From contig NZ_QAYX01000024.1 in assembly GCF_003054705.1 (NCBI RefSeq), positions 62,001 to 126,000 of the forward strand: DNA of 64,000 nt. Reading direction: 5' to 3'. Source of the DNA: Opitutus sp. ER46 (lineage in GTDB: Bacteria; Verrucomicrobiota; Verrucomicrobiia; Opitutales; Opitutaceae). The position numbers and the translations under genes were made by a program. Under the pieces are notes generated by a model that worked only from the letters and a program-made list of their open reading frames with translations, was not told the origin of the DNA and made no database searches. Positions 1 through 64,000 of the stretch are shown here, one piece after another (position 1 is the first letter of the stretch; the number at the start of each line of letters is the position of its first letter).

Positions 1-320
1 GAGTTTGCGGTCGAGCAGGCTCATCGCGCCATCCGTGGCCCCGGCGGGAGGTCAACAGCCCGCCCAACGCCCGGCTTTGACGCGGGCAAGAATGCGGGTT
101 GGGCCGAGCTGGTCACGGGCGGCAAAAGCTGGCCCGGCCCGGGCAAATCGCAAGGTCGCGGCCGTCCGCGCCGCCCGCCCCCGGTCATCGCCGCTGACCG
201 CCAAACCGAGATAACACGCCAAATCTGGCGTGTTATCTCGGACGGCAAACCGCTCACCGGCCGAGGGCGGCAGGCTGAGGGCGGACCCGTGGCGCCCGCC
301 GCGGACGGCGGGCGGTGGTG
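1..320. other. Left edge, no gene supported
   Basis: No convincing gene lies in the first 320 bases. Open frames here are short and have the composition expected of GC-rich noncoding DNA. The only clear structure is the inverted repeat at 206-241, listed separately. Confidence 0.6.
206..241 (-). terminator. 16-bp perfect hairpin after the PEGA gene
   Basis: The arms 206-221 and 226-241 are perfectly complementary (16 bp) around a 4-nt loop, and the stem carries AT-rich bases unusual for this region. It lies about 80 nt past the stop of the minus-strand gene ending at 321. Read on the minus strand it is followed by TTTGG, so it may act as a weak intrinsic terminator. A protein-binding palindrome is the alternative. 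Confidence 0.6.
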
Positions 321-2837
321 CTACTCGCCGACGACGAATTTCCGCAGCGTCAGGAGCATCCGGGCGCTGACGGGTTTTCCGTCTTTCAAGGCGGGGCGGA
401 ATTTCCAGCCGGTCACCGTCGGGATGCTGTAGCGGGCGAGGTCCTTTTCGGTGGCAGAACGCACCGAGAAGCTGCGCGCCACGCCGTCGCGGCCGACCAC
501 GAACTCGAGCTCAATCTGCGGCTTGTTGAGCGTGAGATAGTACGGGACCTTGATCGGCTTGTCGTTGAGCGCCTCGGGCTGGCGGTCGACTTCGCCGGCG
601 GCAAACACCCGGCTGCTGGCGGCGAACTGCGCCTGGAGAGCCAAGGTCCTGCCGGCTTCCACGACGCCGCTCACGGCTGCGGGTTGGTCGAAGTTCGCGT
701 GAGCGATTTCGAACTCGGCGGCACCCGGCGCGACATCGGTCAGCGTCAGCGGAGTGGTGCCGACGGGGACGCCCTTGCGTTTCACGGTCGCGCCCTGCGG
801 CTGGCTGTTGATCGTGACCCGACCGGTCGAGACGACCCAGCTCGTGCGGGAGTTTTCGTTGCGCGTGACCGAGACGCGCTCGGTGTGGGCACTCCAGCCC
901 GGAGACGAGAAGGTGACGGTGTAGTCCCCGGGAGCGACGTCCGGCAGCGCCGCCGGCGTCGTGCCGGTGCGCACCTGCTTCGGGTCGACCATGAGCATCG
1001 CGGCCGGCCGCAGCTCGTAGTTCATGCCGGCGGGGGTGGAGGCGATCTCGAGCGTGCCGGTGGAGCGCTGGAGCGGCACGTTCACCGAGGTGGTCTCGTT
1101 TTCCTTCACCGCGCCTTCGGTCGTGGCGGTCTCGTGCGTGGGCGACGTCACGACGATCCGGTGGCTGCCGGTCTTGAGGTCGGCGAATGTCGCAGGTGAA
1201 GGCCGGGGCGGCAGGTCGCCGACCGCCACCATGGCGCCGGCGGGCTCCGTGGTGACCACGAGGGCGCCCCGGGCGTTGGCGCGGCGGGCTGCAGCCTGGA
1301 CCTGGGCCTCCTTCTCCGCGGCGGCGCGCGCGGATTCTGCCTGGGCGAGCTTTTGGGCGGCGTCCAACTCGATCTTCTGCCGGGCAAGGGCCTCGCGCTT
1401 GGCCCGCTCTTCGGCTTCGCGGGCCCGGGCCTGTTCGGCCTTGAGCTGCGCTTCGGCCTGTTGCTTGGCGGTGGCGGCACGGGTGGCCTGGGCTTGCTGG
1501 GAATAGAGGATGAAGCCGCCGGCCACGACGATCACCGCGGCGGCGATGCCGATGAGCAGGGCTTTCGATTGGGATTTGCCCGCGCGGGCGGGGGGGCGCG
1601 GTTCGCTGCCGTAGGCGACCGACGTCGCGGCGCGCGCGGGTTCGGCGGGCGCCGGAGCCGGCTTCTTCTCGGCCGGGCGCGGAGCAGGCGTGGGCGCGGG
1701 TGTCGGCGGTGGCGTGGCTTTGCGGGAGGGCGCGGCGGCGACGCTGGGAGTGGCTGGAGCTGCGGGAGCCGGCGGAGTGGGAGCCGGCGCTGCGGTGGGG
1801 GTGCGGCCGATCGGGTCGACGATCGCGTTGCCCAGCGCAAGGGTGCGCCACGAAGGCAGCCACATGACGGGCGCTGAGGTGGCGGTCGCCTGGGCGTGAA
1901 TCGCGTGGAGCAACCCAAACCAGGCGGGAGAGATCTTCGATTCAACCACCGAGCTGCCGAACGTGACGTTGGCCTTGGCGCGCCACGCGGGCAGGTCGGG
2001 CACGTGTACCTCGAGGCCGAAAATCCTGGCAATCGCGGCGATGAGCCACTGCTGCGGCACGGGCAGGGTGCCGCAGTACAGCGAGAAGGGCTTGGGCTGG
2101 TCGCTGACGAGGCGCGCCAAGTCGGCATCGACCGTGTCCGCGAGCCGGTCGGCGATCCTGGCGCCGACGTCGGCGAGGTTGAGATCGGTGTTGAAGAATG
2201 TCTGGGCGGCAGCCTCCGTGGATTTGAGCCCGAGTTCCGCCTGGACCGAGGAGAGAATCGTGTCTCGGGTCAGGCCGATGGGGCAGGTGCGCAGGATTCC
2301 GGCGGGGGTCACGAGGATGGCGTGCGAGGCGCGGGCGCCGATCTCGAGCATGACGGTGGGACCGGAGACCGAGGCCACGAGGGCGCCGGCGGTCGCGGTG
2401 GTGGCGGAGGTGCACCGGGTCGGCTTGCAGTCGAAACCGCTGACGGCTTCGCGCGCGGCCTCAAACGCGGTGGTGGGCGCGCTCACGGTGAGCCACCGGG
2501 CGGTTTTGTTCGGGCCGCCGTTGACCGTGTCAACCGCCATGGCGGCGACCGCCGGAGGAAGTTCTCCGCCGGCAACGCGGTAGGCGGCCTCGAGCGACGG
2601 TGCGGTGGCGTTGGCGTCCCCGACTTCGATCCGGAGGCCGGCTGGCCGCAGGGCGCAAATCAGCGGGGTGGTGGTGACCGGAAAGACCCGTCGGGCGGCC
2701 TCGACGACTGCGGCCGGATTGATGGTGGAAACCTCTTCCACCCGATTGATGCGGAGCGGCAGGTCTCTCGGGTCGCAGCGCGCAAAACGAAGGGCGAAAT
2801 CGGTCTGTTCGAGGAAGTACAGGGATTCGGAGTTCAT
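321..2837 (-). CDS. PilM-like / PEGA / TonB-C chimeric membrane protein
   Basis: The product is 838 aa from the ATG at 2837; a TTG 13 codons upstream is possible. The N-terminal ~330 residues resemble the actin-like fold of PilM-type proteins (weak similarity, by eye). A Pro/Ala-rich linker follows, then one hydrophobic segment near residues 440-462, an Ala/Glu/Lys coiled coil to about 530, and three PEGA-type repeats recognisable by the pattern 'TxPxGAxVxxxG..LxxGxHxV'. The last ~85 residues resemble the TonB C-terminal domain, with the typical 'W+F+PA.KDGKPV' ending. This predicts a cytoplasmic N-terminus, a single membrane crossing and a periplasmic PEGA/TonB-C half. A link to pilus or envelope assembly is inference; no substrate can be named. 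The gene stands alone, with an AT-rich gap upstream. Confidence 0.7.
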   Translation of the reverse strand: MNSESLYFLEQTDFALRFARCDPRDLPLRINRVEEVSTINPAAVVEAARRVFPVTTTPLICALRPAGLRIEVGDANATAPSLEAAYRVAGGELPPAVAAMAVDTVNGGPNKTARWLTVSAPTTAFEAAREAVSGFDCKPTRCTSATTATAGALVASVSGPTVMLEIGARASHAILVTPAGILRTCPIGLTRDTILSSVQAELGLKSTEAAAQTFFNTDLNLADVGARIADRLADTVDADLARLVSDQPKPFSLYCGTLPVPQQWLIAAIARIFGLEVHVPDLPAWRAKANVTFGSSVVESKISPAWFGLLHAIHAQATATSAPVMWLPSWRTLALGNAIVDPIGRTPTAAPAPTPPAPAAPATPSVAAAPSRKATPPPTPAPTPAPRPAEKKPAPAPAEPARAATSVAYGSEPRPPARAGKSQSKALLIGIAAAVIVVAGGFILYSQQAQATRAATAKQQAEAQLKAEQARAREAEERAKREALARQKIELDAAQKLAQAESARAAAEKEAQVQAAARRANARGALVVTTEPAGAMVAVGDLPPRPSPATFADLKTGSHRIVVTSPTHETATTEGAVKENETTSVNVPLQRSTGTLEIASTPAGMNYELRPAAMLMVDPKQVRTGTTPAALPDVAPGDYTVTFSSPGWSAHTERVSVTRNENSRTSWVVSTGRVTINSQPQGATVKRKGVPVGTTPLTLTDVAPGAAEFEIAHANFDQPAAVSGVVEAGRTLALQAQFAASSRVFAAGEVDRQPEALNDKPIKVPYYLTLNKPQIELEFVVGRDGVARSFSVRSATEKDLARYSIPTVTGWKFRPALKDGKPVSARMLLTLRKFVVGE

Positions 2838-2894
2838 TGGGGAGGGGGCCCGATTGCAGGGCGTGCTCCTCACCAACGACCGGGCGCGGCGGTA

Positions 2895-2975
2895 ATGAAA
2901 GGCTAAGCGTTACCACTCATGGTTTTGACTATGAGTTAGTTAACACATTGTTAAAACCGGCCCTGCCGCGGCATG
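2895..2975 (-). promoter_or_regulatory. AT-rich upstream region of the PEGA gene
   Basis: This short AT-rich island lies between the ABC ATPase stop and the PEGA gene start. It holds a small inverted repeat (ACTCAT...ATGAGT) and repeated TTAACA/GTTAAC words. On the minus strand TTAACA is followed after 17 nt by TAGTCA, a weak promoter match. Confidence 0.3.
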
Positions 2976-3005
2976 CGGACGGCTCCGGAAACCGCCCGGG
3001 ACTGG

Positions 3006-3701
3006 TTACCAGGCGAGATCGCTGACGCGCCCGCGTTGCGGGTTCTCGTGGACGCTGACCAGCCGTCCGTCCTGGAGGGTGAACACGCGGTCGGCCATGC
3101 CGGCGATGATGGCGTTGTGTGTGATGATCACGACGAGCGTGCCCAGCTCCCGGTTGATGTGCTCGATGGCCTCGAGCACGGTGATGCCGGTGTGGACGTC
3201 GAGAGCGCCGGTGGGCTCGTCGCAGAGCAGCACTTCGGGGCGCTTGGCGATGGCGCGGGCGATGGCGACGCGCTGCTGCTCGCCGCCGGAAAGCTGTGCC
3301 GGAAAATGATCCATGCGGTCGGAGAGGCCCACCAACGCGAGCGCCTCTTCGGGCGCCATCGGGTCGCGCGCGATCTCGGCGATCAGGGCGACGTTTTCGC
3401 GCGCCGTCAGGCTGGGGATGAGGTTGTAGGCCTGGAAGACGAAGCCAACCGCGTGCCGTCGGAAGTCGGTGAGGCCAGCTTCGTCGGCCGCGCCGAGGTT
3501 CCAGTCGCGGTACTGCAGTGTGCCGCGGGTGGGGGAGTCGAGTCCGCCGAGTTGGTTGAGCAGGGTGGATTTCCCGCTGCCGGAGGGGCCGAGCAGGACG
3601 ACGAGTTCGCCGCGGTAGAGATCGAAATCCACGCCGGCGAGCGCGGTCACGGTCGCGGCGTCCTCACCGTAGATGCGCGCCAAGTCCCGCACGTGAAACA
3701 T
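3006..3701 (-). CDS. ABC transporter ATP-binding protein (LolD/MacB type)
   Basis: The product is 231 aa from the ATG at 3701 (MFHVRDL...). The open frame extends upstream, but that part is low-complexity and not family-like. Walker A is GPSGSGKST, the signature is LSGGEQQR, and Walker B is [12 protein letters not shown], followed by the H-loop ITHN. The length and 'TGALD' motif are typical of ATPases that serve FtsX/MacB-like permeases in lipoprotein or peptide export. No permease gene is adjacent on either side, so the partner must be elsewhere. The next gene in the same direction, the PEGA protein, starts 168 nt downstream and may or may not be co-transcribed. Confidence 0.88.
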
Positions 3702-3794
3702 GCGCGGACGGGCGGAGCCGGGCGGGGCGGGCGGGACGGTGGACGACACGGGTCGGCATAGAAACGCCGGGAAGGGGGATTCGCAACCCGCCGG

Positions 3795-3830
3795 TCCTTC
3801 GGAGTGAGGGTGAAAGTGGGAGTGGGGGGG
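3795..3830. repeat. CTTCGGAGTGAGRGTGA-type dispersed repeat, copy 1
   Basis: The purine-rich run 'CCTTCGGAGTGAGGGTGAAA' recurs almost unchanged at 9596-9618 and in weaker form at 30170-30204. All three lie just upstream of minus-strand genes (ABC ATPase, Sel1 protein, recA), so those genes have a repeated CACTTTCACTCTCAC-like leader. Confidence 0.6.
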
Positions 3831-3871
3831 GCCGACTGATCGCGGCGTGGGGGAGCCGCGGGCCATCCTAC

Positions 3872-4006
3872 ACTTTCTCGTACTCTTTCTCTCGATCCGG
3901 GGGCGTGAGATGGCAGCTGCAGCAGTCCTTACTTCAGTTTTCGCGCAGCGAAAACTGCTCAATCCCTCGAGAGAACGAGTAAGAGGAAGAGTAAGAGAAA
4001 GAGAGG
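3872..4006. repeat. Dispersed intergenic element, copy A
   Basis: A pyrimidine tract (CTTTCTCGTACTCTTTCTC) leads into CTCTCGATCCGGG, a GCGTGAGAT block, then the hairpin CAGTTTTCGC-GCA-GCGAAAACTG (3935-3957), one TCAATCCC unit, and a purine tract (AGAGGAAGAGTAAGAGAAAG). The same blocks occur in the same order at 42970-43245. The purine tract is complementary to the leading pyrimidine tract, so the whole element can fold on itself. It sits in the leader of lplT. Confidence 0.7.
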
Positions 4007-4095
4007 GGGCCCCCACACCCCTTCTCGGGCCGCCGGCAGGCGGCACGAGGGGTATCGAGTTTATCGATTCACGCTCAGGGTGGGACTCGGGTAGC

Positions 4096-5397
4096 ATGCC
4101 GGGCGTGAAATCAAACCTGCCCCGGCGGAATTACCCGCTGCTTCTCGTTGGCCAGTTTCTCGGAGCGTTCGGCGACAACTTCGTGCTCGCGGCCATCCTC
4201 GGTCCGCTGACGTTCCAGCTGCTCGCGGGGAAGATCACGGAGCAGCAGGTCAACGCGCAGAACACGCTCTTCAGCGCGGTGTTCTTCGTTCCCTTCATCC
4301 TGCTGGCGCCCCTCGCCGGCTTCCTCAACGACCGGCTGCCGAAGACGACCTGGCTGCTCGGTGGCAATGCGCTGAAGCTCGCGGGCACACTGGTTGGCCT
4401 CACGGGCGTATGGCTGCACCAGGGCGACTTCCACGCGAGCCGCGTCTGGCAGGTCATCGGGTACACGATCATCGGGCTCGGCGCCTGCGTTTACTCACCG
4501 GCCAAGTACGGCGTCCTGCCGGAAATCCTGCCGGCGGACCGGCTGGTGAAGGCGAACGGCACGGTCGAGATGCTCACGTTGATCGCGATTCTTGGCGGAC
4601 TCTGGGGCGGCGCGTCACTTTACGACCACGGTCGTTCGTTGCCGCTCTGCTACGGCGTGACCGCGGCGCTCTACGCGGTGGCGCTCATCGTCAACGGGCT
4701 CATGTCCGCGACGCCCTGCGATCGCGCGACGCAGCTTGGTCACAGCGTCGGCGAGTTTGGACGGCACCTGGCGTCGCTCGCACGGCATCCGCGGCTTGGC
4801 CGCGTGCTGCTCGGCTGCGGCCTGTTCTGGTTCACGGGTGCGGTGCTGCGGACGAACCTCCAGGGCTGGGGGCTCGACGCGTTGCGCGCCGCCGGCGTGG
4901 CGGAGATCACGAACCAGCGCCTGGCGCTGCTGAAGATCGGCCTGATCATCGGGGTGGTCGCGGGTAGTCTCCTCGCCGGCCAATGGCACCGCACGGGAGA
5001 CCTGAGCTGGGCGCGACGCTATGGCCTCCTGCTGGCGGGCGCGGTGGCGCTGCTCGGCTGGCTCGGCGGCCACGCCGGTCTCGCGATTGCCGTCGCGGGC
5101 CTCGTGGCCGCGGGCCTGGCGGCGGGGCTCCTGCTGATCCCGCTCAACGCCGCGCTCCAGCACGAGTCGGACCCGACGCGTCTCGGCAAGACCATCGCGG
5201 TGCAGAACTTCACCGACTACTGGTCGATGCTGCTGGGCGCGGGCTTCATGCAGCTGCTGACGCACTTCGGGCTGCTCGCGAATCCGATCTTCCTCGGCCT
5301 GGCGGCCACGGTTGCGGTGCTCGCGTTCTTTCTGCGGATTCCCGCTGCCCCGGCGCCCGGACAGGAGGCCGCCTCCACCTCAAGCGGGCGTTCGTGA
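4096..5397 (+). CDS. lplT: Lysophospholipid transporter LplT (MFS)
   Basis: The product is 433 aa from the ATG at 4096; an in-frame extension to 3847 reads through the dispersed repeat and is rejected. The protein is a 12-segment MFS transporter with the LplT hallmarks: an N-terminal '[16 protein letters not shown]' helix and a loop '[13 protein letters not shown]'. LplT flips lysophospholipids across the inner membrane for re-acylation by Aas. The aas gene begins 45 nt downstream on the same strand, reproducing the lplT-aas pair known from enterobacteria, which strongly supports the call. The length is slightly above the E. coli protein (about 400 aa). Confidence 0.88.
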
Positions 5398-5442
5398 AAC
5401 GCCGCCCCTGAGTCCATCTTTTCCTTCGGTCCCTTCGATCCC

Positions 5443-7590
5443 ATGAAAACGGTTCTCCGTTGGCTGGTGCGGCTTTGGTTTCGGTTCCGGGTGCACGGAG
5501 CCGACGTGCTGGGCACGCCGGGCCCGGTGCTGCTGGTCCCGAACCACGTGTCGTGGCTCGACTGGCTCTTCCTGTACGTGGTGCTCGACGACGACTGGAA
5601 GTTCGTGGCGGCGACCGTGACGGCGAAGCACAGCTGGGTGCACCGGAAGCTGGTGTTGGGTCGCCGGACCTTTCCGATCGATCCGAGCTCGCCGTACGCG
5701 GTGAAGGCGATGGCGGAGTTTCTCGAGCAGGGTGGCCGGCTGGTGCTGTTCGCCGAAGGGCGGATCTCGGCGACGGGCGGGCTGATGAAGCTGTTCGAAG
5801 GCACCGGCTTTCTGATCCGGCGTACGCATGCGAAAGTGATTACGTGCTACCTGCGCGGCGCGAACCGCGTGCGGTGGGTCCGGCACGGCGGCTGGCGACG
5901 CTGGTTCCCGCGCGTGAGCATGCACTTCAGCCCGGTGCTCACGCCACCGGTCGAGGAGGGCGTGAGCGCGAGCGTGGCGCGGCAGCGGCTCACGCGCTGG
6001 CTGCGGGATCGGATGGTGGCGCAGCAGTTCGAGGTCGAGCAGGCGTTTGGGCCGCGGAACGTCCTCGCGGCCATCGCCGAGACGGCCGGCAACTTGCCGG
6101 GGCGGGTGGCGCTCGAAGATGCTACGTTTACCACGCTCACGTACCGTCGACTGATGGTCGGGGTGCGGGTGCTGGCGGCCGCGTGGCGGAGGCAACTCCG
6201 GCCGGAGTCGGAATCGCCGTGCGTGGGCGTGCTGCTGCCGAATGTGAACGCGACGCCGGTGACCGTGCTGAGCCTGTGGGCGGCCGGGCGCGTGCCGACG
6301 ATCCTCAACTTCTCGAGCGGCGTCGCGACGATGCTCGGGTGTGCGCGGCTGGCGGGCTTGCGCGAGATCATCACGTCGCGCGCGTTCGTGGAGCGGGCGC
6401 GGCTCGACCTGCCGCCCTTCACGCAGGCCGGGCTGAAGGTGATCTATCTTGAGGACGTGCGCGCGACGCTGTCCCGCGGCCGGCAGTTGCTGACGCTGGC
6501 GCACGAGTGGCTCGCGCCGGGGGCGAAGCTGCGGCGCGGCAGCCTGGCGGCGGACGCGACGGCGGTGGTGCTGTTCACGAGCGGCTCGGAGAACGTGCCG
6601 AAGGGCGTGGAGCTGACGCATGGCAACCTGCTCGCGAACATGCGGCAGGGGCTCGCGGTGATGGACCTCACCGACCAGGACCGCTTCTTCAACGCGCTGC
6701 CGCTCTTCCACAGCTTCGGGCTGACGGCCGGCACGCTGCTGCCGCTGGTGCGCGGGTGCTACACGTTCCTGTATCCGACGCCGCTGCACTACCGCATCGT
6801 GCCGGCGATGGTGTACGAGCGGAACTGCACCGTGCTGCTCGCGACGAACACCTTCCTCAACGGGTATGCGCGCAAGGCGAATCCCTACGACTTCCGCACG
6901 GTGCGGTACCTCATGGCCGGCGCGGAGAAGGTGCAGGCTACGACGCTGGAAACGTGGTCGCGCGTGTTTGGGTTGCGTGTGCTCGAGGGCTATGGCGCCA
7001 CCGAGTGCAGCCCGATCCTGAGCGTGAACACCTGGCTGGAGCCGCGGGTCGGCTCGGCCGGGCGCCTGCTCCCTGGCATCGAGTACAAGCTGCAGCCCGT
7101 CGAGGGCGTGGCGCGCGGCGGCCGGCTCTTCGTCCGCGGGCCGAACGTGATGAAGCGTTATCTCAACCCCGAGGCCGACGCGGCGTTCCAGGCGCTCGGC
7201 GGGTGGTACGACACCGGCGACATCGCGGAGGTCGATGCCGAGGGTTACGTGCACCTGCTCGGGCGGCTGAAGCGCTTCGCGAAGGTCAGCGGCGAGATGG
7301 TGAGCCTGACCGCGCTGGAGGACGCGCTGGCGGGGGCGTTCCCGCAGTTTGGCGCGCGGTGCGAAGTGGCGATCCTGGCGCGGCCCGATGCGAACAAAGG
7401 CGAGCTGCTGATCGCCGTGACGAACGACTCACGGCTCACGCTGGCGGAGGTGCGGGCGACGCTGAGGGCGAAGGGATTTTCAAACCTCGCTGCGCCGAAA
7501 GAGCTGCAGGTGGTGCACGCGATCCCAAAGCTCGGCACCGGCAAGGTGAATCACCGCCAGCTGGCGGAGGCGATAGGCGGTAAGCCATGA
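5443..7590 (+). CDS. aas: Bifunctional 2-acyl-GPE acyltransferase / acyl-ACP synthetase
   Basis: The 715-aa product matches the size of E. coli Aas (about 719). Residues 1-200 form a PlsC-type acyltransferase with HVSWLD (H35, D40) as the HX4D motif and FAEGRIS near residue 105. Residues 220-715 form an AMP-forming acyl-acid ligase with the P-loop FTSGSENVPKGV near 378, GYGATECSP near 515, and the YDTGD motif. The enzyme activates fatty acid onto ACP and re-acylates lysophosphatidylethanolamine at the inner membrane. Together with lplT upstream it forms a two-gene operon. The last codons lie inside a repeated GCGATAGGC sequence that continues past the stop. Confidence 0.9.
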   Translation: MKTVLRWLVRLWFRFRVHGADVLGTPGPVLLVPNHVSWLDWLFLYVVLDDDWKFVAATVTAKHSWVHRKLVLGRRTFPIDPSSPYAVKAMAEFLEQGGRLVLFAEGRISATGGLMKLFEGTGFLIRRTHAKVITCYLRGANRVRWVRHGGWRRWFPRVSMHFSPVLTPPVEEGVSASVARQRLTRWLRDRMVAQQFEVEQAFGPRNVLAAIAETAGNLPGRVALEDATFTTLTYRRLMVGVRVLAAAWRRQLRPESESPCVGVLLPNVNATPVTVLSLWAAGRVPTILNFSSGVATMLGCARLAGLREIITSRAFVERARLDLPPFTQAGLKVIYLEDVRATLSRGRQLLTLAHEWLAPGAKLRRGSLAADATAVVLFTSGSENVPKGVELTHGNLLANMRQGLAVMDLTDQDRFFNALPLFHSFGLTAGTLLPLVRGCYTFLYPTPLHYRIVPAMVYERNCTVLLATNTFLNGYARKANPYDFRTVRYLMAGAEKVQATTLETWSRVFGLRVLEGYGATECSPILSVNTWLEPRVGSAGRLLPGIEYKLQPVEGVARGGRLFVRGPNVMKRYLNPEADAAFQALGGWYDTGDIAEVDAEGYVHLLGRLKRFAKVSGEMVSLTALEDALAGAFPQFGARCEVAILARPDANKGELLIAVTNDSRLTLAEVRATLRAKGFSNLAAPKELQVVHAIPKLGTGKVNHRQLAEAIGGKP

Positions 7591-7609
7591 GCGATAGGCG
7601 ATAGGCGAG
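7567..7609 (+). repeat. GCGATAGGC repeat spanning the aas stop codon
   Basis: The word GCGATAGGC or its shortened form GATAGGC occurs four times. It begins in the last codons of aas and continues directly after the stop. It is one of several cases here where a repeat overlaps a gene's 3' end. Confidence 0.6.
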
Positions 7610-7665
7610 CGGCTCGAGACGGAGGAACGTGGCCGCAAAGATGCGCAAAATGCAGAACCGTATAT

Positions 7666-7700
7666 AACCACGAATGGACCTTAATGGACACGAATGGAAT
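7666..7700 (+). repeat. CCACGAATGGACCTTAATGGACACGAATGG-type repeat
   Basis: ACGAATGG occurs twice around a diverged AATGGAC unit. The style matches the CACGGATGGACACGGATGG-like intergenic repeats that I recall from other Verrucomicrobia; that is memory, not a search. Confidence 0.5.
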
Positions 7701-7757
7701 GGGTTTGATATTCGTTCAAATTCGGTGGTTAACCCATATCCGGCTTGGATCAGCGCA

Positions 7758-7968
7758 ATCTGTGGTTAAAAACAAAGTCTGTTGTTTGACCTCAGAATAT
7801 TCGGATAAATGCAGGGTATTACAAAGATCCGGAGTGCAGTCGTCTTCTCCGGTTCGATCTCGGCGCACTCTGCTACCTCCCGTTCACCCTGCCTTGGTCA
7901 GACTCCGTCCTATCCTGCCTTCATTCGAGTCATCTGTGGTTAAATACAGAGTTTGTTGTTTTGACCTC
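7758..7968. repeat. 36-bp direct repeat pair, 174 bp apart
   Basis: ATCTGTGGTTAAA...GTTTGACCTC occurs at 7758-7793 and again at 7932-7968 with four or five changes and one inserted T. The spacer contains no gene. The copies may be ends of a small element or parts of a dispersed repeat; no transposase is present. Confidence 0.7.
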
Positions 7969-8022
7969 GGATTGCTCATATTCAATGAGTATAGCAGATT
8001 GACAGCGGGCCTTTGTGAATTA

Positions 8023-8038
8023 ATTATTATATAATAAT
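8023..8038. repeat. 16-bp AT-only palindrome
   Basis: ATTATTAT-ATAATAAT is a perfect palindrome of A and T only, striking in a genome of roughly two-thirds G+C. It lies 34 nt past the Sel1 gene's stop (minus strand), so it could be a terminator-associated or protein-binding site. Confidence 0.5.
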
Positions 8039-8071
8039 CATTTTATGTAATTGTTTTATACGTGACCTGAG

Positions 8072-9376
8072 TTACCGCGCTTCGCGGCGGCGGGACTCGA
8101 TCTCCTGCGTGAGCTCGGCGGCGCGGTGCTCGGCGATGGGAATCTGGTCGGGGGTGTTGCGCTGGAGGTAGCTGCGGATCTTGGTGGTGGCGCCGAAATC
8201 GGAGCCGTAGTTCTCGGCCACGATGAGCCAGGCCAGCGCCTCGGTGTAATTCTGTGGGGTGCCGCGTCCGTTGGCGTAGAGCGCGCCGACATTGCGGATG
8301 GCCGAGCGGGCGCCACCCCGGGCGGCCATCAGCATGTAGGAGAAGGCGCGTTGGTCATCGAGCGCGACGACGCGGCCATGCGTGTAGAGACCGGCGAGCC
8401 GAAACGCGGCGTCCACGCTGCCGGCGGCCGCTCCGCGTTCGAGGACGGCGAGGGCGCGATCCGGGTCGGCGGGCACGAGGTCGCCGTTGAGCAAGACCTG
8501 GCCCCAGGCGTAGAGCGCGGAGGCGTTCCCGCGGTCGGCCGCACGGCGCAGCGTGTCCACGTCGGGCCATTCGAGATGTTCGCCGTTGATGGTGGCGACG
8601 GAGACCGGGGGGCCGACCGGGTTGAGCCGGGAGGAAACCGGCGGAGCCGGCAGGTCGAGGTTCGCCTTGGGCGCGTGCACTGGCGGCAGGTTGGGGCGCC
8701 GAGGCAAGCGTTGGGCGGCTCCGCCCATCGGGCGCAGCGGTTGCGCGGGCAGGATCTGGGCGGCGGATTGCGTGGCCAGCTCGGCGGCGAGGCCCTTGGC
8801 GCGGGCTTCGCCCCGGGCGATCCAGAGCGGTTGCCGCATGGCGTTGATCTGCTGGCGCACAAGGGCGTCGCCGTCCACGGGCGCATGATTTTCGCGGGCG
8901 AGGATCATCCACGCGAGGGCTTCGACGACGTCCCCCTTCACGCCGCGGCCGCTAGCGTAGGCGGCGCCGAGGTTGTAGAACGCCTCGGGCGCGCCGCCGG
9001 CGGCGGCCGCGCGGTAGTAGGTGAGCGCCAGGGTCGGGTTGGCCGGCACGCCCTGGCCGGTTTCGAGGAGCTTGCCGAGACGGAAGGCGGCGGAGGATTC
9101 ACCGGCCCGGGCGGCGCGCTCCAGATAGTCGATGCCGCGATCGATGTTCGTCGGCATGCCCTCACCGGCCACGAGCATCTCGCCGAACGCGGCGCACGCG
9201 AGGGCGTCGCCCAGGTTGGCCGCCTTCTCCAGCTCCGCGACGCTGGACCACATCCCCGGGTTGCCGCCGCGGCCGCCGGTGCGGGAGAGCAACTGGGCGG
9301 CAGAGTCCTGCGCCGGCAGCGGAGCGGTCATGGCCAGGGCAACGAGAGCGGCGAGGAGGGGAACGGGACCGGACAT
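8072..9376 (-). CDS. Secreted Sel1-repeat protein
   Basis: The product is 434 aa from the ATG at 9376, chosen because a clean signal peptide follows (hydrophobic LLAALVALAMTAPLPA, then QDSA). The open frame extends to 9649 but that part is low-complexity repeat. Two blocks of Sel1/TPR-like repeats are visible, about residues 30-155 and 260-400, each with the pattern 'A..LG..Y..G.GV..D...A..WY..AA..G.A.A'. The blocks are joined by a Pro-rich linker. Sel1 proteins are protein-interaction scaffolds, often in the periplasm; no partner can be inferred. The gene is divergent from the LysR gene at 9717. Confidence 0.82.
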   Translation of the reverse strand: MSGPVPLLAALVALAMTAPLPAQDSAAQLLSRTGGRGGNPGMWSSVAELEKAANLGDALACAAFGEMLVAGEGMPTNIDRGIDYLERAARAGESSAAFRLGKLLETGQGVPANPTLALTYYRAAAAGGAPEAFYNLGAAYASGRGVKGDVVEALAWMILARENHAPVDGDALVRQQINAMRQPLWIARGEARAKGLAAELATQSAAQILPAQPLRPMGGAAQRLPRRPNLPPVHAPKANLDLPAPPVSSRLNPVGPPVSVATINGEHLEWPDVDTLRRAADRGNASALYAWGQVLLNGDLVPADPDRALAVLERGAAAGSVDAAFRLAGLYTHGRVVALDDQRAFSYMLMAARGGARSAIRNVGALYANGRGTPQNYTEALAWLIVAENYGSDFGATTKIRSYLQRNTPDQIPIAEHRAAELTQEIESRRREAR

Positions 9377-9716
9377 CGCGGGTGGAAAGCGCTGGCAACC
9401 AAGGGCGAGTCGGCGGCGAAGGCAACCGCGGCGGGGAGCGATGGGGCGCGAGCGAGCGGGGGGGCGGGGGCACTCGAACATTCCGGGCGGGACACGGAGG
9501 CCACGGAGGTCGGAGGAGGGCACGGAGCGAAGATCTGCCGGTTTTCCTCGGTGTCCTCCTCCGTCCTCTGTGCGCTCTGTGACGAGAACGAGAACGCCTT
9601 CGGAGTGAGAGTGAGAGTGAATCCCGTGGGAGCCCGGAGGGCGCGACAACTCGCACCTTGAGCAGGGAGGCGGGGGGACCTAATGCTCGCTGGCTCCGCG
9701 CTGCTTCTCCCCACGC
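9377..9716. other. Divergent intergenic region with a large inverted repeat
   Basis: This 340-base spacer between the Sel1 and LysR genes contains no supported gene. It holds the inverted repeat at 9491-9583 and a tandem GTGAGA run at 9600-9620. Promoters of both neighbours must lie here, but I cannot place them. Confidence 0.6.
9491..9583. repeat. Long imperfect inverted repeat of CACGGAGG/ACAGAGGA units
   Basis: The left arm (9491-9527) is built of CACGGAGG and CGGAGGAGG units. The right arm (9547-9583) is its imperfect complement, with the nine-base CGGAGGAGG/CCTCCTCCG core exact. The two arms are each themselves repetitive, as if a short word had been expanded and inverted. Confidence 0.6.
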
Positions 9717-10655
9717 ATGATCAACATTCATCATCTCGAGCTCTTCTATTACGTCGCCCGCCATGGTGGGATCAGCGCGGCGGCGCGGCACATGCCCTAT
9801 GGGATTCAGCAGCCGGCGGTGAGCGGCCAGATCCTGCAGTTGGAGGAAAATCTCGGCGTGGCGCTGTTCAAGCGACAGCCGTTCCAGCTCACGCGCGAGG
9901 GCGAGGAGCTGCTGGCCTTCATCAAGCCGTTCTTCGACAACGTGGAGAGCGTGGGCGAGCGGCTGCGGCAGAATTTCGCCCCGCAACTGCGCATCGGCGC
10001 GGCCGAGGCCGTGCTGCGACACCACCTCCCCAAGGTGGTGCAGCGCGTGAAGGAGACGCACCCGGGATTCCGTCTGGTCCTGCGTTCCGGTTTTCAGAAC
10101 GAGCTCGAAGGATGGCTGCAGCAGCACGAGCTCGACCTCGCCGTCATCCCGCTGCACCGGAAGCCGCCGCCGCATGCGCGCGTGCTGCCGCTGGTCCGGT
10201 TGCCGCTGGTCCTGCTTGCGCCGCGCAAAGCCAAACTGAAGTCCGCCGAGGAACTGCTCACGCGCGGCAAGCTGACGGAGCCGCTGATCGGGCTGCCACC
10301 GGCGGAGGCGATCAGCGAGGTGTTCCAGGCTGAGCTTGGCCGCCGGAAGATCACCTGGCCGATATCCATCGAGGCGAGCTCACTCGAACTCATCACGCAG
10401 TACGTGGCCGACGGCGCGGGCTACGGGGTCAGCATTTCGATCCCGCAGACGATCACGCACCGCGACGTGCGCGTGCTGCCGCTGGACGGCTTCAAACCCG
10501 TGGAGCTCGGCGTGCTGTGGCTCGGTGAGCCAGCGCCGCTGATGCGGCTCACGCTGCAGCACATGCAGGCTTACGCGCAGGAAACCTGGCCGGAGTCCGC
10601 GGTCGCGGCGGACGCCGCGACCGGCAAGGCTGAAGGAACGAAGGCGGAAGGCTGA
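9717..10655 (+). CDS. LysR-family transcriptional regulator
   Basis: The 312-aa product has a LysR winged HTH at residues 3-62 (HHLELFYYVARHGGISAAAR...QPAVSGQILQLEENLGVALF) and a LysR substrate-binding domain to about residue 290. The inserted GIQ before the recognition helix is slightly unusual. The target genes are not evident; the neighbours are a divergent Sel1 gene and a convergent MFS gene. The last residues (KAEGTKAEG) are translated from the GGCTGAAGG-type purine repeat that continues past the stop, so the C-terminus appears to have been extended or overwritten by repeat DNA. Confidence 0.88.
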   Translation: MINIHHLELFYYVARHGGISAAARHMPYGIQQPAVSGQILQLEENLGVALFKRQPFQLTREGEELLAFIKPFFDNVESVGERLRQNFAPQLRIGAAEAVLRHHLPKVVQRVKETHPGFRLVLRSGFQNELEGWLQQHELDLAVIPLHRKPPPHARVLPLVRLPLVLLAPRKAKLKSAEELLTRGKLTEPLIGLPPAEAISEVFQAELGRRKITWPISIEASSLELITQYVADGAGYGVSISIPQTITHRDVRVLPLDGFKPVELGVLWLGEPAPLMRLTLQHMQAYAQETWPESAVAADAATGKAEGTKAEG

Positions 10656-10761
10656 GTTCGGAAGCCAGAAGCCAGAGGCCAGAAGACGGAAGCCAGAGGC
10701 CGGAGGACGGAAGACGGATCCGACCGATCCGACCGATCCGTCCGATCCGACTGATCCGACT
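10621..10761 (+). repeat. Composite purine repeat and 9-bp tandem repeat
   Basis: GGCTGAAGG-type units run through the LysR stop codon into GAAGCCAGAGGCC-type units. These are followed by five tandem copies of a 9-bp unit, GATCCGACC and variants (10717-10761). A short CAGGCTTCAGGCC stretch follows. There is no coding signal. Confidence 0.75.
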
Positions 10762-10795
10762 GATCAGGCCTCAGGCTTCAGGCCTCCGGCCCGCC

Positions 10796-12070
10796 TCACG
10801 GCGCCTCGGTGATCCGGTCCTTGGCGAAGAACTTCAGGCGGGCGACGACGACGGCGATGGCGCCGAGGGCGTAGAAGGCGCCGAACCAGGCGAAGCCGTA
10901 ACCTAGACCGTGGCCCGCCGGGTAGATCTCGCGGAAACGGCCGAGCAGCCAGGGCGAGAGCGAGCCGACGAGAAACGCGGCCATCACCATCACGGCGACG
11001 GCGGACGCGCGGTAGCGCGGCACGATCACGTCGAAGAGCGAGGCGTGGGTGTTGCACTCGTAGAAGCCGCGGCAAAGGCCGAACAGCGCCATGGCGGCGC
11101 AGACGGACACGACGCTCGGGGCGAGCCCCATCCAGAGCAGGGCCGGGGCGCCGAGCGCCATCGCCGTGATTTGCAGCTCGAGCCGCGCGGTGGGCCGGCG
11201 TTGCGCCCAGCGGTCGGAGAGCCAGCCGCCCACCAGTACGCCGACAAGTGCGGCCAGGTGGTGGAAGAACATCGCGTAACCGGCGGCGAGCGTGAGGGAG
11301 AGCCCGCCCTTCTCGCGGAGAAACTCGGGCGCCCAGACGACATAGGCGTTGTTCACGAAGACAATCGCGGTGAAGGCGATCGTGAGCATGACGGCGGTCG
11401 GGACGCGGAACAGGACGCCGAGCGCGCGGCCGAGGTCCTGCAGGGGTGAGGTAGCGGCGGTTTCGCCGGCGACGCGGCTTTCCTCAGGGCCGACCCGGGC
11501 GGCGCGCAGGCGCAGGATGAAAACGAAGCCCAGGAGAATGCCGCCGCTGCCGAAGGCGAAGAAGGCCGAGCGCCAGCCCCAGTGCTGGGCGATCCAGCCG
11601 CCGAGGAAGCCGCTCGTCATCACGCCGGTGTAGAGCGCGGCCTGGTGCACGGACATCGCGATGCTGCGCGTCTCGCGGTGATGCCGCGCCAGGAGGGCGT
11701 AAGCGGCGGGCGAGTAGAACGACTCGCCGCCGGCGGTCGCGATGCTGCGCAGCATGATCAGGCTGAAGAGCCCGGTCGCCAGGCCGGTGAACAGCGTGGC
11801 GGCGCTCCAGAAGATCAAGCAGGCGGTAATCACGCGGTGCTTGGGCCACTTGTCGCCGGCATAACCGGCGAACGGCATCAGCAGCGCCAGCGCGAGGAAC
11901 AGCACCGAACCGACCAGGCCGATCTGCGAATCACTCAGGCCGAGGTCGACGCGAACCTGGCTGACGACCACGCCGAAGATGGCGCGGTCGCCCTGATGAA
12001 AGAAGAAAGCCAGCGAGAGCAGCAGCAGGAGCTCCCACTTGAACGGGAATTTTGGGGCGGGGGAGGTCAT
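10796..12070 (-). CDS. MFS transporter, sugar-acid or sugar type
   Basis: The 424-aa product has about 12 hydrophobic segments and an MFS signature after helix 2 (FAGYAGDKWPKHRV). It starts with an ATG whose first base is the last base of the upstream SDR stop codon. It is the last gene of an operon with an agarase-like glycosidase, a sugar-acid dehydratase and an SDR, so import of the sugar or sugar acid they process is the likely role. The substrate is inferred from context only. Confidence 0.8.
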   Translation of the reverse strand: MTSPAPKFPFKWELLLLLSLAFFFHQGDRAIFGVVVSQVRVDLGLSDSQIGLVGSVLFLALALLMPFAGYAGDKWPKHRVITACLIFWSAATLFTGLATGLFSLIMLRSIATAGGESFYSPAAYALLARHHRETRSIAMSVHQAALYTGVMTSGFLGGWIAQHWGWRSAFFAFGSGGILLGFVFILRLRAARVGPEESRVAGETAATSPLQDLGRALGVLFRVPTAVMLTIAFTAIVFVNNAYVVWAPEFLREKGGLSLTLAAGYAMFFHHLAALVGVLVGGWLSDRWAQRRPTARLELQITAMALGAPALLWMGLAPSVVSVCAAMALFGLCRGFYECNTHASLFDVIVPRYRASAVAVMVMAAFLVGSLSPWLLGRFREIYPAGHGLGYGFAWFGAFYALGAIAVVVARLKFFAKDRITEAP

Positions 12071-12843
12071 CAGGTTTCGAGGTCGGCGGGGACGAGCTGG
12101 CAGGAGCAGCCGCCGTCAACGACCAGGCTGGCGCCAGTAATGCGGGTGGCCTGGTTGGAGGCGAGGAAGAGCACGGCGTCCGCGATGTCGTCCGCCGTCG
12201 CCTCGCGGCCGATCGGCAGGTTGGCGCGGCGGCGCGCGGCGAGCTTGGGGTCGAGGACGTCCCAGCGGCCGGTGTAAATGTAGCCGGGCACGACGGTGTT
12301 CACGCGGATCCCGAGCGGCCCGAGCTCCACGGCGAGCGCGCGGGCGAGCGCCTCGACGCCGCCCTTGGAGGAGACATAGGCGCAACGCTTGCGAATCGGC
12401 CGCGTGGCGGAGTTGGAGCCCATTTGCACGATGACGCCGCGCTTCTGCGGCGCCATGAGCTTCACGGCGTGCTGGGCGCAAAGAAACGCGCCGATCAGGT
12501 TCACGCGCACGGTGTATTCGAAAACCGACAACGGCGTGTCGAGGAACGCGTGGCCGATGGCCTGTTGCGCCGCGTTGTTGACGAGAACGTCGAGCCGGCC
12601 GGCGTCGGCGCGAATCCGGTCAAAGAGCCGGGCGATGGCCGCGGCATCGGAGAGATCGGCGGGCGCGGCAATGACGCGGCCGGCGGTTTCCTGGGCCGTC
12701 TTTTGCGCGGCCGCGGCGGTGGCGGCGGCATCCAGGTCGTGCAGCCAGACAGTGGCGCCTTCCTGGGCAAAACGACGGGCGATGCCGAGGCCGGTGTTGG
12801 TGGCGGCGCCGGTAACGAGAACGTGTTGATCCTTGAACCTCAT
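12070..12843 (-). CDS. SDR-family dehydrogenase
   Basis: The 257-aa product is a classical short-chain dehydrogenase. The cofactor motif is TGAATNTGLG near residues 10-19 (the usual TGxxxGxG with two changes), the structural motif is NNAA, and the active site is Ser in 'QMGSNSA' with YVSSK. It overlaps the dehydratase stop upstream by 4 bp (ATGA) and the MFS start downstream by 1 bp, so all are translationally coupled. With an enolase-superfamily dehydratase next to it, oxidation of a sugar to a lactone or acid is the likely step. Confidence 0.85.
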   Translation of the reverse strand: MRFKDQHVLVTGAATNTGLGIARRFAQEGATVWLHDLDAAATAAAAQKTAQETAGRVIAAPADLSDAAAIARLFDRIRADAGRLDVLVNNAAQQAIGHAFLDTPLSVFEYTVRVNLIGAFLCAQHAVKLMAPQKRGVIVQMGSNSATRPIRKRCAYVSSKGGVEALARALAVELGPLGIRVNTVVPGYIYTGRWDVLDPKLAARRRANLPIGREATADDIADAVLFLASNQATRITGASLVVDGGCSCQLVPADLET

Positions 12844-14024
12844 GATTTGTTGGGCTTCGCAGCGGTGAAATAGGAGCGGGCGTCGGCGGGGCGGATCTGG
12901 GTCAGCGCGCCGGTGTAGTGCCGCAGGTCACGCGGGTCGTACGGGTGGCTCGGGATCGCGTCCTCGTTGAGCTCGAGGCCGAGGCCGGGGCCGGTCGGGA
13001 TGAACATCTGGCCCTGCTCGAAGCGTACCTTCTCGGTGGTGATCTCGGAGCGGTACGGCACGTCGCTCGACATGGTCTCGAGCAGGAAGAAGTTGGGGGT
13101 GCAGGCCGCGATCTGGAGCGTGGCGGCGTTGGCCACCGGGCCCGATGGGTTGTGCGGGCAGACCGGCAGCTGGTACGCCTCGGCCATGGCGGCGATCTTC
13201 CGCAGCTCGCCGATGCCGCCAACGTGGCTGACGTCGGGCTGGATGAAGTCGGAGCAGCGCAGATTGAGGAAGTTGCGGTAGTCGTAGCGGCTGTACATGC
13301 GCTCGCCGGCGGCGATGGGCACGCGGACGCGGCGCTTCAACTCGGCGAGGCCCTCGGGATTGTCCGGCGGCAACGGCTCCTCGAACCACGTGATGTCAAA
13401 CTCCTCCAGCGCGTGACCGATGCGCATCGCGGTCGGCACGTCGAAACGGCCGTGCCCCTCGATGAGGATGTCGACCTCGGGCCCGACCGCGGCGGAGACG
13501 GCCTCGACGCAGGCGAGCGCCTGCCGGAGGACGGGCTTCTCGATCTGGCGGTAAGCCTTGCCGAACGGGTCCCACTTCAGGCCGCGGAAGCCCTGGGCGA
13601 CGGCGGCGCGGGCCTTCTCGGCAAATTCATCGGGCGTGACGGCCGGTGCGAACCAGCCGTTGGCATAGCAGGGGACGCTCTCGCGCACCTTGCCGCCGAG
13701 GAGTTGCCAAACGGGGACGCCGAGGGCCTTGCCCTTGATGTCCCACAGCGCCATCTCGACGCCGGCGAGCGCGCTCATGAGGACGGGGCCGCCGCGCCAG
13801 TAGGCGTCGCGGTAGGCGTCATGCCAGAAGGCCTCGATGTCGAATGGGTCGCGCCCCACGAGGGTGCGCTCCAACTCGCGGCAGGCCTGGGCGACGGTGA
13901 GCTCGCGCATTTCCAGCGTGGCTTCACCGATGCCATCGATGCCGTCGGACGTGCGGACCTTCACGAACACCCAGTTCGTGCGGTACGCGTGGCAGATGAA
14001 GGTTTCGATCGCAGTGACTTTCAT
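12840..14024 (-). CDS. Enolase-superfamily sugar-acid dehydratase (galactonate dehydratase-like)
   Basis: The product is 394 aa from the ATG at 14024. It has the mandelate racemase/muconate lactonizing fold. The visible active-site set resembles D-galactonate dehydratase: EGHGR (Glu in place of the usual first Asp ligand, His kept), WFEEP, AGERMYSRYD, and CPHNPSGP with the second catalytic His. The enzyme should dehydrate an aldonate to a 2-keto-3-deoxy acid. Because a GH50-like glycosidase precedes it, 3,6-anhydrogalactonate cycloisomerase, also of this superfamily, is a real alternative. It overlaps the SDR start by 4 bp. Confidence 0.82.
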   Translation of the reverse strand: MKVTAIETFICHAYRTNWVFVKVRTSDGIDGIGEATLEMRELTVAQACRELERTLVGRDPFDIEAFWHDAYRDAYWRGGPVLMSALAGVEMALWDIKGKALGVPVWQLLGGKVRESVPCYANGWFAPAVTPDEFAEKARAAVAQGFRGLKWDPFGKAYRQIEKPVLRQALACVEAVSAAVGPEVDILIEGHGRFDVPTAMRIGHALEEFDITWFEEPLPPDNPEGLAELKRRVRVPIAAGERMYSRYDYRNFLNLRCSDFIQPDVSHVGGIGELRKIAAMAEAYQLPVCPHNPSGPVANAATLQIAACTPNFFLLETMSSDVPYRSEITTEKVRFEQGQMFIPTGPGLGLELNEDAIPSHPYDPRDLRHYTGALTQIRPADARSYFTAAKPNKS

Positions 14025-14050
14025 GGAGAGGGTTGGTGACGGAAAGGGGC

Positions 14051-16252
14051 TCAGGGCTCCGCGAGCGACGGGGCGGGCGCGGGGGCGGCCGGGCGGCTGG
14101 CGCCGTTGCGCAGCTCGTACAGCCGGGAGGCAATCTGCCGCACGGCGCCGACCGTCTCGCGGTACGGGGTGTCGCAGATGTCGACGAGGCCGGTCTGGTA
14201 GTTCTCGCCGTCGAAGCGGCCGGTTGTCGGCTGGTCGAAGTACTGGAACCAGTGCGTGCCGATCACGTGGGGGTTGCGCAGCGCGCTCTCGACATAGACG
14301 GCGTAGGCGGTGGCGCGGGCGGCCTGGTCGGGCACCGGCACGAGGGCGGGGGCGAGCGGACCGCGGTCGAGCGCACCGAAGTGGAACTCGCCGATCAGGA
14401 TCGGACGGTCGAGGCCGTCGGGTAGGGCGACGTCGGATACGAGGGTCGCGTAACGGTTGATGCTGATGACGTCGCAGTGGCGCACGGCGATGCCCATGAC
14501 GAGCGGGTTGGCGCCCTGAGCGAAACGGCAGCCGAGGTAAAGGTGGTGGGGGGACTCGGCTTTCACGGCGGCGCGGCAGCCGCTGAAGTAGGCCTCGAGA
14601 TACTGGGCCGTGAAGGCCTCGAGGTCGGAACGCACGGCGGCCCGCTTGAGGTCCGGGATATCGGTCGCCGCGAGCCAGCCATCCCAAGTGGCGTGGCGGG
14701 TTCCCCAGGCGGTGTTGAGCGCGGCGATGTCGGCGTAGCGGGCCTGCAGGGAAGTGAGGAAGGCGCGCTTGGCGTGCTGCGTGGCGGGGGAGGCGAGCGT
14801 GCACTCGGCGACGTAGGTGGAGGTCGACCAGTTCAGCTCGTTGTCGACGAAGAAGCCGAGGCACCACGGATCGTTGAGGGCGGACTTGAGGTCGGCGCGC
14901 AGCGTGTCGCGCATGCGCTTGGCCCAGCCGGGATCGAAGGGGTCGGGCAGCTTGCCCCAGTTGCCCTTGGAGCCGGCGAGCCGGAATTGCGCATCGCCCA
15001 TGGGCGCCGAGTACACGATCGCGGTGTACGGCGTCTGGCGGCGTTCGTACACCGCGGGGTCGGAGGAGTTGGCGATCGTGTTGAGGCCCCAGCTGGCGAG
15101 GCGGCGCTGGGCCTCGGTGGCGTAGGCGTTGACCCAGCCGGCGCCGAACTTGCGGGAGAGATTGGCCTCGAGGTGATCGTAAACGGCGTGGTTGGGCCGG
15201 CCGACGTAGTACCCGCGGGTGGACTCGGGCTCCGTGCCGAAGAACGCGGCGTAGGGTGAACCGGCCGGCGGCAGCTCGAAGTAGTGTTCGCGGTCGGGCA
15301 GCGGGGTGCCGTGGTAAATGCCGCCGACGCGGACGCGCGTGCCAACGCGGACCACGCCGTGTGACCAGAAGAGCCGGCCCTCGGGGTCGATCAGCCACCA
15401 GCGGCCGTCGATCTTCTCGGTGCGGAAGAACCCCGTCGCCTCGCGCTGCGGGCCCTTGGCCCAGCCGCCGAAACGGTCCCAGTCGGCGGGGCGGGCATGA
15501 GCGGCGAGATCCTGGTTCTCCGCGTCGCGGCGGGCGGTGAAGTCAGCCTCGCGCGTGATCTTCTCGGGCCAGTCGCGATGGCGGTACTGGCCGTAGAGAT
15601 CGACGAGCGGGAAAATCTTGTCGGGCGTCCAGTTGGCCAGCGGCGCCGGCGTGCCGCGCCCCTCGAGCGGCCCGACGGAAATGGCGGCGCCGGCGGCAAC
15701 GTCGGGGAGGACCAGCCGCACCTGGCGGACGCGCGCGGCCTCGACGACGCCCCGGCGGACGAATTCGTGCGGCATGACCACGAGGGAGCGGTAGCGATCC
15801 GCGGGCGGTGCCTCGTCGGCGGGGCCGGCGAGCGGGACGATGAGCCAGTGCACCTGGTTGCCCGCCGGCAACGCGAGCTCGGCGCGGACGCCGCGGCGCA
15901 GCGGGTTGGGCTCGCGGGCGCGGGACTTGTGGTCGTCGACATGCAGGACGACGCGCACAGGGAAGGGACTGAGATTGCGGACCGGGACGGCGAGCTCGGC
16001 ACAGGCGTCGAGTTTCCAACCGCCGGCGGGAGGAGTGAGCTGCAGCCGCGCTTCCGTCGCGTCCGGGGCGGCGCGCAGCGTGAGCCAGCCCTGGGCCTGG
16101 AGCCGGGCCTCGGCGCCGCTGGCCGCGTTCACGGGCAGCGAGGCGCGATCATCCGGCAGCGGACGCGCGAACGGGGCCGACGGAGTCAGCACCAGCGCCG
16201 CGGGCACGAGGAGCGGGAGCAGGCGGCGCAGGGCGGGGTGCGAAGTCTTCAT
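14051..16252 (-). CDS. Secreted agarase-like glycoside hydrolase (GH50-like)
   Basis: The product is 733 aa from the ATG at 16252, followed by a signal peptide (LLPLLVPAALVL...). An N-terminal beta-sandwich-like region of ~200 residues precedes a TIM-barrel part opened by 'GRWWLIDPEGRLFWSHG', a phrase typical of GH50-type agarases and relatives. Candidate catalytic glutamates are E472 (VDNELNW) and E622 (IGEFHFG). It is the first gene of a four-gene operon with dehydratase, SDR and MFS permease, downstream of a TGGCGYA box. The family is inferred by motif, so the true substrate (agar, porphyran or another galactan) is open. Confidence 0.72.
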   Translation of the reverse strand: MKTSHPALRRLLPLLVPAALVLTPSAPFARPLPDDRASLPVNAASGAEARLQAQGWLTLRAAPDATEARLQLTPPAGGWKLDACAELAVPVRNLSPFPVRVVLHVDDHKSRAREPNPLRRGVRAELALPAGNQVHWLIVPLAGPADEAPPADRYRSLVVMPHEFVRRGVVEAARVRQVRLVLPDVAAGAAISVGPLEGRGTPAPLANWTPDKIFPLVDLYGQYRHRDWPEKITREADFTARRDAENQDLAAHARPADWDRFGGWAKGPQREATGFFRTEKIDGRWWLIDPEGRLFWSHGVVRVGTRVRVGGIYHGTPLPDREHYFELPPAGSPYAAFFGTEPESTRGYYVGRPNHAVYDHLEANLSRKFGAGWVNAYATEAQRRLASWGLNTIANSSDPAVYERRQTPYTAIVYSAPMGDAQFRLAGSKGNWGKLPDPFDPGWAKRMRDTLRADLKSALNDPWCLGFFVDNELNWSTSTYVAECTLASPATQHAKRAFLTSLQARYADIAALNTAWGTRHATWDGWLAATDIPDLKRAAVRSDLEAFTAQYLEAYFSGCRAAVKAESPHHLYLGCRFAQGANPLVMGIAVRHCDVISINRYATLVSDVALPDGLDRPILIGEFHFGALDRGPLAPALVPVPDQAARATAYAVYVESALRNPHVIGTHWFQYFDQPTTGRFDGENYQTGLVDICDTPYRETVGAVRQIASRLYELRNGASRPAAPAPAPSLAEP

Positions 16253-16291
16253 GGGGCGGCGGAGGGAGCGTGCGGGCGAACGCGCCACGCG

Positions 16292-16332
16292 GCGAGTAAC
16301 CAACTGCGCCACTTCCTTTCGATTTTACGCCA
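16292..16332 (-). promoter_or_regulatory. Cluster A box for the agarase-like operon
   Basis: Read on the minus strand the box has TGGCGTAAAA and, exactly 21 bp further, TGGCGCA; a diverged third block ends at 16292. It lies 40-80 nt before the start codon at 16252. It aligns without gaps to the boxes at 16444, 21369 and 27853. Confidence 0.7.
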
Positions 16333-16443
16333 GCGGGCGAACGTGGCCGCGGGCGCGAAGGAAACACTGCCCGCCCGAGCGAAGAACGCCCTGTTCCGGC
16401 GCGAGGAAAGACGCGGGCGGCGCCCGAGCGGAGCGCAGCGGGT

Positions 16444-16484
16444 TGGCAAAAAAAAGTAATCCAGTGTCGCATTTAGCCGCTGGG
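16444..16484 (+). promoter_or_regulatory. Cluster A box for TonB receptor 1
   Basis: TGGCAAAAA is followed after 21 bp by TGTCGCA and, 11 bp on from the start of that repeat, by GCCGCTGGG. The first two blocks each have one or two changes from the consensus; the third fits it exactly. It lies 130-170 nt upstream of the ATG at 16615. Confidence 0.7.
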
Positions 16485-16614
16485 CTTCGGTGGGCGCGCA
16501 TGAAAAATCCGCCGGCAACCGGTTACCGGATTCCTTCGGCGACCGGGGACCTTTCTGCCCAGCAAACCTATGCCGCCCCTCCGGAGCCCCGCTCCGGCCG
16601 GCGAGTTCTCCGCC

Positions 16615-19600
16615 ATGAAGCTTCCCCAACGCCTTGTCCTCTGCCTCGGCCTTCTTTGCGCCGTCCCTGCGGCCCTGCCCGCGGCGTCGGCTCCGGCCGC
16701 CGCTGCCGTCGAGCCCGGTGTGATCACCGGGTACGTCTACAACCCGATCACAAAGGAATACGTCCGCAACGCGGAGGTGGTCGTGGAGGGCACCAGCCTC
16801 GCGGCGATCACCGAAGGCGATGGTTCCTACCGCCTCGTCGGTGTGCCGACGGGTCCCGCGGTCTTGCGTGTGCGCTATACCGGCTACGAGGCCGTTACCG
16901 CGGCGCTGGTGATGGAGGCCGATGCGGGGCGCACCCAGAATTTTGAGCTCAGCAAGCCGACCGCGGTACGCGCCGGCAAGGATGAGACCATCGTGCTCGA
17001 GGGCTTCGTCGTCTCCGCCGAGCGCGAGGGCAACGCCAAGGCCATCATGAGCCAGCGCCGCTCGATGGATATCACCAACAGCGTCGCGTCCGACGTCTTC
17101 GGCGACGTCGCCGAGGGCAACATCGCCGAGTTTCTGAAGCACCTCGCGGGCGTCGATCTCGACTCCGTCGAAGGTGACGTGCGCACGGTCCGCCTCCGCG
17201 GCCTGAGCGCGGAGTACACGGCGGTGACGCTGGACGGCGTGTCGTTGGCCAGCGCCGACGCCAACACCTCGGGCAGCGGCAACTCCCGCGCATTCAGCTT
17301 CGAGCAGGTCTCGCTGAACAGCATGGATTCGATCGAGATCTCGAAAACCGTCAGCGCCGACGTCGACGCGAACGCGCCGGCCGGCACGATCAATCTGAAG
17401 TCCAAGCGTGCGTTTGACCGCAAAGGCCGGCGGATCGCCTGGCAGGCGAACGTGGGCATGAATTCGTCGGACTTCACGCTGTCGCGGACGAACGGGCCCG
17501 ACAACGCGCAGCGCCGGAAGATCGAACCAGGTGGCATGCTCGAGTACTCGGATGTCTTTCTGAATCGGAAGCTCGGCATCGTGCTGAACATCAGCGAATC
17601 GAACACCTATGCCATCAGCGCGCGGTCCACGCTCGCGTACAATCGCGAAGCCTCGGATGTCGATCCGCGCGTCGTGGTGCCGACCTCGATGGCGCTGACA
17701 ATCGGTCCGCGCATCACCGAGCGTTTCACCACGACGCTGACGGCGGACTACAAGGTTTCGCCGAAACTGAACTTCGGGCTGACGGTGATCTCGAACTATA
17801 ACGACTACTGGTTCGACATGCGCACGGCGACGTTCACCACGCACAACGCGGACAAGAAGGTACCGGCTGCGCGCGCTACGGTTAAGGGCGACGACCTGCT
17901 GATGGCCCTTCAAGCGACCTCCACCTCGTCGGCAAAGCTGGCCGTCACCGCGCAAGGCATCGCGAAAGCGGGCGAGACCTGGACATACATTCCGAGATTT
18001 GAGTACCGGATCGGTCGGTTGAAGTTGGAGGGCAAGTTCGCCTACTCGGACTCCCGGAGTTGGTATGATCCGATGGGTCGCCGCGGCTCAGTGGTTTCGT
18101 CCGGCGCGATGACGAATGTCAGCACGTTCACGGCCGCGCGCTCGGCGCTGAAGCGCTCGGACTGGCAGTTTGCCCAGACCGGCGGCAAGTCATGGAGCGA
18201 CGGCGCGAATTTCACGACCCCGACGCTGCAGGTGGACGACGGTCGCACGTCCCGGTCCAAGATCGGCAGCGGCCAGATCGACGGCAGCTTCACCGTGGGC
18301 TCGAAGCCGGCGATCCAGATCAAGACCGGCTTGAAGACCAAGGAGGAGCAGCGGACGTATGCGAACCGCCGTGCTAACACGTACTACACCTACGAGGGTC
18401 CGAACGCCGCGACGTGGAAGACGGCTTACAACATGCCGTACGACCTCGATCTCAGCATGCTCGACGGCGGCAGCGCCGTCTCGAACACCGGCGGGACGAT
18501 TTTCATGCCGGACGTGCAGAAGCTGGCCAACCTGTTCCGCGAGCATCCGGAGTATTTCAAGCGCGCGGCCACGGCGGCGAACTACTACTCGGCAAACATT
18601 CTGAATATGAAGGACTATACGGAGAACGTGAGTGCGGCCTACCTGATGGGGACGACGAACCTCCGCAAGGCCACGTTCCGCGTCGGCATGCGTTGGGAGG
18701 GCACGCGCACCGATTCACTCGAATTCGATCAACGCACGAAGGGCGAAATGGCGGCTGCCGGCTACGCGCTCGTGAAAAACGATGATGCCGGCATGCTCGC
18801 AACCACGGTCGATGGCGTGAAGTACCAGTTCGAATCGAAGCCGCTCGTACACCGGAAGGGATACTACGATAATTTCTTCCCGAGCGCGTCGTTCAAATAT
18901 CGTTTCCTGCCGAACCTCGATCTGCACGTCGGCTACGCGAAGACGATCCGCCGACCGGACTTCTCGGACATCTCAGGCATTTGGTCGGTGAACGAGGAGG
19001 CCCACACGGTGGAGATGCCGAACGCCGGCCTGAAGCCCGAGCTTTCGAACAACTACTCGGCGCGGCTGGCCTACTATTTCGAGCCGGTTGGTGTCATCGC
19101 GGTGAACTACTTCGTAAATACGGTGAGAAACCTGCACCAGAAGATGTATAAGCTGAGCGCCGCTGATGTTGGCTACACCGGTACAGACTATGCGGGCTAT
19201 GAATTTACGACGACTCTGATGAGTCCGGAGAAAGTCGAGATCCGTGGCTTCGAGTTTGAATACAACCAGAGCCTCTCGTTCCTGCCGAAGCCGTTCTCCG
19301 GCCTGAACGTCCGCGCGACCTACACGCGCAATGATTCGAGCGTGAAGGTCGTCGACATGTCGCCGCACGCGGCGACGGCGGGCCTCAACTACACGTTCCG
19401 CCGGCTGAACATCTACTCGAGCGTCAATTGGACCGACGACCGCCCGCTCGGCACCTACGGCAACTATCGCCGGCATCGGACGACCACGGATGTGGGCGGC
19501 AGCTTTGCGCTGGGCCGCGGCATGAGCCTGTTCTTCGCCGCCCGCAATGTGTTCAACGTGCCGAACATCAACCTGCAGGAGTACCCGGGTGAGGCCGCCT

Positions 19601-19662
19601 TCGCCGTGAACTACGGCTACTACGGCACCGCCTGGACGTTCGGCGTGAAGGGTACTTTCTGA
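16615..19662 (+). CDS. TonB-dependent receptor 1, CarboxypepD_reg type
   Basis: The product is 1015 aa from the ATG at 16615 (MKLPQRLVLCLGLL...), with a signal peptide ending near AASA. Residues ~35-110 form a carboxypeptidase-regulatory-like Ig domain (GVITGYVYNP...YRLVGVPTG). A plug domain follows (EFLKHLAGVDLDSVEGD...VRLRGL, PAGTINLKSK). The rest is a large beta-barrel ending in the aromatic 'WTFGVKGTF'. It should import an oligosaccharide across the outer membrane using TonB energy. There is no SusD partner. It is a clear paralog of the receptor at 21522, with long identical stretches around the plug. A cluster A box lies upstream, and a terminator follows at 19715-19744. Confidence 0.9.
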   Translation: MKLPQRLVLCLGLLCAVPAALPAASAPAAAAVEPGVITGYVYNPITKEYVRNAEVVVEGTSLAAITEGDGSYRLVGVPTGPAVLRVRYTGYEAVTAALVMEADAGRTQNFELSKPTAVRAGKDETIVLEGFVVSAEREGNAKAIMSQRRSMDITNSVASDVFGDVAEGNIAEFLKHLAGVDLDSVEGDVRTVRLRGLSAEYTAVTLDGVSLASADANTSGSGNSRAFSFEQVSLNSMDSIEISKTVSADVDANAPAGTINLKSKRAFDRKGRRIAWQANVGMNSSDFTLSRTNGPDNAQRRKIEPGGMLEYSDVFLNRKLGIVLNISESNTYAISARSTLAYNREASDVDPRVVVPTSMALTIGPRITERFTTTLTADYKVSPKLNFGLTVISNYNDYWFDMRTATFTTHNADKKVPAARATVKGDDLLMALQATSTSSAKLAVTAQGIAKAGETWTYIPRFEYRIGRLKLEGKFAYSDSRSWYDPMGRRGSVVSSGAMTNVSTFTAARSALKRSDWQFAQTGGKSWSDGANFTTPTLQVDDGRTSRSKIGSGQIDGSFTVGSKPAIQIKTGLKTKEEQRTYANRRANTYYTYEGPNAATWKTAYNMPYDLDLSMLDGGSAVSNTGGTIFMPDVQKLANLFREHPEYFKRAATAANYYSANILNMKDYTENVSAAYLMGTTNLRKATFRVGMRWEGTRTDSLEFDQRTKGEMAAAGYALVKNDDAGMLATTVDGVKYQFESKPLVHRKGYYDNFFPSASFKYRFLPNLDLHVGYAKTIRRPDFSDISGIWSVNEEAHTVEMPNAGLKPELSNNYSARLAYYFEPVGVIAVNYFVNTVRNLHQKMYKLSAADVGYTGTDYAGYEFTTTLMSPEKVEIRGFEFEYNQSLSFLPKPFSGLNVRATYTRNDSSVKVVDMSPHAATAGLNYTFRRLNIYSSVNWTDDRPLGTYGNYRRHRTTTDVGGSFALGRGMSLFFAARNVFNVPNINLQEYPGEAAFAVNYGYYGTAWTFGVKGTF

Positions 19663-19683
19663 GGCGCCCCCCGGCGTCGCGAT

Positions 19684-19881
19684 CGTTCTCGTACTCGTTC
19701 TCTTTCTCGTTCTCAGGGCCGGGCCACGCAGTGGTCCCGGCCCTTTGCCTTTCCGGCGCCTGCCTGGCGCCGGATTCTTCCTCTTACTCCTACTCTTTCT
19801 CTTTCTACCATCATCAAGCGGGCGGCCAACGGGCCGCCCGCGTCTGAGAGTAAGAGAAAGAGGAAGAGTAAGAGAAAGACC
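19684..19881. repeat. Pyrimidine/purine repeat tracts with interleaved hairpins
   Basis: CTCGTACTCGTTCTC and CTTCCTCTTACTCCTACTC tracts (19684-19715, 19774-19812) are followed by the complementary purine tract AGAGTAAGAGAAAGAGG (19846-19881). They are of the same type as the tracts at 3.9 and 43.0 kb. Three GC hairpins lie between them. Confidence 0.7.
19715..19744 (+). terminator. Hairpin terminator after TonB receptor 1
   Basis: AGGGCCGGG...CCCGGCCCT forms a near-perfect 13-bp stem followed by TTTGCC. It lies about 50 nt past the receptor stop. Two further GC-rich hairpins (19752-19774 and 19818-19841) separate the two convergent genes. Confidence 0.7.
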
Positions 19882-19899
19882 TTGGGGGTGGCCCCCGCG

Positions 19900-21072
19900 C
19901 TAAAGGGAGTGCGACCGACGACGGTACTCGTCGGGGTGGCAGCCGACGCGCTCGGTGAAGATGCGCGTGAAGGCGGAGAGCGCGGTGTATCCGCACTGGC
20001 GGGATACGTCGCTCACGGTCCCATGCGTGCGGCGCAGGAGGCGCTTGGCCAGCCCGAGCCGGAACTCGATGACGAAGTCGTGGATCGTCCGGCCCGTGGC
20101 CGTGAGAAACCGCCGTTCAAGCGTGCGGCGCGGGATGCCGATGACGTCGACGATCTGGTCGGTGCCGAAGGGAGAGTGGGCGAGCGAGCGGATCAGCTCG
20201 ATCACCGCCACCACCTTCGCGTCGGCCACGAGGAGGCGCTGGCTGGAGGCGCGGACGGCGACCTCGCTGGGCGGAAGCTTGCGGTAACGCGGCACGGCTT
20301 CACCGCGGCTGTGCGCGGCGATCGCGTCGGCCGCCAGCCGGCCAATTTCACGCGTCGGCAGGCACACGCTCGAGATGCCGGGCTGCACCAGGTCGCATAG
20401 CAGCTCGTCGTTGCCAACGCCCACGAGGGCGATGTCCTCCGGCACGCGCAGGCCGGCCCACTGGCAGGCCACCAGAACGCGCTCGGCGAGCTTGTCATCG
20501 AACGCCATCACGCCGGCGGGCTTGGGCAGCCGCTTCAGCCACTGGCCAAGCTTGGGAATGTCGGACTCGCCGTGCGGCGAGACGTTGGCGAAGGTGTCCA
20601 CGGTACAGCCGCGATCGCGGAAGTAGGTGGAGAAGGTGGCCGCGCGATGGACGGAGGGCGGGTGCGTGGCATCGGGGCCACAGTAGCCGAAGTGCTCAAG
20701 GCCCAGGGCCTCGAGGTGCTGTGCCGCGGCCGTCGCGATCGCCGCGTCGTCGACGAAGATGGCGGCCTGGTCGAACTCGAGGTTTCGCGCGCTGGTTTCG
20801 ACGCAGTACACGCCGAGCCGGCGGAGTTGCCGGTGAAACGCGGTGGCGCGGTCGTACAGGATCGCGCCGTCGACCTTCATCTGGGCCACGCGGTCCACGG
20901 CGGTGGCGTCCTCCTGGCGCACGAGGAAGAGTGTCCAGTTCTGCTGTACCGCCCGCTCATACACGCCGAGCAGACGTTCGCGGCCCGGGCCGTCACGGGT
21001 GTCGATGCACACGGCGATGCGCAGCCGCCGGGGCGGGCGGATCTTGGCCGGGCGAGGACGGGAGGAGGACAT
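19900..21072 (-). CDS. XylR-like regulator 1 (LacI-type sensor + AraC HTH)
   Basis: The product is 390 aa from the ATG at 21072; the frame extends upstream only through the repeat tract. Residues ~15-275 form a periplasmic-binding-protein/LacI-type sugar-sensing domain ('IAVCIDTRDGPGRERLLGV', 'FGYCGPDATHPPSVHRA'). Residues ~290-390 form an AraC HTH pair ('TDQIVDVIGIPRRTLERRF', 'VSDVSRQCGYTALSAFTRIF'). It is closely similar to the regulator at 27881, nearly identical in the recognition helices, so both probably read the same DNA site. The TGGC boxes nearby are the obvious candidates. Its leader consists of CTTCAGCC/CTTCCGTC pyrimidine repeats. Confidence 0.88.
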   Translation of the reverse strand: MSSSRPRPAKIRPPRRLRIAVCIDTRDGPGRERLLGVYERAVQQNWTLFLVRQEDATAVDRVAQMKVDGAILYDRATAFHRQLRRLGVYCVETSARNLEFDQAAIFVDDAAIATAAAQHLEALGLEHFGYCGPDATHPPSVHRAATFSTYFRDRGCTVDTFANVSPHGESDIPKLGQWLKRLPKPAGVMAFDDKLAERVLVACQWAGLRVPEDIALVGVGNDELLCDLVQPGISSVCLPTREIGRLAADAIAAHSRGEAVPRYRKLPPSEVAVRASSQRLLVADAKVVAVIELIRSLAHSPFGTDQIVDVIGIPRRTLERRFLTATGRTIHDFVIEFRLGLAKRLLRRTHGTVSDVSRQCGYTALSAFTRIFTERVGCHPDEYRRRSHSL

Positions 21073-21078
21073 CGGGGC

Positions 21079-21241
21079 GAAAGGGCTGAAGGCGGAAAGG
21101 ACTGAAGGGCTGAAAGACTGAAGGCGGAAGCCGGAGGACGGAAGACGGAAGACGGAGGCCAGAGGCCGGATGCCGGAGGACGGAAGCCGGAAGCCGGAGG
21201 ACGGAAGACGGAAGCTGTAGGGCGGAATACGGAGGGTGGAA
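21079..21241 (+). repeat. GGCTGAAGG / GGAAGCCGGAGGACGGAAG repeat tract
   Basis: About 160 bases of degenerate units change gradually from GGCTGAA-type to GGAAGCCGG- and GGACGGAAGAC-type, showing that the two word families are one continuum. A short complementary arm (GGCTTCTGGCCTCTGGCTTC) stands at 21328-21361. On the minus strand the tract is the leader of the regulator 1 gene. Confidence 0.75.
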
Positions 21242-21368
21242 CAAAGCATGGATCACGGTGCGGCGGGAGTGGGCAGATGAGCCGGAGGTGAGACATTGGG
21301 GACTCGTTCTCAGGTGTCTGTCGTCGGGCCTCCGGCTTCTGGCCTCTGGCTTCTGGCTCCCAGGGGCG

Positions 21369-21409
21369 TGGCGCAAATTAGGAAGTTAATGGCGCACTTT
21401 GCCGCTCGG
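21369..21409 (+). promoter_or_regulatory. Cluster A box for TonB receptor 2
   Basis: TGGCGCAAA is followed after exactly 21 bp by TGGCGCACTT and, 11 bp on from the start of that repeat, by GCCGCTCGG. It is the best-conserved of the four copies. It lies 113-153 nt upstream of the ATG at 21522. I cannot place a convincing -10. Confidence 0.72.
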
Positions 21410-21521
21410 AAACCCATCGGCCGACTGGATCATCCGGCCATTGACCCGCGGTGCGTCGACCCAAACGGCGCGCCGAACCTGCCAAGCTCACACCCCCGGA
21501 TGGTCGCAGTCCGATCCAGCC

Positions 21522-24500
21522 ATGAAGTTCACCCGATACCTTGCCCTCAGCGCCAGCCTCCTCGTCGCCACCCCGCTGCTCTGTGCCGCGGATGAGACCA
21601 CGTCCGCCGCGCCGGCCACTCCGGCCGTGATCACGACCGGTGTCATCACCGGTGCGGTCCTAAACCCGATCTCCAAGGAATATGTCCGCAATGCCGAGGT
21701 GCAGGTCGAGGGCGCGGGGCTCTCGGCGATCACCGAGGCGGATGGCACCTACCGCCTGATGGGGGTGCCCGCCGGGACGGTGACGCTCGTGGTCACCTAC
21801 ACGGGCTACACGCCCGCGCGGGCGACGGTGAATGTGACCGCCGAATCGATCGTCACGCAGAATTTTGACCTGGGCGAACCGCTGGGCGGTCGCAGCGCCA
21901 AGAGCGAGACCATCGTGCTGGGCGAGTTCGTCGTGTCGGGCGAGCGTGAGGGCAACTCGAAGGCCATCATGAGCCAGCGCCGCGCGATGGATATCACCAA
22001 CAGCATCGCGTCCGACGTGTTCGGCGACGTCGCCGAAGGCAACGTGGGCGAGTTCCTCAAGAACCTCGCCGGCGTCGATCTCGAGACCGTCGAAGGCGAT
22101 GTGCGCACCGTGCGCCTCCGCGGCCTCGCGGCGGACTACACCGGCGTGACGGTCGACGGCGTGACCCTGGCCAGCGCCGATGCGAATGGCGCCTCCACGG
22201 GCGGCTCCCGCGCGTTCACTTTCGAGCAGGTTTCGTTGAACAGCATGGATTCGATCGAGGTGTTCAAGACCACCAGCGCCGACATGGATGCCAACGCGCC
22301 GGCCGGCACGATCAACCTGAAGTCCAAGCGCGCCTTTGACCGGCAGGGCCGGCGGATCACCTGGCAGACGCAGGTGAACATGAACTCGACCGACATGACG
22401 CTCTCTCGGACCGACGGCCCGGACAACGGCAAGCACCGGAAAGTGCGGCCGGGTGGCATCCTCGAGTACTCGGACGTGTTCCTGAACAAGCGTCTCGGCA
22501 TCGTCCTCAACATCAGCGAGTCGAATACGTACAACGTGAGCGCGCGCTCGACGATGGCCTACAACTACGCCGCCACCGCGACCGATCCCCGCCCCGTGGT
22601 GCCGTACTCGATGGCCCAGACGATCGGACCGAAGTTCAAGGAGAACTTCAGCACGACTCTGACCGTCGATTACAAGCTGTCCCCGACCCTGAACTTCGGG
22701 GTGACGATGATGTACAACTACACCGACCAGTGGTTCAACCTGCGGACGGCTACGCTGTACACCGCCACGAGCTCGGCGGCCACCCGCACCACCGCGAACG
22801 TGGTCAAGGGCGACGATTCGCTCTACGGGTTTACCACGACCACGACCGGCTCGCGGCTGAACATGGCCGCCAACGGCATTTCGAAACCGGGCGAGGTTTG
22901 GACCTACATCCCGCGTTTTCAGTACAAGATCGGAAAACTGACCATCGAGGGCCGCTTTGCCTATTCCGATGCGCGCAGCTGGTACGACCCGCTGGGCCGC
23001 GAGGGGGCGATCTTCGGCACCGGATCGATGGCGGTCTCCGGGATGTTCGCCGCAACGCGCAGCAGCTACAGCAAAACGGACTGGAAATTCCGGCAGCTGA
23101 GCGGCAACGGCTGGGACACGGGTGCGAGCTACTCGACGCCCACGCTCTCCATCAATGACGGTCGCTCCTCGCGGTCCAAGGTGGGCAGCGGCGAGATCAC
23201 GGGCTCGTTCTCTGTGGGCAGCAAGCCGGTGATCGCGATCAAGACCGGCATCAAGGCCAAGCGGGAGACCCGCGACTTCAAGTACGAGCGCGCGGCGTAC
23301 TCCTACACCTACGAAGGGCCGGGCAGCGGTGTCGGCGCCTGGAAGGATTACCGGCTGCCCTACGCGATGGATTTCAGTCTCCTCGAGTCAGCGGTGATTT
23401 CGACCTCAGGGGCGGAGGCGTACGTGCCCGACATCCAGAAGATCGGGGCGCTGTTCCTGGAACACCCTGAGTACTTTTCTCGGGCGAAGACGGACACGGG
23501 TGCGAACTACTATTCGGCGTTCGTCGAGAACCGGCGCCATTACGAGGAGGCCATCGATTCGGCGTACGCGATGGCGACGACGACGCTGTGGCGAAAGCTG
23601 ACGCTCCGCGCCGGATTGCGCTGGGAGGGGACCGAAGGCGATTCGCGCGAGTTCGACGCCCGGACTCCGGACGAGGTTAAGGCGGCTGGCTACAAGCTGG
23701 ATAGCTCGGGTATCGCGACGACGGTCGACGGCGTGAAGTACCAGTACATGTCCAAGCCGCAGACCCATCGTAAGCGCGAATACGACAACTTCTTCCCGAG
23801 TGCGTCGGCGAAGTACAAGTTTCTGCCGAACCTCGACCTGCAACTGGCGTACAGCAAAACCATCCGCCGTCCGAGTTACGCCGATATGGCTGGCGTGCTG
23901 GTGATCGATGAAGACTCCACGCTCGTTACGGCGCCCAATCCTTACCTGAAGCCGGAGACGTCGGACAATTTGTCCGCTCGCCTCGCGTACTATTTCGAGC
24001 CGGTTGGCCAATTCGCGGTGAACCTCTACCAGAACCGGGTGAAGAACCTGCTGGTGAATGCGGACGACGTCACCGCGGAGGAATACGGGTACACCGGTCC
24101 ACTGGATCTCAGCGGCTATCGATTCAGCAGCACCGTAAACCGGGGCGGCACGACCAAGCTGAACGGCATGGAGCTCGAATACAGCCAGAGTCTCTCGTTT
24201 TTGCCTGGTCCCCTCTCGGGGCTGAACGTGCGCGGGACGTACACCCGCAGTGAATCCAGTATCACCAATCCCAACATGGCGCCGCATGCGGCGAGTGGGG
24301 GCCTGAACTACACCTTCCGTCGCGTGAACCTCTACGTGAACACCGTGTGGACCGACGACACGCCGACCAGCAGCACCGGTCTCCGTTACCGCAAGCACCG
24401 CGCCAGTGTGGATGCGGGCGGCAGCGTGCGGCTCACGCAGAAGACCAAGCTGTTCTTCTCCGCGCGTAACATCTTCAACGAGCCGTTCATCACGCTGGAG

Positions 24501-24584
24501 GAGTATCCGAACTGCCCGGCAGTCGCGGTCAACTACGCGAAGTTCGGCACGTTCTGGACGTTTGGCGTCAAAGGCACGTTCTAA
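21522..24584 (+). CDS. TonB-dependent receptor 2, CarboxypepD_reg type
   Basis: The product is 1020 aa from the ATG at 21522 (MKFTRYLALSASLLV...), with a signal peptide ending near CAA. The order is the same as in receptor 1: Ig-like regulatory domain (GVITGAVLNP...YRLMGVPAG), plug (EFLKNLAGVDLETVEGD, PAGTINLKSKRAFD), then a barrel ending 'WTFGVKGTF'. Similarity to receptor 1 runs the whole length and is highest in the plug, so these are duplicates that diverged mainly in the loops, suggesting related but distinct ligands. The DUF6259-type gene starts 95 nt downstream with no box of its own, so the two are probably co-transcribed. Confidence 0.9.
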   Translation: MKFTRYLALSASLLVATPLLCAADETTSAAPATPAVITTGVITGAVLNPISKEYVRNAEVQVEGAGLSAITEADGTYRLMGVPAGTVTLVVTYTGYTPARATVNVTAESIVTQNFDLGEPLGGRSAKSETIVLGEFVVSGEREGNSKAIMSQRRAMDITNSIASDVFGDVAEGNVGEFLKNLAGVDLETVEGDVRTVRLRGLAADYTGVTVDGVTLASADANGASTGGSRAFTFEQVSLNSMDSIEVFKTTSADMDANAPAGTINLKSKRAFDRQGRRITWQTQVNMNSTDMTLSRTDGPDNGKHRKVRPGGILEYSDVFLNKRLGIVLNISESNTYNVSARSTMAYNYAATATDPRPVVPYSMAQTIGPKFKENFSTTLTVDYKLSPTLNFGVTMMYNYTDQWFNLRTATLYTATSSAATRTTANVVKGDDSLYGFTTTTTGSRLNMAANGISKPGEVWTYIPRFQYKIGKLTIEGRFAYSDARSWYDPLGREGAIFGTGSMAVSGMFAATRSSYSKTDWKFRQLSGNGWDTGASYSTPTLSINDGRSSRSKVGSGEITGSFSVGSKPVIAIKTGIKAKRETRDFKYERAAYSYTYEGPGSGVGAWKDYRLPYAMDFSLLESAVISTSGAEAYVPDIQKIGALFLEHPEYFSRAKTDTGANYYSAFVENRRHYEEAIDSAYAMATTTLWRKLTLRAGLRWEGTEGDSREFDARTPDEVKAAGYKLDSSGIATTVDGVKYQYMSKPQTHRKREYDNFFPSASAKYKFLPNLDLQLAYSKTIRRPSYADMAGVLVIDEDSTLVTAPNPYLKPETSDNLSARLAYYFEPVGQFAVNLYQNRVKNLLVNADDVTAEEYGYTGPLDLSGYRFSSTVNRGGTTKLNGMELEYSQSLSFLPGPLSGLNVRGTYTRSESSITNPNMAPHAASGGLNYTFRRVNLYVNTVWTDDTPTSSTGLRYRKHRASVDAGGSVRLTQKTKLFFSARNIFNEPFITLEEYPNCPAVAVNYAKFGTFWTFGVKGTF

Positions 24585-24679
24585 TCCCGGCAATCCCTTA
24601 ACCGGCGCGCTGGCGTCGGCGCGAATCCTCGCGCCGCCGACGGATCGTGGCGATTTTCCAGCCGCCGACCCTTTCTCCC

Positions 24680-26908
24680 ATGGCATCTCTCCGCTGGTCC
24701 GGCCTCGCGGCCCTCTTCTCCGTCGGTTGTTCGCTCGCCTTCAGCGCGCCGGCGAACCCCGTCCAGGTCGACTTCACGGTCAAGAATGGTTGTGCCGAGC
24801 TGGCGTGGCGGTCGGACGGCCTGGCGTTGGCGGCGCAAAGCGCCGGTCTTCCCCGCGCGGAAGGCGGGGCGGGCGCGGTGTGGACGCTGCGATTGCAGTC
24901 GGTGCAGGACGCGAAGGCGACGCTCGATCTCAGCAGCCGCGACCAGCAGGCGAAGGTGGAGCCGATTGCCGGTGGTTATCGCGTGAGCTACGGTCCGCTG
25001 GTGGATGCGAGCGGCGGCCGGCACGCGCTCGAGCTGATGCTCGAGGTGCGGTCTGAGTACGCGGCGTTCGCGGTGACCGGCAGCTTGCGCAACGGCACGA
25101 CGGCGTGGCGCGTGGTGGAATTCGCCGGCCCGGTGGTGGGCGGGTTGCCGGCGCAGCTCGAGCAGCACCCGCTGCTGGTGCCCTACGGATACGGCATGCA
25201 GGTGCGGGCGGTGCCGAAGGAGCCGACGAAGCCCGCCAAGCGGGCGCCGGCGTGGCTGGCGGCGGGCGAGGGTGTGCTGGAGCTGAAGGCGGACTATCCC
25301 TCCTACGAGGCGAGCATGCCCTGGCTGGCGCTGACCGGCGAGGCGGGCGGGCTTTACTTGGGCGTGCATGACGCGCAGCAGGCGCCGACGAATCTCGTGG
25401 TGCGGCATGACGCCGCCACAAATCGGCTGTCGCTTCGTCTCGCTCATCCCCTGACTGTGGCGCCGGGCGACAGCTGGGCGCTGCCGAAGACCGCGGTGTA
25501 CCTCTACCGCGGTGGCTGGCAGACCGCGGCGAAGTTTTACCGGGCCTGGTACGACCGCGCGTGCCCGGCGCCCGCGACGATTCCCTGGGTGAAGCAGAGC
25601 TCCGGCTGGCTGCTGGCGATTCTACGACAGCAGAACACCGAGCTCATCTGGGACTATCCCTCGATTGCAAAGCTCTGCGATGTCGCGGACGAACGTGGGC
25701 TGAATATCGTGGGACTCTTCGGCTGGACCGAGGGCGGTCACGATCGCTGGTACCCCGATTACCAGCCGGACGAACGGATGGGCGGCGAGCAGGGGCTCAA
25801 GGCCGCGATCACGGCGGCGCACCAGCGCCAGAAACGGATCGTGATCTACTACAACGGGCAGCTCATCGACCAGGGCTACAGCTACTGGGAGCCGCGCGGC
25901 CGCGCGATGACGGTGCAGGAGGCGGATGGCAGCTATGCGTTCCAGTCCTGGCAGAAGTATCTGGATACGCCGGCGCGCATTCACGGGCTGGCGTGCCTCG
26001 CTTCGGTGGACTGGTATCAGGTCCTGCTGAATCTCGCGCTGAAGGCGCACCGGTTGGGGGCGGACGGCGTGATTTACGACCAACTGGGAATGACCGCGCC
26101 GATGACGTGCTACGCGAAAGGGCACGGGCACCCGGTCCCGGCGGTGGTTTACGGTGCGGATCGGACGCGGCTGTTGCAGCGCGTCCGCGATCACATGCGC
26201 ACGGTGCAGCCGGACTTTCTGGTGATGACGGAAGGGCTGCATGATGCGGTGCTGGGCTCGGTGTCGCTGTTCCACGGCTGCGTGCTCGGGGTGTTTGCGC
26301 CGACGACGGCCGAGGTGCGGCACCTGCAGGGAGCAAAGACGGTGTTCGCGCAGTTTCCCGATCTATTTCGGTACACGTTTCCCGAGGTGCTGACGACGAT
26401 CCGGAATCCACGACCGATGCAGGAGCGGCGGACGACGAATTACGCCTGCCTGTTTGGCATGCGGCACGAAATCGAGACTCGCTACGCGGCCGACAAGGCA
26501 TACCTGCTGGAAGGGAAAATGCCGGCCGCGGACGCGTACGCCAACATGGTGTCGAAGGTCACGGTGAGCGCGGTGCAGTCGATGTCCCCGGCTGAAGCGA
26601 CGAAGTACCTCCGCACAATGGTCGATTTTCAGCGGACACATGCGGCCTTCCTCTGGGAAGGGCGGTTTGCCTCGAACCTGGGCTACACCATCGACGGGCC
26701 GGCGACGCTGCTGGCGCGGGCCTATGAGTCGGGCGACCGACTGGCGGTGGTGGTGTGGAATCCGGAGAAGACGCCGGCGAGCTTCCAGGTGGCCGTGCCC
26801 GGCTACCGGCTGACCGAGGCCTTTGAACCGGAGCGCGGCGCGGTCGATCCGGCGGCGTCGCTCGGCGCGGACAGCATTCGGCTGCTGATCGCCGTGAAAG
26901 CGCAGTGA
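24680..26908 (+). CDS. Secreted DUF6259-type glycosidase-like protein
   Basis: The product is 742 aa from the ATG at 24680, with a signal peptide (LAALFSVGCSLAFSAPA). The N-terminal ~270 residues look like a beta-sandwich, followed by a TIM-barrel-like part ('NIVGLFGWTEGGHDRWYPDY', 'RIVIYYNGQLIDQGYSYW', 'DGVIYDQLG') and a C-terminal beta-domain. This layout matches proteins labelled DUF6259, which resemble alpha-galactosidase or related clan-D glycosidases. Candidate catalytic Asp residues are those in VIYDQ and EGGHD, but this is not established. It sits behind TonB receptor 2 and probably trims the same glycan. Confidence 0.65.
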   Translation: MASLRWSGLAALFSVGCSLAFSAPANPVQVDFTVKNGCAELAWRSDGLALAAQSAGLPRAEGGAGAVWTLRLQSVQDAKATLDLSSRDQQAKVEPIAGGYRVSYGPLVDASGGRHALELMLEVRSEYAAFAVTGSLRNGTTAWRVVEFAGPVVGGLPAQLEQHPLLVPYGYGMQVRAVPKEPTKPAKRAPAWLAAGEGVLELKADYPSYEASMPWLALTGEAGGLYLGVHDAQQAPTNLVVRHDAATNRLSLRLAHPLTVAPGDSWALPKTAVYLYRGGWQTAAKFYRAWYDRACPAPATIPWVKQSSGWLLAILRQQNTELIWDYPSIAKLCDVADERGLNIVGLFGWTEGGHDRWYPDYQPDERMGGEQGLKAAITAAHQRQKRIVIYYNGQLIDQGYSYWEPRGRAMTVQEADGSYAFQSWQKYLDTPARIHGLACLASVDWYQVLLNLALKAHRLGADGVIYDQLGMTAPMTCYAKGHGHPVPAVVYGADRTRLLQRVRDHMRTVQPDFLVMTEGLHDAVLGSVSLFHGCVLGVFAPTTAEVRHLQGAKTVFAQFPDLFRYTFPEVLTTIRNPRPMQERRTTNYACLFGMRHEIETRYAADKAYLLEGKMPAADAYANMVSKVTVSAVQSMSPAEATKYLRTMVDFQRTHAAFLWEGRFASNLGYTIDGPATLLARAYESGDRLAVVVWNPEKTPASFQVAVPGYRLTEAFEPERGAVDPAASLGADSIRLLIAVKAQ

Positions 26909-26909
26909 T

Positions 26910-26990
26910 CAGTTTTCGCTGCCGCGAAAACTGACAAAATGGCGCAGCCATTTTGCTGAGCAGACGGTCGGACGCAGTCCGGCCGTCTGC
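26910..26990. terminator. Three consecutive hairpins between convergent genes
   Basis: Three perfect or near-perfect hairpins stand in a row: CAGTTTTCGC-TGCC-GCGAAAACTG (26910-26933), CAAAATGGC-GCA-GCCATTTTG (26935-26955), and a 13-bp stem around GCA (26960-26990) that reaches the SDR stop codon. They probably terminate both genes. The first hairpin is a copy of one also seen at 3935 and 43046. Confidence 0.75.
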
Positions 26991-27757
26991 TACCTGAAGT
27001 ACATGCCGCCGTTCACGTCGATGACGGTACCTGAAATGCGGGCGGCGGCGGGACTGGCGAGATAGACGGCGGCGGCGCCGATGTCATCGGCGGGGGAGAC
27101 GCCGAGCGGGACAGACTGGGTAAAGCCTTCGCGCGTCTTCGCGCTGTGCGTCTGCCGCAGCATCTCGCTGTCCACGATACCCGGGGCGATGGCGTTGACG
27201 GTGATGCCGAACGGCGCGCCGGTGCGCGCGAGCGTGCGGGTGAAACCCAGCATGCCGCTCTTGGCGGTGGCGTAGTGGACAAAACCGTACAGCGCGCCCT
27301 GGTGGGCGACGACGGAGCTGATCTGGATGATCCGGCCGGAGCGCTGTTCGCGCATGATTCGCATGGCTTCGCGGGAGCAGAGAAAGGTGCCGGTGAGATG
27401 GGTGCGCAGCACGGCGTTCCAGCTCTCGAGCGTCGTGGCGAAGATGTCCTCGTGCCGGACGATGCCGGCGTTGTTGACGAGGATGTCGAGCCGGCCGAAC
27501 TCCGCCGCGGCGGCGGCGAACATGCGCTGGACCCCGGGCTCGTCGCCGACATCGCACGCGATGAACAGCGCGCGGCGGCCGGTGGCGCGGATCGCAGCGC
27601 AGGTGGCTTCAGCCTCCGGGCTGGCGGCGAGGTCGTTGACGACCACGTCGGCGCCAGCGCCCGCGAGGGCGCGGGCGATCGCGGCACCGATGCCGCGGGC
27701 GGCGCCGGTCACGAGGGCGGTCTGCCCGAAGAGCGGAAGGGGTTGGGGGGAAGTCAT
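26990..27757 (-). CDS. SDR-family dehydrogenase 2
   Basis: The product is 255 aa from the ATG at 27757. It is a classical SDR with TGAARGIG (residues ~15-22), NNAG, Ser in 'QISSVVA', and YATAK at the active site. It is preceded by a cluster A box, so it belongs to the same regulon as the receptors. A 3-oxoacyl-ACP reductase-like call is possible by sequence, but the context favours a sugar or sugar-acid dehydrogenase. It has only moderate similarity to the SDR at 12070. Confidence 0.85.
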   Translation of the reverse strand: MTSPQPLPLFGQTALVTGAARGIGAAIARALAGAGADVVVNDLAASPEAEATCAAIRATGRRALFIACDVGDEPGVQRMFAAAAAEFGRLDILVNNAGIVRHEDIFATTLESWNAVLRTHLTGTFLCSREAMRIMREQRSGRIIQISSVVAHQGALYGFVHYATAKSGMLGFTRTLARTGAPFGITVNAIAPGIVDSEMLRQTHSAKTREGFTQSVPLGVSPADDIGAAAVYLASPAAARISGTVIDVNGGMYFR

Positions 27758-27812
27758 GGGTCGGCGCCAAGCACGGCGCGGGCGGCAGACTACCGCCGCG
27801 GCGCGGAGCGGT

Positions 27813-27853
27813 CCCAGTGGCAATTCACGCCAGCACTTACCGTTTTTGCGCCA
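27813..27853 (-). promoter_or_regulatory. Cluster A box for SDR 2
   Basis: On the minus strand TGGCGCAAAA is followed after 21 bp by TGGCGTG and, 11 bp on from the start of that repeat, by GCCACTGGG. It lies 56-96 nt before the ATG at 27757. It matches the TonB receptor 2 box at most conserved positions. Confidence 0.72.
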
Positions 27854-27880
27854 GCAGAGTGCGGCGGGCGCGCGACTGCT

Positions 27881-29050
27881 TCACAGCGCGTGCGAGCGCT
27901 TGCGGTAGGCGTCGGGATGGCAGCCGACGCGTTCCACGAACATGCGGGTGAAGGCGGACAGGGCGGCGTAGCCGGACTGGCGCGCGACCTCGCTGATGGT
28001 GTTGTGGGTGCGGCGGAGGAGCTGCTTGGCGAGGGCGAGGCGGAACTCGATGATGAAGTCGTGGATGGTGCGTCCGGTGCTCGCGAGGAAGCGGCGCTCG
28101 AGCGTGCGGCGCGGGATGCCGATGGTGTCGACGATCTGGTCGGTGCCAAAGGGGCAGTGGGCGCGGGCGCGGATGAGCTCGATGGCGGCGACGACCTTGG
28201 GGTCGGCGACGAGGAGGCGTTCGCTGGAGGCGCGGATGACGACCTCGGTGGGTGGCAGGGAGCGCTGGGCGGGCACGGCGCGGCCCTGGTAATGGGCATC
28301 GATGGCCTCGGCGGCGAGCCGGCCGATCTCGCGGGTGGGAATGCAGACGCTGGAGAGGCCCGGCTCGACGAGTTCGCAGATCAGCTCGTCGTTGCCGGCG
28401 CCGACGAGGGCGATCTCCTCGGGCACGGCGAGGCCGGCCCAGCGGCAGGCGGCGAGGATGCGCTCGGCGATCTTGTCGTCGAACGCGAGGATGCCGGTGG
28501 GTTTGGGCAGGCCGCGGAGCCAGGCGCTGAGCTCGGAGAGCTGGGAATCACCGGTGGCGGAGACGCCGGCGAAGGTGTCGACGGTGAACCGCTTCTCGCG
28601 CAGGCGGGCGGCGAAGCTGGCGGCGCGCCGGACGGAGGGCGGGTGGGTGGCGTCGGGGCCGCAGTAGGCAAAGTGTTCGAGGCCGAGGCTCTCGAGGTGC
28701 TGGGCGGCGACCGTGCCGACGGCCGCGTCATCGACGAAAACGGCGGCGTCATCGAGCTCCAGGTTGCGGGCGCTGGTTTCGACGCAGAAGACGCCGTGCT
28801 TGCGGAGCTGCCGGTGAAAATGCCGGGAGCGGTCAAACAGGATCGCCCCGTCGACCTTCATCTCGATGACGCGCTCGATGCCGGCGGCGTCGTCCTGGCG
28901 GACGAGGAGCAGGTTCCAGTTGCGCTGGACGGCGTATTCGTAGACCCCGAGCAGGCGTTCACGCCCGGGGCCGTCGCGCGTATCAATGCAGACGGCGACC
29001 CGCAGGCGTCCGGGGCGTGGTTTCTGGACCCGTTTGCGGCTGGCGGCCAC
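27881..29050 (-). CDS. XylR-like regulator 2 (LacI-type sensor + AraC HTH)
   Basis: The product is 389 aa from a GTG at 29050. It is a paralog of regulator 1 with the same sensor ('VAVCIDTRDGPGRERLLGV', 'FAYCGPDATHPPSVRRA') and a nearly identical AraC HTH ('TDQIVDTIGIPRRTLERRF', 'ISEVARQSGYAALSAFTRMF'). The sensor differs more than the HTH, as expected if the two respond to different sugars but bind shared operators. It begins only 20 nt after the recA stop on the same strand, with no room for a promoter beyond the recA 3' end, so read-through from recA is likely. Confidence 0.88.
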   Translation of the reverse strand: MAASRKRVQKPRPGRLRVAVCIDTRDGPGRERLLGVYEYAVQRNWNLLLVRQDDAAGIERVIEMKVDGAILFDRSRHFHRQLRKHGVFCVETSARNLELDDAAVFVDDAAVGTVAAQHLESLGLEHFAYCGPDATHPPSVRRAASFAARLREKRFTVDTFAGVSATGDSQLSELSAWLRGLPKPTGILAFDDKIAERILAACRWAGLAVPEEIALVGAGNDELICELVEPGLSSVCIPTREIGRLAAEAIDAHYQGRAVPAQRSLPPTEVVIRASSERLLVADPKVVAAIELIRARAHCPFGTDQIVDTIGIPRRTLERRFLASTGRTIHDFIIEFRLALAKQLLRRTHNTISEVARQSGYAALSAFTRMFVERVGCHPDAYRKRSHAL

Positions 29051-29070
29051 GTCGCCTGCGGGACCGGAGG

Positions 29071-30162
29071 TTATTCGGCGGGGGCGCCGGTGATGACTTC
29101 GCCGCCCTTGACGCTGACCTTCTCAAGGATGGCGGCCTTCACCTTGGCGGCGAGTTCCGGCTTTTCCTTGATGGCCTGCTTGGCGGCGTCGCGGCCCTGG
29201 CCGACGAGGTTGCCCTCGTAGGCGATCCAGGCGCCCTTCTTTTCGAGAATCTTGTGTTCGAGGCCGAGGTCGAGGAGCGAGCCGTTGGCGGAGATGCCCT
29301 CGTCGTACATGATGTCGAACTCGCACTCGGTGAACGGCGGGGCGACCTTGTTCTTGACCACCTTGATCTTGGTGCGGTTGCCGATGACCTTGCCCTCGGG
29401 CGTCTTGATCTGGTCCTTGCGGCGAATGTCGATGCGGACCGAGGAGAAGAACTTCAGGGCGCGACCGCCGGGCGTGGTCTCAGGGTTGCCGAACATGACG
29501 CCGATCTTTTCGCGGATCTGGTTGGTGAAGATGCAGACGCACTTCGTCTTGCTGACGACGGCGGTGAGGCGGCGCATGGCCTGGGACATCAGGCGGGCCT
29601 GGGAGCCGACGGTGGCGTCACCCATCTGGCCGTCGAGTTCCTGCTTGGAAATGAGGGCGGCGACCGAGTCGATGACGATGACGTCGATCGAGTTGGAGCG
29701 GATGAGCGTCTCGGCGATGTTGAGCGCGTCCTCGCCGGAGTCGGGCTGGGAGACGAGCAGGTCGTCGAGGTTGACGCCGACGACGCGGGCGTACTTGGGG
29801 TCGAGGGCGTGTTCGACGTCGATGAAGGCGGCGAGGCCGCCCTTGCGCTGGGCCTCGGCGATGACGCTCAAGCAGAACGTGGTCTTGCCGGAGGACTCGG
29901 GGCCGTAGATCTCGATGATACGGCCGAGCGGCAGGCCGCCGACGCCGAGGGCAAGGTCGATGGCGAGGGAGCCGGTGGAAAGGGTCTCCACCTTCATCTT
30001 GGTGGCGTCACCCAGCCGCATGATGGAGCCCTCGCCGAACTGCTTGGTGATGGCGGAGAGGGCGAGCTCGATGTTCTTGTCGCGGGCCGGAGCGGCGACG
30101 GCGACTTCCGCCTTCTTGGCGGCGGGACTGGCGGACTTGGTTTCGGGAGCGGCTTTGGACAT
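29071..30162 (-). CDS. recA: Recombinase RecA
   Basis: The product is 363 aa from the ATG at 30162; the open frame continues upstream but without RecA-like sequence. The core is standard: MAW/linker region '[21 protein letters not shown]', Walker [10 protein letters not shown], '[26 protein letters not shown]', Walker [11 protein letters not shown], and DNA-binding loops L1/L2 ('[18 protein letters not shown]', '[22 protein letters not shown]'). The N-terminal ~25 residues are an Ala/Lys-rich extension common outside Proteobacteria. RecA drives strand exchange and co-activates LexA cleavage. A 20-bp palindrome about 130 nt upstream is a candidate SOS operator. Confidence 0.97.
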
Positions 30163-30169
30163 GGGAGCG

Positions 30170-30204
30170 GAAAAGTGAAAGTGACGGTGAGAGTGAAAGT
30201 GGGG
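30170..30204. repeat. GTGAAAGTGACGGTGAGAGTG repeat in the recA leader
   Basis: Degenerate GTGAAA/GTGAGA units occupy the 35 bases before recA; on the coding strand this is CACTTTCACTCTCACC. It resembles the runs at 3795 and 9596, also upstream of minus-strand genes. Confidence 0.5.
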
Positions 30205-30291
30205 TCGAGTGGCGCGCGAGGCGCGTTCGGACGTGGTAGCGTGGGAGGTGGCGGGGCCGAGGCAAGGATGGAGGCGACGCGGCGGCCCCGG

Positions 30292-30311
30292 ACGTGTACA
30301 CGTGTACACGT
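30292..30311 (-). promoter_or_regulatory. Candidate SOS (LexA) operator upstream of recA
   Basis: A perfect 20-bp palindrome built from ACGTGTACAC and its complement is centred at 30301/30302. Its inner 14 bp read TGTAC-ACGT-GTACA. From memory, the LexA motif reported for Verrucomicrobia is TGTTC-N4-GAACA; this site has the same layout with one symmetric change per half. It is 130-150 nt upstream of the recA ATG. Confidence 0.5.
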
Positions 30312-30452
30312 GGCGGCGTCAAGGGGGATTCCGGCACACACCTGGCAGGCGGTGGAGGGGCGCTGGCTACCGGGGCCCCGTTTGGGGCCGCCGGGCGTCG
30401 GGAAGGGGAAGTCAGCGCCAGCCTGCCGGGTGGCAGGTGTCTCTGCGGCGCA

Positions 30453-32384
30453 TCACTCGATCTGGACCCACTGGCCGCGGACGAGGCTGCGGACGGTGGG
30501 GGTGCCGGGGGGGAGCCGGTTGGGATCGAGGAAGTTCTCGTCGAAGTACCAGTTGCGGGTGGGCACTTCGTAGTAGCGATTGCCGCTCGAGCCGGGTTCG
30601 CGCCACGAGGCGGTGGACTGCTTGCTGGCGTAGAGATTCACGATCGAGCCGTAATAGGTGAGTCGCTTGCCGCTCCACGTTTCCATCAGCCGGAGGTAGT
30701 TCTCCGCGCCGCCACTGTAGGCCGTGCCGTCGGAAGCGATGACGCCGGAGACCAGCGCGCAATTGACGGTGGTGTTGGCGGCCACGCGGCTGCCGGTGCC
30801 GGTGGAGGACGTGTAGGAGCTGGACCAATTCTTCGAGAGGATCGTGACGGCGTCAGCGATAACCGAGGCGGGCTCGTAGTAGCCGGAGACCATGTTGGCG
30901 GCTTCGAGATCGGTGCCGGAGTTCACGGCGGGTTCGCCGCCGGTGTTGTAGTTGCCGACGATGTACGCGGCGTTGTCACTGGCGACGGTGAGGCCAGCGG
31001 TCGGACTCGAGGAAAGGGTGCCGGCGGGCAGAGATGAGCCGTTGATGAGCCGGATGCCGGTGCGCCGGGTCGAGGTGTTGCTCACGTCGGTCACGTAGAG
31101 GATCCCATTCCAGAAGGTCTTGCCCTTGATGTCGGTGGCGATCGTGTCGCCCTTCAGGTCGGCCGGCACGGTGCCGGTCCAGGTGGTATCGGACGGGATC
31201 GTGGCGGGGAGTCCGCCGGCAGCCTGGGCGGCGGTGAGCTTCGCGACATCGACGTTGGTCGTGTAGATCGTCTTCGCCTCGCGGTAATCGTAGATCTGGT
31301 AGTCGGTGCTGCTCCCGGTGGAGTCGGTGAGGATCAGGGTGGAGAGATAGTCGGCGAGCGTGCCGGTGATGACAGTGCCGTCCTTGGTTTTGAAAATCTT
31401 GCTGCGGGCGGCGATCTTCTCGCCGGTCGGCGCGGTGACCTCGGCGGACGAGGTGTTCACCAGGACCTTGAGGCCGGCGAGGGTGTAGAGCCGGTCGGCG
31501 GCGTTGACATCGGTCTGGCCGACAACGGGGATCTCGATCAACTCGCGGGCGCCGTCGTTGTTGGCGTTGGTGTCGCTGGTGTTGGAGGCGAAGTCACCGG
31601 GGACGCTCTGCGTCGAACTCAGCACCGGCGTGCCCTTCTGGTAATCCGGGGTGGTGGCGGAGGTCATCTTGCCGCGCGGGTCTTCCGGGAGCTTACGTTG
31701 GGCGACGTAATTGTTCACCGTGGTGATGTAGTCGGTGAAGGTCAGCTTGCCGCTGGCGGCGATGTACATCTTGCCGTTGGTGTGCACGCGGCCGCCGATC
31801 TTCATCGCGCCGCCGGCGCCCATCTCGAGGTCGCCGTTGTAGAAGATGGCATACTGGAAGAGCGGGGTGAGCGTGTAGTCCCACTCGCGCTGGTACTGCA
31901 CGTGCACGGGCGCCTTCATCAGCGGGACCTTGCGGGTGAATTCGACGACCGTGATGTATTTGTAGACGCCCTTGGTGGCCGTGAAATCGGAGTGCGAGCC
32001 GACCGGCACGCCGCCCTGCACGGGGACGGTGATGAAGGCCTGCCATTCGTAACCGTCGTCCGCGGTGAAGACCGTGGTCGGGGCCTTCGAGAGATTGGTG
32101 ATGCTGGAGATGGAGGCGGCGTCGGGCAGCAGGTCGCTGGTGCTTTCGCTGATGCGGGTCTTGAGCTGCTGGTAGGCGAGTTCGAACGCGTATTCGGCGG
32201 CGTAGGTGGATTCGAGCCGGATGTTGCTCCGCTTCTCCGCCTTCGCGCTCGTGTTGATGTAGCTGTAAACGCCGCCGAGGATCGTCGCCATGACGACGGC
32301 GAGGATGAGCAAAAGGAAGAGCGCGCTGCCGCGATTGCGATTTCGCCACCCGGTGCGGCGCGGGAAACGTGAGGCCGTCTTCAT
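30453..32384 (-). CDS. Large PilX-like pseudopilin-associated protein
   Basis: The product is 643 aa. The N-terminus has a basic leader (RFPRRTGWRNRNRG) and a hydrophobic segment 'SALFLLLILAVVMATILGG', as in PilX-type minor pilins. The following 'YAAEYAFELAYQQLKTR' is typical of the family. The remaining ~570 residues are rich in Ser/Thr/Gly/Asn and look extracellular, far longer than Proteobacterial PilX (about 170-200 aa). It overlaps the preceding pilin gene by 4 bp (ATGA), so it is the last gene of a coupled three-gene operon. Surface or adhesive roles are inference. Confidence 0.75.
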   Translation of the reverse strand: MKTASRFPRRTGWRNRNRGSALFLLLILAVVMATILGGVYSYINTSAKAEKRSNIRLESTYAAEYAFELAYQQLKTRISESTSDLLPDAASISSITNLSKAPTTVFTADDGYEWQAFITVPVQGGVPVGSHSDFTATKGVYKYITVVEFTRKVPLMKAPVHVQYQREWDYTLTPLFQYAIFYNGDLEMGAGGAMKIGGRVHTNGKMYIAASGKLTFTDYITTVNNYVAQRKLPEDPRGKMTSATTPDYQKGTPVLSSTQSVPGDFASNTSDTNANNDGARELIEIPVVGQTDVNAADRLYTLAGLKVLVNTSSAEVTAPTGEKIAARSKIFKTKDGTVITGTLADYLSTLILTDSTGSSTDYQIYDYREAKTIYTTNVDVAKLTAAQAAGGLPATIPSDTTWTGTVPADLKGDTIATDIKGKTFWNGILYVTDVSNTSTRRTGIRLINGSSLPAGTLSSSPTAGLTVASDNAAYIVGNYNTGGEPAVNSGTDLEAANMVSGYYEPASVIADAVTILSKNWSSSYTSSTGTGSRVAANTTVNCALVSGVIASDGTAYSGGAENYLRLMETWSGKRLTYYGSIVNLYASKQSTASWREPGSSGNRYYEVPTRNWYFDENFLDPNRLPPGTPTVRSLVRGQWVQIE

Positions 32385-33394
32385 TGGTTCGTCGGATCAG
32401 TCCGGGTATAAACGGTGGTTTGCACGCCCTGGAGCGTGCGCCCGGAGCCGCTGCCGCCCGGTACCTTCTGCAGATTGATGATCACGTAATTCTTGGCGTC
32501 GGTCGGGATCACGAACGGCACCGTGGCCGTGCTCGAGACGTTGGCCGGCTCGGAGAGCGGGCTGAAATCGATGTCCCGGGCGAGCACGGTGTACTGGGCG
32601 GTGTTCTTGCTGTCCGGATAGTAGCGCAGTTCGCCCTGGTTCTTTCCTTCGGCCGAGACGACCTCGAACATCATGCGGCGGCCGGAGGTGGCGTTGATGC
32701 GGGTGCCGCTGGGCACGCTCACGCCGAGTTTCGCCGTGAGGGTGAGGGTCTTGTTGCCCTTGCTGTTGCTGATCGAGTTGATGACGCGCTGGGTCGCGAT
32801 GCCGAACGCGGTGGCGGGGATCGTGATGGTGTCGCCGACGGCGAATATCGAATTCAGATCGGTCGTTGGCATTTCGCTGGCTGCCTTGAAGTAGGTCGCG
32901 ACATCGGTGTTGGTGATCGCGCCGGCCGGGCGGGCCGCACTCTTCCAAGCGGAGACAACCACGGCGGGGAGCGTCAGGTCGGAGAGCTTCAGGACCTTCT
33001 GGTCGCTCTTGGTGCCCTTGATCGTCTTCGCGTCGTCGATCCAGGTGATGTCCTCCACGGTCGCGTACCCGATGTCTTTGGGCGGAACGAGCAGCTTGAG
33101 TCCGCCGGACTCAACCGTCGGGAGCTGCGAGGCGCTCCGTACGGCTTGGGAGATGACGTCGGTCGCGTAGCGCAACTCCGCCGTGCCCTTCAGGCCAAAC
33201 TCGGTGTGATGCGCGCGCTTCATTGCGGCGACGTACACCACCATCGTCATGCTGATGGCCAGGCCGAGAATCGAGGTGGCGACCAACACCTCGGTCAGGG
33301 TGAAGCCCGCTTGGCGCCGGCATGAGGACGAAAGAACGGGAGAAGGAGCGAGGTCCGAAATCATGGCAGGCGATGGGCGGGTTCGGAAGGTCAC
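32381..33394 (-). CDS. Prepilin-type minor pilin, PilW-like
   Basis: The product is 337 aa from a GTG at 33394 that overlaps the upstream stop (GTGA); an ATG at 33364 is an alternative. The class III prepilin signal is RQAG/FTLTEVLVATSILGL, with cleavage after Gly and Glu at +5. The length and position between a PilV-like and a PilX-like gene suggest PilW. It is processed by prepilin peptidase and would sit in a type IV pilus or type II-like pseudopilus tip. It overlaps the next gene by 4 bp. Confidence 0.8.
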   Translation of the reverse strand: MTFRTRPSPAMISDLAPSPVLSSSCRRQAGFTLTEVLVATSILGLAISMTMVVYVAAMKRAHHTEFGLKGTAELRYATDVISQAVRSASQLPTVESGGLKLLVPPKDIGYATVEDITWIDDAKTIKGTKSDQKVLKLSDLTLPAVVVSAWKSAARPAGAITNTDVATYFKAASEMPTTDLNSIFAVGDTITIPATAFGIATQRVINSISNSKGNKTLTLTAKLGVSVPSGTRINATSGRRMMFEVVSAEGKNQGELRYYPDSKNTAQYTVLARDIDFSPLSEPANVSSTATVPFVIPTDAKNYVIINLQKVPGGSGSGRTLQGVQTTVYTRTDPTNQ

Positions 33395-33840
33395 TCCAGG
33401 TTCCGATACAGGAGGGTGGAAATGATCTGGGTGCGCTTATCCCACTTCCACTCCACTTCGACGCGCAGGGTGCGGGAGGCGCCGGTGGACTCGACCTGCA
33501 CGACCCGGCGGGTGAACCGAATGCGCCCCACCGCGTTGTCGCCGGTGATCGTGAGCGGGGCCACCTTGCTGGGGGCGTATGACGTTTTCACCGAGCTGGT
33601 GATCGTCTGGTCGGCGGAGGCTACGAACGTGTCGAAATCGGAGGCGAGCAGCCGTTCGGACTCAGCCTGCAGGAGATGATAGCCCTCGCTGCGGACGGCC
33701 ACGGACAGCATCGACTTGGTGATCTGCTGCAGCCCGGCGAAGACCGAGAGGCACATCAGCGAGATCAAAAACATCGCCACGATCACCTCGGCTAAGGTGA
33801 AACCGGCGTTCGAGCTGGGCTGGCGTGATCTGCGTGGCAT
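33391..33840 (-). CDS. Prepilin-type minor pilin, PilV-like
   Basis: The product is 149 aa from the ATG at 33840; a TTG two codons upstream is possible. It has a short basic leader, then NAG/FTLAEVIVAMFLISL (Gly -1, Glu +5) and a small globular part. It is the first gene of the three-gene pseudopilin operon. The first 117 nt upstream hold a pair of direct repeats that may be its control site. Confidence 0.8.
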   Translation of the reverse strand: MPRRSRQPSSNAGFTLAEVIVAMFLISLMCLSVFAGLQQITKSMLSVAVRSEGYHLLQAESERLLASDFDTFVASADQTITSSVKTSYAPSKVAPLTITGDNAVGRIRFTRRVVQVESTGASRTLRVEVEWKWDKRTQIISTLLYRNLE

Positions 33841-33912
33841 GGCCAATGGAAAAAACGGGAGCGGGCTGGCCGTCCTGCTTACTCCGAATGCCCGCCGTGC
33901 CCAGTAAATCCG

Positions 33913-33949
33913 TAGTACCCCGTGGGAAATTACCCCGTATTTACCTCTG
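33913..33949 (-). promoter_or_regulatory. TACCCCGT direct repeats upstream of the pilin operon
   Basis: TACCCCGT occurs at 33916-33923 and 33931-33938, 15 bp apart, flanked by partly complementary AAATCC/GTATTT words. It lies 75-110 nt upstream of the pilin start and overlaps the DUF486 gene's 3' flank. The role as operator is a guess from position. Confidence 0.35.
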
Positions 33950-33957
33950 AACCAGGG

Positions 33958-34308
33958 CTACGCTGCCGGGCGGAAGGCAGTTGCGAAATAGACGGCCAGC
34001 AGGATCAGGGCGAAGCTCACGGCGTAGTTCCACGTAAGCTTTTCGCCGAGCACCAGCCACGCAAAGCCCACGAAGACCATCAGCGTGATCACCTCCTGCA
34101 TGATCTTCAGCTGATAGCCACTCATCCCTGAGGCGTAGCCGTGCCGGTTGGCCGGCACCATGAGGCAGTACTCAAAGAAGGCGATGCCCCAGGACATGAG
34201 GATCACGAGCCATAACGACTTGCCCTCGAATATCTTGAGCTTCAGTTGGCCATACCAGGCCAAGGTCATGAATATGTTGGAGCAGAGGAGCAGGGCGAAG
34301 GTTTTCAC
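33958..34308 (-). CDS. DMT-family DUF486 membrane protein
   Basis: The product is 116 aa from a GTG at 34308, one base after the upstream stop codon; the frame extends upstream but overlaps the epimerase gene. Four hydrophobic segments and the 'TLAWYGQLK'/'FFEYCLMVPANRHGY' phrases are typical of DUF486 proteins of about 110-120 aa, related to small multidrug-resistance transporters. The function of the family is not established. It is probably co-transcribed with the epimerase gene. Confidence 0.82.
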   Translation of the reverse strand: MKTFALLLCSNIFMTLAWYGQLKLKIFEGKSLWLVILMSWGIAFFEYCLMVPANRHGYASGMSGYQLKIMQEVITLMVFVGFAWLVLGEKLTWNYAVSFALILLAVYFATAFRPAA

Positions 34309-34309
34309 G

Positions 34310-35326
34310 TTAGAGGCGGTAGTAAGCCCGGAACCAGGTGACAAAGTGCCGGAGGCCCTCCTCGAGCGGAACCTTCGGCGTGAAGCCGAAGGTGGCCTGG
34401 ACCTTGGTGAGGTCGGCGCAGGTGGCGTACATGTCGCCCGGTTGCGGGGGAAGAAGTTCGGTCACGGCGGGCCGCCCGAGCAATTGCTCAAGCATTTGCA
34501 CAAACAGCAGCGTTTCGACGGGGCGGTGATGGCCGAGGTTGAAGATACGCAGGGCGCCGGCGGGGCGGGTCGCAGCGGGCGAGTCGCCCGCGGCGGGGGC
34601 GGTTGTGGCCGGGGCCGCGGGGTAGAGGAGGATCTTCAGCACGGCGCCAACGACGTCATCGATATATGTGAAGTCGCGCAGGTTACGGCCGGAGTTGAAC
34701 AGCCGCACGGGTTTGCCCTCGCAGATGGCGCGCGCGAAGAGCGTGGGGGCCATGTCGGGGCGGCCCCAGGGGCCGTAGACAGTGAAGAAGCGCAGGCCGG
34801 TGATCGCGAGGCCGTGATTGAAGGCGTAGGCGGCAGCCATCAGCTCGTTGGCCTTCTTGGTGGCGCCATAGTACGAGACGGGCTGGTCGGTATTGTCGTC
34901 CTCGCGGAACGGCGGCGTCGCCCCGCCGCCATAGACGCTGCTGCTCGAGGCAAACACGAGGTGCCGCGGGCGGTGCAGCCGGCACGCCTCGAGCACGCTG
35001 GCAAAGCCATCGAGGTTGGCGCGGGTGTAGGCCGCCGGGTTCTCCATGCTGAAGCGCACGCCGGGCTGCGCGCCCAAGTGCACGACGTAGTCAGGTTTGA
35101 ACGCTCCCACCAGTGGCTCGAATTTGCCGGCGTCGGCAAAATCGGTCTGAGCGAAGCGGAAGTCCTCATAAGCAGCGAGTTCCGCGAGTCGCGCCCGCTT
35201 CAGGCCGACGTCGTAGTAGTCGCTCAGGCTGTCGACGCCCAGCACCTCGCACTGTTTGGTTTCCGCGAGACGACGGGCGACATGGTAGCCGATGAAGCCG
35301 GCGGCGCCGGTCACGAGGACTTTCAT
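34310..35326 (-). CDS. UDP-glucuronate 4-epimerase-like NAD-dependent epimerase
   Basis: The 338-aa product is an extended SDR: GAAGFIG at residues 7-13, HLGAQPGVRFS, SSSSVYGG, and the YYGATK active site. The phrases 'DYYDVGLKRARLAEL' and 'GVRFSMENPAAYTRANLDG' are typical of UDP-glucuronate 4-epimerases that supply UDP-galacturonate for surface polysaccharides. UDP-glucose 4-epimerase activity cannot be excluded. There is no polysaccharide gene cluster next to it. Confidence 0.83.
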   Translation of the reverse strand: MKVLVTGAAGFIGYHVARRLAETKQCEVLGVDSLSDYYDVGLKRARLAELAAYEDFRFAQTDFADAGKFEPLVGAFKPDYVVHLGAQPGVRFSMENPAAYTRANLDGFASVLEACRLHRPRHLVFASSSSVYGGGATPPFREDDNTDQPVSYYGATKKANELMAAAYAFNHGLAITGLRFFTVYGPWGRPDMAPTLFARAICEGKPVRLFNSGRNLRDFTYIDDVVGAVLKILLYPAAPATTAPAAGDSPAATRPAGALRIFNLGHHRPVETLLFVQMLEQLLGRPAVTELLPPQPGDMYATCADLTKVQATFGFTPKVPLEEGLRHFVTWFRAYYRL

Positions 35327-35456
35327 CGGCGGGGTGATAGCCAGTCGCGCTGCGAAAAGCTAGCTGGGTTTTTTAATTGATCGTGCAAAATGCACCGCCG
35401 GCACAGCACCTGCTTCATCTATGACAGAATTGAGTACCCTCTTCCTAAAACCACGC

Positions 35457-35484
35457 TTGATTGGCGAAATCACCGGCCTATTGC
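35457..35484 (+). promoter_or_regulatory. Likely promoter of the glutaredoxin gene
   Basis: TTGATT (35457-35462) is followed after 16 bp by TATTGC (35479-35484). The predicted start would be about 28 nt before the ATG at 35519. Confidence 0.4.
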
Positions 35485-35518
35485 TTGCGCGACTTTCGGC
35501 ACCACGTACCGTCCACGC

Positions 35519-35854
35519 ATGAAGATCAAAGCCTATCTCAAGCCGCACTGTGGCTGGTCGAACGGCGTGCGTGCTATTCTCCGGAAGTACGGGCTGCCCT
35601 TTGAGGACATCGATGTCGTGGGCAATCGGGAGAACTTCGCTGAGATGGTGCAGAAGTCCGGCCAGGCGCTTTCTCCGTGCGTTGAGATCGACGGCGTGAT
35701 GCTCGCGGATGTGTCCGGCGAGGAAGTCGAAAACTATCTTCTCAGCAACGACTTGGTTAAACGAAATGACTCGCCGGCCGACGTGCCGACGAACGCGGGT
35801 TGCTCGGACGACGAGCACGCCAAAATGGCCACTAAAACGATCCGCTTTTTCTAA
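35519..35854 (+). CDS. Glutaredoxin with CGWS active site
   Basis: The product is 111 aa from the ATG at 35519; the upstream extension is not family-like. The thioredoxin-fold active site is C11-G-W-S14, which resembles the CGFS of monothiol glutaredoxins rather than the CPYC of dithiol ones. The cis-Pro segment is 'LSPCVEIDG', carrying an extra Cys. The tail beyond ~85 residues (with GCSDDEHAKM) is unusual. Monothiol types usually carry Fe-S clusters; the gene's position just ahead of the Fe-S enzyme genes gltBD is suggestive only. Confidence 0.78.
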   Translation: MKIKAYLKPHCGWSNGVRAILRKYGLPFEDIDVVGNRENFAEMVQKSGQALSPCVEIDGVMLADVSGEEVENYLLSNDLVKRNDSPADVPTNAGCSDDEHAKMATKTIRFF

Positions 35855-35906
35855 TCCCGCGCTGAGAGCACACCGCACAATCCTTTCTTCGGGCCGCTCT
35901 CGCACC

Positions 35907-35928
35907 AGCCGAGACCGGCTCTTTTTTT
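35907..35928 (+). terminator. Intrinsic terminator between glutaredoxin and gltB
   Basis: AGCCG-AGAC-CGGCT followed by CTTTTTTT is a classic rho-independent terminator. It lies 34 nt before the gltB start, so it might also act as an attenuator for gltB if transcription starts upstream. Confidence 0.75.
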
Positions 35929-35961
35929 GCCCTCACGCCCACCTCCTTCCTCCCCTTTCCA

Positions 35962-38900
35962 GTGAACACCACGTCCGCCTCGAACTGCCGCGACAACCAT
36001 AACGCCACGCCCGTCCGGTCCCCGGGTCTACCGCCCAAGCAGGGACTGTACGATCCGTGGTTTGAGCACGAAGCCTGCGGCGTCGGCTTCGTCGTCGATA
36101 TGAAGGGCCGCAAGTCGCACAAGATCCTGGCCGATGCGCTGCAGGTGCTGCGCAACCTCGATCACCGCGGCGCCAGCGGCAGCGAAGTGAACACGGGTGA
36201 CGGCGCCGGCGTACTGATGCAGATGCCGCACGAGTTCCTCACCGAGGTGACGAAGCAGGCGCGCATCACGCTGCCGGAAGCCGGCCAGTACGGGTGCGGT
36301 CTCGTTTACCTGCCGCGCAATCCCTCCGTGCGCCGTAAGATCGAGGAGCGCTTCGAGCAGATTGTCCAATCCGAGGGGCAGGTCTTCCTCGGCTGGCGCA
36401 CGGTGCCGACCAACGGCGCCTCCCTCGGCGACATGGCGCGCTCCTGCGAACCGTTCATGCGCCAGGTGTTCATCGGCCGCGGCGCGACGACCACCGACGA
36501 TCTCGCCTTCGAGCGGAAGCTCTACGTCATCCGCAAGCGCGCCTACACCGACATCCGCACCTCCACGCTGGCGGGCGCCGAGTACTGGTACATCGCCAGC
36601 CTCTCGCAAAAGACGCTCGTCTATAAGGGCATGCTCACGACCGAGCAGGTCGACCAGTATTTCCCCGACCTGCAGTCGCCGCAGATGGTGACCGCGCTCG
36701 CCCTGGTGCATTCGCGCTTTTCCACGAACACCTTCCCAAGCTGGGAACGCGCGCACCCGTACCGCTATCTGGCGCACAACGGCGAAATCAACACGCTCCG
36801 CGGCAACATCAATTGGATGCACGCCCGCGAGCCGTGGTTCCGCAGCGACGCGTTCGGCGACGACATCAAGAAGATCCTCCCGATCATCAACCCCAACGGC
36901 TCCGACTCCTCGATGTTCGACAACACGCTCGAACTCCTGGTCCTCGCCGGCCGTCCGCTCGCGCACGCGATGATGATGATGATCCCGGAGCCGTGGTCGC
37001 ATCATGAGTCGATGAGCGACGAGCGCCGCGCGTTCTACCAGTACCACTCCTGCCTGATGGAGCCGTGGGATGGCCCCGCCTCCATCGCGTTCACCGACGG
37101 CAAGCAGATCGGCGCCATTCTCGACCGCAACGGCCTCCGCCCGTCGCGCTACTACGTCACCAAGGAAGGTCTCGTCGTCATGGCCTCCGAGGCCGGCGTG
37201 CTCGATTTCCCGCCCGATCAGGTGATCCAGAAGGGGCGGCTCCAGCCGGGCCGTATGTTCCTCGTTGATACCGAGGAGGGCCGCATCATCGAGGACGAGG
37301 AGATCAAGCGCCAGATCTGCGGCTCGCTCCCGTACCGCCAGTGGCTCGACGAGCACCTCGTCCATCTCAAGGACCTGCCCGAGGCCCCCAAGGTCGAGGG
37401 CCCCGACCACGCCACGCTCCTGCAGCGGCAGATCGCGTTCGGCTACACGCACGAGGACGAGCGCATCATCCTCACCCCGATGGCGCGCGACGGCGTCGAG
37501 GCGATCGGTTCGATGGGCAACGACTCCGCCCTCGCCGTCCTCTCCAACAAGCCGCGCCTGCTGTACGACTATTTCAAGCAGCTCTTCGCGCAGGTCACCA
37601 ACCCGCCGATCGACTGTATCCGCGAGGAAATTATCACCTCCGCCGAAACGCGCCTCGGCTCCGAGGGCAACCTGCTCGACCCGCAGCCCTCCGCCTGCCG
37701 CCGCGTCGAGCTGAAGTGGCCCATCATCACCAACGACGAGTTCGCCAAGATCCGCCGCACCAACCTCCCGGGCCTCAAGGTCGGCGTGCTCCCCATCCTG
37801 TTCCGCGTCAGCCGCGGCGAGCGCGGCCTCGCCAAGTCCATGGAGGAGCTCTCCGTCATGTCCCGCCGCATGATCGAGGAGGAGGAGGTCAATGTGATCA
37901 TCCTCAGCGACCGCGGCGTCACCCATGACTTCGCGCCGATCCCGGCCCTCCTCGCGATCGCCGGCCTGCACCACTATCTCATCCGTGAGGGCCTGCGCAC
38001 CAAGGTGTCGCTCGTCCTCGAGACCGGCGAAGCCCGCGAGGTGCACCACTTCGCGCTGCTCATCGGCTACGGCGCCAGCGTCGTGAATCCGTATGTCGCG
38101 TTCGAGACGATCGACGACATGATCAAGGAGCAGCTCCTCACCGGCATCGACCACAAGAAGGCCTGCGAGAACTACGTGAAGGCCGCCGCCAAGGGCGTGA
38201 TCAAGGTCATGTCCAAGATGGGCATCTCCGCCATCCAGAGCTACCGCGGCGCCCAGGTCTTCGAGGCGCTCGGCCTCCGCCAGGACGTCATCGACCAGTA
38301 TTTCACCTGGACGCCCTCGCGCGTCGGCGGCGTCGGGCTCGACGTCATCGCGCAGGAGGTCCTCCTCCGCCATCGCGCCGCGTATCCGGAACGGCCCGTC
38401 AACGGCGCCGTGCTGCCCGTCGGTGGCCTCTACAAGTGGCGCAACGAGGGCGAGGCCCACCTGTTCACGCCCGAGTCGATCCACTTCCTCCAGAAGGCGG
38501 TCCGCACCGAGAGCTTCGCGGTGTTCAAACAGTACACGCAGCAGATCAACGACCAGGCCCGCCGCCACTGCACGCTCCGCAGCCTGCTCGACTTCAAGGC
38601 CGGCACCCCGATCCCGCTCGACGAGGTCGAGCCCGTCGACTCCATCGTCAAGCGGTTCAAGACCGGCGCGATGTCCTACGGCTCCATCTCCAAGGAGGCG
38701 CACGAGACGCTCGCGATCGCGATGAACCGCCTCGGCGGCAAGTCCAACACCGGCGAGGGCGGTGAGGATCCCGAGCGTTACCGCTGGACCAACGAGCTGG
38801 GCGACTCGAAGAACTCCGCCATCAAGCAGGTTGCCTCCGGCCGCTTCGGCGTCACGAGCGAGTACCTCGTCAACGCCCGCGAGCTGCAGATCAAGATGGC

Positions 38901-40614
38901 CCAGGGCGCCAAGCCCGGTGAGGGCGGCCAGCTGCCCGGCACCAAGGTCTACCCGTGGGTCGCCAAGACCCGCCACACCACCGCGGGCGTCGGGCTCATC
39001 TCGCCGCCGCCGCACCACGACATCTACTCGATCGAGGACCTCGCGGAGCTGATCCACGACCTCAAGAACGGCAACCGCCACGCCCGCATCAGCGTGAAGC
39101 TCGTAGCCGAGGTGGGCGTCGGCACCGTCGCGGCCGGCGTCGCCAAGGCCCACGCCGACGTCGTCCTGATCTCGGGCTACGACGGCGGCACCGGCGCCTC
39201 ACCCCAGACTTCGATCCAGCACGCAGGCCTGCCGTGGGAACTCGGCCTCGCCGAGGCCCACCAGACGCTCGTGCTGAACAACCTCCGCTCCCGCATCGCG
39301 GTCGAGACCGACGGCCAGCTCAAGACCGGCCGCGACGTCGTCATCGCCGCCCTGCTCGGCGCCGAGGAATTCGGCTTCGCCACGGCGCCGCTCGTCTCGA
39401 CGGGCTGCATCATGATGCGAGTCTGCCACCTGAACACGTGCCCCACGGGCATCGCCACGCAGGATCCGCAGTTGCGCGCCAAGTACACCGGCAAGCCGGA
39501 GGACGTGGTGAACTTCATGCGCTTCATCGCGCAGGACATGCGCGAGATCATGGCCCAGCTCGGCTTCCGCACCATCGAGGAGATGATCGGCCGTACCGAC
39601 CGCCTCGAGCCCAAGCGCGCCGTCGAGCACTGGAAGGCCAAGGGCCTCGACTTCTCGAACATCCTCTACCAGCCCGACGTACCCGCCGACGTGGGTCGGT
39701 TCTGCCAGATGAAGCAGGACCACGGCATCGAGCGCTCGCTCGACGTGACCACGCTGCTGCCGATCTGCCAGCCCGCCATCGAACGCGGCGAGAAGGTCGT
39801 CGCCGAGCTGCCCATCCGCAACGTGCATCGCGTCGTCGGCACCGTCACCAGCGGCGAGGTCACCAAGCGCCACGGCGCGGCGGGCCTCCCGGAGGACACC
39901 ATCAAGATCAAGTTCAACGGCTCCGCCGGCCAGAGCTTCGGCGCCTTCGTCACGCGGGGCATGACGCTCAGCATCGAGGGCGACGCCAACGACTACTTCG
40001 GCAAGGGCCTCTCCGGCGGCAAGCTCATCGTTTACCCGCCGGCGACCGCGCCCTTCCGCGCCGAGGAGAACATGATCATCGGCAACGTCGCGCTCTACGG
40101 CGCCACCGCCGGCGAGGTGTTCGTCCGCGGCATGGCGGGCGAGCGCTTCGCGGTCCGCAACTCGGGGGTGGACGCCGTCGTTGAAGCCATCGGCGACAAC
40201 GGTTGCGAGTACATGACCGGCGGCCGCGTCGTCGTGCTCGGCCGTGCCGGCCGCAACTTCGGCGCCGGCATGTCCGGCGGCATCGGCTACGTGCTCGATG
40301 AGAGCGGCGACTTCGCGCAGCGCGTGAACCCGCAGATGGTCGCGGTGGAGAAGCTCGATGACGCCCGCGAAATCACGGCGCTCCGCGCGCTGATCCAGAA
40401 GCACCTCGACTACACCAAGAGCGCGCGCGCCAAGCTCGTGCTCGACGCGTGGGACAGCTACGTGCCGCGCTTCGTCAAGGTGATGCCCAAGGACTACAAG
40501 CGCATGCTCGCCTGCATCGAGCGCGCGCAGGCCCAGGGTCTCACCGGCGACGAGGCCATCATGGCCGCCTTTGAGGAGAACGCCCGCGACCTCTCCCGCG
40601 TCGGAGGAAACTGA
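35962..40614 (+). CDS. gltB: Glutamate synthase large subunit
   Basis: The product is 1550 aa from a GTG at 35962. A 38-residue propeptide precedes C39-GVGF, the N-terminal nucleophile of the Ntn-type glutaminase domain. The central and FMN-binding domains follow ('[12 protein letters not shown]', '[13 protein letters not shown]', '[10 protein letters not shown]'). The [3Fe-4S] ligands are in '[15 protein letters not shown]' near residue 1150, and the C-terminal GXGXG beta-helix is present. It converts 2-oxoglutarate and glutamine to glutamate with GltD. gltD starts 130 nt downstream across a repeat-rich spacer. Confidence 0.97.
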
Positions 40615-40616
40615 CG

Positions 40617-40742
40617 AAAAAAGGCTGAAAGAACGAAGGCTGAAGGCTGAAAACAGTCCCAGCCTTTGCCCGAAGCCCCTCAAACCTCACTCCGACTTCA
40701 ACTTCAGTCCTTCAGCTTTCAGCCCTTCAGCCTTTTCATCTC
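40617..40742 (+). repeat. gltB-gltD spacer: self-complementary GGCTGAA/TTCAGCC arms
   Basis: The purine arm AAAAGGCTGAAAGAACGAAGG... directly follows the gltB stop. The pyrimidine arm CCTTCAGCTTTCAGCCCTTC... ends just before the gltD ATG. The two arms are complementary over more than 25 bases with mismatches, so the mRNA can form a long hairpin that includes the gltD leader. Confidence 0.7.
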
Positions 40743-40743
40743 C

Positions 40744-42228
40744 ATGGGTAAACCAACCGGCTTCATCGAGTATCTGCGCGAGCTTCCCGTCGACCGCACG
40801 CCCACCGACCGCGTGCGCGACTGGAAGGAGTTTCACCACCACATGGAGGAGAAGAAACTCCGCCAGCAAGGTGCGCGCTGCATGGATTGCGGCGTGCCGT
40901 TCTGCCACACCGGCAAGCTGATCAGCGGCATGGCGAGCGGCTGCCCGGTCAACAACCTGATCCCGGAGTGGAATGATCTCATCTACCGCGGGCTCTGGCG
41001 CGAGGCGCTCCAGCGGCTGCACAAGACGAACAACTTCCCGGAGTTCACCGGCCGCGTGTGCCCGGCGCCCTGCGAAGGCTCGTGCGTGCTCGGGATGAAC
41101 AACCCGCCGGTCACGATCAAAAACATCGAGTACTCGATCATCGAGCGTGGCTGGGATGAGGGCTGGGTCATCGCCGAGGCGCCGAAGGTCCGCACCGGCA
41201 AGAAGGTCGCGATCATCGGCTCCGGTCCCGCCGGCCTCGCCGCCGCCGCGCAGCTCAACAAGGCGGGCCACACCGTCACCGTTTTCGAACGCGCCGATCG
41301 TCCGGGCGGCCTGCTGATGTACGGCATCCCGAACATGAAGCTCGACAAGAAGGAGGTCCTGCTGCGCCGCATCAAGCTGCTCGAGCAGGAGGGCGTCCGC
41401 TTCATCTGCAACGCCAACGTTGGCGAGAACGTGGAGCCGCAGATCTTCCTGAAGGAGTTCGACGCCACCGTCATCTGCACCGGCGCCACGCAGCCGCGCG
41501 ATCTTCCCATCGAGGGCCGCGCGCTCAACGGCGTGCACTTCGCGATGGAGTTCCTGGGCGGCAACACCAAGTCGCTCCTCGACGGCAGCACCGACCGCGC
41601 GCCGCTTCACGCGAAGGGCAAGGATGTCATCATCATCGGCGGTGGCGACACCGGCACCGATTGCGTCGGCACTTCGATTCGTCACGGCTGCAAGAGCGTC
41701 ACGCAGATTGAAATCCTGCCAAAGCCGCCGATGGAGCGCGCCGCGAACAATCCGTGGCCCGAGTGGCCCAAGGTCTACAAGATGGACTACGGCCAGGAAG
41801 AGGCGGCCGCGAAGTACGGCGCCGACCCGCGCGTTTATCTCACGACGGTGAAGAAGTTCGTCGGCGACGAGAAGGGGCAGGTGAAGGAAATCATCACCGT
41901 CGAGATCAAATGGGAGAAGAACGACAAGGGGGCGTTCGTCCCGAAGGAAGTGCCCGGCACCGAGAAGACGCGGCCCGCGCAGCTCGTGCTGCTCGCGATG
42001 GGTTTCCTCGGGCCTGAGCAGGCCCTCCTGAAGGAGCTCAACCTCGAGACCGATGCGCGCTCGAACGTGAAAGCCGAACACGAGAAGTACACGACCAACA
42101 TCAAGGGCGTGTTCGCCGCGGGCGATTGCCGTCGCGGTCAGAGCCTTGTCGTGTGGGCGATCAACGAAGGCCGCGGCGCCGCGCGCGAGTGCGACCGCTA
42201 CCTGATGGGTTACACGGACCTTCCGTAA
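40744..42228 (+). CDS. gltD: Glutamate synthase small subunit
   Basis: The product is 494 aa from the ATG at 40744. The N-terminal Fe-S domain has the cysteine sets 'CMDCGVPFC', 'GCPVNN' and 'CPAPCEGSC', which hold two [4Fe-4S] clusters. An FAD site [10 protein letters not shown] and an NADPH site GGGDTGTDC follow. It passes electrons from NADPH to GltB. gltB-gltD order and strand are standard. The leader is pyrimidine repeat without Shine-Dalgarno sequence. Confidence 0.96.
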
Positions 42229-42240
42229 AAAAGCTGATCT

Positions 42241-42279
42241 GGAAAGGGCTGAAGGACTGAACGCTGAAGAGCTGAAGAT
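42241..42279 (+). repeat. GGCTGAA-type repeat after gltD
   Basis: Five degenerate RRCTGAA units follow within about 12 nt of the gltD stop, the same position as the repeat after gltB. Confidence 0.65.
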
Positions 42280-42336
42280 GCGTGTTCGACTGAGGGGGTG
42301 CGCTCCTTTTGGAGCGGCCCCGGACACGCGTTTTTT
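42280..42336 (+). terminator. Intrinsic terminator of gltBD
   Basis: Nested stems GCGTGT/ACACGC, GGGG/CCCC and GCTCC-TTTT-GGAGC are followed by GTTTTTT. It lies about 50 nt past the gltD stop. Confidence 0.8.
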
Positions 42337-42646
42337 AGGCGCGTCATTGGTTCTCGGAAACGGATGAGTTTTTGAGCGGGCTGCATGCGTGACTCGCGTG
42401 TGGATGGTTCGCACTGCCGCAAAAAAACGCTTCGAGGGCGCTGCAATGGCTCACCGCGTTTCGTTACGGCCCACGCAAGGGAGCCCAAGAATCTCTGCGG
42501 AAAACTTTGCGCGTCCCGTCAAAGACGGCGGCGAATCCGCGCGGTGCCGTGTGCCTACGGCGCTGAAAGCCCGCGCGGATTTCGCGCGGACTCCTTTCAC
42601 GTTCATCGCAGCGGACGACAAAAAACCCGCTCGATCGTCCTCAAAG

Positions 42647-42675
42647 TTTCATTTTTCCCGGCGGGAAAAATGAAA
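42647..42675. repeat. Perfect 13-bp hairpin TTTCATTTTTCCC
   Basis: TTTCATTTTTCCC-GGC-GGGAAAAATGAAA is a perfect inverted repeat immediately next to the 21-bp repeat array, perhaps part of the same element. Confidence 0.65.
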
Positions 42676-42677
42676 GA

Positions 42678-42735
42678 AGTATCCGGACATTATGCGGGAG
42701 TATCCGGACATTATTCCTGAGTATCTGGACATTAT
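42678..42735. repeat. Three 21-bp repeats, IS21-end-like
   Basis: AGTATCYGGACATTAT occurs at 42678, 42699 and 42720, an exact 21-bp period. The reverse complement, ATAATGTCCGGATACT, resembles the multiple terminal repeats at IS21-family ends, as I recall them. No istA/istB gene is in the window, so if correct it is a solitary remnant end. Confidence 0.5.
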
Positions 42736-42969
42736 CCAGTAAGTGATTGGTGGTCAGTTCGTAATAATTGCAGCTATCGAACCCTCCTGATCGTGCGTTT
42801 CGGCGCGCGCGGTTCGCATGGCCCGAACGCAAGTGGACGATCTCAAGCCACGCCGTGCCCACGGCTGTTCGATCCGACCATCAAATGCCGCGCCCCGATT
42901 GTGCCAAAAGCCGCGCCCAAAAGGGGCGGAAAAGGGGCGGCGATGGGGCGGAAGGGAACGGGCTCGGGC

Positions 42970-43245
42970 CTCTTTCTCTTACTCTTGCTCGTACTCATTC
43001 TCTCGATCCGGGTGCGTGAGATAGCGGCGGCAGTAACGCTCACTTCAGTTTTCGCGGAGCGAAAACTGGCGAGAAGGAGACCCGTGGGCCGCGCCAGACT
43101 TTGCGGGAGAAAGAGTAAGAGGAAGAGAAAGAGCAAGACCAGGGGCGGGCCCTCAATCCCTCAATCCCTCAATCCCTCAATCCCTCAATCCCTCAATCCC
43201 TCAATCCCTCTGAGAGAAAGAGAAAGAGTAGGAGTAAGAGAAAGA
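42970..43245. repeat. Dispersed intergenic element, copy B
   Basis: The same blocks as copy A (3872-4006) occur in the same order: pyrimidine tract, CTCTCGATCCGGG, GCGTGAGAT, the CAGTTTTCGC-GGA-GCGAAAACTG hairpin (43046-43068), TCAATCCC units, and purine tracts. The copy is longer because the TCAATCCC unit is expanded to seven and an extra purine tract is present. Confidence 0.7.
43153..43208. repeat. Seven tandem copies of TCAATCCC
   Basis: An 8-bp unit is repeated seven times without a mismatch. Copy A of the element has the unit once. Perfect short tandem repeats of this kind often vary in copy number. Confidence 0.85.
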
Positions 43246-43282
43246 TTCCTGGGGCGGCGCTGGGCGCGCCGCCGGAGGAAAA

Positions 43283-43313
43283 GCCCGCGCCACCCGACCC
43301 AGGTGGCGCGGGC
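43283..43313 (-). terminator. Intrinsic terminator of the GH5-like gene
   Basis: A perfect 12-bp stem, GCCCGCGCCACC with its complement, has a 7-nt loop. On the minus strand it is followed by TTTTCC, about 45 nt past the stop codon at 43357. Confidence 0.8.
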
Positions 43314-43356
43314 AACCGCTAACACCCCCAGCCTTTGGAGGGCCGGGGGAAAGGGG

Positions 43357-45429
43357 TTACTTCGCGGGTGCTTTTGCCAAGACGACGGCCGCGTGTCGCA
43401 AGATGCGGGGAGTTTGCAGCCGAAGCGAGCCGCCTTTGTGCTCAAGGGCCGCCGCGGGGGCGGGTGTGCCCTTCTCGGTGTCCCACCACGTCACGGACCA
43501 CGCGCCGGCGGGAACCTCGTCGAGCACGATCGTGCCGCTGGCGTCCGTCTTGGCGCCGGGCTGCAGCACGTTGGTGCGATGGCGCACCCACAGGGCGATG
43601 AAGTGATCGTTGCGTTGGCCAAGGGCGGCGAGCACGGGCGCCGTGACGCCGAGGTCGATCTGCGACACCTTCACCCAGTCGGACGCGCCGGTGTTTTCCA
43701 CGCGCACGGTGTGCTTGCCGGCGGTCACGGGCACGGCGAGTTCGGCGGGCATGGCTGCGGGGGCTTTCCAGAACGATTCGGCCGCGGGCTTGCCGTCGAC
43801 CAGTACGCGCAGGCCGCCGCCGGATGTCGCCACTTCGGCGACGGTCACGCGCAACGTCACGGCCGCCGGAAAATCGGCGTGGAAGGTGCCGCTATTGGGG
43901 AAGCCATCGCGTCTTTCCGACTCGGGCACGACCAGCACGGCCGGCCAGTCGCCCATCTCGAGCGGCTCCCGGCCGTCGAGGGGCAGCGTAAACTCGCGCG
44001 CGGGCCGGCGCTGCCAGGCTTGGCAGCCGGCGAGCACGAGCGGGGTGCGGGCGTCGGTTTCCACGCGGGCGGAGAAGGGCGTGAGGTTCTGCTGGCGGGC
44101 GAAACCCGACATCACAAGGAAGCGCGGCACGACGCCGAGTTCCTGCACGCGACCGTGTTCGAGCACCTTGCCGCCCTCCCACGGCTGCGCCGGCAGGCCG
44201 TCGGGGGCCATGAGGGAGGCCCAGACCGGGATCACTTCGGCGAGCCCGGACTGACGTGCTTCGGCGGAGATGGGGAGGTGGTCGACGCCGAATTCGCCGT
44301 AGAAGATCGGCCGTTTCTCGCCCTCGAGCCGCGGCGCGAAGGTCCGCACGGCCGCGATCAGGTCGGCCGCGTAGAGGTGCGGCTGCAGAAAATCCATCTT
44401 CGCGTAGATCGGGCTGCGCAGGTCCTCGGTGCTCGTGGTGATCGGGTGGGCGTAGGCGTCGATCGAGCGGACGAGTGTGGCCATGTCGTCATGCCAGCGC
44501 GCGACGGCGGCCTCGTTGTGGTCGATCCGCAGGGCGTCGACCCAGTGCACCTCGTTGAAGAGTTCCCAGGCAAACACTGCCGGTGACCAGCCCCAGCGCG
44601 CGACGATGTAGCGGTATTTCAGCGCGGTGAAGAGGCGGGCGTTCGGGTCGGTGAAGAAATCGGACGGCGACTTGAGGAAGCCGCCCGGGTTGGCGGCGTT
44701 CCACGGGTTCTCCGCCCAGGACGGGTTCACGGCGGAGCTGTACTGGCCGTGATGTTGAAAAACGACCTGCAGGTAGACGCCCTGCTCCTCGGCGGCGGCG
44801 AGCAGTTCGTCCCAGCGCGCGGCCACGGTCGGATCGATCCCGCCCGGGGCGGGCGCGGGGCCGGCGCCTTCGCGCGGCCAGTCGAGATTCGTGCCGCCCC
44901 AGTGCACCATCCACACGCGGGCCCAGTTCAGATTCGCGGCGGCAAAGGCGCGGAAGGCCTCGCGGTACCACGGCACGACCTCGCCATGGGTCCAGGCGAG
45001 GTTGGCGCCGAAAGGAATGAAGGCGCGGCCATCCGCGCGCGCAAAACGGTCGGGATGCCGCGTGCTCACGCCGACCGGCGGCAGCCGCAGCACCTGCTTG
45101 TTCTCCAGCGTGGTGGCCGACCTCGGCTCGACCGTGACCGGGCGGGCCGTAGCGCCGCGCGTATCCTCGAGCACGGCTTCAAGCCGGTACGCGCCGATCT
45201 CGTCCGGGCGGGCGCGGACCGCGAACACGCCGTCGCCCGCGTAATAGGCGGGCAGCAGGAGTACGCGACCGGACGGCGAGACCACGCGTCCCCAGAGTTC
45301 GCGCGCGAACGGATTTCGAATCTCAGGCGCGGCCGGAGGGGTGAACGCGAACGTCAGCGGCCCGGCCGGAAGCGCCGCCGGCAGCGTGGCGAGGGCGAGG
45401 AGCGCGATGGAAAAACGGAGACGGAACAT
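43357..45429 (-). CDS. Secreted GH5-like (clan GH-A) glycoside hydrolase
   Basis: The product is 690 aa from the ATG at 45429, with a signal peptide (FSIALLALATLPAALPAG). Residues ~25-110 resemble the DUF5060 beta-domain often found before GH5-like barrels ('YYAGDGVFAVRARPDEIGAYRL'). The TIM barrel has E293 in 'WELFNEVHW' as the acid/base and E379 in 'FYGEFGV' as the nucleophile. A C-terminal beta-region of ~250 residues may bind carbohydrate. In a locus with GH27, GH130 and GH2 it is a candidate beta-mannanase or mannan-active exo-enzyme. It lies downstream of the TonB receptor across two terminator-like hairpins. Confidence 0.75.
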   Translation of the reverse strand: MFRLRFSIALLALATLPAALPAGPLTFAFTPPAAPEIRNPFARELWGRVVSPSGRVLLLPAYYAGDGVFAVRARPDEIGAYRLEAVLEDTRGATARPVTVEPRSATTLENKQVLRLPPVGVSTRHPDRFARADGRAFIPFGANLAWTHGEVVPWYREAFRAFAAANLNWARVWMVHWGGTNLDWPREGAGPAPAPGGIDPTVAARWDELLAAAEEQGVYLQVVFQHHGQYSSAVNPSWAENPWNAANPGGFLKSPSDFFTDPNARLFTALKYRYIVARWGWSPAVFAWELFNEVHWVDALRIDHNEAAVARWHDDMATLVRSIDAYAHPITTSTEDLRSPIYAKMDFLQPHLYAADLIAAVRTFAPRLEGEKRPIFYGEFGVDHLPISAEARQSGLAEVIPVWASLMAPDGLPAQPWEGGKVLEHGRVQELGVVPRFLVMSGFARQQNLTPFSARVETDARTPLVLAGCQAWQRRPAREFTLPLDGREPLEMGDWPAVLVVPESERRDGFPNSGTFHADFPAAVTLRVTVAEVATSGGGLRVLVDGKPAAESFWKAPAAMPAELAVPVTAGKHTVRVENTGASDWVKVSQIDLGVTAPVLAALGQRNDHFIALWVRHRTNVLQPGAKTDASGTIVLDEVPAGAWSVTWWDTEKGTPAPAAALEHKGGSLRLQTPRILRHAAVVLAKAPAK

Positions 45430-45603
45430 GGGCAGGGGAGGCGCCGGCTTCGCGGGGCGCCGACGGAAAGAGGGAGGGAACGGCAGGCCGTTCGAGGCCA
45501 GGGAGCCACGGCGGCTACGGCCGGACGCTGGCACCGCGGTCACCTCGGCGCAATCCGCACCTGGGTGACCCGGAGGCAGGGCGCGGGCCCTGCGGGCAGA
45601 CAA

Positions 45604-45668
45604 AGTGCCGGAACGGATTCCGGCACTGCCAGCAAACGCCGCCGGGGAGGGAAGTCGTCCCCGGCGGC
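45604..45668 (-). terminator. Two hairpins after the 1202-aa TonB receptor
   Basis: GCCGCCGGGGA...TCCCCGGCGGC (45638-45668) and AGTGCCGGAA-TCCG-TTCCGGCACT (45604-45627, followed by TTGTC on the minus strand) lie just past the receptor stop. They may limit read-through into the GH5-like gene. Confidence 0.7.
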
Positions 45669-45679
45669 AGGTAACACCC

Positions 45680-48600
45680 TTAGAACGAGAACGTGTTCGA
45701 GAGCTGCCAGGTCAGGCCTTCCTGGATACGGGACAGCGCCACGGAGCCATCGGGCTGAATATTGACCGGGACGAGGTGAGCCTTCTCGCCGACGTTGCGG
45801 AGGTTCAGCTGCACGCGCCAGTTGATGCGATCGGAGAGCTGGCGGTGATAGCCGACCCACAGGTCGACATGATCGTCGGTCGGGCCGTGATAGGGCTGGT
45901 TGATGTCGAGTGTGCCCTTCACCGCGTCGTACTTGTAGCCGAGGACGCGCTTGTCCTCCCAGCGGTAGGCGACGCCGACATTCACGTTCTTCAGCACGCC
46001 GGTCTTGAAGTTGTAGTTCGTGACGGCGTTGAAGCGCCACGGAGCGACTTCGGGAACCTGGCTGCCGATCTGGGCCTGGAGCACCGCGTAGGGGGCGAGG
46101 ATGGTGTCGGACCATACCTTGCGGAGCGGGTCGCCGCCCCACAGGCGGATCAGGCCCGCGTCGCCGGCGAGGAACTTCGTCATCTGGTCGATCCAAAGGC
46201 CGATCGTCGGGCTGATGGCGTCGCGCATCGCTTCGGTCTTCGAGAAGTTGACCGAGACGTTCCAGTTATCGAGCGGCTGGGCCGCGATTTCGACTTCGAC
46301 GCCCTTCGAGGTGGTGTCGACCGAGGCGACCGGGCCGGAGCCGAAGCTCTTGAGGCGGCCGGCATAGGCGGGCTGGAGGCCGAGGCCACCGTTGGCGCCG
46401 AAGCCGCTCGCACCGTAGGTCGGCACGGAGGCATAGCGTTGGGCGTTGGTCGTGGCGGCGTGCATCGCCGCAACATTCATGCCGAGGCCGTACTCATCGA
46501 CGAACTTCTGCGTGAGCGGGAAGCTCTTGAAGTAGTCGTTCACGATGGCCTGGATGCGCGGCTTGTCGGGCGAGCCGTCCGGGAGGGTGGCAATGCCGTT
46601 CCAGGGCCAGCCCCAGTTGCCTTCGCGGAGCTGCGGGTCGGAGATGCCGTCGAGCGCGGCGAGCGCGTGGGTGGCGCCCCAGTAGGGAATCGCCCAGGAA
46701 TAGTAGAGATTGCTGGAGAAGCCCGCGCTGTCGGCCTGCAGCGTGGCATTCTTCATCTTGGTCTCGTACTTCGTGACCTTCAGGGAGAGGCGGTCATTCA
46801 GCGTGCTGATGACGACGCCGTAGTCCTTTGTCTCGGCCTTCGGGTTGTCGATGCCGTTGCCGAAGATGTCGCCGCGCGGAGCGTCGGCCTTGAAGTTCTC
46901 GGAACGGTTCACGAACACGCTGAGGCCCGTGCCCAGCGGCATCTTGGAGCGGAGGCGACGCGGCATGTGGAGGACCACGCCCCAGCTCTTGGTTTCGCCG
47001 GCGACATTGCGCGGCGTCACCGCGACTTTGCCGTAGTCGAGGGTCGAGACGTTGTTGGTGCCCTTCGGGCCGGCCCGGTTCTCGGTCGTGATCTCGTCAC
47101 GGCGCCAGCCGAACGTCGGGACGATCGTGTTGTCCAACATGTAGCCCTGCCAGATGAAGGCCTGGGACTTGATCTCGAACTTCTGGAGCTGGGTGTCGGA
47201 GTAGAGCTTCGGCCGGTCGTCCGGATTGTCGTAGTTCAGCACGCGGAAGGAGTCCGAGCGCCAGCCACGATAGTTCGAGGCGATGTCGCCCTGGGTGCCG
47301 GTGGTGACGACCGGGACGCCGTTGGCATCGTAATCGATGTACGTGCCGGGGGCGGACGGGTCGACCGAGGCGTTCCAGTGCGAGTCGAAGTAGCGGAGGG
47401 CGACGTTGCCGTTCGGATTGATGGTCTGCGTGACCGCGCTGAGGTTGGCACCCGAAGCGCTCGAGCGGCCCGACAGGGAGGGCCCGAGATAGGAAATCCA
47501 GTCGTACTGGCGCTCGCCCGTGGTGATGTCGGTGTTGAGGGCATTCGCTGTGTTGTAGGCCGGATCGGAAGCCCAGCGCGTGAAGCTGCGCTGGTCGGTT
47601 TCCTTGGATTCCTCGGAGTAGAGACCGGTGAACACATGGCGGCCGAGGATCTTCGTCATCCAGTTCTTGCCGAGGTAGTCCTCGGAGTTGAGGTCGGCGA
47701 AGGCGGTCAGGCGCTTGTTGTCACGGTCGATGTAGTTCTCCGTGTTGCCGTACTGGCCGGAGTTGCCGACGTACGGACGCCCCAGATTCGGGTTCGGGGT
47801 GCCGTCCATGCGGTGCGTATTGATGTCGACGCCGAGGATGTACTGGTCGCCATTGAGGAACGCGAGCTGGCCGTCCTCGTAGCGCTGCATGTCGTACACG
47901 AACTCGAAGCCGAAGCGGTCCTTGAAGAAGGTCTGCGAGATCGCGATGTTCGCGGCGTCCCAGTTCTGCCACTCGCGTTTGTTGTTCCCGTCGATCAGCT
48001 GGTTATAGAAATCAAATATCGTCGGGTCGGAGAGCGAGACGTTGGAATAGTACTTGCCGCCGGGCACCGCCACGCGGGCGTAGTTGTTGAAGGTCGTCAC
48101 GGCCCAGAGCTTCGCAAACTCGATGCCGGCGATCGGCGTCGTCTTGCTGCCGGCGCCGATGGGCGTGCCGTTGGCCTTCGGGGTCATGCTGTAGAGCAGG
48201 CCGGTGGAGTCGAAGAACGAGGCAATGTTCGGATTGCCCATGCGGCCGAACGAGCTTTCACGGAACCACGGATACGCCGCGGAGGTGCCGAGGTAGTTGT
48301 TGCCCCACTGGTCCCACGTCGTGAGCGGGTTCAGCGTCAGCTTGTTCATGTTGGCGACACCGTTCGAGGTGCCGGTCCTGAACCACGGCGTGATGCCGTC
48401 GATCGGCGGCAGCGAGCGGGGCCGATTGGCGTTCACGTTGCCGTTCTCGTAGTTGACGCGAATTGAGGTGCGCGACTCGGGGCCGAAGAGCTTGGGCTCG
48501 TAACGCACCGCGCCGAAGAGGCGGCGGTCGCGGTTGAACGCCGGCTTCTGCTGGTACTTCGTGCTGTCGTCCAACGCCGCGAAGCGGAGGGCGAGGACGT

Positions 48601-49288
48601 CCTTGATCGCGACGTAGTTGAAATCAGCGGACCAGCGCACGGAGCCGAAGCGGCCCATCCGGTTCTCGACCTTGTTCGAGTTCTTGAAGGTCGCGGTGTT
48701 GATGCTGGTGTTGATGATACCGGCAGGGCTGCCGACGCCGAAGAGGATCGAGTTCGGGCCGCGCTGCAGGTCGACGCGGTCGACGATGTAGGCGTCCCAC
48801 GGGATCTCCGTCAGGAAGTAGTCCCGGGTGTTGTCCGCCGCATCCAGGCCGCGCACGCGGGTGTTGTTGCTCGGGCGGAGCAGATTCGAGATTTCATTGT
48901 AGGTCGAAGCGCCACCCGCGGCGGAGAAGTTGCCGCGCACGCCGGCGATTTCCGTGTTGGTCGTGTAGACCAGCAGGTCCTGCTGGTTCTTGGAACCCGT
49001 GTCCTGGAGAAACTGTGACGTCACCACGCTGATCGCGGAGGCCACGTCCTTCAGTTCCGTGCGGACGCGCGTGCCAGCGAGCGTGCTCGTCGCCTGGTAT
49101 CCGCGATCCTCGGACGCCTCCACGAGGAAGGGCGAGAGGACGAGGGGCTCCTCCTGGGCGGCGGAGTCGGCCGCAGGTCGGGCCGGAGGCGGAGCACTCT
49201 GCGCGTTAAGCGCAGGTGTAACCGCAAGCGAGAATACGGACGTGAGACAAAGCGCACGTAGCCGCAGGGAATGGCGGGTCATGATCAT
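45680..49288 (-). CDS. TonB-dependent receptor 3 of the mannan locus
   Basis: The product is 1202 aa from the ATG at 49288; a second ATG two codons on is equally possible. It has a signal peptide to about LNAQ, then 'VLSPFLVEASEDRGYQATSTLAGTR' leading into the plug ('LQRGPNSILFGVGSPAGIINTS'), and a very long barrel ending 'LSNTFSF'. It lacks the Ig-like regulatory domain of receptors 1 and 2 and belongs to the other large receptor type seen in Opitutaceae. It should import the mannan or glucomannan oligomers released outside. Its promoter carries the cluster B box. Confidence 0.88.
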   Translation of the reverse strand: MIMTRHSLRLRALCLTSVFSLAVTPALNAQSAPPPARPAADSAAQEEPLVLSPFLVEASEDRGYQATSTLAGTRVRTELKDVASAISVVTSQFLQDTGSKNQQDLLVYTTNTEIAGVRGNFSAAGGASTYNEISNLLRPSNNTRVRGLDAADNTRDYFLTEIPWDAYIVDRVDLQRGPNSILFGVGSPAGIINTSINTATFKNSNKVENRMGRFGSVRWSADFNYVAIKDVLALRFAALDDSTKYQQKPAFNRDRRLFGAVRYEPKLFGPESRTSIRVNYENGNVNANRPRSLPPIDGITPWFRTGTSNGVANMNKLTLNPLTTWDQWGNNYLGTSAAYPWFRESSFGRMGNPNIASFFDSTGLLYSMTPKANGTPIGAGSKTTPIAGIEFAKLWAVTTFNNYARVAVPGGKYYSNVSLSDPTIFDFYNQLIDGNNKREWQNWDAANIAISQTFFKDRFGFEFVYDMQRYEDGQLAFLNGDQYILGVDINTHRMDGTPNPNLGRPYVGNSGQYGNTENYIDRDNKRLTAFADLNSEDYLGKNWMTKILGRHVFTGLYSEESKETDQRSFTRWASDPAYNTANALNTDITTGERQYDWISYLGPSLSGRSSASGANLSAVTQTINPNGNVALRYFDSHWNASVDPSAPGTYIDYDANGVPVVTTGTQGDIASNYRGWRSDSFRVLNYDNPDDRPKLYSDTQLQKFEIKSQAFIWQGYMLDNTIVPTFGWRRDEITTENRAGPKGTNNVSTLDYGKVAVTPRNVAGETKSWGVVLHMPRRLRSKMPLGTGLSVFVNRSENFKADAPRGDIFGNGIDNPKAETKDYGVVISTLNDRLSLKVTKYETKMKNATLQADSAGFSSNLYYSWAIPYWGATHALAALDGISDPQLREGNWGWPWNGIATLPDGSPDKPRIQAIVNDYFKSFPLTQKFVDEYGLGMNVAAMHAATTNAQRYASVPTYGASGFGANGGLGLQPAYAGRLKSFGSGPVASVDTTSKGVEVEIAAQPLDNWNVSVNFSKTEAMRDAISPTIGLWIDQMTKFLAGDAGLIRLWGGDPLRKVWSDTILAPYAVLQAQIGSQVPEVAPWRFNAVTNYNFKTGVLKNVNVGVAYRWEDKRVLGYKYDAVKGTLDINQPYHGPTDDHVDLWVGYHRQLSDRINWRVQLNLRNVGEKAHLVPVNIQPDGSVALSRIQEGLTWQLSNTFSF

Positions 49289-49383
49289 TCGGGGGCTTGG
49301 GGTGGTTGGTGTTGGGGCGATCTTCGCGAAGCGGAGACCGGCTGCGTGCGCCCGGAAGATCCGGGACCGCGCTCAGCATGCCG

Positions 49384-49437
49384 ACTATAACGGGGGGCGA
49401 CGGGCGAGTGAATGAGTTCACTTGCACCGCAATTAAG
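49384..49437 (-). promoter_or_regulatory. Promoter and cluster B box of TonB receptor 3
   Basis: On the minus strand the box CTTAAT-[7 nt]-CAAGTGAACTCATT (49437-49411) ends on the first two T of the -35 TTCACT (49412-49407). A 17-bp spacer and the -10 TATAGT (49389-49384) follow. AGTGAA/TTCACT also forms a 16-bp palindrome (49407-49422). GCAA-[4 nt]-ACT recurs 21 bp apart. Confidence 0.7.
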
Positions 49438-49488
49438 TCTTATTGCCGGTAAACCTTGCGGGTTTTCCTCGGAGCGCGCGACGGGGAA

Positions 49489-50658
49489 CTAGTCGGACTG
49501 AATGCTCTTTGCTTCGGTTTTGCGCCTGAACTCGCCGGGAGACTCCCCGGTGAGCCGCTTGAAGACGACGCACATGTACTCGACATGCTCAAAGCCGGCC
49601 AATTCAGCGATGCGCTTCAAAGGGAAGTCAGTCTCCATCAACAACTGCCGAATCTTCTCCACCTGCACGCGGCGGATCTCCGCCTGGGGGGAGCGACCAA
49701 GGTGCCGGCGGAACTTCTTTTCGAGCTGGCTGCGCGACGCATGGGCGTGCGCCACCACCTGATCCACCGTGAGACCCTGGCAGGAGCGCTCGCGAATGAT
49801 GCTGAGTGCCGCCGCCACGTTGCGGTCATCGATTGCGAGCACGTCGCTGGACGGCCGCGTGACCATCCCGACGGGCTCGATGCGTTCGTCCAACGCCGAA
49901 TGATCCTCCCCCGCCAACATGGCGGCCAGCACCTCGGCTGCGCGATACCCTGATTGATACGCGTTGGGCGCCACACTGCTCAGCGGCGGATAGGCGAGTT
50001 CGCAGCGAATCGCGCCGTTGTTCGCTCCCACCACCGCCACTTCCTCGGGCACGAGCAGTCCGTGCGCGTGCGCCGCGGTCAGGATCTGCTGGGCCCGAAT
50101 ATCGAAGCACGCCATCACCCCGCACGGCTTCGGCAGTCGCTTCAGCCAGTCGGCCAGCGCCGTGATCTGGTCGATGTCCCACGAGGGGGTGACGTCTCCG
50201 GGGTAGTTGACGTCGAACACGTTGCACTCACGGCCGGCGAGCTGCAGCGCCTCGATGAAGCCGTCGCGGCGCTCGCAGGACCAGCCGTCGTTCGAGAAGC
50301 CGGTGAAGCCGAAATGCTGGAAGCCGCGTTCCAGGAAGTGTTCAGCCGCCAAGTGCCCGATGGCCACGTTGTCCGGCCGGATCTTCGGCACCCCCGGAAA
50401 ACGCGGCACGTCGTTCAGGTCGACGAGTGGGATCCGCAGCTTCCGGCAGGCCTGCACCAGGCCCGGGGTCGTGTGCCGGCTGATGATGCCGTCCCAGCGC
50501 TTGCTCTCGAGCCAGCGGGGATCGACCTCCGCGCGCGCCTCGTCGTCGTGAAACGCCGTCCAGATTTGGTGAGTGCGCTCGTAGTGCACGATGCCCCTCA
50601 GCATCGCCATGCATTCCTCGAAGCGGGTCAGGAAAACGAGGAGAACTTGCGGCCGCAC
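49489..50658 (-). CDS. XylR-like regulator of the mannan locus
   Basis: The product is 389 aa from a GTG at 50658; the frame extends into the upstream symporter gene, but family alignment begins 'RPQVLLVFLTRFEECMAMLRGIVHYER', as in XylR-type proteins. A LacI-like sensor (to ~residue 275; 'FGFTGFSNDGWSCERRDGF') is followed by an AraC HTH ('LTVDQVVAHAHASRSQLEKKF', 'LKRIAELAGFEHVEYMCVVFKRL'). It is the last gene of the GH130-GH2-symporter operon. It is the obvious candidate to bind the 27-bp cluster B box. The HTH differs from regulators 1 and 2, matching the different box. Confidence 0.87.
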   Translation of the reverse strand: MRPQVLLVFLTRFEECMAMLRGIVHYERTHQIWTAFHDDEARAEVDPRWLESKRWDGIISRHTTPGLVQACRKLRIPLVDLNDVPRFPGVPKIRPDNVAIGHLAAEHFLERGFQHFGFTGFSNDGWSCERRDGFIEALQLAGRECNVFDVNYPGDVTPSWDIDQITALADWLKRLPKPCGVMACFDIRAQQILTAAHAHGLLVPEEVAVVGANNGAIRCELAYPPLSSVAPNAYQSGYRAAEVLAAMLAGEDHSALDERIEPVGMVTRPSSDVLAIDDRNVAAALSIIRERSCQGLTVDQVVAHAHASRSQLEKKFRRHLGRSPQAEIRRVQVEKIRQLLMETDFPLKRIAELAGFEHVEYMCVVFKRLTGESPGEFRRKTEAKSIQSD

Positions 50659-50714
50659 AACCGCGAAGCTGCTGGCTGGCGCGGCTGACGCAAGTCCCGG
50701 ATGACGGAGCGGCT

Positions 50715-52133
50715 TCAGGCGGGCGTCGCTCCTTCGCGCGCGCGCCGCGCCCGGAGCTCGGCTTCGATTTCGCCGACGCGCCGATCGGTGAGCGGGTAAA
50801 AGCAGGCCACGACCAGGGCCAGCGCGCCCAGCGCCGCCGGAATCAGGCTCATCAGCAAGACGAGGCTTCGCAGGACGGTCGGGCTCTGCGCGATGTTGGG
50901 CACGAACCCGGTCGCCGAGAGCATCGAGCCAGCCACCAGCCCGCAGACCGCCCAGCCAAACTTCTGCGACATCGTCGAGGCGGAGAACACCAGCCCTGTC
51001 GCCCGCCGGCCGTTCTTCCACTCCGAATAGTCCGCCGTGTCCGCGTACATCGCCCAAAGCAGGACCGCCAGCGGTCCGCCGGCCACGTTGCCGAGGAACT
51101 GGAATGCGAAGATCAGTCCCACGGCGTGCGCCGGCAGCCAGAAGTACACCGCGTTGCATGCCGCCGAAGCTGCGATCAGGAGGAGGAAGGCGGTCTTCTT
51201 GCCGACCCGCGCTGCAAACCAGCCCACGCCCAGCACGCCCACGATCGAGCCGGCGTCACCGGCCACGCCGAACGCGGCCCACAGGTCCTTGAACTCGCAC
51301 AGGCGCGGCGCGTCCTGCCACGGCAACTGCACCATCTGCGGTCCGACGAAATACTTCAGGTAGTGCGCCGTGATCGTGAGCCGCGTGGAGATGAAGAGGA
51401 TGAAGGTCAGCGTCGTCCCGAGCAGGATGAGCCACGGGCCGTTCCGGAACAGGTCCTTCAGGTCGCGCCCAATCGACGTTTTCTGCTCCGGCGGCGGCGC
51501 CACCCGCTCTCGGGTGCCGAAGAACGTGACCAGGAAGAAGCCGACCGCCACCGCTGCGACGACTATGAACGAGAGGCTCCAGCCCCGCTGCGGGTTGGCC
51601 GCCCCGCCGAAGCCGTCGATCATGTACGGCAGCGTCATCTTGATCACCAGTCCCGCTCCAAAGGCGAAGACGAACTTGATCGACGACACGCGGGTGCGCT
51701 CCACCGGGTCGGGCGTGATGACGCCGAGCAGCGCGGTGTACGGGATGTTCACCGCGGTATAGAGCATCATCATCAGGTTGTACGTCAGGTATGCCCACAC
51801 GAGCCGGCCCGTCATGCCCAGGCTCGGCGTGGTGAACAGCAGCACGCCCATCAGGCCAAAGGGCACGCAGCCCCACAGGATCCAAGGGCGAAACTTGCCC
51901 CACCGGGTCTGCGTGCGGTCGGCGATGATCCCCATGATCGGGTCGTTCACGCCGTCCCAGATGCGGGTGAGCATGAACATCAGCCCGGCCGCCGCCGCCG
52001 TGATGCCGAAGACGTCCGTGTAGAAGAGCAGCAGGAAGTTGCTGAACGAGGCCCAGAACAGGCAGGAGGCAAAATCGCCGCAGCCATAGGCCAGCTTCTC
52101 GCGCAGCGGAAGTTTCGTGACGGGGTTGGTCAT
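50715..52133 (-). CDS. GPH-family sugar:cation symporter
   Basis: The 472-aa product has 12 hydrophobic segments and the glycoside-pentoside-hexuronide family hallmarks: 'LAYGCGDFASCLFW' in helix 1 and 'RIWDGVNDPIMGIIADRTQTRWGKFRPWI'. It should import small mannosides or cello/glucomannan disaccharides across the inner membrane. It lies 80 nt after the GH2 gene and 56 nt before the regulator, all on one strand, so they form one operon. Confidence 0.88.
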   Translation of the reverse strand: MTNPVTKLPLREKLAYGCGDFASCLFWASFSNFLLLFYTDVFGITAAAAGLMFMLTRIWDGVNDPIMGIIADRTQTRWGKFRPWILWGCVPFGLMGVLLFTTPSLGMTGRLVWAYLTYNLMMMLYTAVNIPYTALLGVITPDPVERTRVSSIKFVFAFGAGLVIKMTLPYMIDGFGGAANPQRGWSLSFIVVAAVAVGFFLVTFFGTRERVAPPPEQKTSIGRDLKDLFRNGPWLILLGTTLTFILFISTRLTITAHYLKYFVGPQMVQLPWQDAPRLCEFKDLWAAFGVAGDAGSIVGVLGVGWFAARVGKKTAFLLLIAASAACNAVYFWLPAHAVGLIFAFQFLGNVAGGPLAVLLWAMYADTADYSEWKNGRRATGLVFSASTMSQKFGWAVCGLVAGSMLSATGFVPNIAQSPTVLRSLVLLMSLIPAALGALALVVACFYPLTDRRVGEIEAELRARRAREGATPA

Positions 52134-52213
52134 TAAAAGATTGGAGCGCCCGCGCTTTCCCTGCCTGCCCCGGGCCGGCGCGTGGCGGGCAAACGCGCGC
52201 GGGGCCAGGGCGC

Positions 52214-54706
52214 TCAGCAGGTGTCCGCCAGCGAGTGCCAGCGCAGTGCCCGACGCAGCCGGAGGAGCGTGATCGGGCGCGTGAACTCGAGTTCCACCGT
52301 CCGGGCCTCATCGGGGTAGAGCTCGAAGTAGTTGTCGCTTGCGCGATGTGGCAGGCCCGGCACGTCGAACGCCAAGCGGTGCTGGAAAACCGGTGCGGTG
52401 AAGGTCAGTCGCGCCCGCCGGGCATCGATCAGTTCCGCCTGCACCCGCACGCGCGCCTTGGGCAGGTTCAGGAACCGCGGCGCCGCCAGGAACACGGTGT
52501 CCTCGCTCACGCGCTCCCCGCCAATCTCGAGCGCGATGCGCAGGTAGAGCGTGTCGCGGTCGTGGCGCGCCAGCGCCGCGTCGAGCGCGACCGTCCGCTG
52601 GAGCACGCTTTCTCCCGGGCGGAGCGCCACGCGGTGGCGGCCGTGCTGCACCACGCGGCCATCGAGATGGAAGAGATCCCACCGCAGCACGCCGGACGCC
52701 GGCTGCGGCGCGTCGTAAACGGTGTACAGGTGCACTTCGCGCGGGGGCGGCGGGCGGTAGTTGCCGATGCCCGGCGTGTCGTCGGCGGGCACGTGTGCCG
52801 TGACCAGCGCCGGCGCGAAGAACCGGCGTGCCACAAAGTGCAGCGCGCGCCACCGGCCGGTGTATTCGATCGAACTCCATGAGGCCACCGGCCAGCAGTC
52901 GTTGAGCTGCCAGTAAAGCGCGCCCATGCAGTGCGGCATCAGCCGCCGGTAGTGCTCGACCCCCGTCTGGATGCAGTACGCCTGGTTCAGTTGCGAAAGA
53001 TAGATGAGGTCGGCCTGCGTCCGCGGCAGTCGGTAGCGGCGGAACACGTAATCCAGGATCACCTGGTTGCCGCCGCGGTTCTTCTGGTGGTTCTCCATCG
53101 CCGGGCCGAACAGGTTGCCGGCTTCCGGCGCGCAGAACGTGGCCTGCGTCTCCGGCGAGCTGTAGCTCTGCATCCCGAACTCCGAGACGAAGCGGAACCG
53201 CCACTTCTCGTAGTCCTTCACTGGATGCCGGGCATGCCAGACGTCCCAGAAATGCGTGTCGCCGAGTTTCTCACCCGCGGCGTGGCCGTTGCCCGCTCCG
53301 TGGCCATTGCCGGTCCCCGGGCGGTGCGGCGACGATGGCCAGTACGCGGTGATCCCGTCCACGCGGTCCACCACCGTGGGCAGCGTCTGGTGAAACAGCG
53401 CGTCGTACGCGGCGCGGTGCGCGGGGTCCTGCAGGAGGTCGGTGTTGAGCCCCTCGATCTCGTTGTTGCCGCACCAGAGCGCGAGGCACGCGCGGTGCCG
53501 CAACCGCCGCACCTGCTGCTCCGCCTCCTCCTCGACGCTCTGGAGGAATGCGCGGTCGCCGGGATAGATCGAGCAGGCGAACATGAAATCCTGCCACACG
53601 AGCAGACCGAGTTCGTCGCACAGGTCGTAGAAGTCCTCGCTCTCGTAGATCCCGCCGCCCCACACGCGGATCATGTTCATGTGCGCCTCCGCCGCGCTGC
53701 GGAGGTCGCGCGCATACGCCTCCCGCGTCAGCCGCGTCACGAACGCGTCCGCTGGGATCCAGTTCGCGCCTTTGGCAAAGAGCGCCCGGCCGTTCACCCG
53801 AAACTGGAAGGTCTCGCCGGCGGCGTCGGCGTGCCGGTCGAGTTCGATCGTGCGCAGGCCCAGCCGGCGAATCCATGTGCCCAGCGCGTGGCCGTCGGCA
53901 TGCCGCACCTCCACCGCCAGGCTGTAGAGCGGCTGCGCCCCTTGGCCGTTGGGCCACCACAACTGCGGCTGCGCCACGCGCAGGCGCGTCCCCGTGCCTT
54001 CGGCCACGACGATGTTGCCGAGCTTCAGCCGGTGATGGCAGGTCACCGTCCGGTCCGCGCGCGCCAGTTCCGGCGTGAGATCGAGCGTCACCGAACCGTC
54101 GTCCGCGTGCTCCTGCGTCACCCGCACGTCGACGAGCCGGTTGCGCGTCCAGCCTTCCAGCCGGAGGCCCTTCCAGATGCCCGCGGTGACGAAACGGGGC
54201 CCCCAGTCCCAGCCAAATTGGCACGGCTGCTTGCGCACCACCTGGCTGCGGCCCACCGGGTCGTTGAACTCCCGCGGCTGATGCCCGCGCCGGTGCGTGC
54301 GGATGTAGCCCATCGCGCTCGCGAAGCGGATCGTGAGCCGGTTCCCCGTCGCGCGCAGGTGCGGCTTCACTCGCCAGCGGTGGCCGACGAACATGTTCTC
54401 CGTCCGGCCCACGCGGCGGCCGTTCAGCGTCACCGTCGCCACGGTGTCGAGCCCGTCGGCGGCGAGTTCGACGACCTCCTCCGTCAGCAGCGCCACGGGG
54501 ACGTCAAACTCCGCCGTGTACTCCCAGTCGTGCTCCTCGATCCACTGCAGCGCCGTTTCGTTCGCGCCCCAGAACGGGTCGGGGATGACGTCGTGGCGCC
54601 GCAGGTCGAGGTGCACGCAGCCCGGCACCACCGCGTCCCGCCAGGGACCGTCCGCCGTGGCGTCCCGGAACTGCCAGTTGGCAGAGTTGAGCGGGTGGTG
54701 GCGCAC
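52214..54706 (-). CDS. Cytoplasmic beta-mannosidase, GH2
   Basis: The product is 830 aa from a GTG at 54706, 15 nt after the GH130 stop. The frame extends upstream into GH130 but is a shadow there. The start 'NSANWQFRDA...WRDAVVPGCVHLDL' is the usual beta-mannosidase N-terminus. E416 in 'WCGNNEIEG' is the acid/base and E509 in 'FVSEFGMQSY' the nucleophile. There is no signal peptide. It hydrolyses terminal beta-mannose from imported oligosaccharides. It is flanked by GH130 and the GPH symporter. Confidence 0.9.
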   Translation of the reverse strand: MRHHPLNSANWQFRDATADGPWRDAVVPGCVHLDLRRHDVIPDPFWGANETALQWIEEHDWEYTAEFDVPVALLTEEVVELAADGLDTVATVTLNGRRVGRTENMFVGHRWRVKPHLRATGNRLTIRFASAMGYIRTHRRGHQPREFNDPVGRSQVVRKQPCQFGWDWGPRFVTAGIWKGLRLEGWTRNRLVDVRVTQEHADDGSVTLDLTPELARADRTVTCHHRLKLGNIVVAEGTGTRLRVAQPQLWWPNGQGAQPLYSLAVEVRHADGHALGTWIRRLGLRTIELDRHADAAGETFQFRVNGRALFAKGANWIPADAFVTRLTREAYARDLRSAAEAHMNMIRVWGGGIYESEDFYDLCDELGLLVWQDFMFACSIYPGDRAFLQSVEEEAEQQVRRLRHRACLALWCGNNEIEGLNTDLLQDPAHRAAYDALFHQTLPTVVDRVDGITAYWPSSPHRPGTGNGHGAGNGHAAGEKLGDTHFWDVWHARHPVKDYEKWRFRFVSEFGMQSYSSPETQATFCAPEAGNLFGPAMENHQKNRGGNQVILDYVFRRYRLPRTQADLIYLSQLNQAYCIQTGVEHYRRLMPHCMGALYWQLNDCWPVASWSSIEYTGRWRALHFVARRFFAPALVTAHVPADDTPGIGNYRPPPPREVHLYTVYDAPQPASGVLRWDLFHLDGRVVQHGRHRVALRPGESVLQRTVALDAALARHDRDTLYLRIALEIGGERVSEDTVFLAAPRFLNLPKARVRVQAELIDARRARLTFTAPVFQHRLAFDVPGLPHRASDNYFELYPDEARTVELEFTRPITLLRLRRALRWHSLADTC

Positions 54707-54720
54707 GGCGGCGAAGCGCG

Positions 54721-55710
54721 TCAGCGCTTGAGCGAATGATCCTTGATGAACTGGACGATCTCCTCGGCCTGGCAGAAGCACAGCGCGGAGAAGGTGTCCG
54801 CGGCGCCATAGTAGATCGCGATCCGGCCCGTCGCGGCATCGCACAGGCAGCCCACCGGGAAGCACACGCCCGGCACGAAGCCGGTCAGCTCGTACGGCGC
54901 CTCCGGGCAGAGGATGGCCTGGTCGGCCGAGGCGATGAGCTTCCACGGCTGCTCCAGGTCGAGGAGCATCGCGCTCATCGAATAGACGTAGCCGTTGCAG
55001 GTGTTCGTGACCGCGTGATAGAACAGCAGCCAGCCCTCGCTCGTCTCGATGGGCGACGGTCCGGCGCCGATCTTCATGCCCTGGAACCACGGCCAGCCGC
55101 GGCCGAAGATGTGCCGGTGCCTGCCCCAGTGGGTCAGGTCGGGCGACTCGCTGACGAAGATGTCGCCAAACGGCGTGTGCCCGGTGTCGGACGGCCGGGA
55201 GAGCATCAGGAACTTGCCGTTCACCTTGCGCGGGAAGAGCACGCCGTTGCGGTTGTACGGCAGGAACGCGTTCTCCAGCTGCTCGAAAGTCACGAAATCG
55301 GTCGTGCGCGCGAGGCCGATGGTCGGGCCGTGGTAGCCGTTGCACCAGGTAATGTAGTGCACGCCGTCGATCGGGGTGACGCGCGGGTCGTAGGCGTACT
55401 CGTGACGCCGGACCTCCGGGTCGTCGCATTTGAAGTCGATCGGCTTGGGCTCGAACGTGAACTTCAGCCCGTCTGGGCTGCGGCCAACGTGGAGGTGCGG
55501 CACCCGGTCCATGCCCTCGGTGCGAAAGACGCCGATGAACTCACCCTTCCATGGCACGACGGCGCTGTTGTAGATGCCGGTGACGCGCGGCAACGGCCGC
55601 CGACCGATCACCGGATTGGCGTCATAGCGCCACACGAGGTCCTGGTTCCCGGCAGGACGTGGCTGCCACGGAATGTTGGGAAGAGGAGATCCGACGATCT
55701 TGAGTTGCAT
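54721..55710 (-). CDS. GH130 beta-mannoside phosphorylase
   Basis: The 329-aa product is a five-bladed GH130 protein without signal peptide. Typical phrases are 'YNSAVVPWKGEFIGVFR', 'YDPRVTPIDGVHYITWCNGY', 'GDIFVSESPDLTHWG' and 'KIGAGPSPIETSEGWLLFYHAV'. Phosphorylases of this family turn beta-1,4-mannobiose, mannooligosaccharides or mannosylglucose into mannose-1-phosphate. Which one cannot be decided from the sequence alone. It is the first gene of the GH130-GH2-symporter-regulator operon, behind a cluster B box. Confidence 0.88.
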   Translation of the reverse strand: MQLKIVGSPLPNIPWQPRPAGNQDLVWRYDANPVIGRRPLPRVTGIYNSAVVPWKGEFIGVFRTEGMDRVPHLHVGRSPDGLKFTFEPKPIDFKCDDPEVRRHEYAYDPRVTPIDGVHYITWCNGYHGPTIGLARTTDFVTFEQLENAFLPYNRNGVLFPRKVNGKFLMLSRPSDTGHTPFGDIFVSESPDLTHWGRHRHIFGRGWPWFQGMKIGAGPSPIETSEGWLLFYHAVTNTCNGYVYSMSAMLLDLEQPWKLIASADQAILCPEAPYELTGFVPGVCFPVGCLCDAATGRIAIYYGAADTFSALCFCQAEEIVQFIKDHSLKR

Positions 55711-55780
55711 GGCGGTGAAGGATGGCGGGCTTCGATCCGCGGCGTGGAACGCGGGGGCAGGAGGGCGGGGAACAGCCTCA

Positions 55781-55834
55781 ACTCTACGGGTGGGCGCCGT
55801 CGTTGTTAATGAGTTCTATTGTTCGGGTCTTGAG
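55781..55834 (-). promoter_or_regulatory. Promoter and cluster B box of the GH130 operon
   Basis: On the minus strand CTCAAG-[7 nt]-CAATAGAACTCATT (55834-55808) ends on the first two T of the -35 TTAACA (55809-55804). A 17-bp spacer and the -10 TAGAGT (55786-55781) follow. The geometry is identical to the TonB receptor 3 promoter. The transcript would start about 60 nt before the ATG. Confidence 0.72.
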
Positions 55835-55972
55835 AGCGGGCGGCGGGAGCGACGGCGGGCGCCGCTCCCGGTGCGTTTCGACGCGGAAACCAGGCGTGTC
55901 GGGTGAATTAAGTCGGCGTCGGGCGCCGGTAGGGCTCGACTATCAGCGATGCTTAGCCGGCGCGTAGGCGGA

Positions 55973-57178
55973 CTACTTGGCGGGGGTGAGCCGGAAGAGC
56001 GCCACGTCGTGGGTGTCCACGCGCACCGTCAGCGGCTTGGTCGTGTCGCCCGCCGCCCGCTTGGCCCAAAGGTCGCGTACCTGATAGGGCCGGCGGTCGA
56101 GGGTCCAGAGACGTTCCCAATCGATGGTGAGGTCGGCCGGCGCGTTGCCGGTGTTGAGCGCGCAGACGGCCCAGTCGCCTTCACTCAGAGGCTTGATCCA
56201 GATCTCGATGGCGCGCGCCGGTTCGGCCAGCGCCCGGAAGCCCTGCTTGCCGAGTTTGTCCTGGTCGATGGCAATCACCTCACGGTCCGTGAGGATGGCC
56301 TGGATCTCCGGCTTCATGTGCCGGACGTCGTTTCCGGCCATGAGCGGCGCGGCCAGGATGCACCACAGCGAGAAGTGCGCGCGCGATTCGGCCATGCTCA
56401 GCCCGGCGTTGCCCACCTCGAGCATGTCGGGGTCGTTCCAATGCCCGGGACCGGCGTATTTGCCGATCCCGTCGGGCCCGATCGAATCCACCAGCGAGTA
56501 CTGGAGGTCGAGGATGCGCTTCCAGCCCATCTCCCAGCCTTTGCGGCCATCGTAGGAGTCGTAGATATCGCCGGATGTGCGCCAGAGGTGGCCGATGCCG
56601 GAGGCCCACTCCCAGGGCTTGTTCTGGCCCCATTCGCAGATGCTGAGGACCACGGGCCGGCCCGCGGTGTAGAGCGCGTCGCGGATCCGCGTGTAGGCGT
56701 CGCGCGCGTCGGCATTGCCGCGGTTGCACCAGTCGTACTTCAGGTAATCGATGCCCCACGCCGCGAAGGTGCGGGCGTCCTGGAACTCGTGTCCCCAGCT
56801 GCCGGGATAGTCGGCGCAGGTGCGCGGTCCGGCGCAGGAGTAGATGCCGAGCTTGAAACCGCGCTCGTGCAGGTAGTCCGCCAGCGCCTTCATGCCGCTG
56901 GGAAACTTGGCGGGGTCCGGCACGAGGTTGCCCTGCTCGTCGCGCTGCTTCTTCGACCAGGTGTCGTCGATCACGATGTACACGTAGCCGGCATCGCGCA
57001 TGCCGTTCGCCACCATCGTGTCGGCCGTCTGCTTGATCAGCGACTCGTGGATGTCGCTGGCGAACGTGTTCCAGGTGTTCCACCCCATCGGCGGGGTGAG
57101 GGCGAGATTCTCGAATTTCTGAGCCATCGCGGTGAGGGCGAGCGTGGAGGCAAGCAGGAGGGCGAGGGGCTTTCTCAT
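55973..57178 (-). CDS. Secreted alpha-galactosidase, GH27
   Basis: The product is 401 aa from the ATG at 57178, with a signal peptide (LALLLASTLALTAMAQ). GH27 motifs are present: PPMGWNTWNTF, 'YIVIDDTWSK', 'KLGIYSCAGPRTC', YLKYDWCN (nucleophile Asp), and 'WNDPDMLEVGN'. It should remove alpha-1,6-galactose side groups from galactomannan. Its start overlaps the GH1 stop by 4 bp, so it is translationally coupled as the third gene of the CE7-GH1-GH27 operon. Confidence 0.93.
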   Translation of the reverse strand: MRKPLALLLASTLALTAMAQKFENLALTPPMGWNTWNTFASDIHESLIKQTADTMVANGMRDAGYVYIVIDDTWSKKQRDEQGNLVPDPAKFPSGMKALADYLHERGFKLGIYSCAGPRTCADYPGSWGHEFQDARTFAAWGIDYLKYDWCNRGNADARDAYTRIRDALYTAGRPVVLSICEWGQNKPWEWASGIGHLWRTSGDIYDSYDGRKGWEMGWKRILDLQYSLVDSIGPDGIGKYAGPGHWNDPDMLEVGNAGLSMAESRAHFSLWCILAAPLMAGNDVRHMKPEIQAILTDREVIAIDQDKLGKQGFRALAEPARAIEIWIKPLSEGDWAVCALNTGNAPADLTIDWERLWTLDRRPYQVRDLWAKRAAGDTTKPLTVRVDTHDVALFRLTPAK

Positions 57179-58545
57179 GTGACGGGGAGGTTCGCGCCGC
57201 GGGCACGGATGGTTTCGCGGTACCACGCGTAGGAGTCCTTCGGCGTGCGTTTCTGGGTCTGGTAGTCGACGTGGATCAGGCCGAAGCGGTCCTTGTAGCC
57301 TTCCTTCCACTCAAAGTTGTCCAGGACCGACCAGTAGAAGTAGCCGGCGACCGGCACGCCGTCCTTGAGCGCCCGGCCGATCGTCGCGAGGTAACGTGCC
57401 ATGAAGTCGATCCGCTGCGGGTCGTGCACCTGGCCGTCGAGGTGAACGAAGTCCGTGTTGCAGAAGCCGTTTTCCGTGAAGACCACCGGTAGTCCGTAGC
57501 GCTCGTGCTGCATCCGCGCGGCCCAGTATGGAGCGGAGGGCGCGACGTTGAGCCACGAGAGCGTGCCGCGGGGATTGCCGATGCCCCAGCCGCCGGGCGC
57601 CTGCTCCGGTGTGCCGTCGGCCCGGGCGCGGACAAGCCAGCCCGAGTAGCAGTTGTAGCCCATGAAATCCAGCGGCTGCGCGATGAGCTTGAGATCGGCG
57701 TCGGTGAATGCCGGCACGTCGGCGCCGAACGCGCGCAAGCCCTCCTCGGGGTAGTGGCCCAGGTACACCGGGTCGCCCCACCAGGAGAGGTTCCACATCG
57801 AGCGATCGTGGCACGCGAAGTAGTCGCGCCGCGCCGCTTCGATGTCGGTCGCGCTCTCGGTGGCCGGGATGCGCTCCCGGCCGGTGAGCGCGAGCGAGAC
57901 CTTCACGCGATCGCGACAACCCGCCCGCAGCGCCTGCACCGCGGTGCCGTGCGCGAGCAGGAGATGATGCGCGCCCAGCAGGCACTCGCGGAAACTCAGC
58001 TTGAGCCCGGGCGCGTGCACCGCCTCCTGCAGCCCGAGCCCGATCGAGCAGGGCGGCTCGTTGAAGGTCATCCAGTGCTTCACGCGATCGCCCAGCCGCT
58101 GCGCGACGATCGTCGCGTAGGCGCCGAACCATTCCACGAACTCGCGGTTCAGAAAGCCGCCGCGCTGCTGCAGCGCCTGCGGCAGGTCCCAGTGGTAAAG
58201 CGTCACCCATGGCGTGATGCCGGCCGCCAGCAGCGCGTCGATCAGCCGGTCGTAAAACTCGAGGCCCTTCGCGTTCGCCGCGCCAGTGCCGTCGGGTATG
58301 ATGCGCGGCCAGGACAGCGACAGCCGGTACGCGCTGACGCCGAGGTCGCGCATCAGGGCGACGTCCTCGGCGTAGCGATGGTAATGGTCGCACGCCACGT
58401 CGCCCGTGTGGCCTTCGAAAATGTTGCCGGGCTGGTGCGTGTAGACGTCCCAGATGGACGGCGCGCGGCCGTCGAGCGCGGCGGCGCCTTCAATCTGGTA
58501 CGCGGCGGCGGCGACACCCCAGGTGAAATCAGCGGGGAAGTTCAT
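57175..58545 (-). CDS. Beta-glucosidase/beta-mannosidase, GH1
   Basis: The 456-aa product is of normal GH1 length, with no signal peptide. Key sites are E163 in TFNEPPC (acid/base), E358 in VFTENGF (nucleophile), the N-terminal FTWGVAAAAYQIEGA, and WSVLDNFEW. In this locus it may split cellobiose- or glucomannan-derived disaccharides. It starts 12 nt after the CE7 stop and overlaps the GH27 start. Confidence 0.92.
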   Translation of the reverse strand: MNFPADFTWGVAAAAYQIEGAAALDGRAPSIWDVYTHQPGNIFEGHTGDVACDHYHRYAEDVALMRDLGVSAYRLSLSWPRIIPDGTGAANAKGLEFYDRLIDALLAAGITPWVTLYHWDLPQALQQRGGFLNREFVEWFGAYATIVAQRLGDRVKHWMTFNEPPCSIGLGLQEAVHAPGLKLSFRECLLGAHHLLLAHGTAVQALRAGCRDRVKVSLALTGRERIPATESATDIEAARRDYFACHDRSMWNLSWWGDPVYLGHYPEEGLRAFGADVPAFTDADLKLIAQPLDFMGYNCYSGWLVRARADGTPEQAPGGWGIGNPRGTLSWLNVAPSAPYWAARMQHERYGLPVVFTENGFCNTDFVHLDGQVHDPQRIDFMARYLATIGRALKDGVPVAGYFYWSVLDNFEWKEGYKDRFGLIHVDYQTQKRTPKDSYAWYRETIRARGANLPVT

Positions 58546-58557
58546 GGGCGGGTCGGG

Positions 58558-59916
58558 TTACTTGAGGCCGAGGAAGGTCACGACGCGGTCCTGGTTTTCC
58601 GCGCCCTGCTCGGGCGTGTAGCTGTGCGCGAGTTCGAGGGTGAGGCCGAGTTTCTTGGGCGCGGTGATGACGTTGTACGCGGCGAACATCGAGGTCGGCG
58701 GGCACACGTCGTCGTTGTAGCCCCAGTTGTAGTAGCCCGGCACCTTCAGGCGGCGGGCGAAGTTCACCGTGTCGTAGTAGGCCGTCGTCGCGATCTTCGC
58801 GGGCGTGGCGTGCGGCGAGGGCGCGGGATAATTCCACTGCTGGAACGGCCGCGGCCAGCCGCCGGCGCGGCCGTGCAGGTCACCCGTTTGGTCACAACCG
58901 GCGGGGTGCGTGACCACGAGTGCCGTGACGCGCGGGTCGAGCGCGGCGGTGACGATCGAGAGCTGGCCGCCCTGGCTGGCGCCGGTCACCACGAGCGTGC
59001 GGCCGTCCCAGTTGTCGCGGGACGTGAGAAAGTCGTTCGCGCGGAGGCAGCTCAGGTAGACGCGGCGGTAGTAGTAGGATTCGCGGTCATCGAGATTGTA
59101 GAGCCAGTAGCCCTTCAGCGCGCTGCCGTAGAGCGAATCGTACACCTCCTTGGCCAGATTCACCGGGATGCCGTGGATGCCGATCTCGAGCGTGATCGCG
59201 CCCTGCGCGGCGGTGCCGGGATCGCCGGCGTACGGACGCACCCCCGCACCCGGGACGCGGAGCAGCGCCGGGTACTTCCCGGCTTTCTTCGGCTCGCAAT
59301 AGATGCCGTACACTCGCGCCTGGGGCGTCCAGCTCTCGCCCACGGTGCGGAAACTCACGTGGTACACGTTCACCGTGTCGGTGCAGGCCTCGGGCAGCAG
59401 CGTCATGCGCGCTTCGAGCGGGACCTTGGCGAGCGCTTCGCGACCCTGCGTCCAGAACGCGTCGAAGTCCTCCGGCTCCGTTTGCGTGGGCTTGATCTTC
59501 TCCGGCTCAAACGCCGCGGTCGCGACCCCGCGCCACGTGCGGCCCGCGATTTCGGCTTTCACCGTGCACCGCAGGAAGCCGGGCGCCTGCAACGTGCCGC
59601 CGTCGATCACCAGCCCCTCGGGCGGGACCGTGGCAGTCTTCTCCTCGGTCGGACGCGTCTCCTGCCCGGCGGTGTAGGTGATGGAGGCGCCCTCGATCGG
59701 CTCGTTGTCCGCAACCACGGTCACCTTGAACTTCGCGGTCTCGCCGAGGCGGTAGGTCCAGTCGCGATGGTCGGGGGCCACGCGCACCTGCACGGCGGCG
59801 ACGCGCAACTCGACGCCGGGCGGTACGGGCGTGATGGCCACCGGAGTGGCGGCGGGAAGGAGCGCGGGCAGGGCAAGCGCCACGATGCTCGCGAATAGCG
59901 GACGGGGGTTCTTCAT
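58558..59916 (-). CDS. Secreted carbohydrate acetylesterase, CE7-like
   Basis: The product is 452 aa from the ATG at 59916, with a signal peptide (FASIVALALPALLPAA). An N-terminal Ig-like region of ~120 residues precedes an alpha/beta-hydrolase domain of the acetyl-xylan-esterase (AXE1/CE7) type with S314 in GASQGG. The phrases 'YGIYCEPKKAGKYPALLRVPGAG' and 'HPAGCDQTGDLHGRAGGWP' are family-like. It should take acetyl groups from glucomannan or xylan. It is the first gene of the CE7-GH1-GH27 operon. Confidence 0.85.
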   Translation of the reverse strand: MKNPRPLFASIVALALPALLPAATPVAITPVPPGVELRVAAVQVRVAPDHRDWTYRLGETAKFKVTVVADNEPIEGASITYTAGQETRPTEEKTATVPPEGLVIDGGTLQAPGFLRCTVKAEIAGRTWRGVATAAFEPEKIKPTQTEPEDFDAFWTQGREALAKVPLEARMTLLPEACTDTVNVYHVSFRTVGESWTPQARVYGIYCEPKKAGKYPALLRVPGAGVRPYAGDPGTAAQGAITLEIGIHGIPVNLAKEVYDSLYGSALKGYWLYNLDDRESYYYRRVYLSCLRANDFLTSRDNWDGRTLVVTGASQGGQLSIVTAALDPRVTALVVTHPAGCDQTGDLHGRAGGWPRPFQQWNYPAPSPHATPAKIATTAYYDTVNFARRLKVPGYYNWGYNDDVCPPTSMFAAYNVITAPKKLGLTLELAHSYTPEQGAENQDRVVTFLGLK

Positions 59917-59940
59917 GGGCCGGGAGGGGAGGGGGCGCGG

Positions 59941-59994
59941 AGTTTAGCCCAATGCCGCCAGCGGCGGAATGAGCTTCGTTGTTACGCGATTAAG
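59941..59994 (-). promoter_or_regulatory. Promoter and cluster B box of the CE7 operon
   Basis: On the minus strand CTTAAT-[7 nt]-CAACGAAGCTCATT (59994-59968) ends on the first two T of a poor -35 TTCCGC (59969-59964). A 17-bp spacer and the -10 TAAACT (59946-59941) follow. The weak -35 fits a promoter that depends on an activator. Confidence 0.65.
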
Positions 59995-60050
59995 AAATCG
60001 CGTCGGCGATTTCTTCACCTTCACTCCGGCGGCGGTACAGCCGCCGCCGG
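59992..60050 (-). terminator. Two hairpins after the KaiC/PEP-synthase-like gene
   Basis: CCGGCGGCGG-TACAG-CCGCCGCCGG (60026-60050) and AAGAAATCGC-GTCG-GCGATTTCTT (59992-60015) are perfect 10-bp stems directly after the stop at 60051. They separate this gene from the mannan locus; the second touches the cluster B box. Confidence 0.75.
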
Positions 60051-62639
60051 TCAGCCTAGCTTCGAGACGAAGGCGGTCTGCGCCGTGGCGTCGGCGCGGA
60101 GCCACAGCGGCGCCGGAGCACCTTCGCCGCAGTCGATCACCCGGACCACGTTGGCGAACGCCTCCGCCGTCGGCTCCATCTTCAGGAGCTGGCTGGGGGC
60201 GTCCTTGAACCATTCGGTGTCGAGGAAGTTGTCGGTCTTCTTCGGGAAGTACGCCAGGTACAGCATGTCATGCTCGACCAGATCGTTGAAGAAATGCGTT
60301 CCCAGTGAGACGTCGGGGATGAGCCGTTCGTGCATCGCGACGACCTCGCAGATCACCGAGGCCCGGCTGATCTCCGCGAACGAGACGGGAATCCCCAGCG
60401 CCGGGCTGTGCGTGCCCCAGCGGCCGGGGCCGATCAGCATGAGCCCGCGGTCGTTCGCCGGATGCTGCTGGTTCAGCCGCCCGATCAGTCGCGCCACCGC
60501 GTAACGGTCGCGCTCGCGCAACTGCGCGTACGTGTCCTGCACGATGTAGATGATCCGGCTGAGCGGCTGCTCCCGGCTCACGCCAATGACCGCGCCGTGC
60601 GCCGCCAGCACGCTTGGCAATGTCGGGTGGGCTGGAGTCGTCACGGCGGTCGGCAGTTCGCGGCGCACCTGGAACGTGCGGCACTGCAGCAGGTGGATGC
60701 GGTAGGTGCCGTCGGGGAGGAAGTTCAGCGCAAACTCCGTGTCGACTGGATGCTCATACGCCTCCTCGAGCAGCGTCAGCATGTGACGCAGGTCCTTGGC
60801 CACTGCCGTTTCGGTTAGCAGCCGGTCGAACGTCACGCACGGGTAACCCTCGGCTTCGGTCGGCGTGAGGTACAGGTCGACCGGGAAGTCAGTCGGTTCG
60901 CAGATCGCCTCGGCGAGCGGCAGCGACACGAACTGACCCTCGCGCAGGTCGAGGCAGTCCATCCGGCGCTGCGAGTGCTCCCGCACCTCCTCAAAGTTGG
61001 CCTCGGGCCGGCGCGCCGGGGCGTTGAGCGCCACCAGTCGCGTGTAGTCGTCGTCGCAACGGTCGACCGCGCGGGTGCCGAGGCCGAAGACCAGGCGCAG
61101 CACGCCCGCGCGGGGATCGATGTCGGGATGCCAGGCAAAGGGATTGTAGGAGAGCCCGACGCCCGCGGCCTGCGGGTAGTAGTAGCGGCCATGCGGTGCG
61201 CCGGACACGCGCATGATCAGCAGCGCCATGCGTTCCTCGCTCTCGAGCAGCCCGCGGCGGCGGCGATAGCGCAGCGCCTCCTCGTCGAGCACGCTCGCGT
61301 ACACCCGGCGGACGGCGGCGAGCAGCGCGGCCATGCGCTCCTCGCGCGTGCCGCGGTTCACCACGAACACGCTCTCGTACTTGCCGGAGAACGCGTTTCC
61401 GCGGGCGTCCTCGAGGATCGAGCTGGAGCGCACGATGTACGGCGACTCGCCGAAGTAATCCAACACGCCCTGAAATTGCTCCAGGATGTGCAGCGGGAAT
61501 TTGCCCGCGAGGATTCGCTCCCGGCCTTCGTCGAGCTGATCGAGAAAGGTGGCCGGGTTCTTCTGCCGCTCGCGGATCCACCAGACGCTGTTTTGCACCA
61601 GGTAGGTGATGAAGACCTCTGCGCCGACGAAGAACGAGTCGTGCACCTCGAGGCGGCTGGCGAGGTCGGGGTCGTTGTCGCGGATGATGGCACGGGCCAC
61701 GAGCATCCCGAGCGTCTTCCCGCCGACCGAGCCGATGCCGATCATGCGGTCCCGGATCGCCAGGAAATCCTCCAGACTCAGGTAACGCTCCACCAGCGGC
61801 GCGATGCCCGACCGGTGCACGCGCAGCGCCCAGCGCACGCGCTCCAGCATCGCCGCGTACCGCTCCGGCTCGCAGTTGCCGTCGCGCTTGTCCTGCGCCA
61901 CTCGCTGCGCCTCCTGGAAAAGCCGGCGCCAGTGGCCCACGCGGCGGTCGCTCTGCAGCCGCGGCCATTGCGTGCGCGACAGGATCTGCGCCAGCACCGC
62001 GCTTTCCTTCACGGGCACGAATGCCGCGCCCTGCCACACGTGGATCGTGTTGATGACCTCGCGCGAGCGGTGCTGCACCTTCACCGGCCGCACATAGAGC
62101 CGCTCGTCCAGCCGGAAGACATCCAGCATGAACTGCGTCGTCGCGCGCACCGACTCGATCGCGTAGCTCGAGTGGCGGTCTTGCAGTAGTCCAAAATACG
62201 CCACCGTCTCGAGCTCGCGGAGACGCGGGCACGTGAGGCTGAAGAAATTGCCCAGGCTCTGGTCGGACCACCACGCGTCCGCCAGGTGCGTGAGGCAGTC
62301 GAACACGTACAGCGCGCCGCGCCCGGCCTCCTCGATCACCGCGTGCACCTGGCGCACGAACGACTCGAAGCCCGTGGTGCAATCCAGCGTGTGAATCTCC
62401 GCGCCCGAGTCCGCGGTGAGCAGCGGCGCGTGACGGGCAAAACGGAGGTACACCAAGTGGCGGCCGGCTGCCTTGGCCGCGGCGGCGAAGGGCGCGATCA
62501 GGTCGGGGTAGGCGTCGATCGAGTCGACCTGCCAGACGATGTTGTCCCCCGGCTCGATGCCATGGAGCACCCGGTCGAGGCCGGGGAGTCCGGTGGTGAC
62601 CGGCGGGAGGGCGTGGGTGTGCTTGGGCCGGGTGGACAT
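60051..62639 (-). CDS. KaiC-like domain fused to PEP-synthase-type ATP-grasp
   Basis: The product is 862 aa. Residues ~14-235 resemble a KaiC/RadA RecA-type domain ('TTGLPGLDRVLHGIEPGDNIVWQVDS'), but the Walker A position reads GDNIVWQVDS, without Lys-Thr, so ATP binding there is probably lost. Residues ~285-660 match the N-terminal PEP/pyruvate-binding domain of PEP synthase ('IGSVGGKTLGMLVARA', 'YIVRSSSILEDARGNAFSGKYES'). A C-terminal ~180-residue part contains 'LIGPGRWGTHSPALGIPVSFAEI'. I see no phosphohistidine-domain motif and no PEP-binding barrel, so it cannot be a full PEP synthase. Related proteins are annotated only as PEP/pyruvate-binding; the function is unknown. Confidence 0.72.
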   Translation of the reverse strand: MSTRPKHTHALPPVTTGLPGLDRVLHGIEPGDNIVWQVDSIDAYPDLIAPFAAAAKAAGRHLVYLRFARHAPLLTADSGAEIHTLDCTTGFESFVRQVHAVIEEAGRGALYVFDCLTHLADAWWSDQSLGNFFSLTCPRLRELETVAYFGLLQDRHSSYAIESVRATTQFMLDVFRLDERLYVRPVKVQHRSREVINTIHVWQGAAFVPVKESAVLAQILSRTQWPRLQSDRRVGHWRRLFQEAQRVAQDKRDGNCEPERYAAMLERVRWALRVHRSGIAPLVERYLSLEDFLAIRDRMIGIGSVGGKTLGMLVARAIIRDNDPDLASRLEVHDSFFVGAEVFITYLVQNSVWWIRERQKNPATFLDQLDEGRERILAGKFPLHILEQFQGVLDYFGESPYIVRSSSILEDARGNAFSGKYESVFVVNRGTREERMAALLAAVRRVYASVLDEEALRYRRRRGLLESEERMALLIMRVSGAPHGRYYYPQAAGVGLSYNPFAWHPDIDPRAGVLRLVFGLGTRAVDRCDDDYTRLVALNAPARRPEANFEEVREHSQRRMDCLDLREGQFVSLPLAEAICEPTDFPVDLYLTPTEAEGYPCVTFDRLLTETAVAKDLRHMLTLLEEAYEHPVDTEFALNFLPDGTYRIHLLQCRTFQVRRELPTAVTTPAHPTLPSVLAAHGAVIGVSREQPLSRIIYIVQDTYAQLRERDRYAVARLIGRLNQQHPANDRGLMLIGPGRWGTHSPALGIPVSFAEISRASVICEVVAMHERLIPDVSLGTHFFNDLVEHDMLYLAYFPKKTDNFLDTEWFKDAPSQLLKMEPTAEAFANVVRVIDCGEGAPAPLWLRADATAQTAFVSKLG

Positions 62640-62683
62640 AACGGGGGGACGGGGTGGTCCGGAGGTGGTGATGAAGACAAAAT

Positions 62684-62718
62684 CGCCGGCCGGGCGCGAG
62701 CGCGCGCTCCGGCCGGCG
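62684..62718 (-). terminator. Terminator of gdhA
   Basis: CGCCGGCCGG...CCGGCCGGCG is a 10-bp stem. On the minus strand it is followed by ATTTTG, about 45-80 nt past the gdhA stop. Confidence 0.7.
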
Positions 62719-62764
62719 AAGGGGGAACGGGCTCCGCGCGGGGCGGGACCCGGAGGCAGGGACC

Positions 62765-64000
<1,236 letters not shown>

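Follow-up and report, generated by a model that had tools for sequence, protein, structure and literature searches.

AraC of E. coli binds at araI1-I2 to two direct half-sites with a 21-bp period, the downstream one lying over the -35; its arabinose-binding domain is of another type, and it has a DNA-looping partner site. The putative operators described below share with araI1-I2 the direct half-sites at a distance of 21 bp and the overlap with the -35, whereas the ligand domain of AraC differs from that of our candidate regulator. XylRA of the marine Vibrio EA2 activates a xylan locus with xylose; it binds direct repeats, arranged in pairs, before five genes of that locus, four of them strongly and one weakly (PMC12125979). 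Control of mannan degradation genes is described in PMC10766802 for GmuR of Bacillus subtilis and GlyR2 of Clostridium thermocellum. Both have the control of mannan use in common with the locus studied here, but they are repressors and their hosts are Gram-positive.

Boxes and promoters of the mannan cluster

We analyzed a 64-kb stretch of DNA (the window) that contains a mannan cluster with a TonB-dependent receptor gene, two putative operons and a candidate regulator gene (Table 1). The earlier note had described a 27-bp box at three promoters of this cluster, with the last TT of the box starting a -35-like hexamer and a -10-like hexamer following after exactly 17 bp; on re-reading, all three were correct to the base. 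Counting both strands, the word RARCTCATT occurs three times in the window, each time in this box/-35/-10 setting. The consensus given for the box, CTYAA-N8-CAA-NN-RARCTCATT, holds in the window, but RAR is looser in relatives, which come nearer to CTYAA-N8-YAA-NN-RAW-CTCATT.

TABLE 1 Positions of genes, operators and promoter elements in the window
Feature	Position	Strand	Evidence
Candidate regulator, 389 aa, XylR type	49489..50658	-	Pfam Peripla_BP_3 105-270, HTH_18 303-380; 4fe4/4fe7 match
TonB-dependent receptor, downstream of promoter 1	45680..49288	-	Pfam Plug domain
GH130 mannooligosaccharide phosphorylase-like; leads GH130-GH2-symporter-regulator	54721..55710	-	Pfam PF04041
GH2 beta-mannosidase-like enzyme	52214..54739	-	Pfam Glyco_hydro_2_N2, Mannosidase_ig, Ig_mannosidase
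GPH-type sugar symporter	50715..52133	-	Pfam MFS_2; TIGR00792 above cut-off
CE7-type (AXE1) esterase; leads CE7-GH1-GH27	58558..59916	-	Pfam AXE1
GH1 beta-glycosidase	57175..58545	-	Pfam; TIGR03356 above cut-off
GH27 alpha-galactosidase-like, start codon uncertain	55973..57271	-	Pfam Melibiase_2, Melibiase_C
Putative TonB operator, 27-bp box CTTAATTGCGGTGCAAGTGAACTCATT (49437-49411) plus upstream CAA; two CAA-N5-CTYAWT half-sites 21 bp apart	49411..49445	-	Sequence, four-sequence comparison
TonB promoter -35-like TTCACT, overlapping the operator's last TT	49407..49412	-	
TonB promoter -10-like TATAGT, 17 bp after -35	49384..49389	-	
Putative GH130 operon operator, box CTCAAGACCCGAACAATAGAACTCATT; upstream half without CAA	55808..55834	-	Sequence, four-sequence comparison
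GH130 promoter -35-like TTAACA	55804..55809	-	
GH130 promoter -10-like TAGAGT	55781..55786	-	
Putative CE7 operon operator, box CTTAATCGCGTAACAACGAAGCTCATT; upstream half without CAA	59968..59994	-	Sequence, four-sequence comparison
CE7 promoter -35-like TTCCGC (poor)	59964..59969	-	
CE7 promoter -10-like TAAACT	59941..59946	-	

The 27-bp box is present but forms part of a longer conserved element: the TonB promoter has another CAA (49445-49443), located 21 bp upstream of the one inside the box. The longer operator consists of the half-site CAA-N5-CTCAWT as a direct repeat with a period of 21 bp; the similarity between half-sites peaks at an offset of 21 with a score of 13.5, compared with 4.8 for the next best of the 22 offsets from 10 to 31, a distance that would suit an AraC-type protein. 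In the window, the upstream CAA is absent from the GH130 and CE7 sites, and CAA stands at positions -7 to -5 in 12 of 14 TonB sites versus 1 of 15 sites at other promoters. The upstream half-site, this difference between TonB-type and enzyme-type sites, and the possible autoregulation discussed below were absent from the earlier note.

With up to two mismatches, the full box pattern was found at no places other than these three in the genome of 5,714,369 bases, compared with one place for the reversed pattern; assuming independent bases at the GC content of the window, about 3e-6 matches are expected per window and 3e-4 per genome. Because the consensus was built from these very three sites, the tests in relatives outweigh this expectation. 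Searches of this genome did not reveal a wider regulon: looser patterns gave background (18 places versus 18 for the reversed control), and a second looser pattern gave four places versus one in the control. One place with a single mismatch is located at C25:295664. No fourth site was seen by eye before the mannanase-like gene (window positions 45561-45760), while one relative (L071) has a site before its mannanase-like gene at position 15456, where GATAAT stands one base farther away, giving an 18-bp spacing.

Conservation of the box and co-occurrence with the regulator

The earlier note had made its reading depend on conservation of the box in orthologous loci. This conservation was found: 35 sites match at least 15 of the 17 fixed positions, spread over 25 of 38 loci with orthologous regulators, as opposed to a single match altogether in 12 column-shuffled controls. 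In these counts the near-identical genomes L081/L082 and L077/L078 are still both included, and L040 and L100, which are one contig, are represented by L040 alone (both are in the set of 87 loci). The remaining 13 loci are without a site at 15/17, including two (L075 and L088) whose regulators are 70-74% identical. Although the -10 played no part in choosing the 35 sites, 30 of them carry TAnnnT at box position 49, with no more than 3 at any other offset from 40 to 61. None of the 29 nonredundant sites has the consensus G as the third base of the -35, which fits activator-dependent promoters. A site that abuts or overlaps a non-consensus -35 in one register is the layout of class II activation.

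Box and -10 are kept at all three promoters in the three genus g44 genomes whose regulators are the closest, while spacers and flanks have drifted. At the TonB promoter, the window and these genomes (four sequences) are identical at 9/9 positions of the upstream half, 25/27 of the box and 6/6 of the -10, versus 1/17 of the spacer and 15/51 and 13/56 of the upstream and downstream flanks. The corresponding values at the GH130 promoter are 22/27 for the box and 4/6 for the -10, versus 18/51 and 15/56 for the flanks; at the CE7 promoter they are 19/27 and 5/6, versus 1/51 upstream and 27/56 downstream, where the flank is partly coding.

Box and regulator also occur together across the family. Of the 252 family genomes, 46 contain the box with its -10 at no more than one mismatch and none contains the reversed pattern; 53 have the regulator at an E value of 1e-120 or lower, with up to 7 candidates scored per genome. 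Both are found in 42 genomes; counting an ortholog below the threshold in G197 and a partial match in G059, 44 of the 46 box genomes have the regulator, and a close ortholog is absent from two (G079 and G210). Eleven genomes have the regulator but not the canonical pattern (G035, G058, G082, G112, G113, G176, G178, G246, G264, G268 and G271), three of which carry variant boxes (G246, G264 [L099] and G271 [L102]). At 82 of the 127 regulator loci no operator was found within 400 bp by the criterion used. The 127 loci include at least 12 duplicate contigs (for example, L237/L099); none of these contributes an adjacent operator, so that the count of 46 sites from this set is not inflated. Genomes and sites share descent, and Fisher P values are therefore descriptive. 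A chance origin of the boxes, which their identical geometry had already made hard to believe for the earlier note, is rejected by the column-shuffled, reversed-pattern and reversed-flank controls.

The regulator and its possible mode of action

By its sequence, the product of 49489-50658 is a LacI-AraC hybrid of the XylR type, with an N-terminal LacI-type sugar-binding domain and a C-terminal AraC-type double HTH assigned by Pfam. The best sequence match in the PDB is E. coli XylR (4fe4/4fe7; residues 14-379, E value of 6.8e-47), and its DNA-binding domain weakly matches that of AraC (2k9s). The AlphaFold model has a mean pLDDT of 78.8, with values below 50 at residues 217-223, 268-281, 292-296, 298-309 and 387-389. 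Its top fold match is again 4fe4 (E value of 1.6e-19, TM score of 0.58), with an rmsd of 17.4 and a domain arrangement in the model that differs. Helices 309-320 and 359-370 of the model lie where the two recognition helices would be expected.

We favor, with a probability of about 0.86, the hypothesis that this cis-encoded hybrid acts through the boxes, in a class II position, to activate the three operons and amplifies its own synthesis. The boxes would be its operators, occupied by a dimer, with one direct half-site following the other after 21 bp on the same face of the helix. Within each half-site, one HTH may read CAA (A box) and the other CTCAWT (B box). The last two bases of the downstream B box are also the first two of the weak -35, and there the regulator could contact RNA polymerase and so offset the poor -35. 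Binding of a mannan-derived sugar, presumably mannose or a manno-oligosaccharide, would switch on the receptor and the GH130-GH2-symporter-regulator and CE7-GH1-GH27 operons together, and the regulator gene, as a probable member of the GH130 operon, would be subject to positive autoregulation. The class II layout and the cis-encoded candidate, both proposed earlier, are supported, though not proven, by the conserved box and spacing, the co-occurrence over 252 genomes, the 21-bp half-sites and the near-full-length similarity to XylR.

The same regulator could instead act mainly as a repressor that blocks the -35 until a sugar releases it, as in the LacI family, which would agree with an operator touching the -35 and a LacI-like ligand domain. 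We consider this improbable, since the DNA-binding half is AraC-type with XylR as the nearest solved homolog, the -35 is consistently non-consensus, and the half-sites are direct repeats, unlike LacI operators, which are usually palindromic. XylR is also called an activator in PMC5766520 and PMC12125979. Still less probable is that the boxes belong to another regulator, such as one of the three further LacI-AraC hybrids of this genome. Two of these are encoded within the window, but they are 26-34% identical to the neighboring regulator, whose orthologs the box follows across the family; before TonB genes, moreover, it often lies about 60-110 bp from the 3' end of the regulator gene. An alternative sigma factor promoter with CTCATT as the -35 and TAnnnT as the -10 is scarcely credible: both are among the most constant parts and their spacing is fixed, but the conserved upstream CTYAA, the CAA and the second CAA 21 bp above have no place in a sigma promoter, and the A-box word varies between regulator clades.

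Beyond activation by the cis-encoded hybrid, we entertain, with more doubt than belief, the idea that the LacI-AraC hybrids of Verrucomicrobiota and Planctomycetota, a large family, share a modular operator code in which the A box tracks the HTH1 recognition helix. The B box (CTCAT), fused to the -35, would be almost invariant, and an A box of 3-4 bp (mostly RCAA or RTAA, ACG, GCG) would vary with the helix (EKKF/ERKF versus ERRF/EQRF). If true, one short word at a fixed promoter position could separate many paralogous sugar regulators. In a plain table, A15 is found in 24 of 28 sites with K315 versus 2 of 18 with another residue (P = 1e-6), and within the mannan clade L099, L102 and L039 combine R315 with G15. 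Counterexamples are K315 with G15 (L259, L240 and L242) and N315 with A15 (L236); L111 and L247 have conflicting sites, and L105, L128 and L139 have T15 or C15. In a test on a tree built from the ligand-binding part, with L111 and L247 left uncounted, the recognition helix and the A box showed no significant association, with 2-4 independent contrasts and no power; 11 non-adjacent sites, labeled by hand, entered this test and part of the plain-table analysis. Residue 315 ranks 13th of 101 positions in a mutual-information scan, and the fit is similar for positions 348, 311 and 345. Given this rank and the few contrasts, we treat the covariation as no more than a lead.

Relation to known systems

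The locus offers a concrete and testable candidate for a regulator and operator that govern hemicellulose use in Opitutaceae-like bacteria. In many uncultivated genomes the box pattern marks out mannan operons together with their promoters, and the common layout could be a route to assigning operators to more LacI-AraC hybrids.

E. coli XylR and our regulator have the same LacI/AraC domain order and near-full-length homology, and XylR is the best fold match. However, XylR controls xylose operons, whereas the regulator described here lies in a mannan locus, is 28% identical to 4fe4 in the structural alignment, and has different operator words. The E. coli xylA-xylF intergenic region contains a near repeat at a period of 21 (8/10 bases), which we do not equate with the mapped XylR site; among periods from 15 to 29, 21 gives the most near-repeat matches. 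XylRA is likewise a LacI-AraC hybrid (PMC12125979) with paired direct repeats at several promoters of one polysaccharide locus. It is gammaproteobacterial, with AT-rich repeats and xylose as the effector, whereas the host here is GC-rich and related to Opitutaceae, the words are CAA/CTCAWT, and the putative targets include a TonB receptor gene. A search of titles and abstract openings found no operator described for Verrucomicrobiota, and PMC5952831 yielded no useful passage on operators. The principle is already known; what appears to be new is the mannan-cluster regulator together with its putative site.

Promoter boxes of the mannan locus

The earlier note had placed a 27-bp box, CTYAA-N8-CAA-NN-RARCTCATT, on the -35 of all three mannan-locus promoters, and inspection of the sequence confirmed its positions exactly. 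The RARCTCATT core occurs three times on the two strands of the window, in a promoter setting every time, and the full pattern with up to two mismatches is found at three places genome-wide, all within the mannan locus; looser patterns added only background in the genome. We number from the first C of CTYAA (box, 1 to 27; -35 hexamer, 26 to 31; -10 hexamer, 49 to 54).

On the minus strand, the genes form three groups: CE7, GH1, and GH27; GH130, GH2, a GPH symporter, and the LacI/AraC hybrid regulator; and the TonB receptor with a protein that has a weak DUF5060 match and is probably mannanase-like. The first gene of each group is preceded by one box promoter, and the predicted -10 hexamers would give 5' leaders of about 90 nt (TonB), 64 nt (GH130), and 18 nt (CE7). 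The regulator gene closes the GH130 group; should this group form a single operon, the regulator would increase its own synthesis.

Coordinates of the features discussed (window numbering)
Feature	Position	Strand
Box, TonB promoter	49437-49411	-
Box, GH130 promoter	55834-55808	-
Box, CE7 promoter	59994-59968	-
TonB promoter	49384-49445	-
GH130 promoter	55781-55834	-
LacI/AraC hybrid regulator (XylR type)	49489-50658	-
Whole locus	43357-59916	
Further LacI-AraC hybrid regulator	19900-21249	-
Further LacI-AraC hybrid regulator	27881-29050	-
TonB receptor gene beside the first further hybrid	16570-19662	+
ORF beside the first further hybrid	21399-24584	+
TGGCGCA repeat	21369-21396	

Conservation in relatives

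Searching with eight aligned regulators as the query gave 80 named loci, the closest of them in Opitutia/Opitutaceae genomes, mostly metagenome assembled. The ortholog set comprised 38 loci (652,927 bases) with regulators at least 57% identical. The earlier note had set conservation in orthologous loci as a check on the box, and the box is indeed kept in 25 of the 38 (35 sites matching at least 15 of 17 fixed positions); since the sites are conserved in relatives, the absence of conservation that would have counted against it was not found. At the same threshold, 12 column-shuffled control patterns gave one hit altogether. Among the 35 sites, chosen by the box alone, TAnnnT lies at position 49 in 30, the next best offset reaching 3. 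The genes downstream of the sites encode a TonB receptor, GH130, GH1, or GH2, and most sites lie 60 to 160 bases before the extrapolated start. No site at this threshold was present in 13 of the 38 loci, including L075 and L088 (regulators 74% and 70% identical), whose genomes (G116 and G110) carry a matching site on another contig.

In 26 genomes of the same genus, the best regulator match had an E value of 4e-100, and identities were at most 46%; the closest regulators (86 to 89% identical), together with all three promoters, occur in three genomes of g44, another genus of the family. Horizontal acquisition of the whole locus, or its loss from sister species, may account for this pattern. 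We aligned the promoters of the window with those of the g44 genomes.

Identical positions in the alignment with three g44 genomes. The g44 stretches were located by the box-plus--10 pattern, so identity at fixed positions is partly by construction; identity at free positions and in the upstream half, spacer, and flanks is independent of it.
Promoter	Upstream half	Box	Spacer	-10	Flanks
TonB	9/9	25/27	1/17	6/6	15/51, 13/56
GH130	6/9	22/27	5/17	4/6	18/51, 15/56
CE7	1/9	19/27	4/17	5/6	1/51, 27/56 (includes start of gene)

The closest named relative, L071, has an extra box before a mannanase-like gene at 15456 (+), with GATAAT one base further off (18-bp spacing); before the mannanase-like gene of the window, no box was seen by eye at 45561-45760. 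The regulator ortholog of L103, a metagenome contig, is split over two reading frames (10007-11166), through either an error or decay.

Operator anatomy and the regulator

A profile of 29 nonredundant sites shows conservation at 1 to 5 (CTYAA), 14 to 16 (YAA), 19 to 21 (RAW), 22 to 27 (CTCATT), 29 and 30 (predominantly A or C followed by C), and in the -10; 24 of the sites have T at position 0. CAA starts at -7 in 13 of the 29 sites, whereas the remaining start positions between -20 and 0 account for 4 in total, and comparison of the profile with itself scores 13.5 at offset 21 (next best among offsets 10 to 31, 4.8). The offset and the upstream CAA together define an operator of CAA-N5-CTCAWT twice, 21 bp apart, whose second half-site, as read from the sequence, runs into the -35. 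Because the upstream CAA is found mostly in TonB sites (12/14 versus 1/15 of the others), the regulator may bind TonB promoters more tightly. In most TonB promoters, here and in relatives, the operator is complete and the hexamers resemble TTCAC and TATAGT, and GH130 promoters have a partial operator with TTAACA (7/8) and TAGGCT-like hexamers; perhaps these differences tune promoter strength. At L092, a second candidate operator, CTCTAACGAATCGCGCGCAGCCTCATT (5602, -), lies in opposite orientation, roughly 220 bp away from the 5821 TonB site.

A layout without the CAA-type word (A box), CTYA-N17-CTCA-N23-TAnnnT, gave 43 hits in 87 loci, 6 each with spacers of 22 or 24, and 1 over all three spacers when reversed, and it reaches Planctomycetota (e.g., L111, L112, L113, and L119). 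When 127 regulator genes (duplicate contigs account for at least 12) were examined out to 400 bp, 45 loci together carried 46 operators of this layout, and reversed flanks 0; the other 82 loci had none within that distance. In the mannan clade, bases 13 to 16 usually read RCAA or RTAA; other clades mostly have ACG or GCG. Residue 315, within the predicted recognition helix (309 to 320) of the first HTH, is mostly K in the mannan clade and mostly R in others (24/4/2/16), with exceptions; a tree test against the A box had too few independent changes, and the link is a lead, not a result.

Across 252 family genomes, the regulator (E ≤ 1e-120; whole-genome search, up to 7 candidates scored per genome) occurs in at least 53, box plus -10 (up to one mismatch) in 46, the reversed pattern in 0, and both box and regulator in 42 (Fisher p 7e-33, descriptive because the genomes are related). 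Among the four box-only genomes, G197 has a 69 to 70% identical ortholog in a single open frame scoring just below threshold, G059 a partial match (69% over 135 residues), and G210 more distant paralogs (best, 47%); G079 has no regulator homolog at E ≤ 1e-40. The amended box/regulator table is 44/11/2/195, and 3 of the 11 regulator-only genomes carry box variants (G246, G264 [L099], and G271 [L102]).

The genome holds three further distant homologs (E ≤ 1e-20; 26 to 34% identical), two inside the window, which may own the other, "first" box of the earlier reader. One adjoins a TonB receptor gene and an ORF; TGGCGCA upstream of 21523 is repeated near exactly at 21-bp spacing.

Proposed mechanism and known systems

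The shared boxes are thus real and conserved in orthologous loci, and we judge the proposed class II layout with the cis-encoded XylR-like regulator to be very probably correct. An XylR-type activator at the class II position would act on these promoters, which would explain the direct repeat, the -35 register, the weak -35, and the gene neighborhood. Repression through the boxes, ownership by another regulator, and a promoter of a special sigma factor each explain less than such an activator. For comparison, class II activators bind at the -35; AraC at I1-I2 of E. coli occupies two direct half-sites with a 21-bp period, of which the downstream one overlaps the -35, and LacI operators are usually palindromic.

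The regulator combines Peripla_BP_3 and HTH_18 (Pfam); its best PDB sequence match, over nearly the whole length, is E. coli XylR, and among folds 4fe4 matches best. XylR of E. coli is described as an activator (PMC5766520). Boxes and regulator are not a new kind of system. The nearest published case found is XylRA, likewise a LacI-AraC hybrid, with paired direct-repeat sites at several xylan-locus promoters (PMC12125979).
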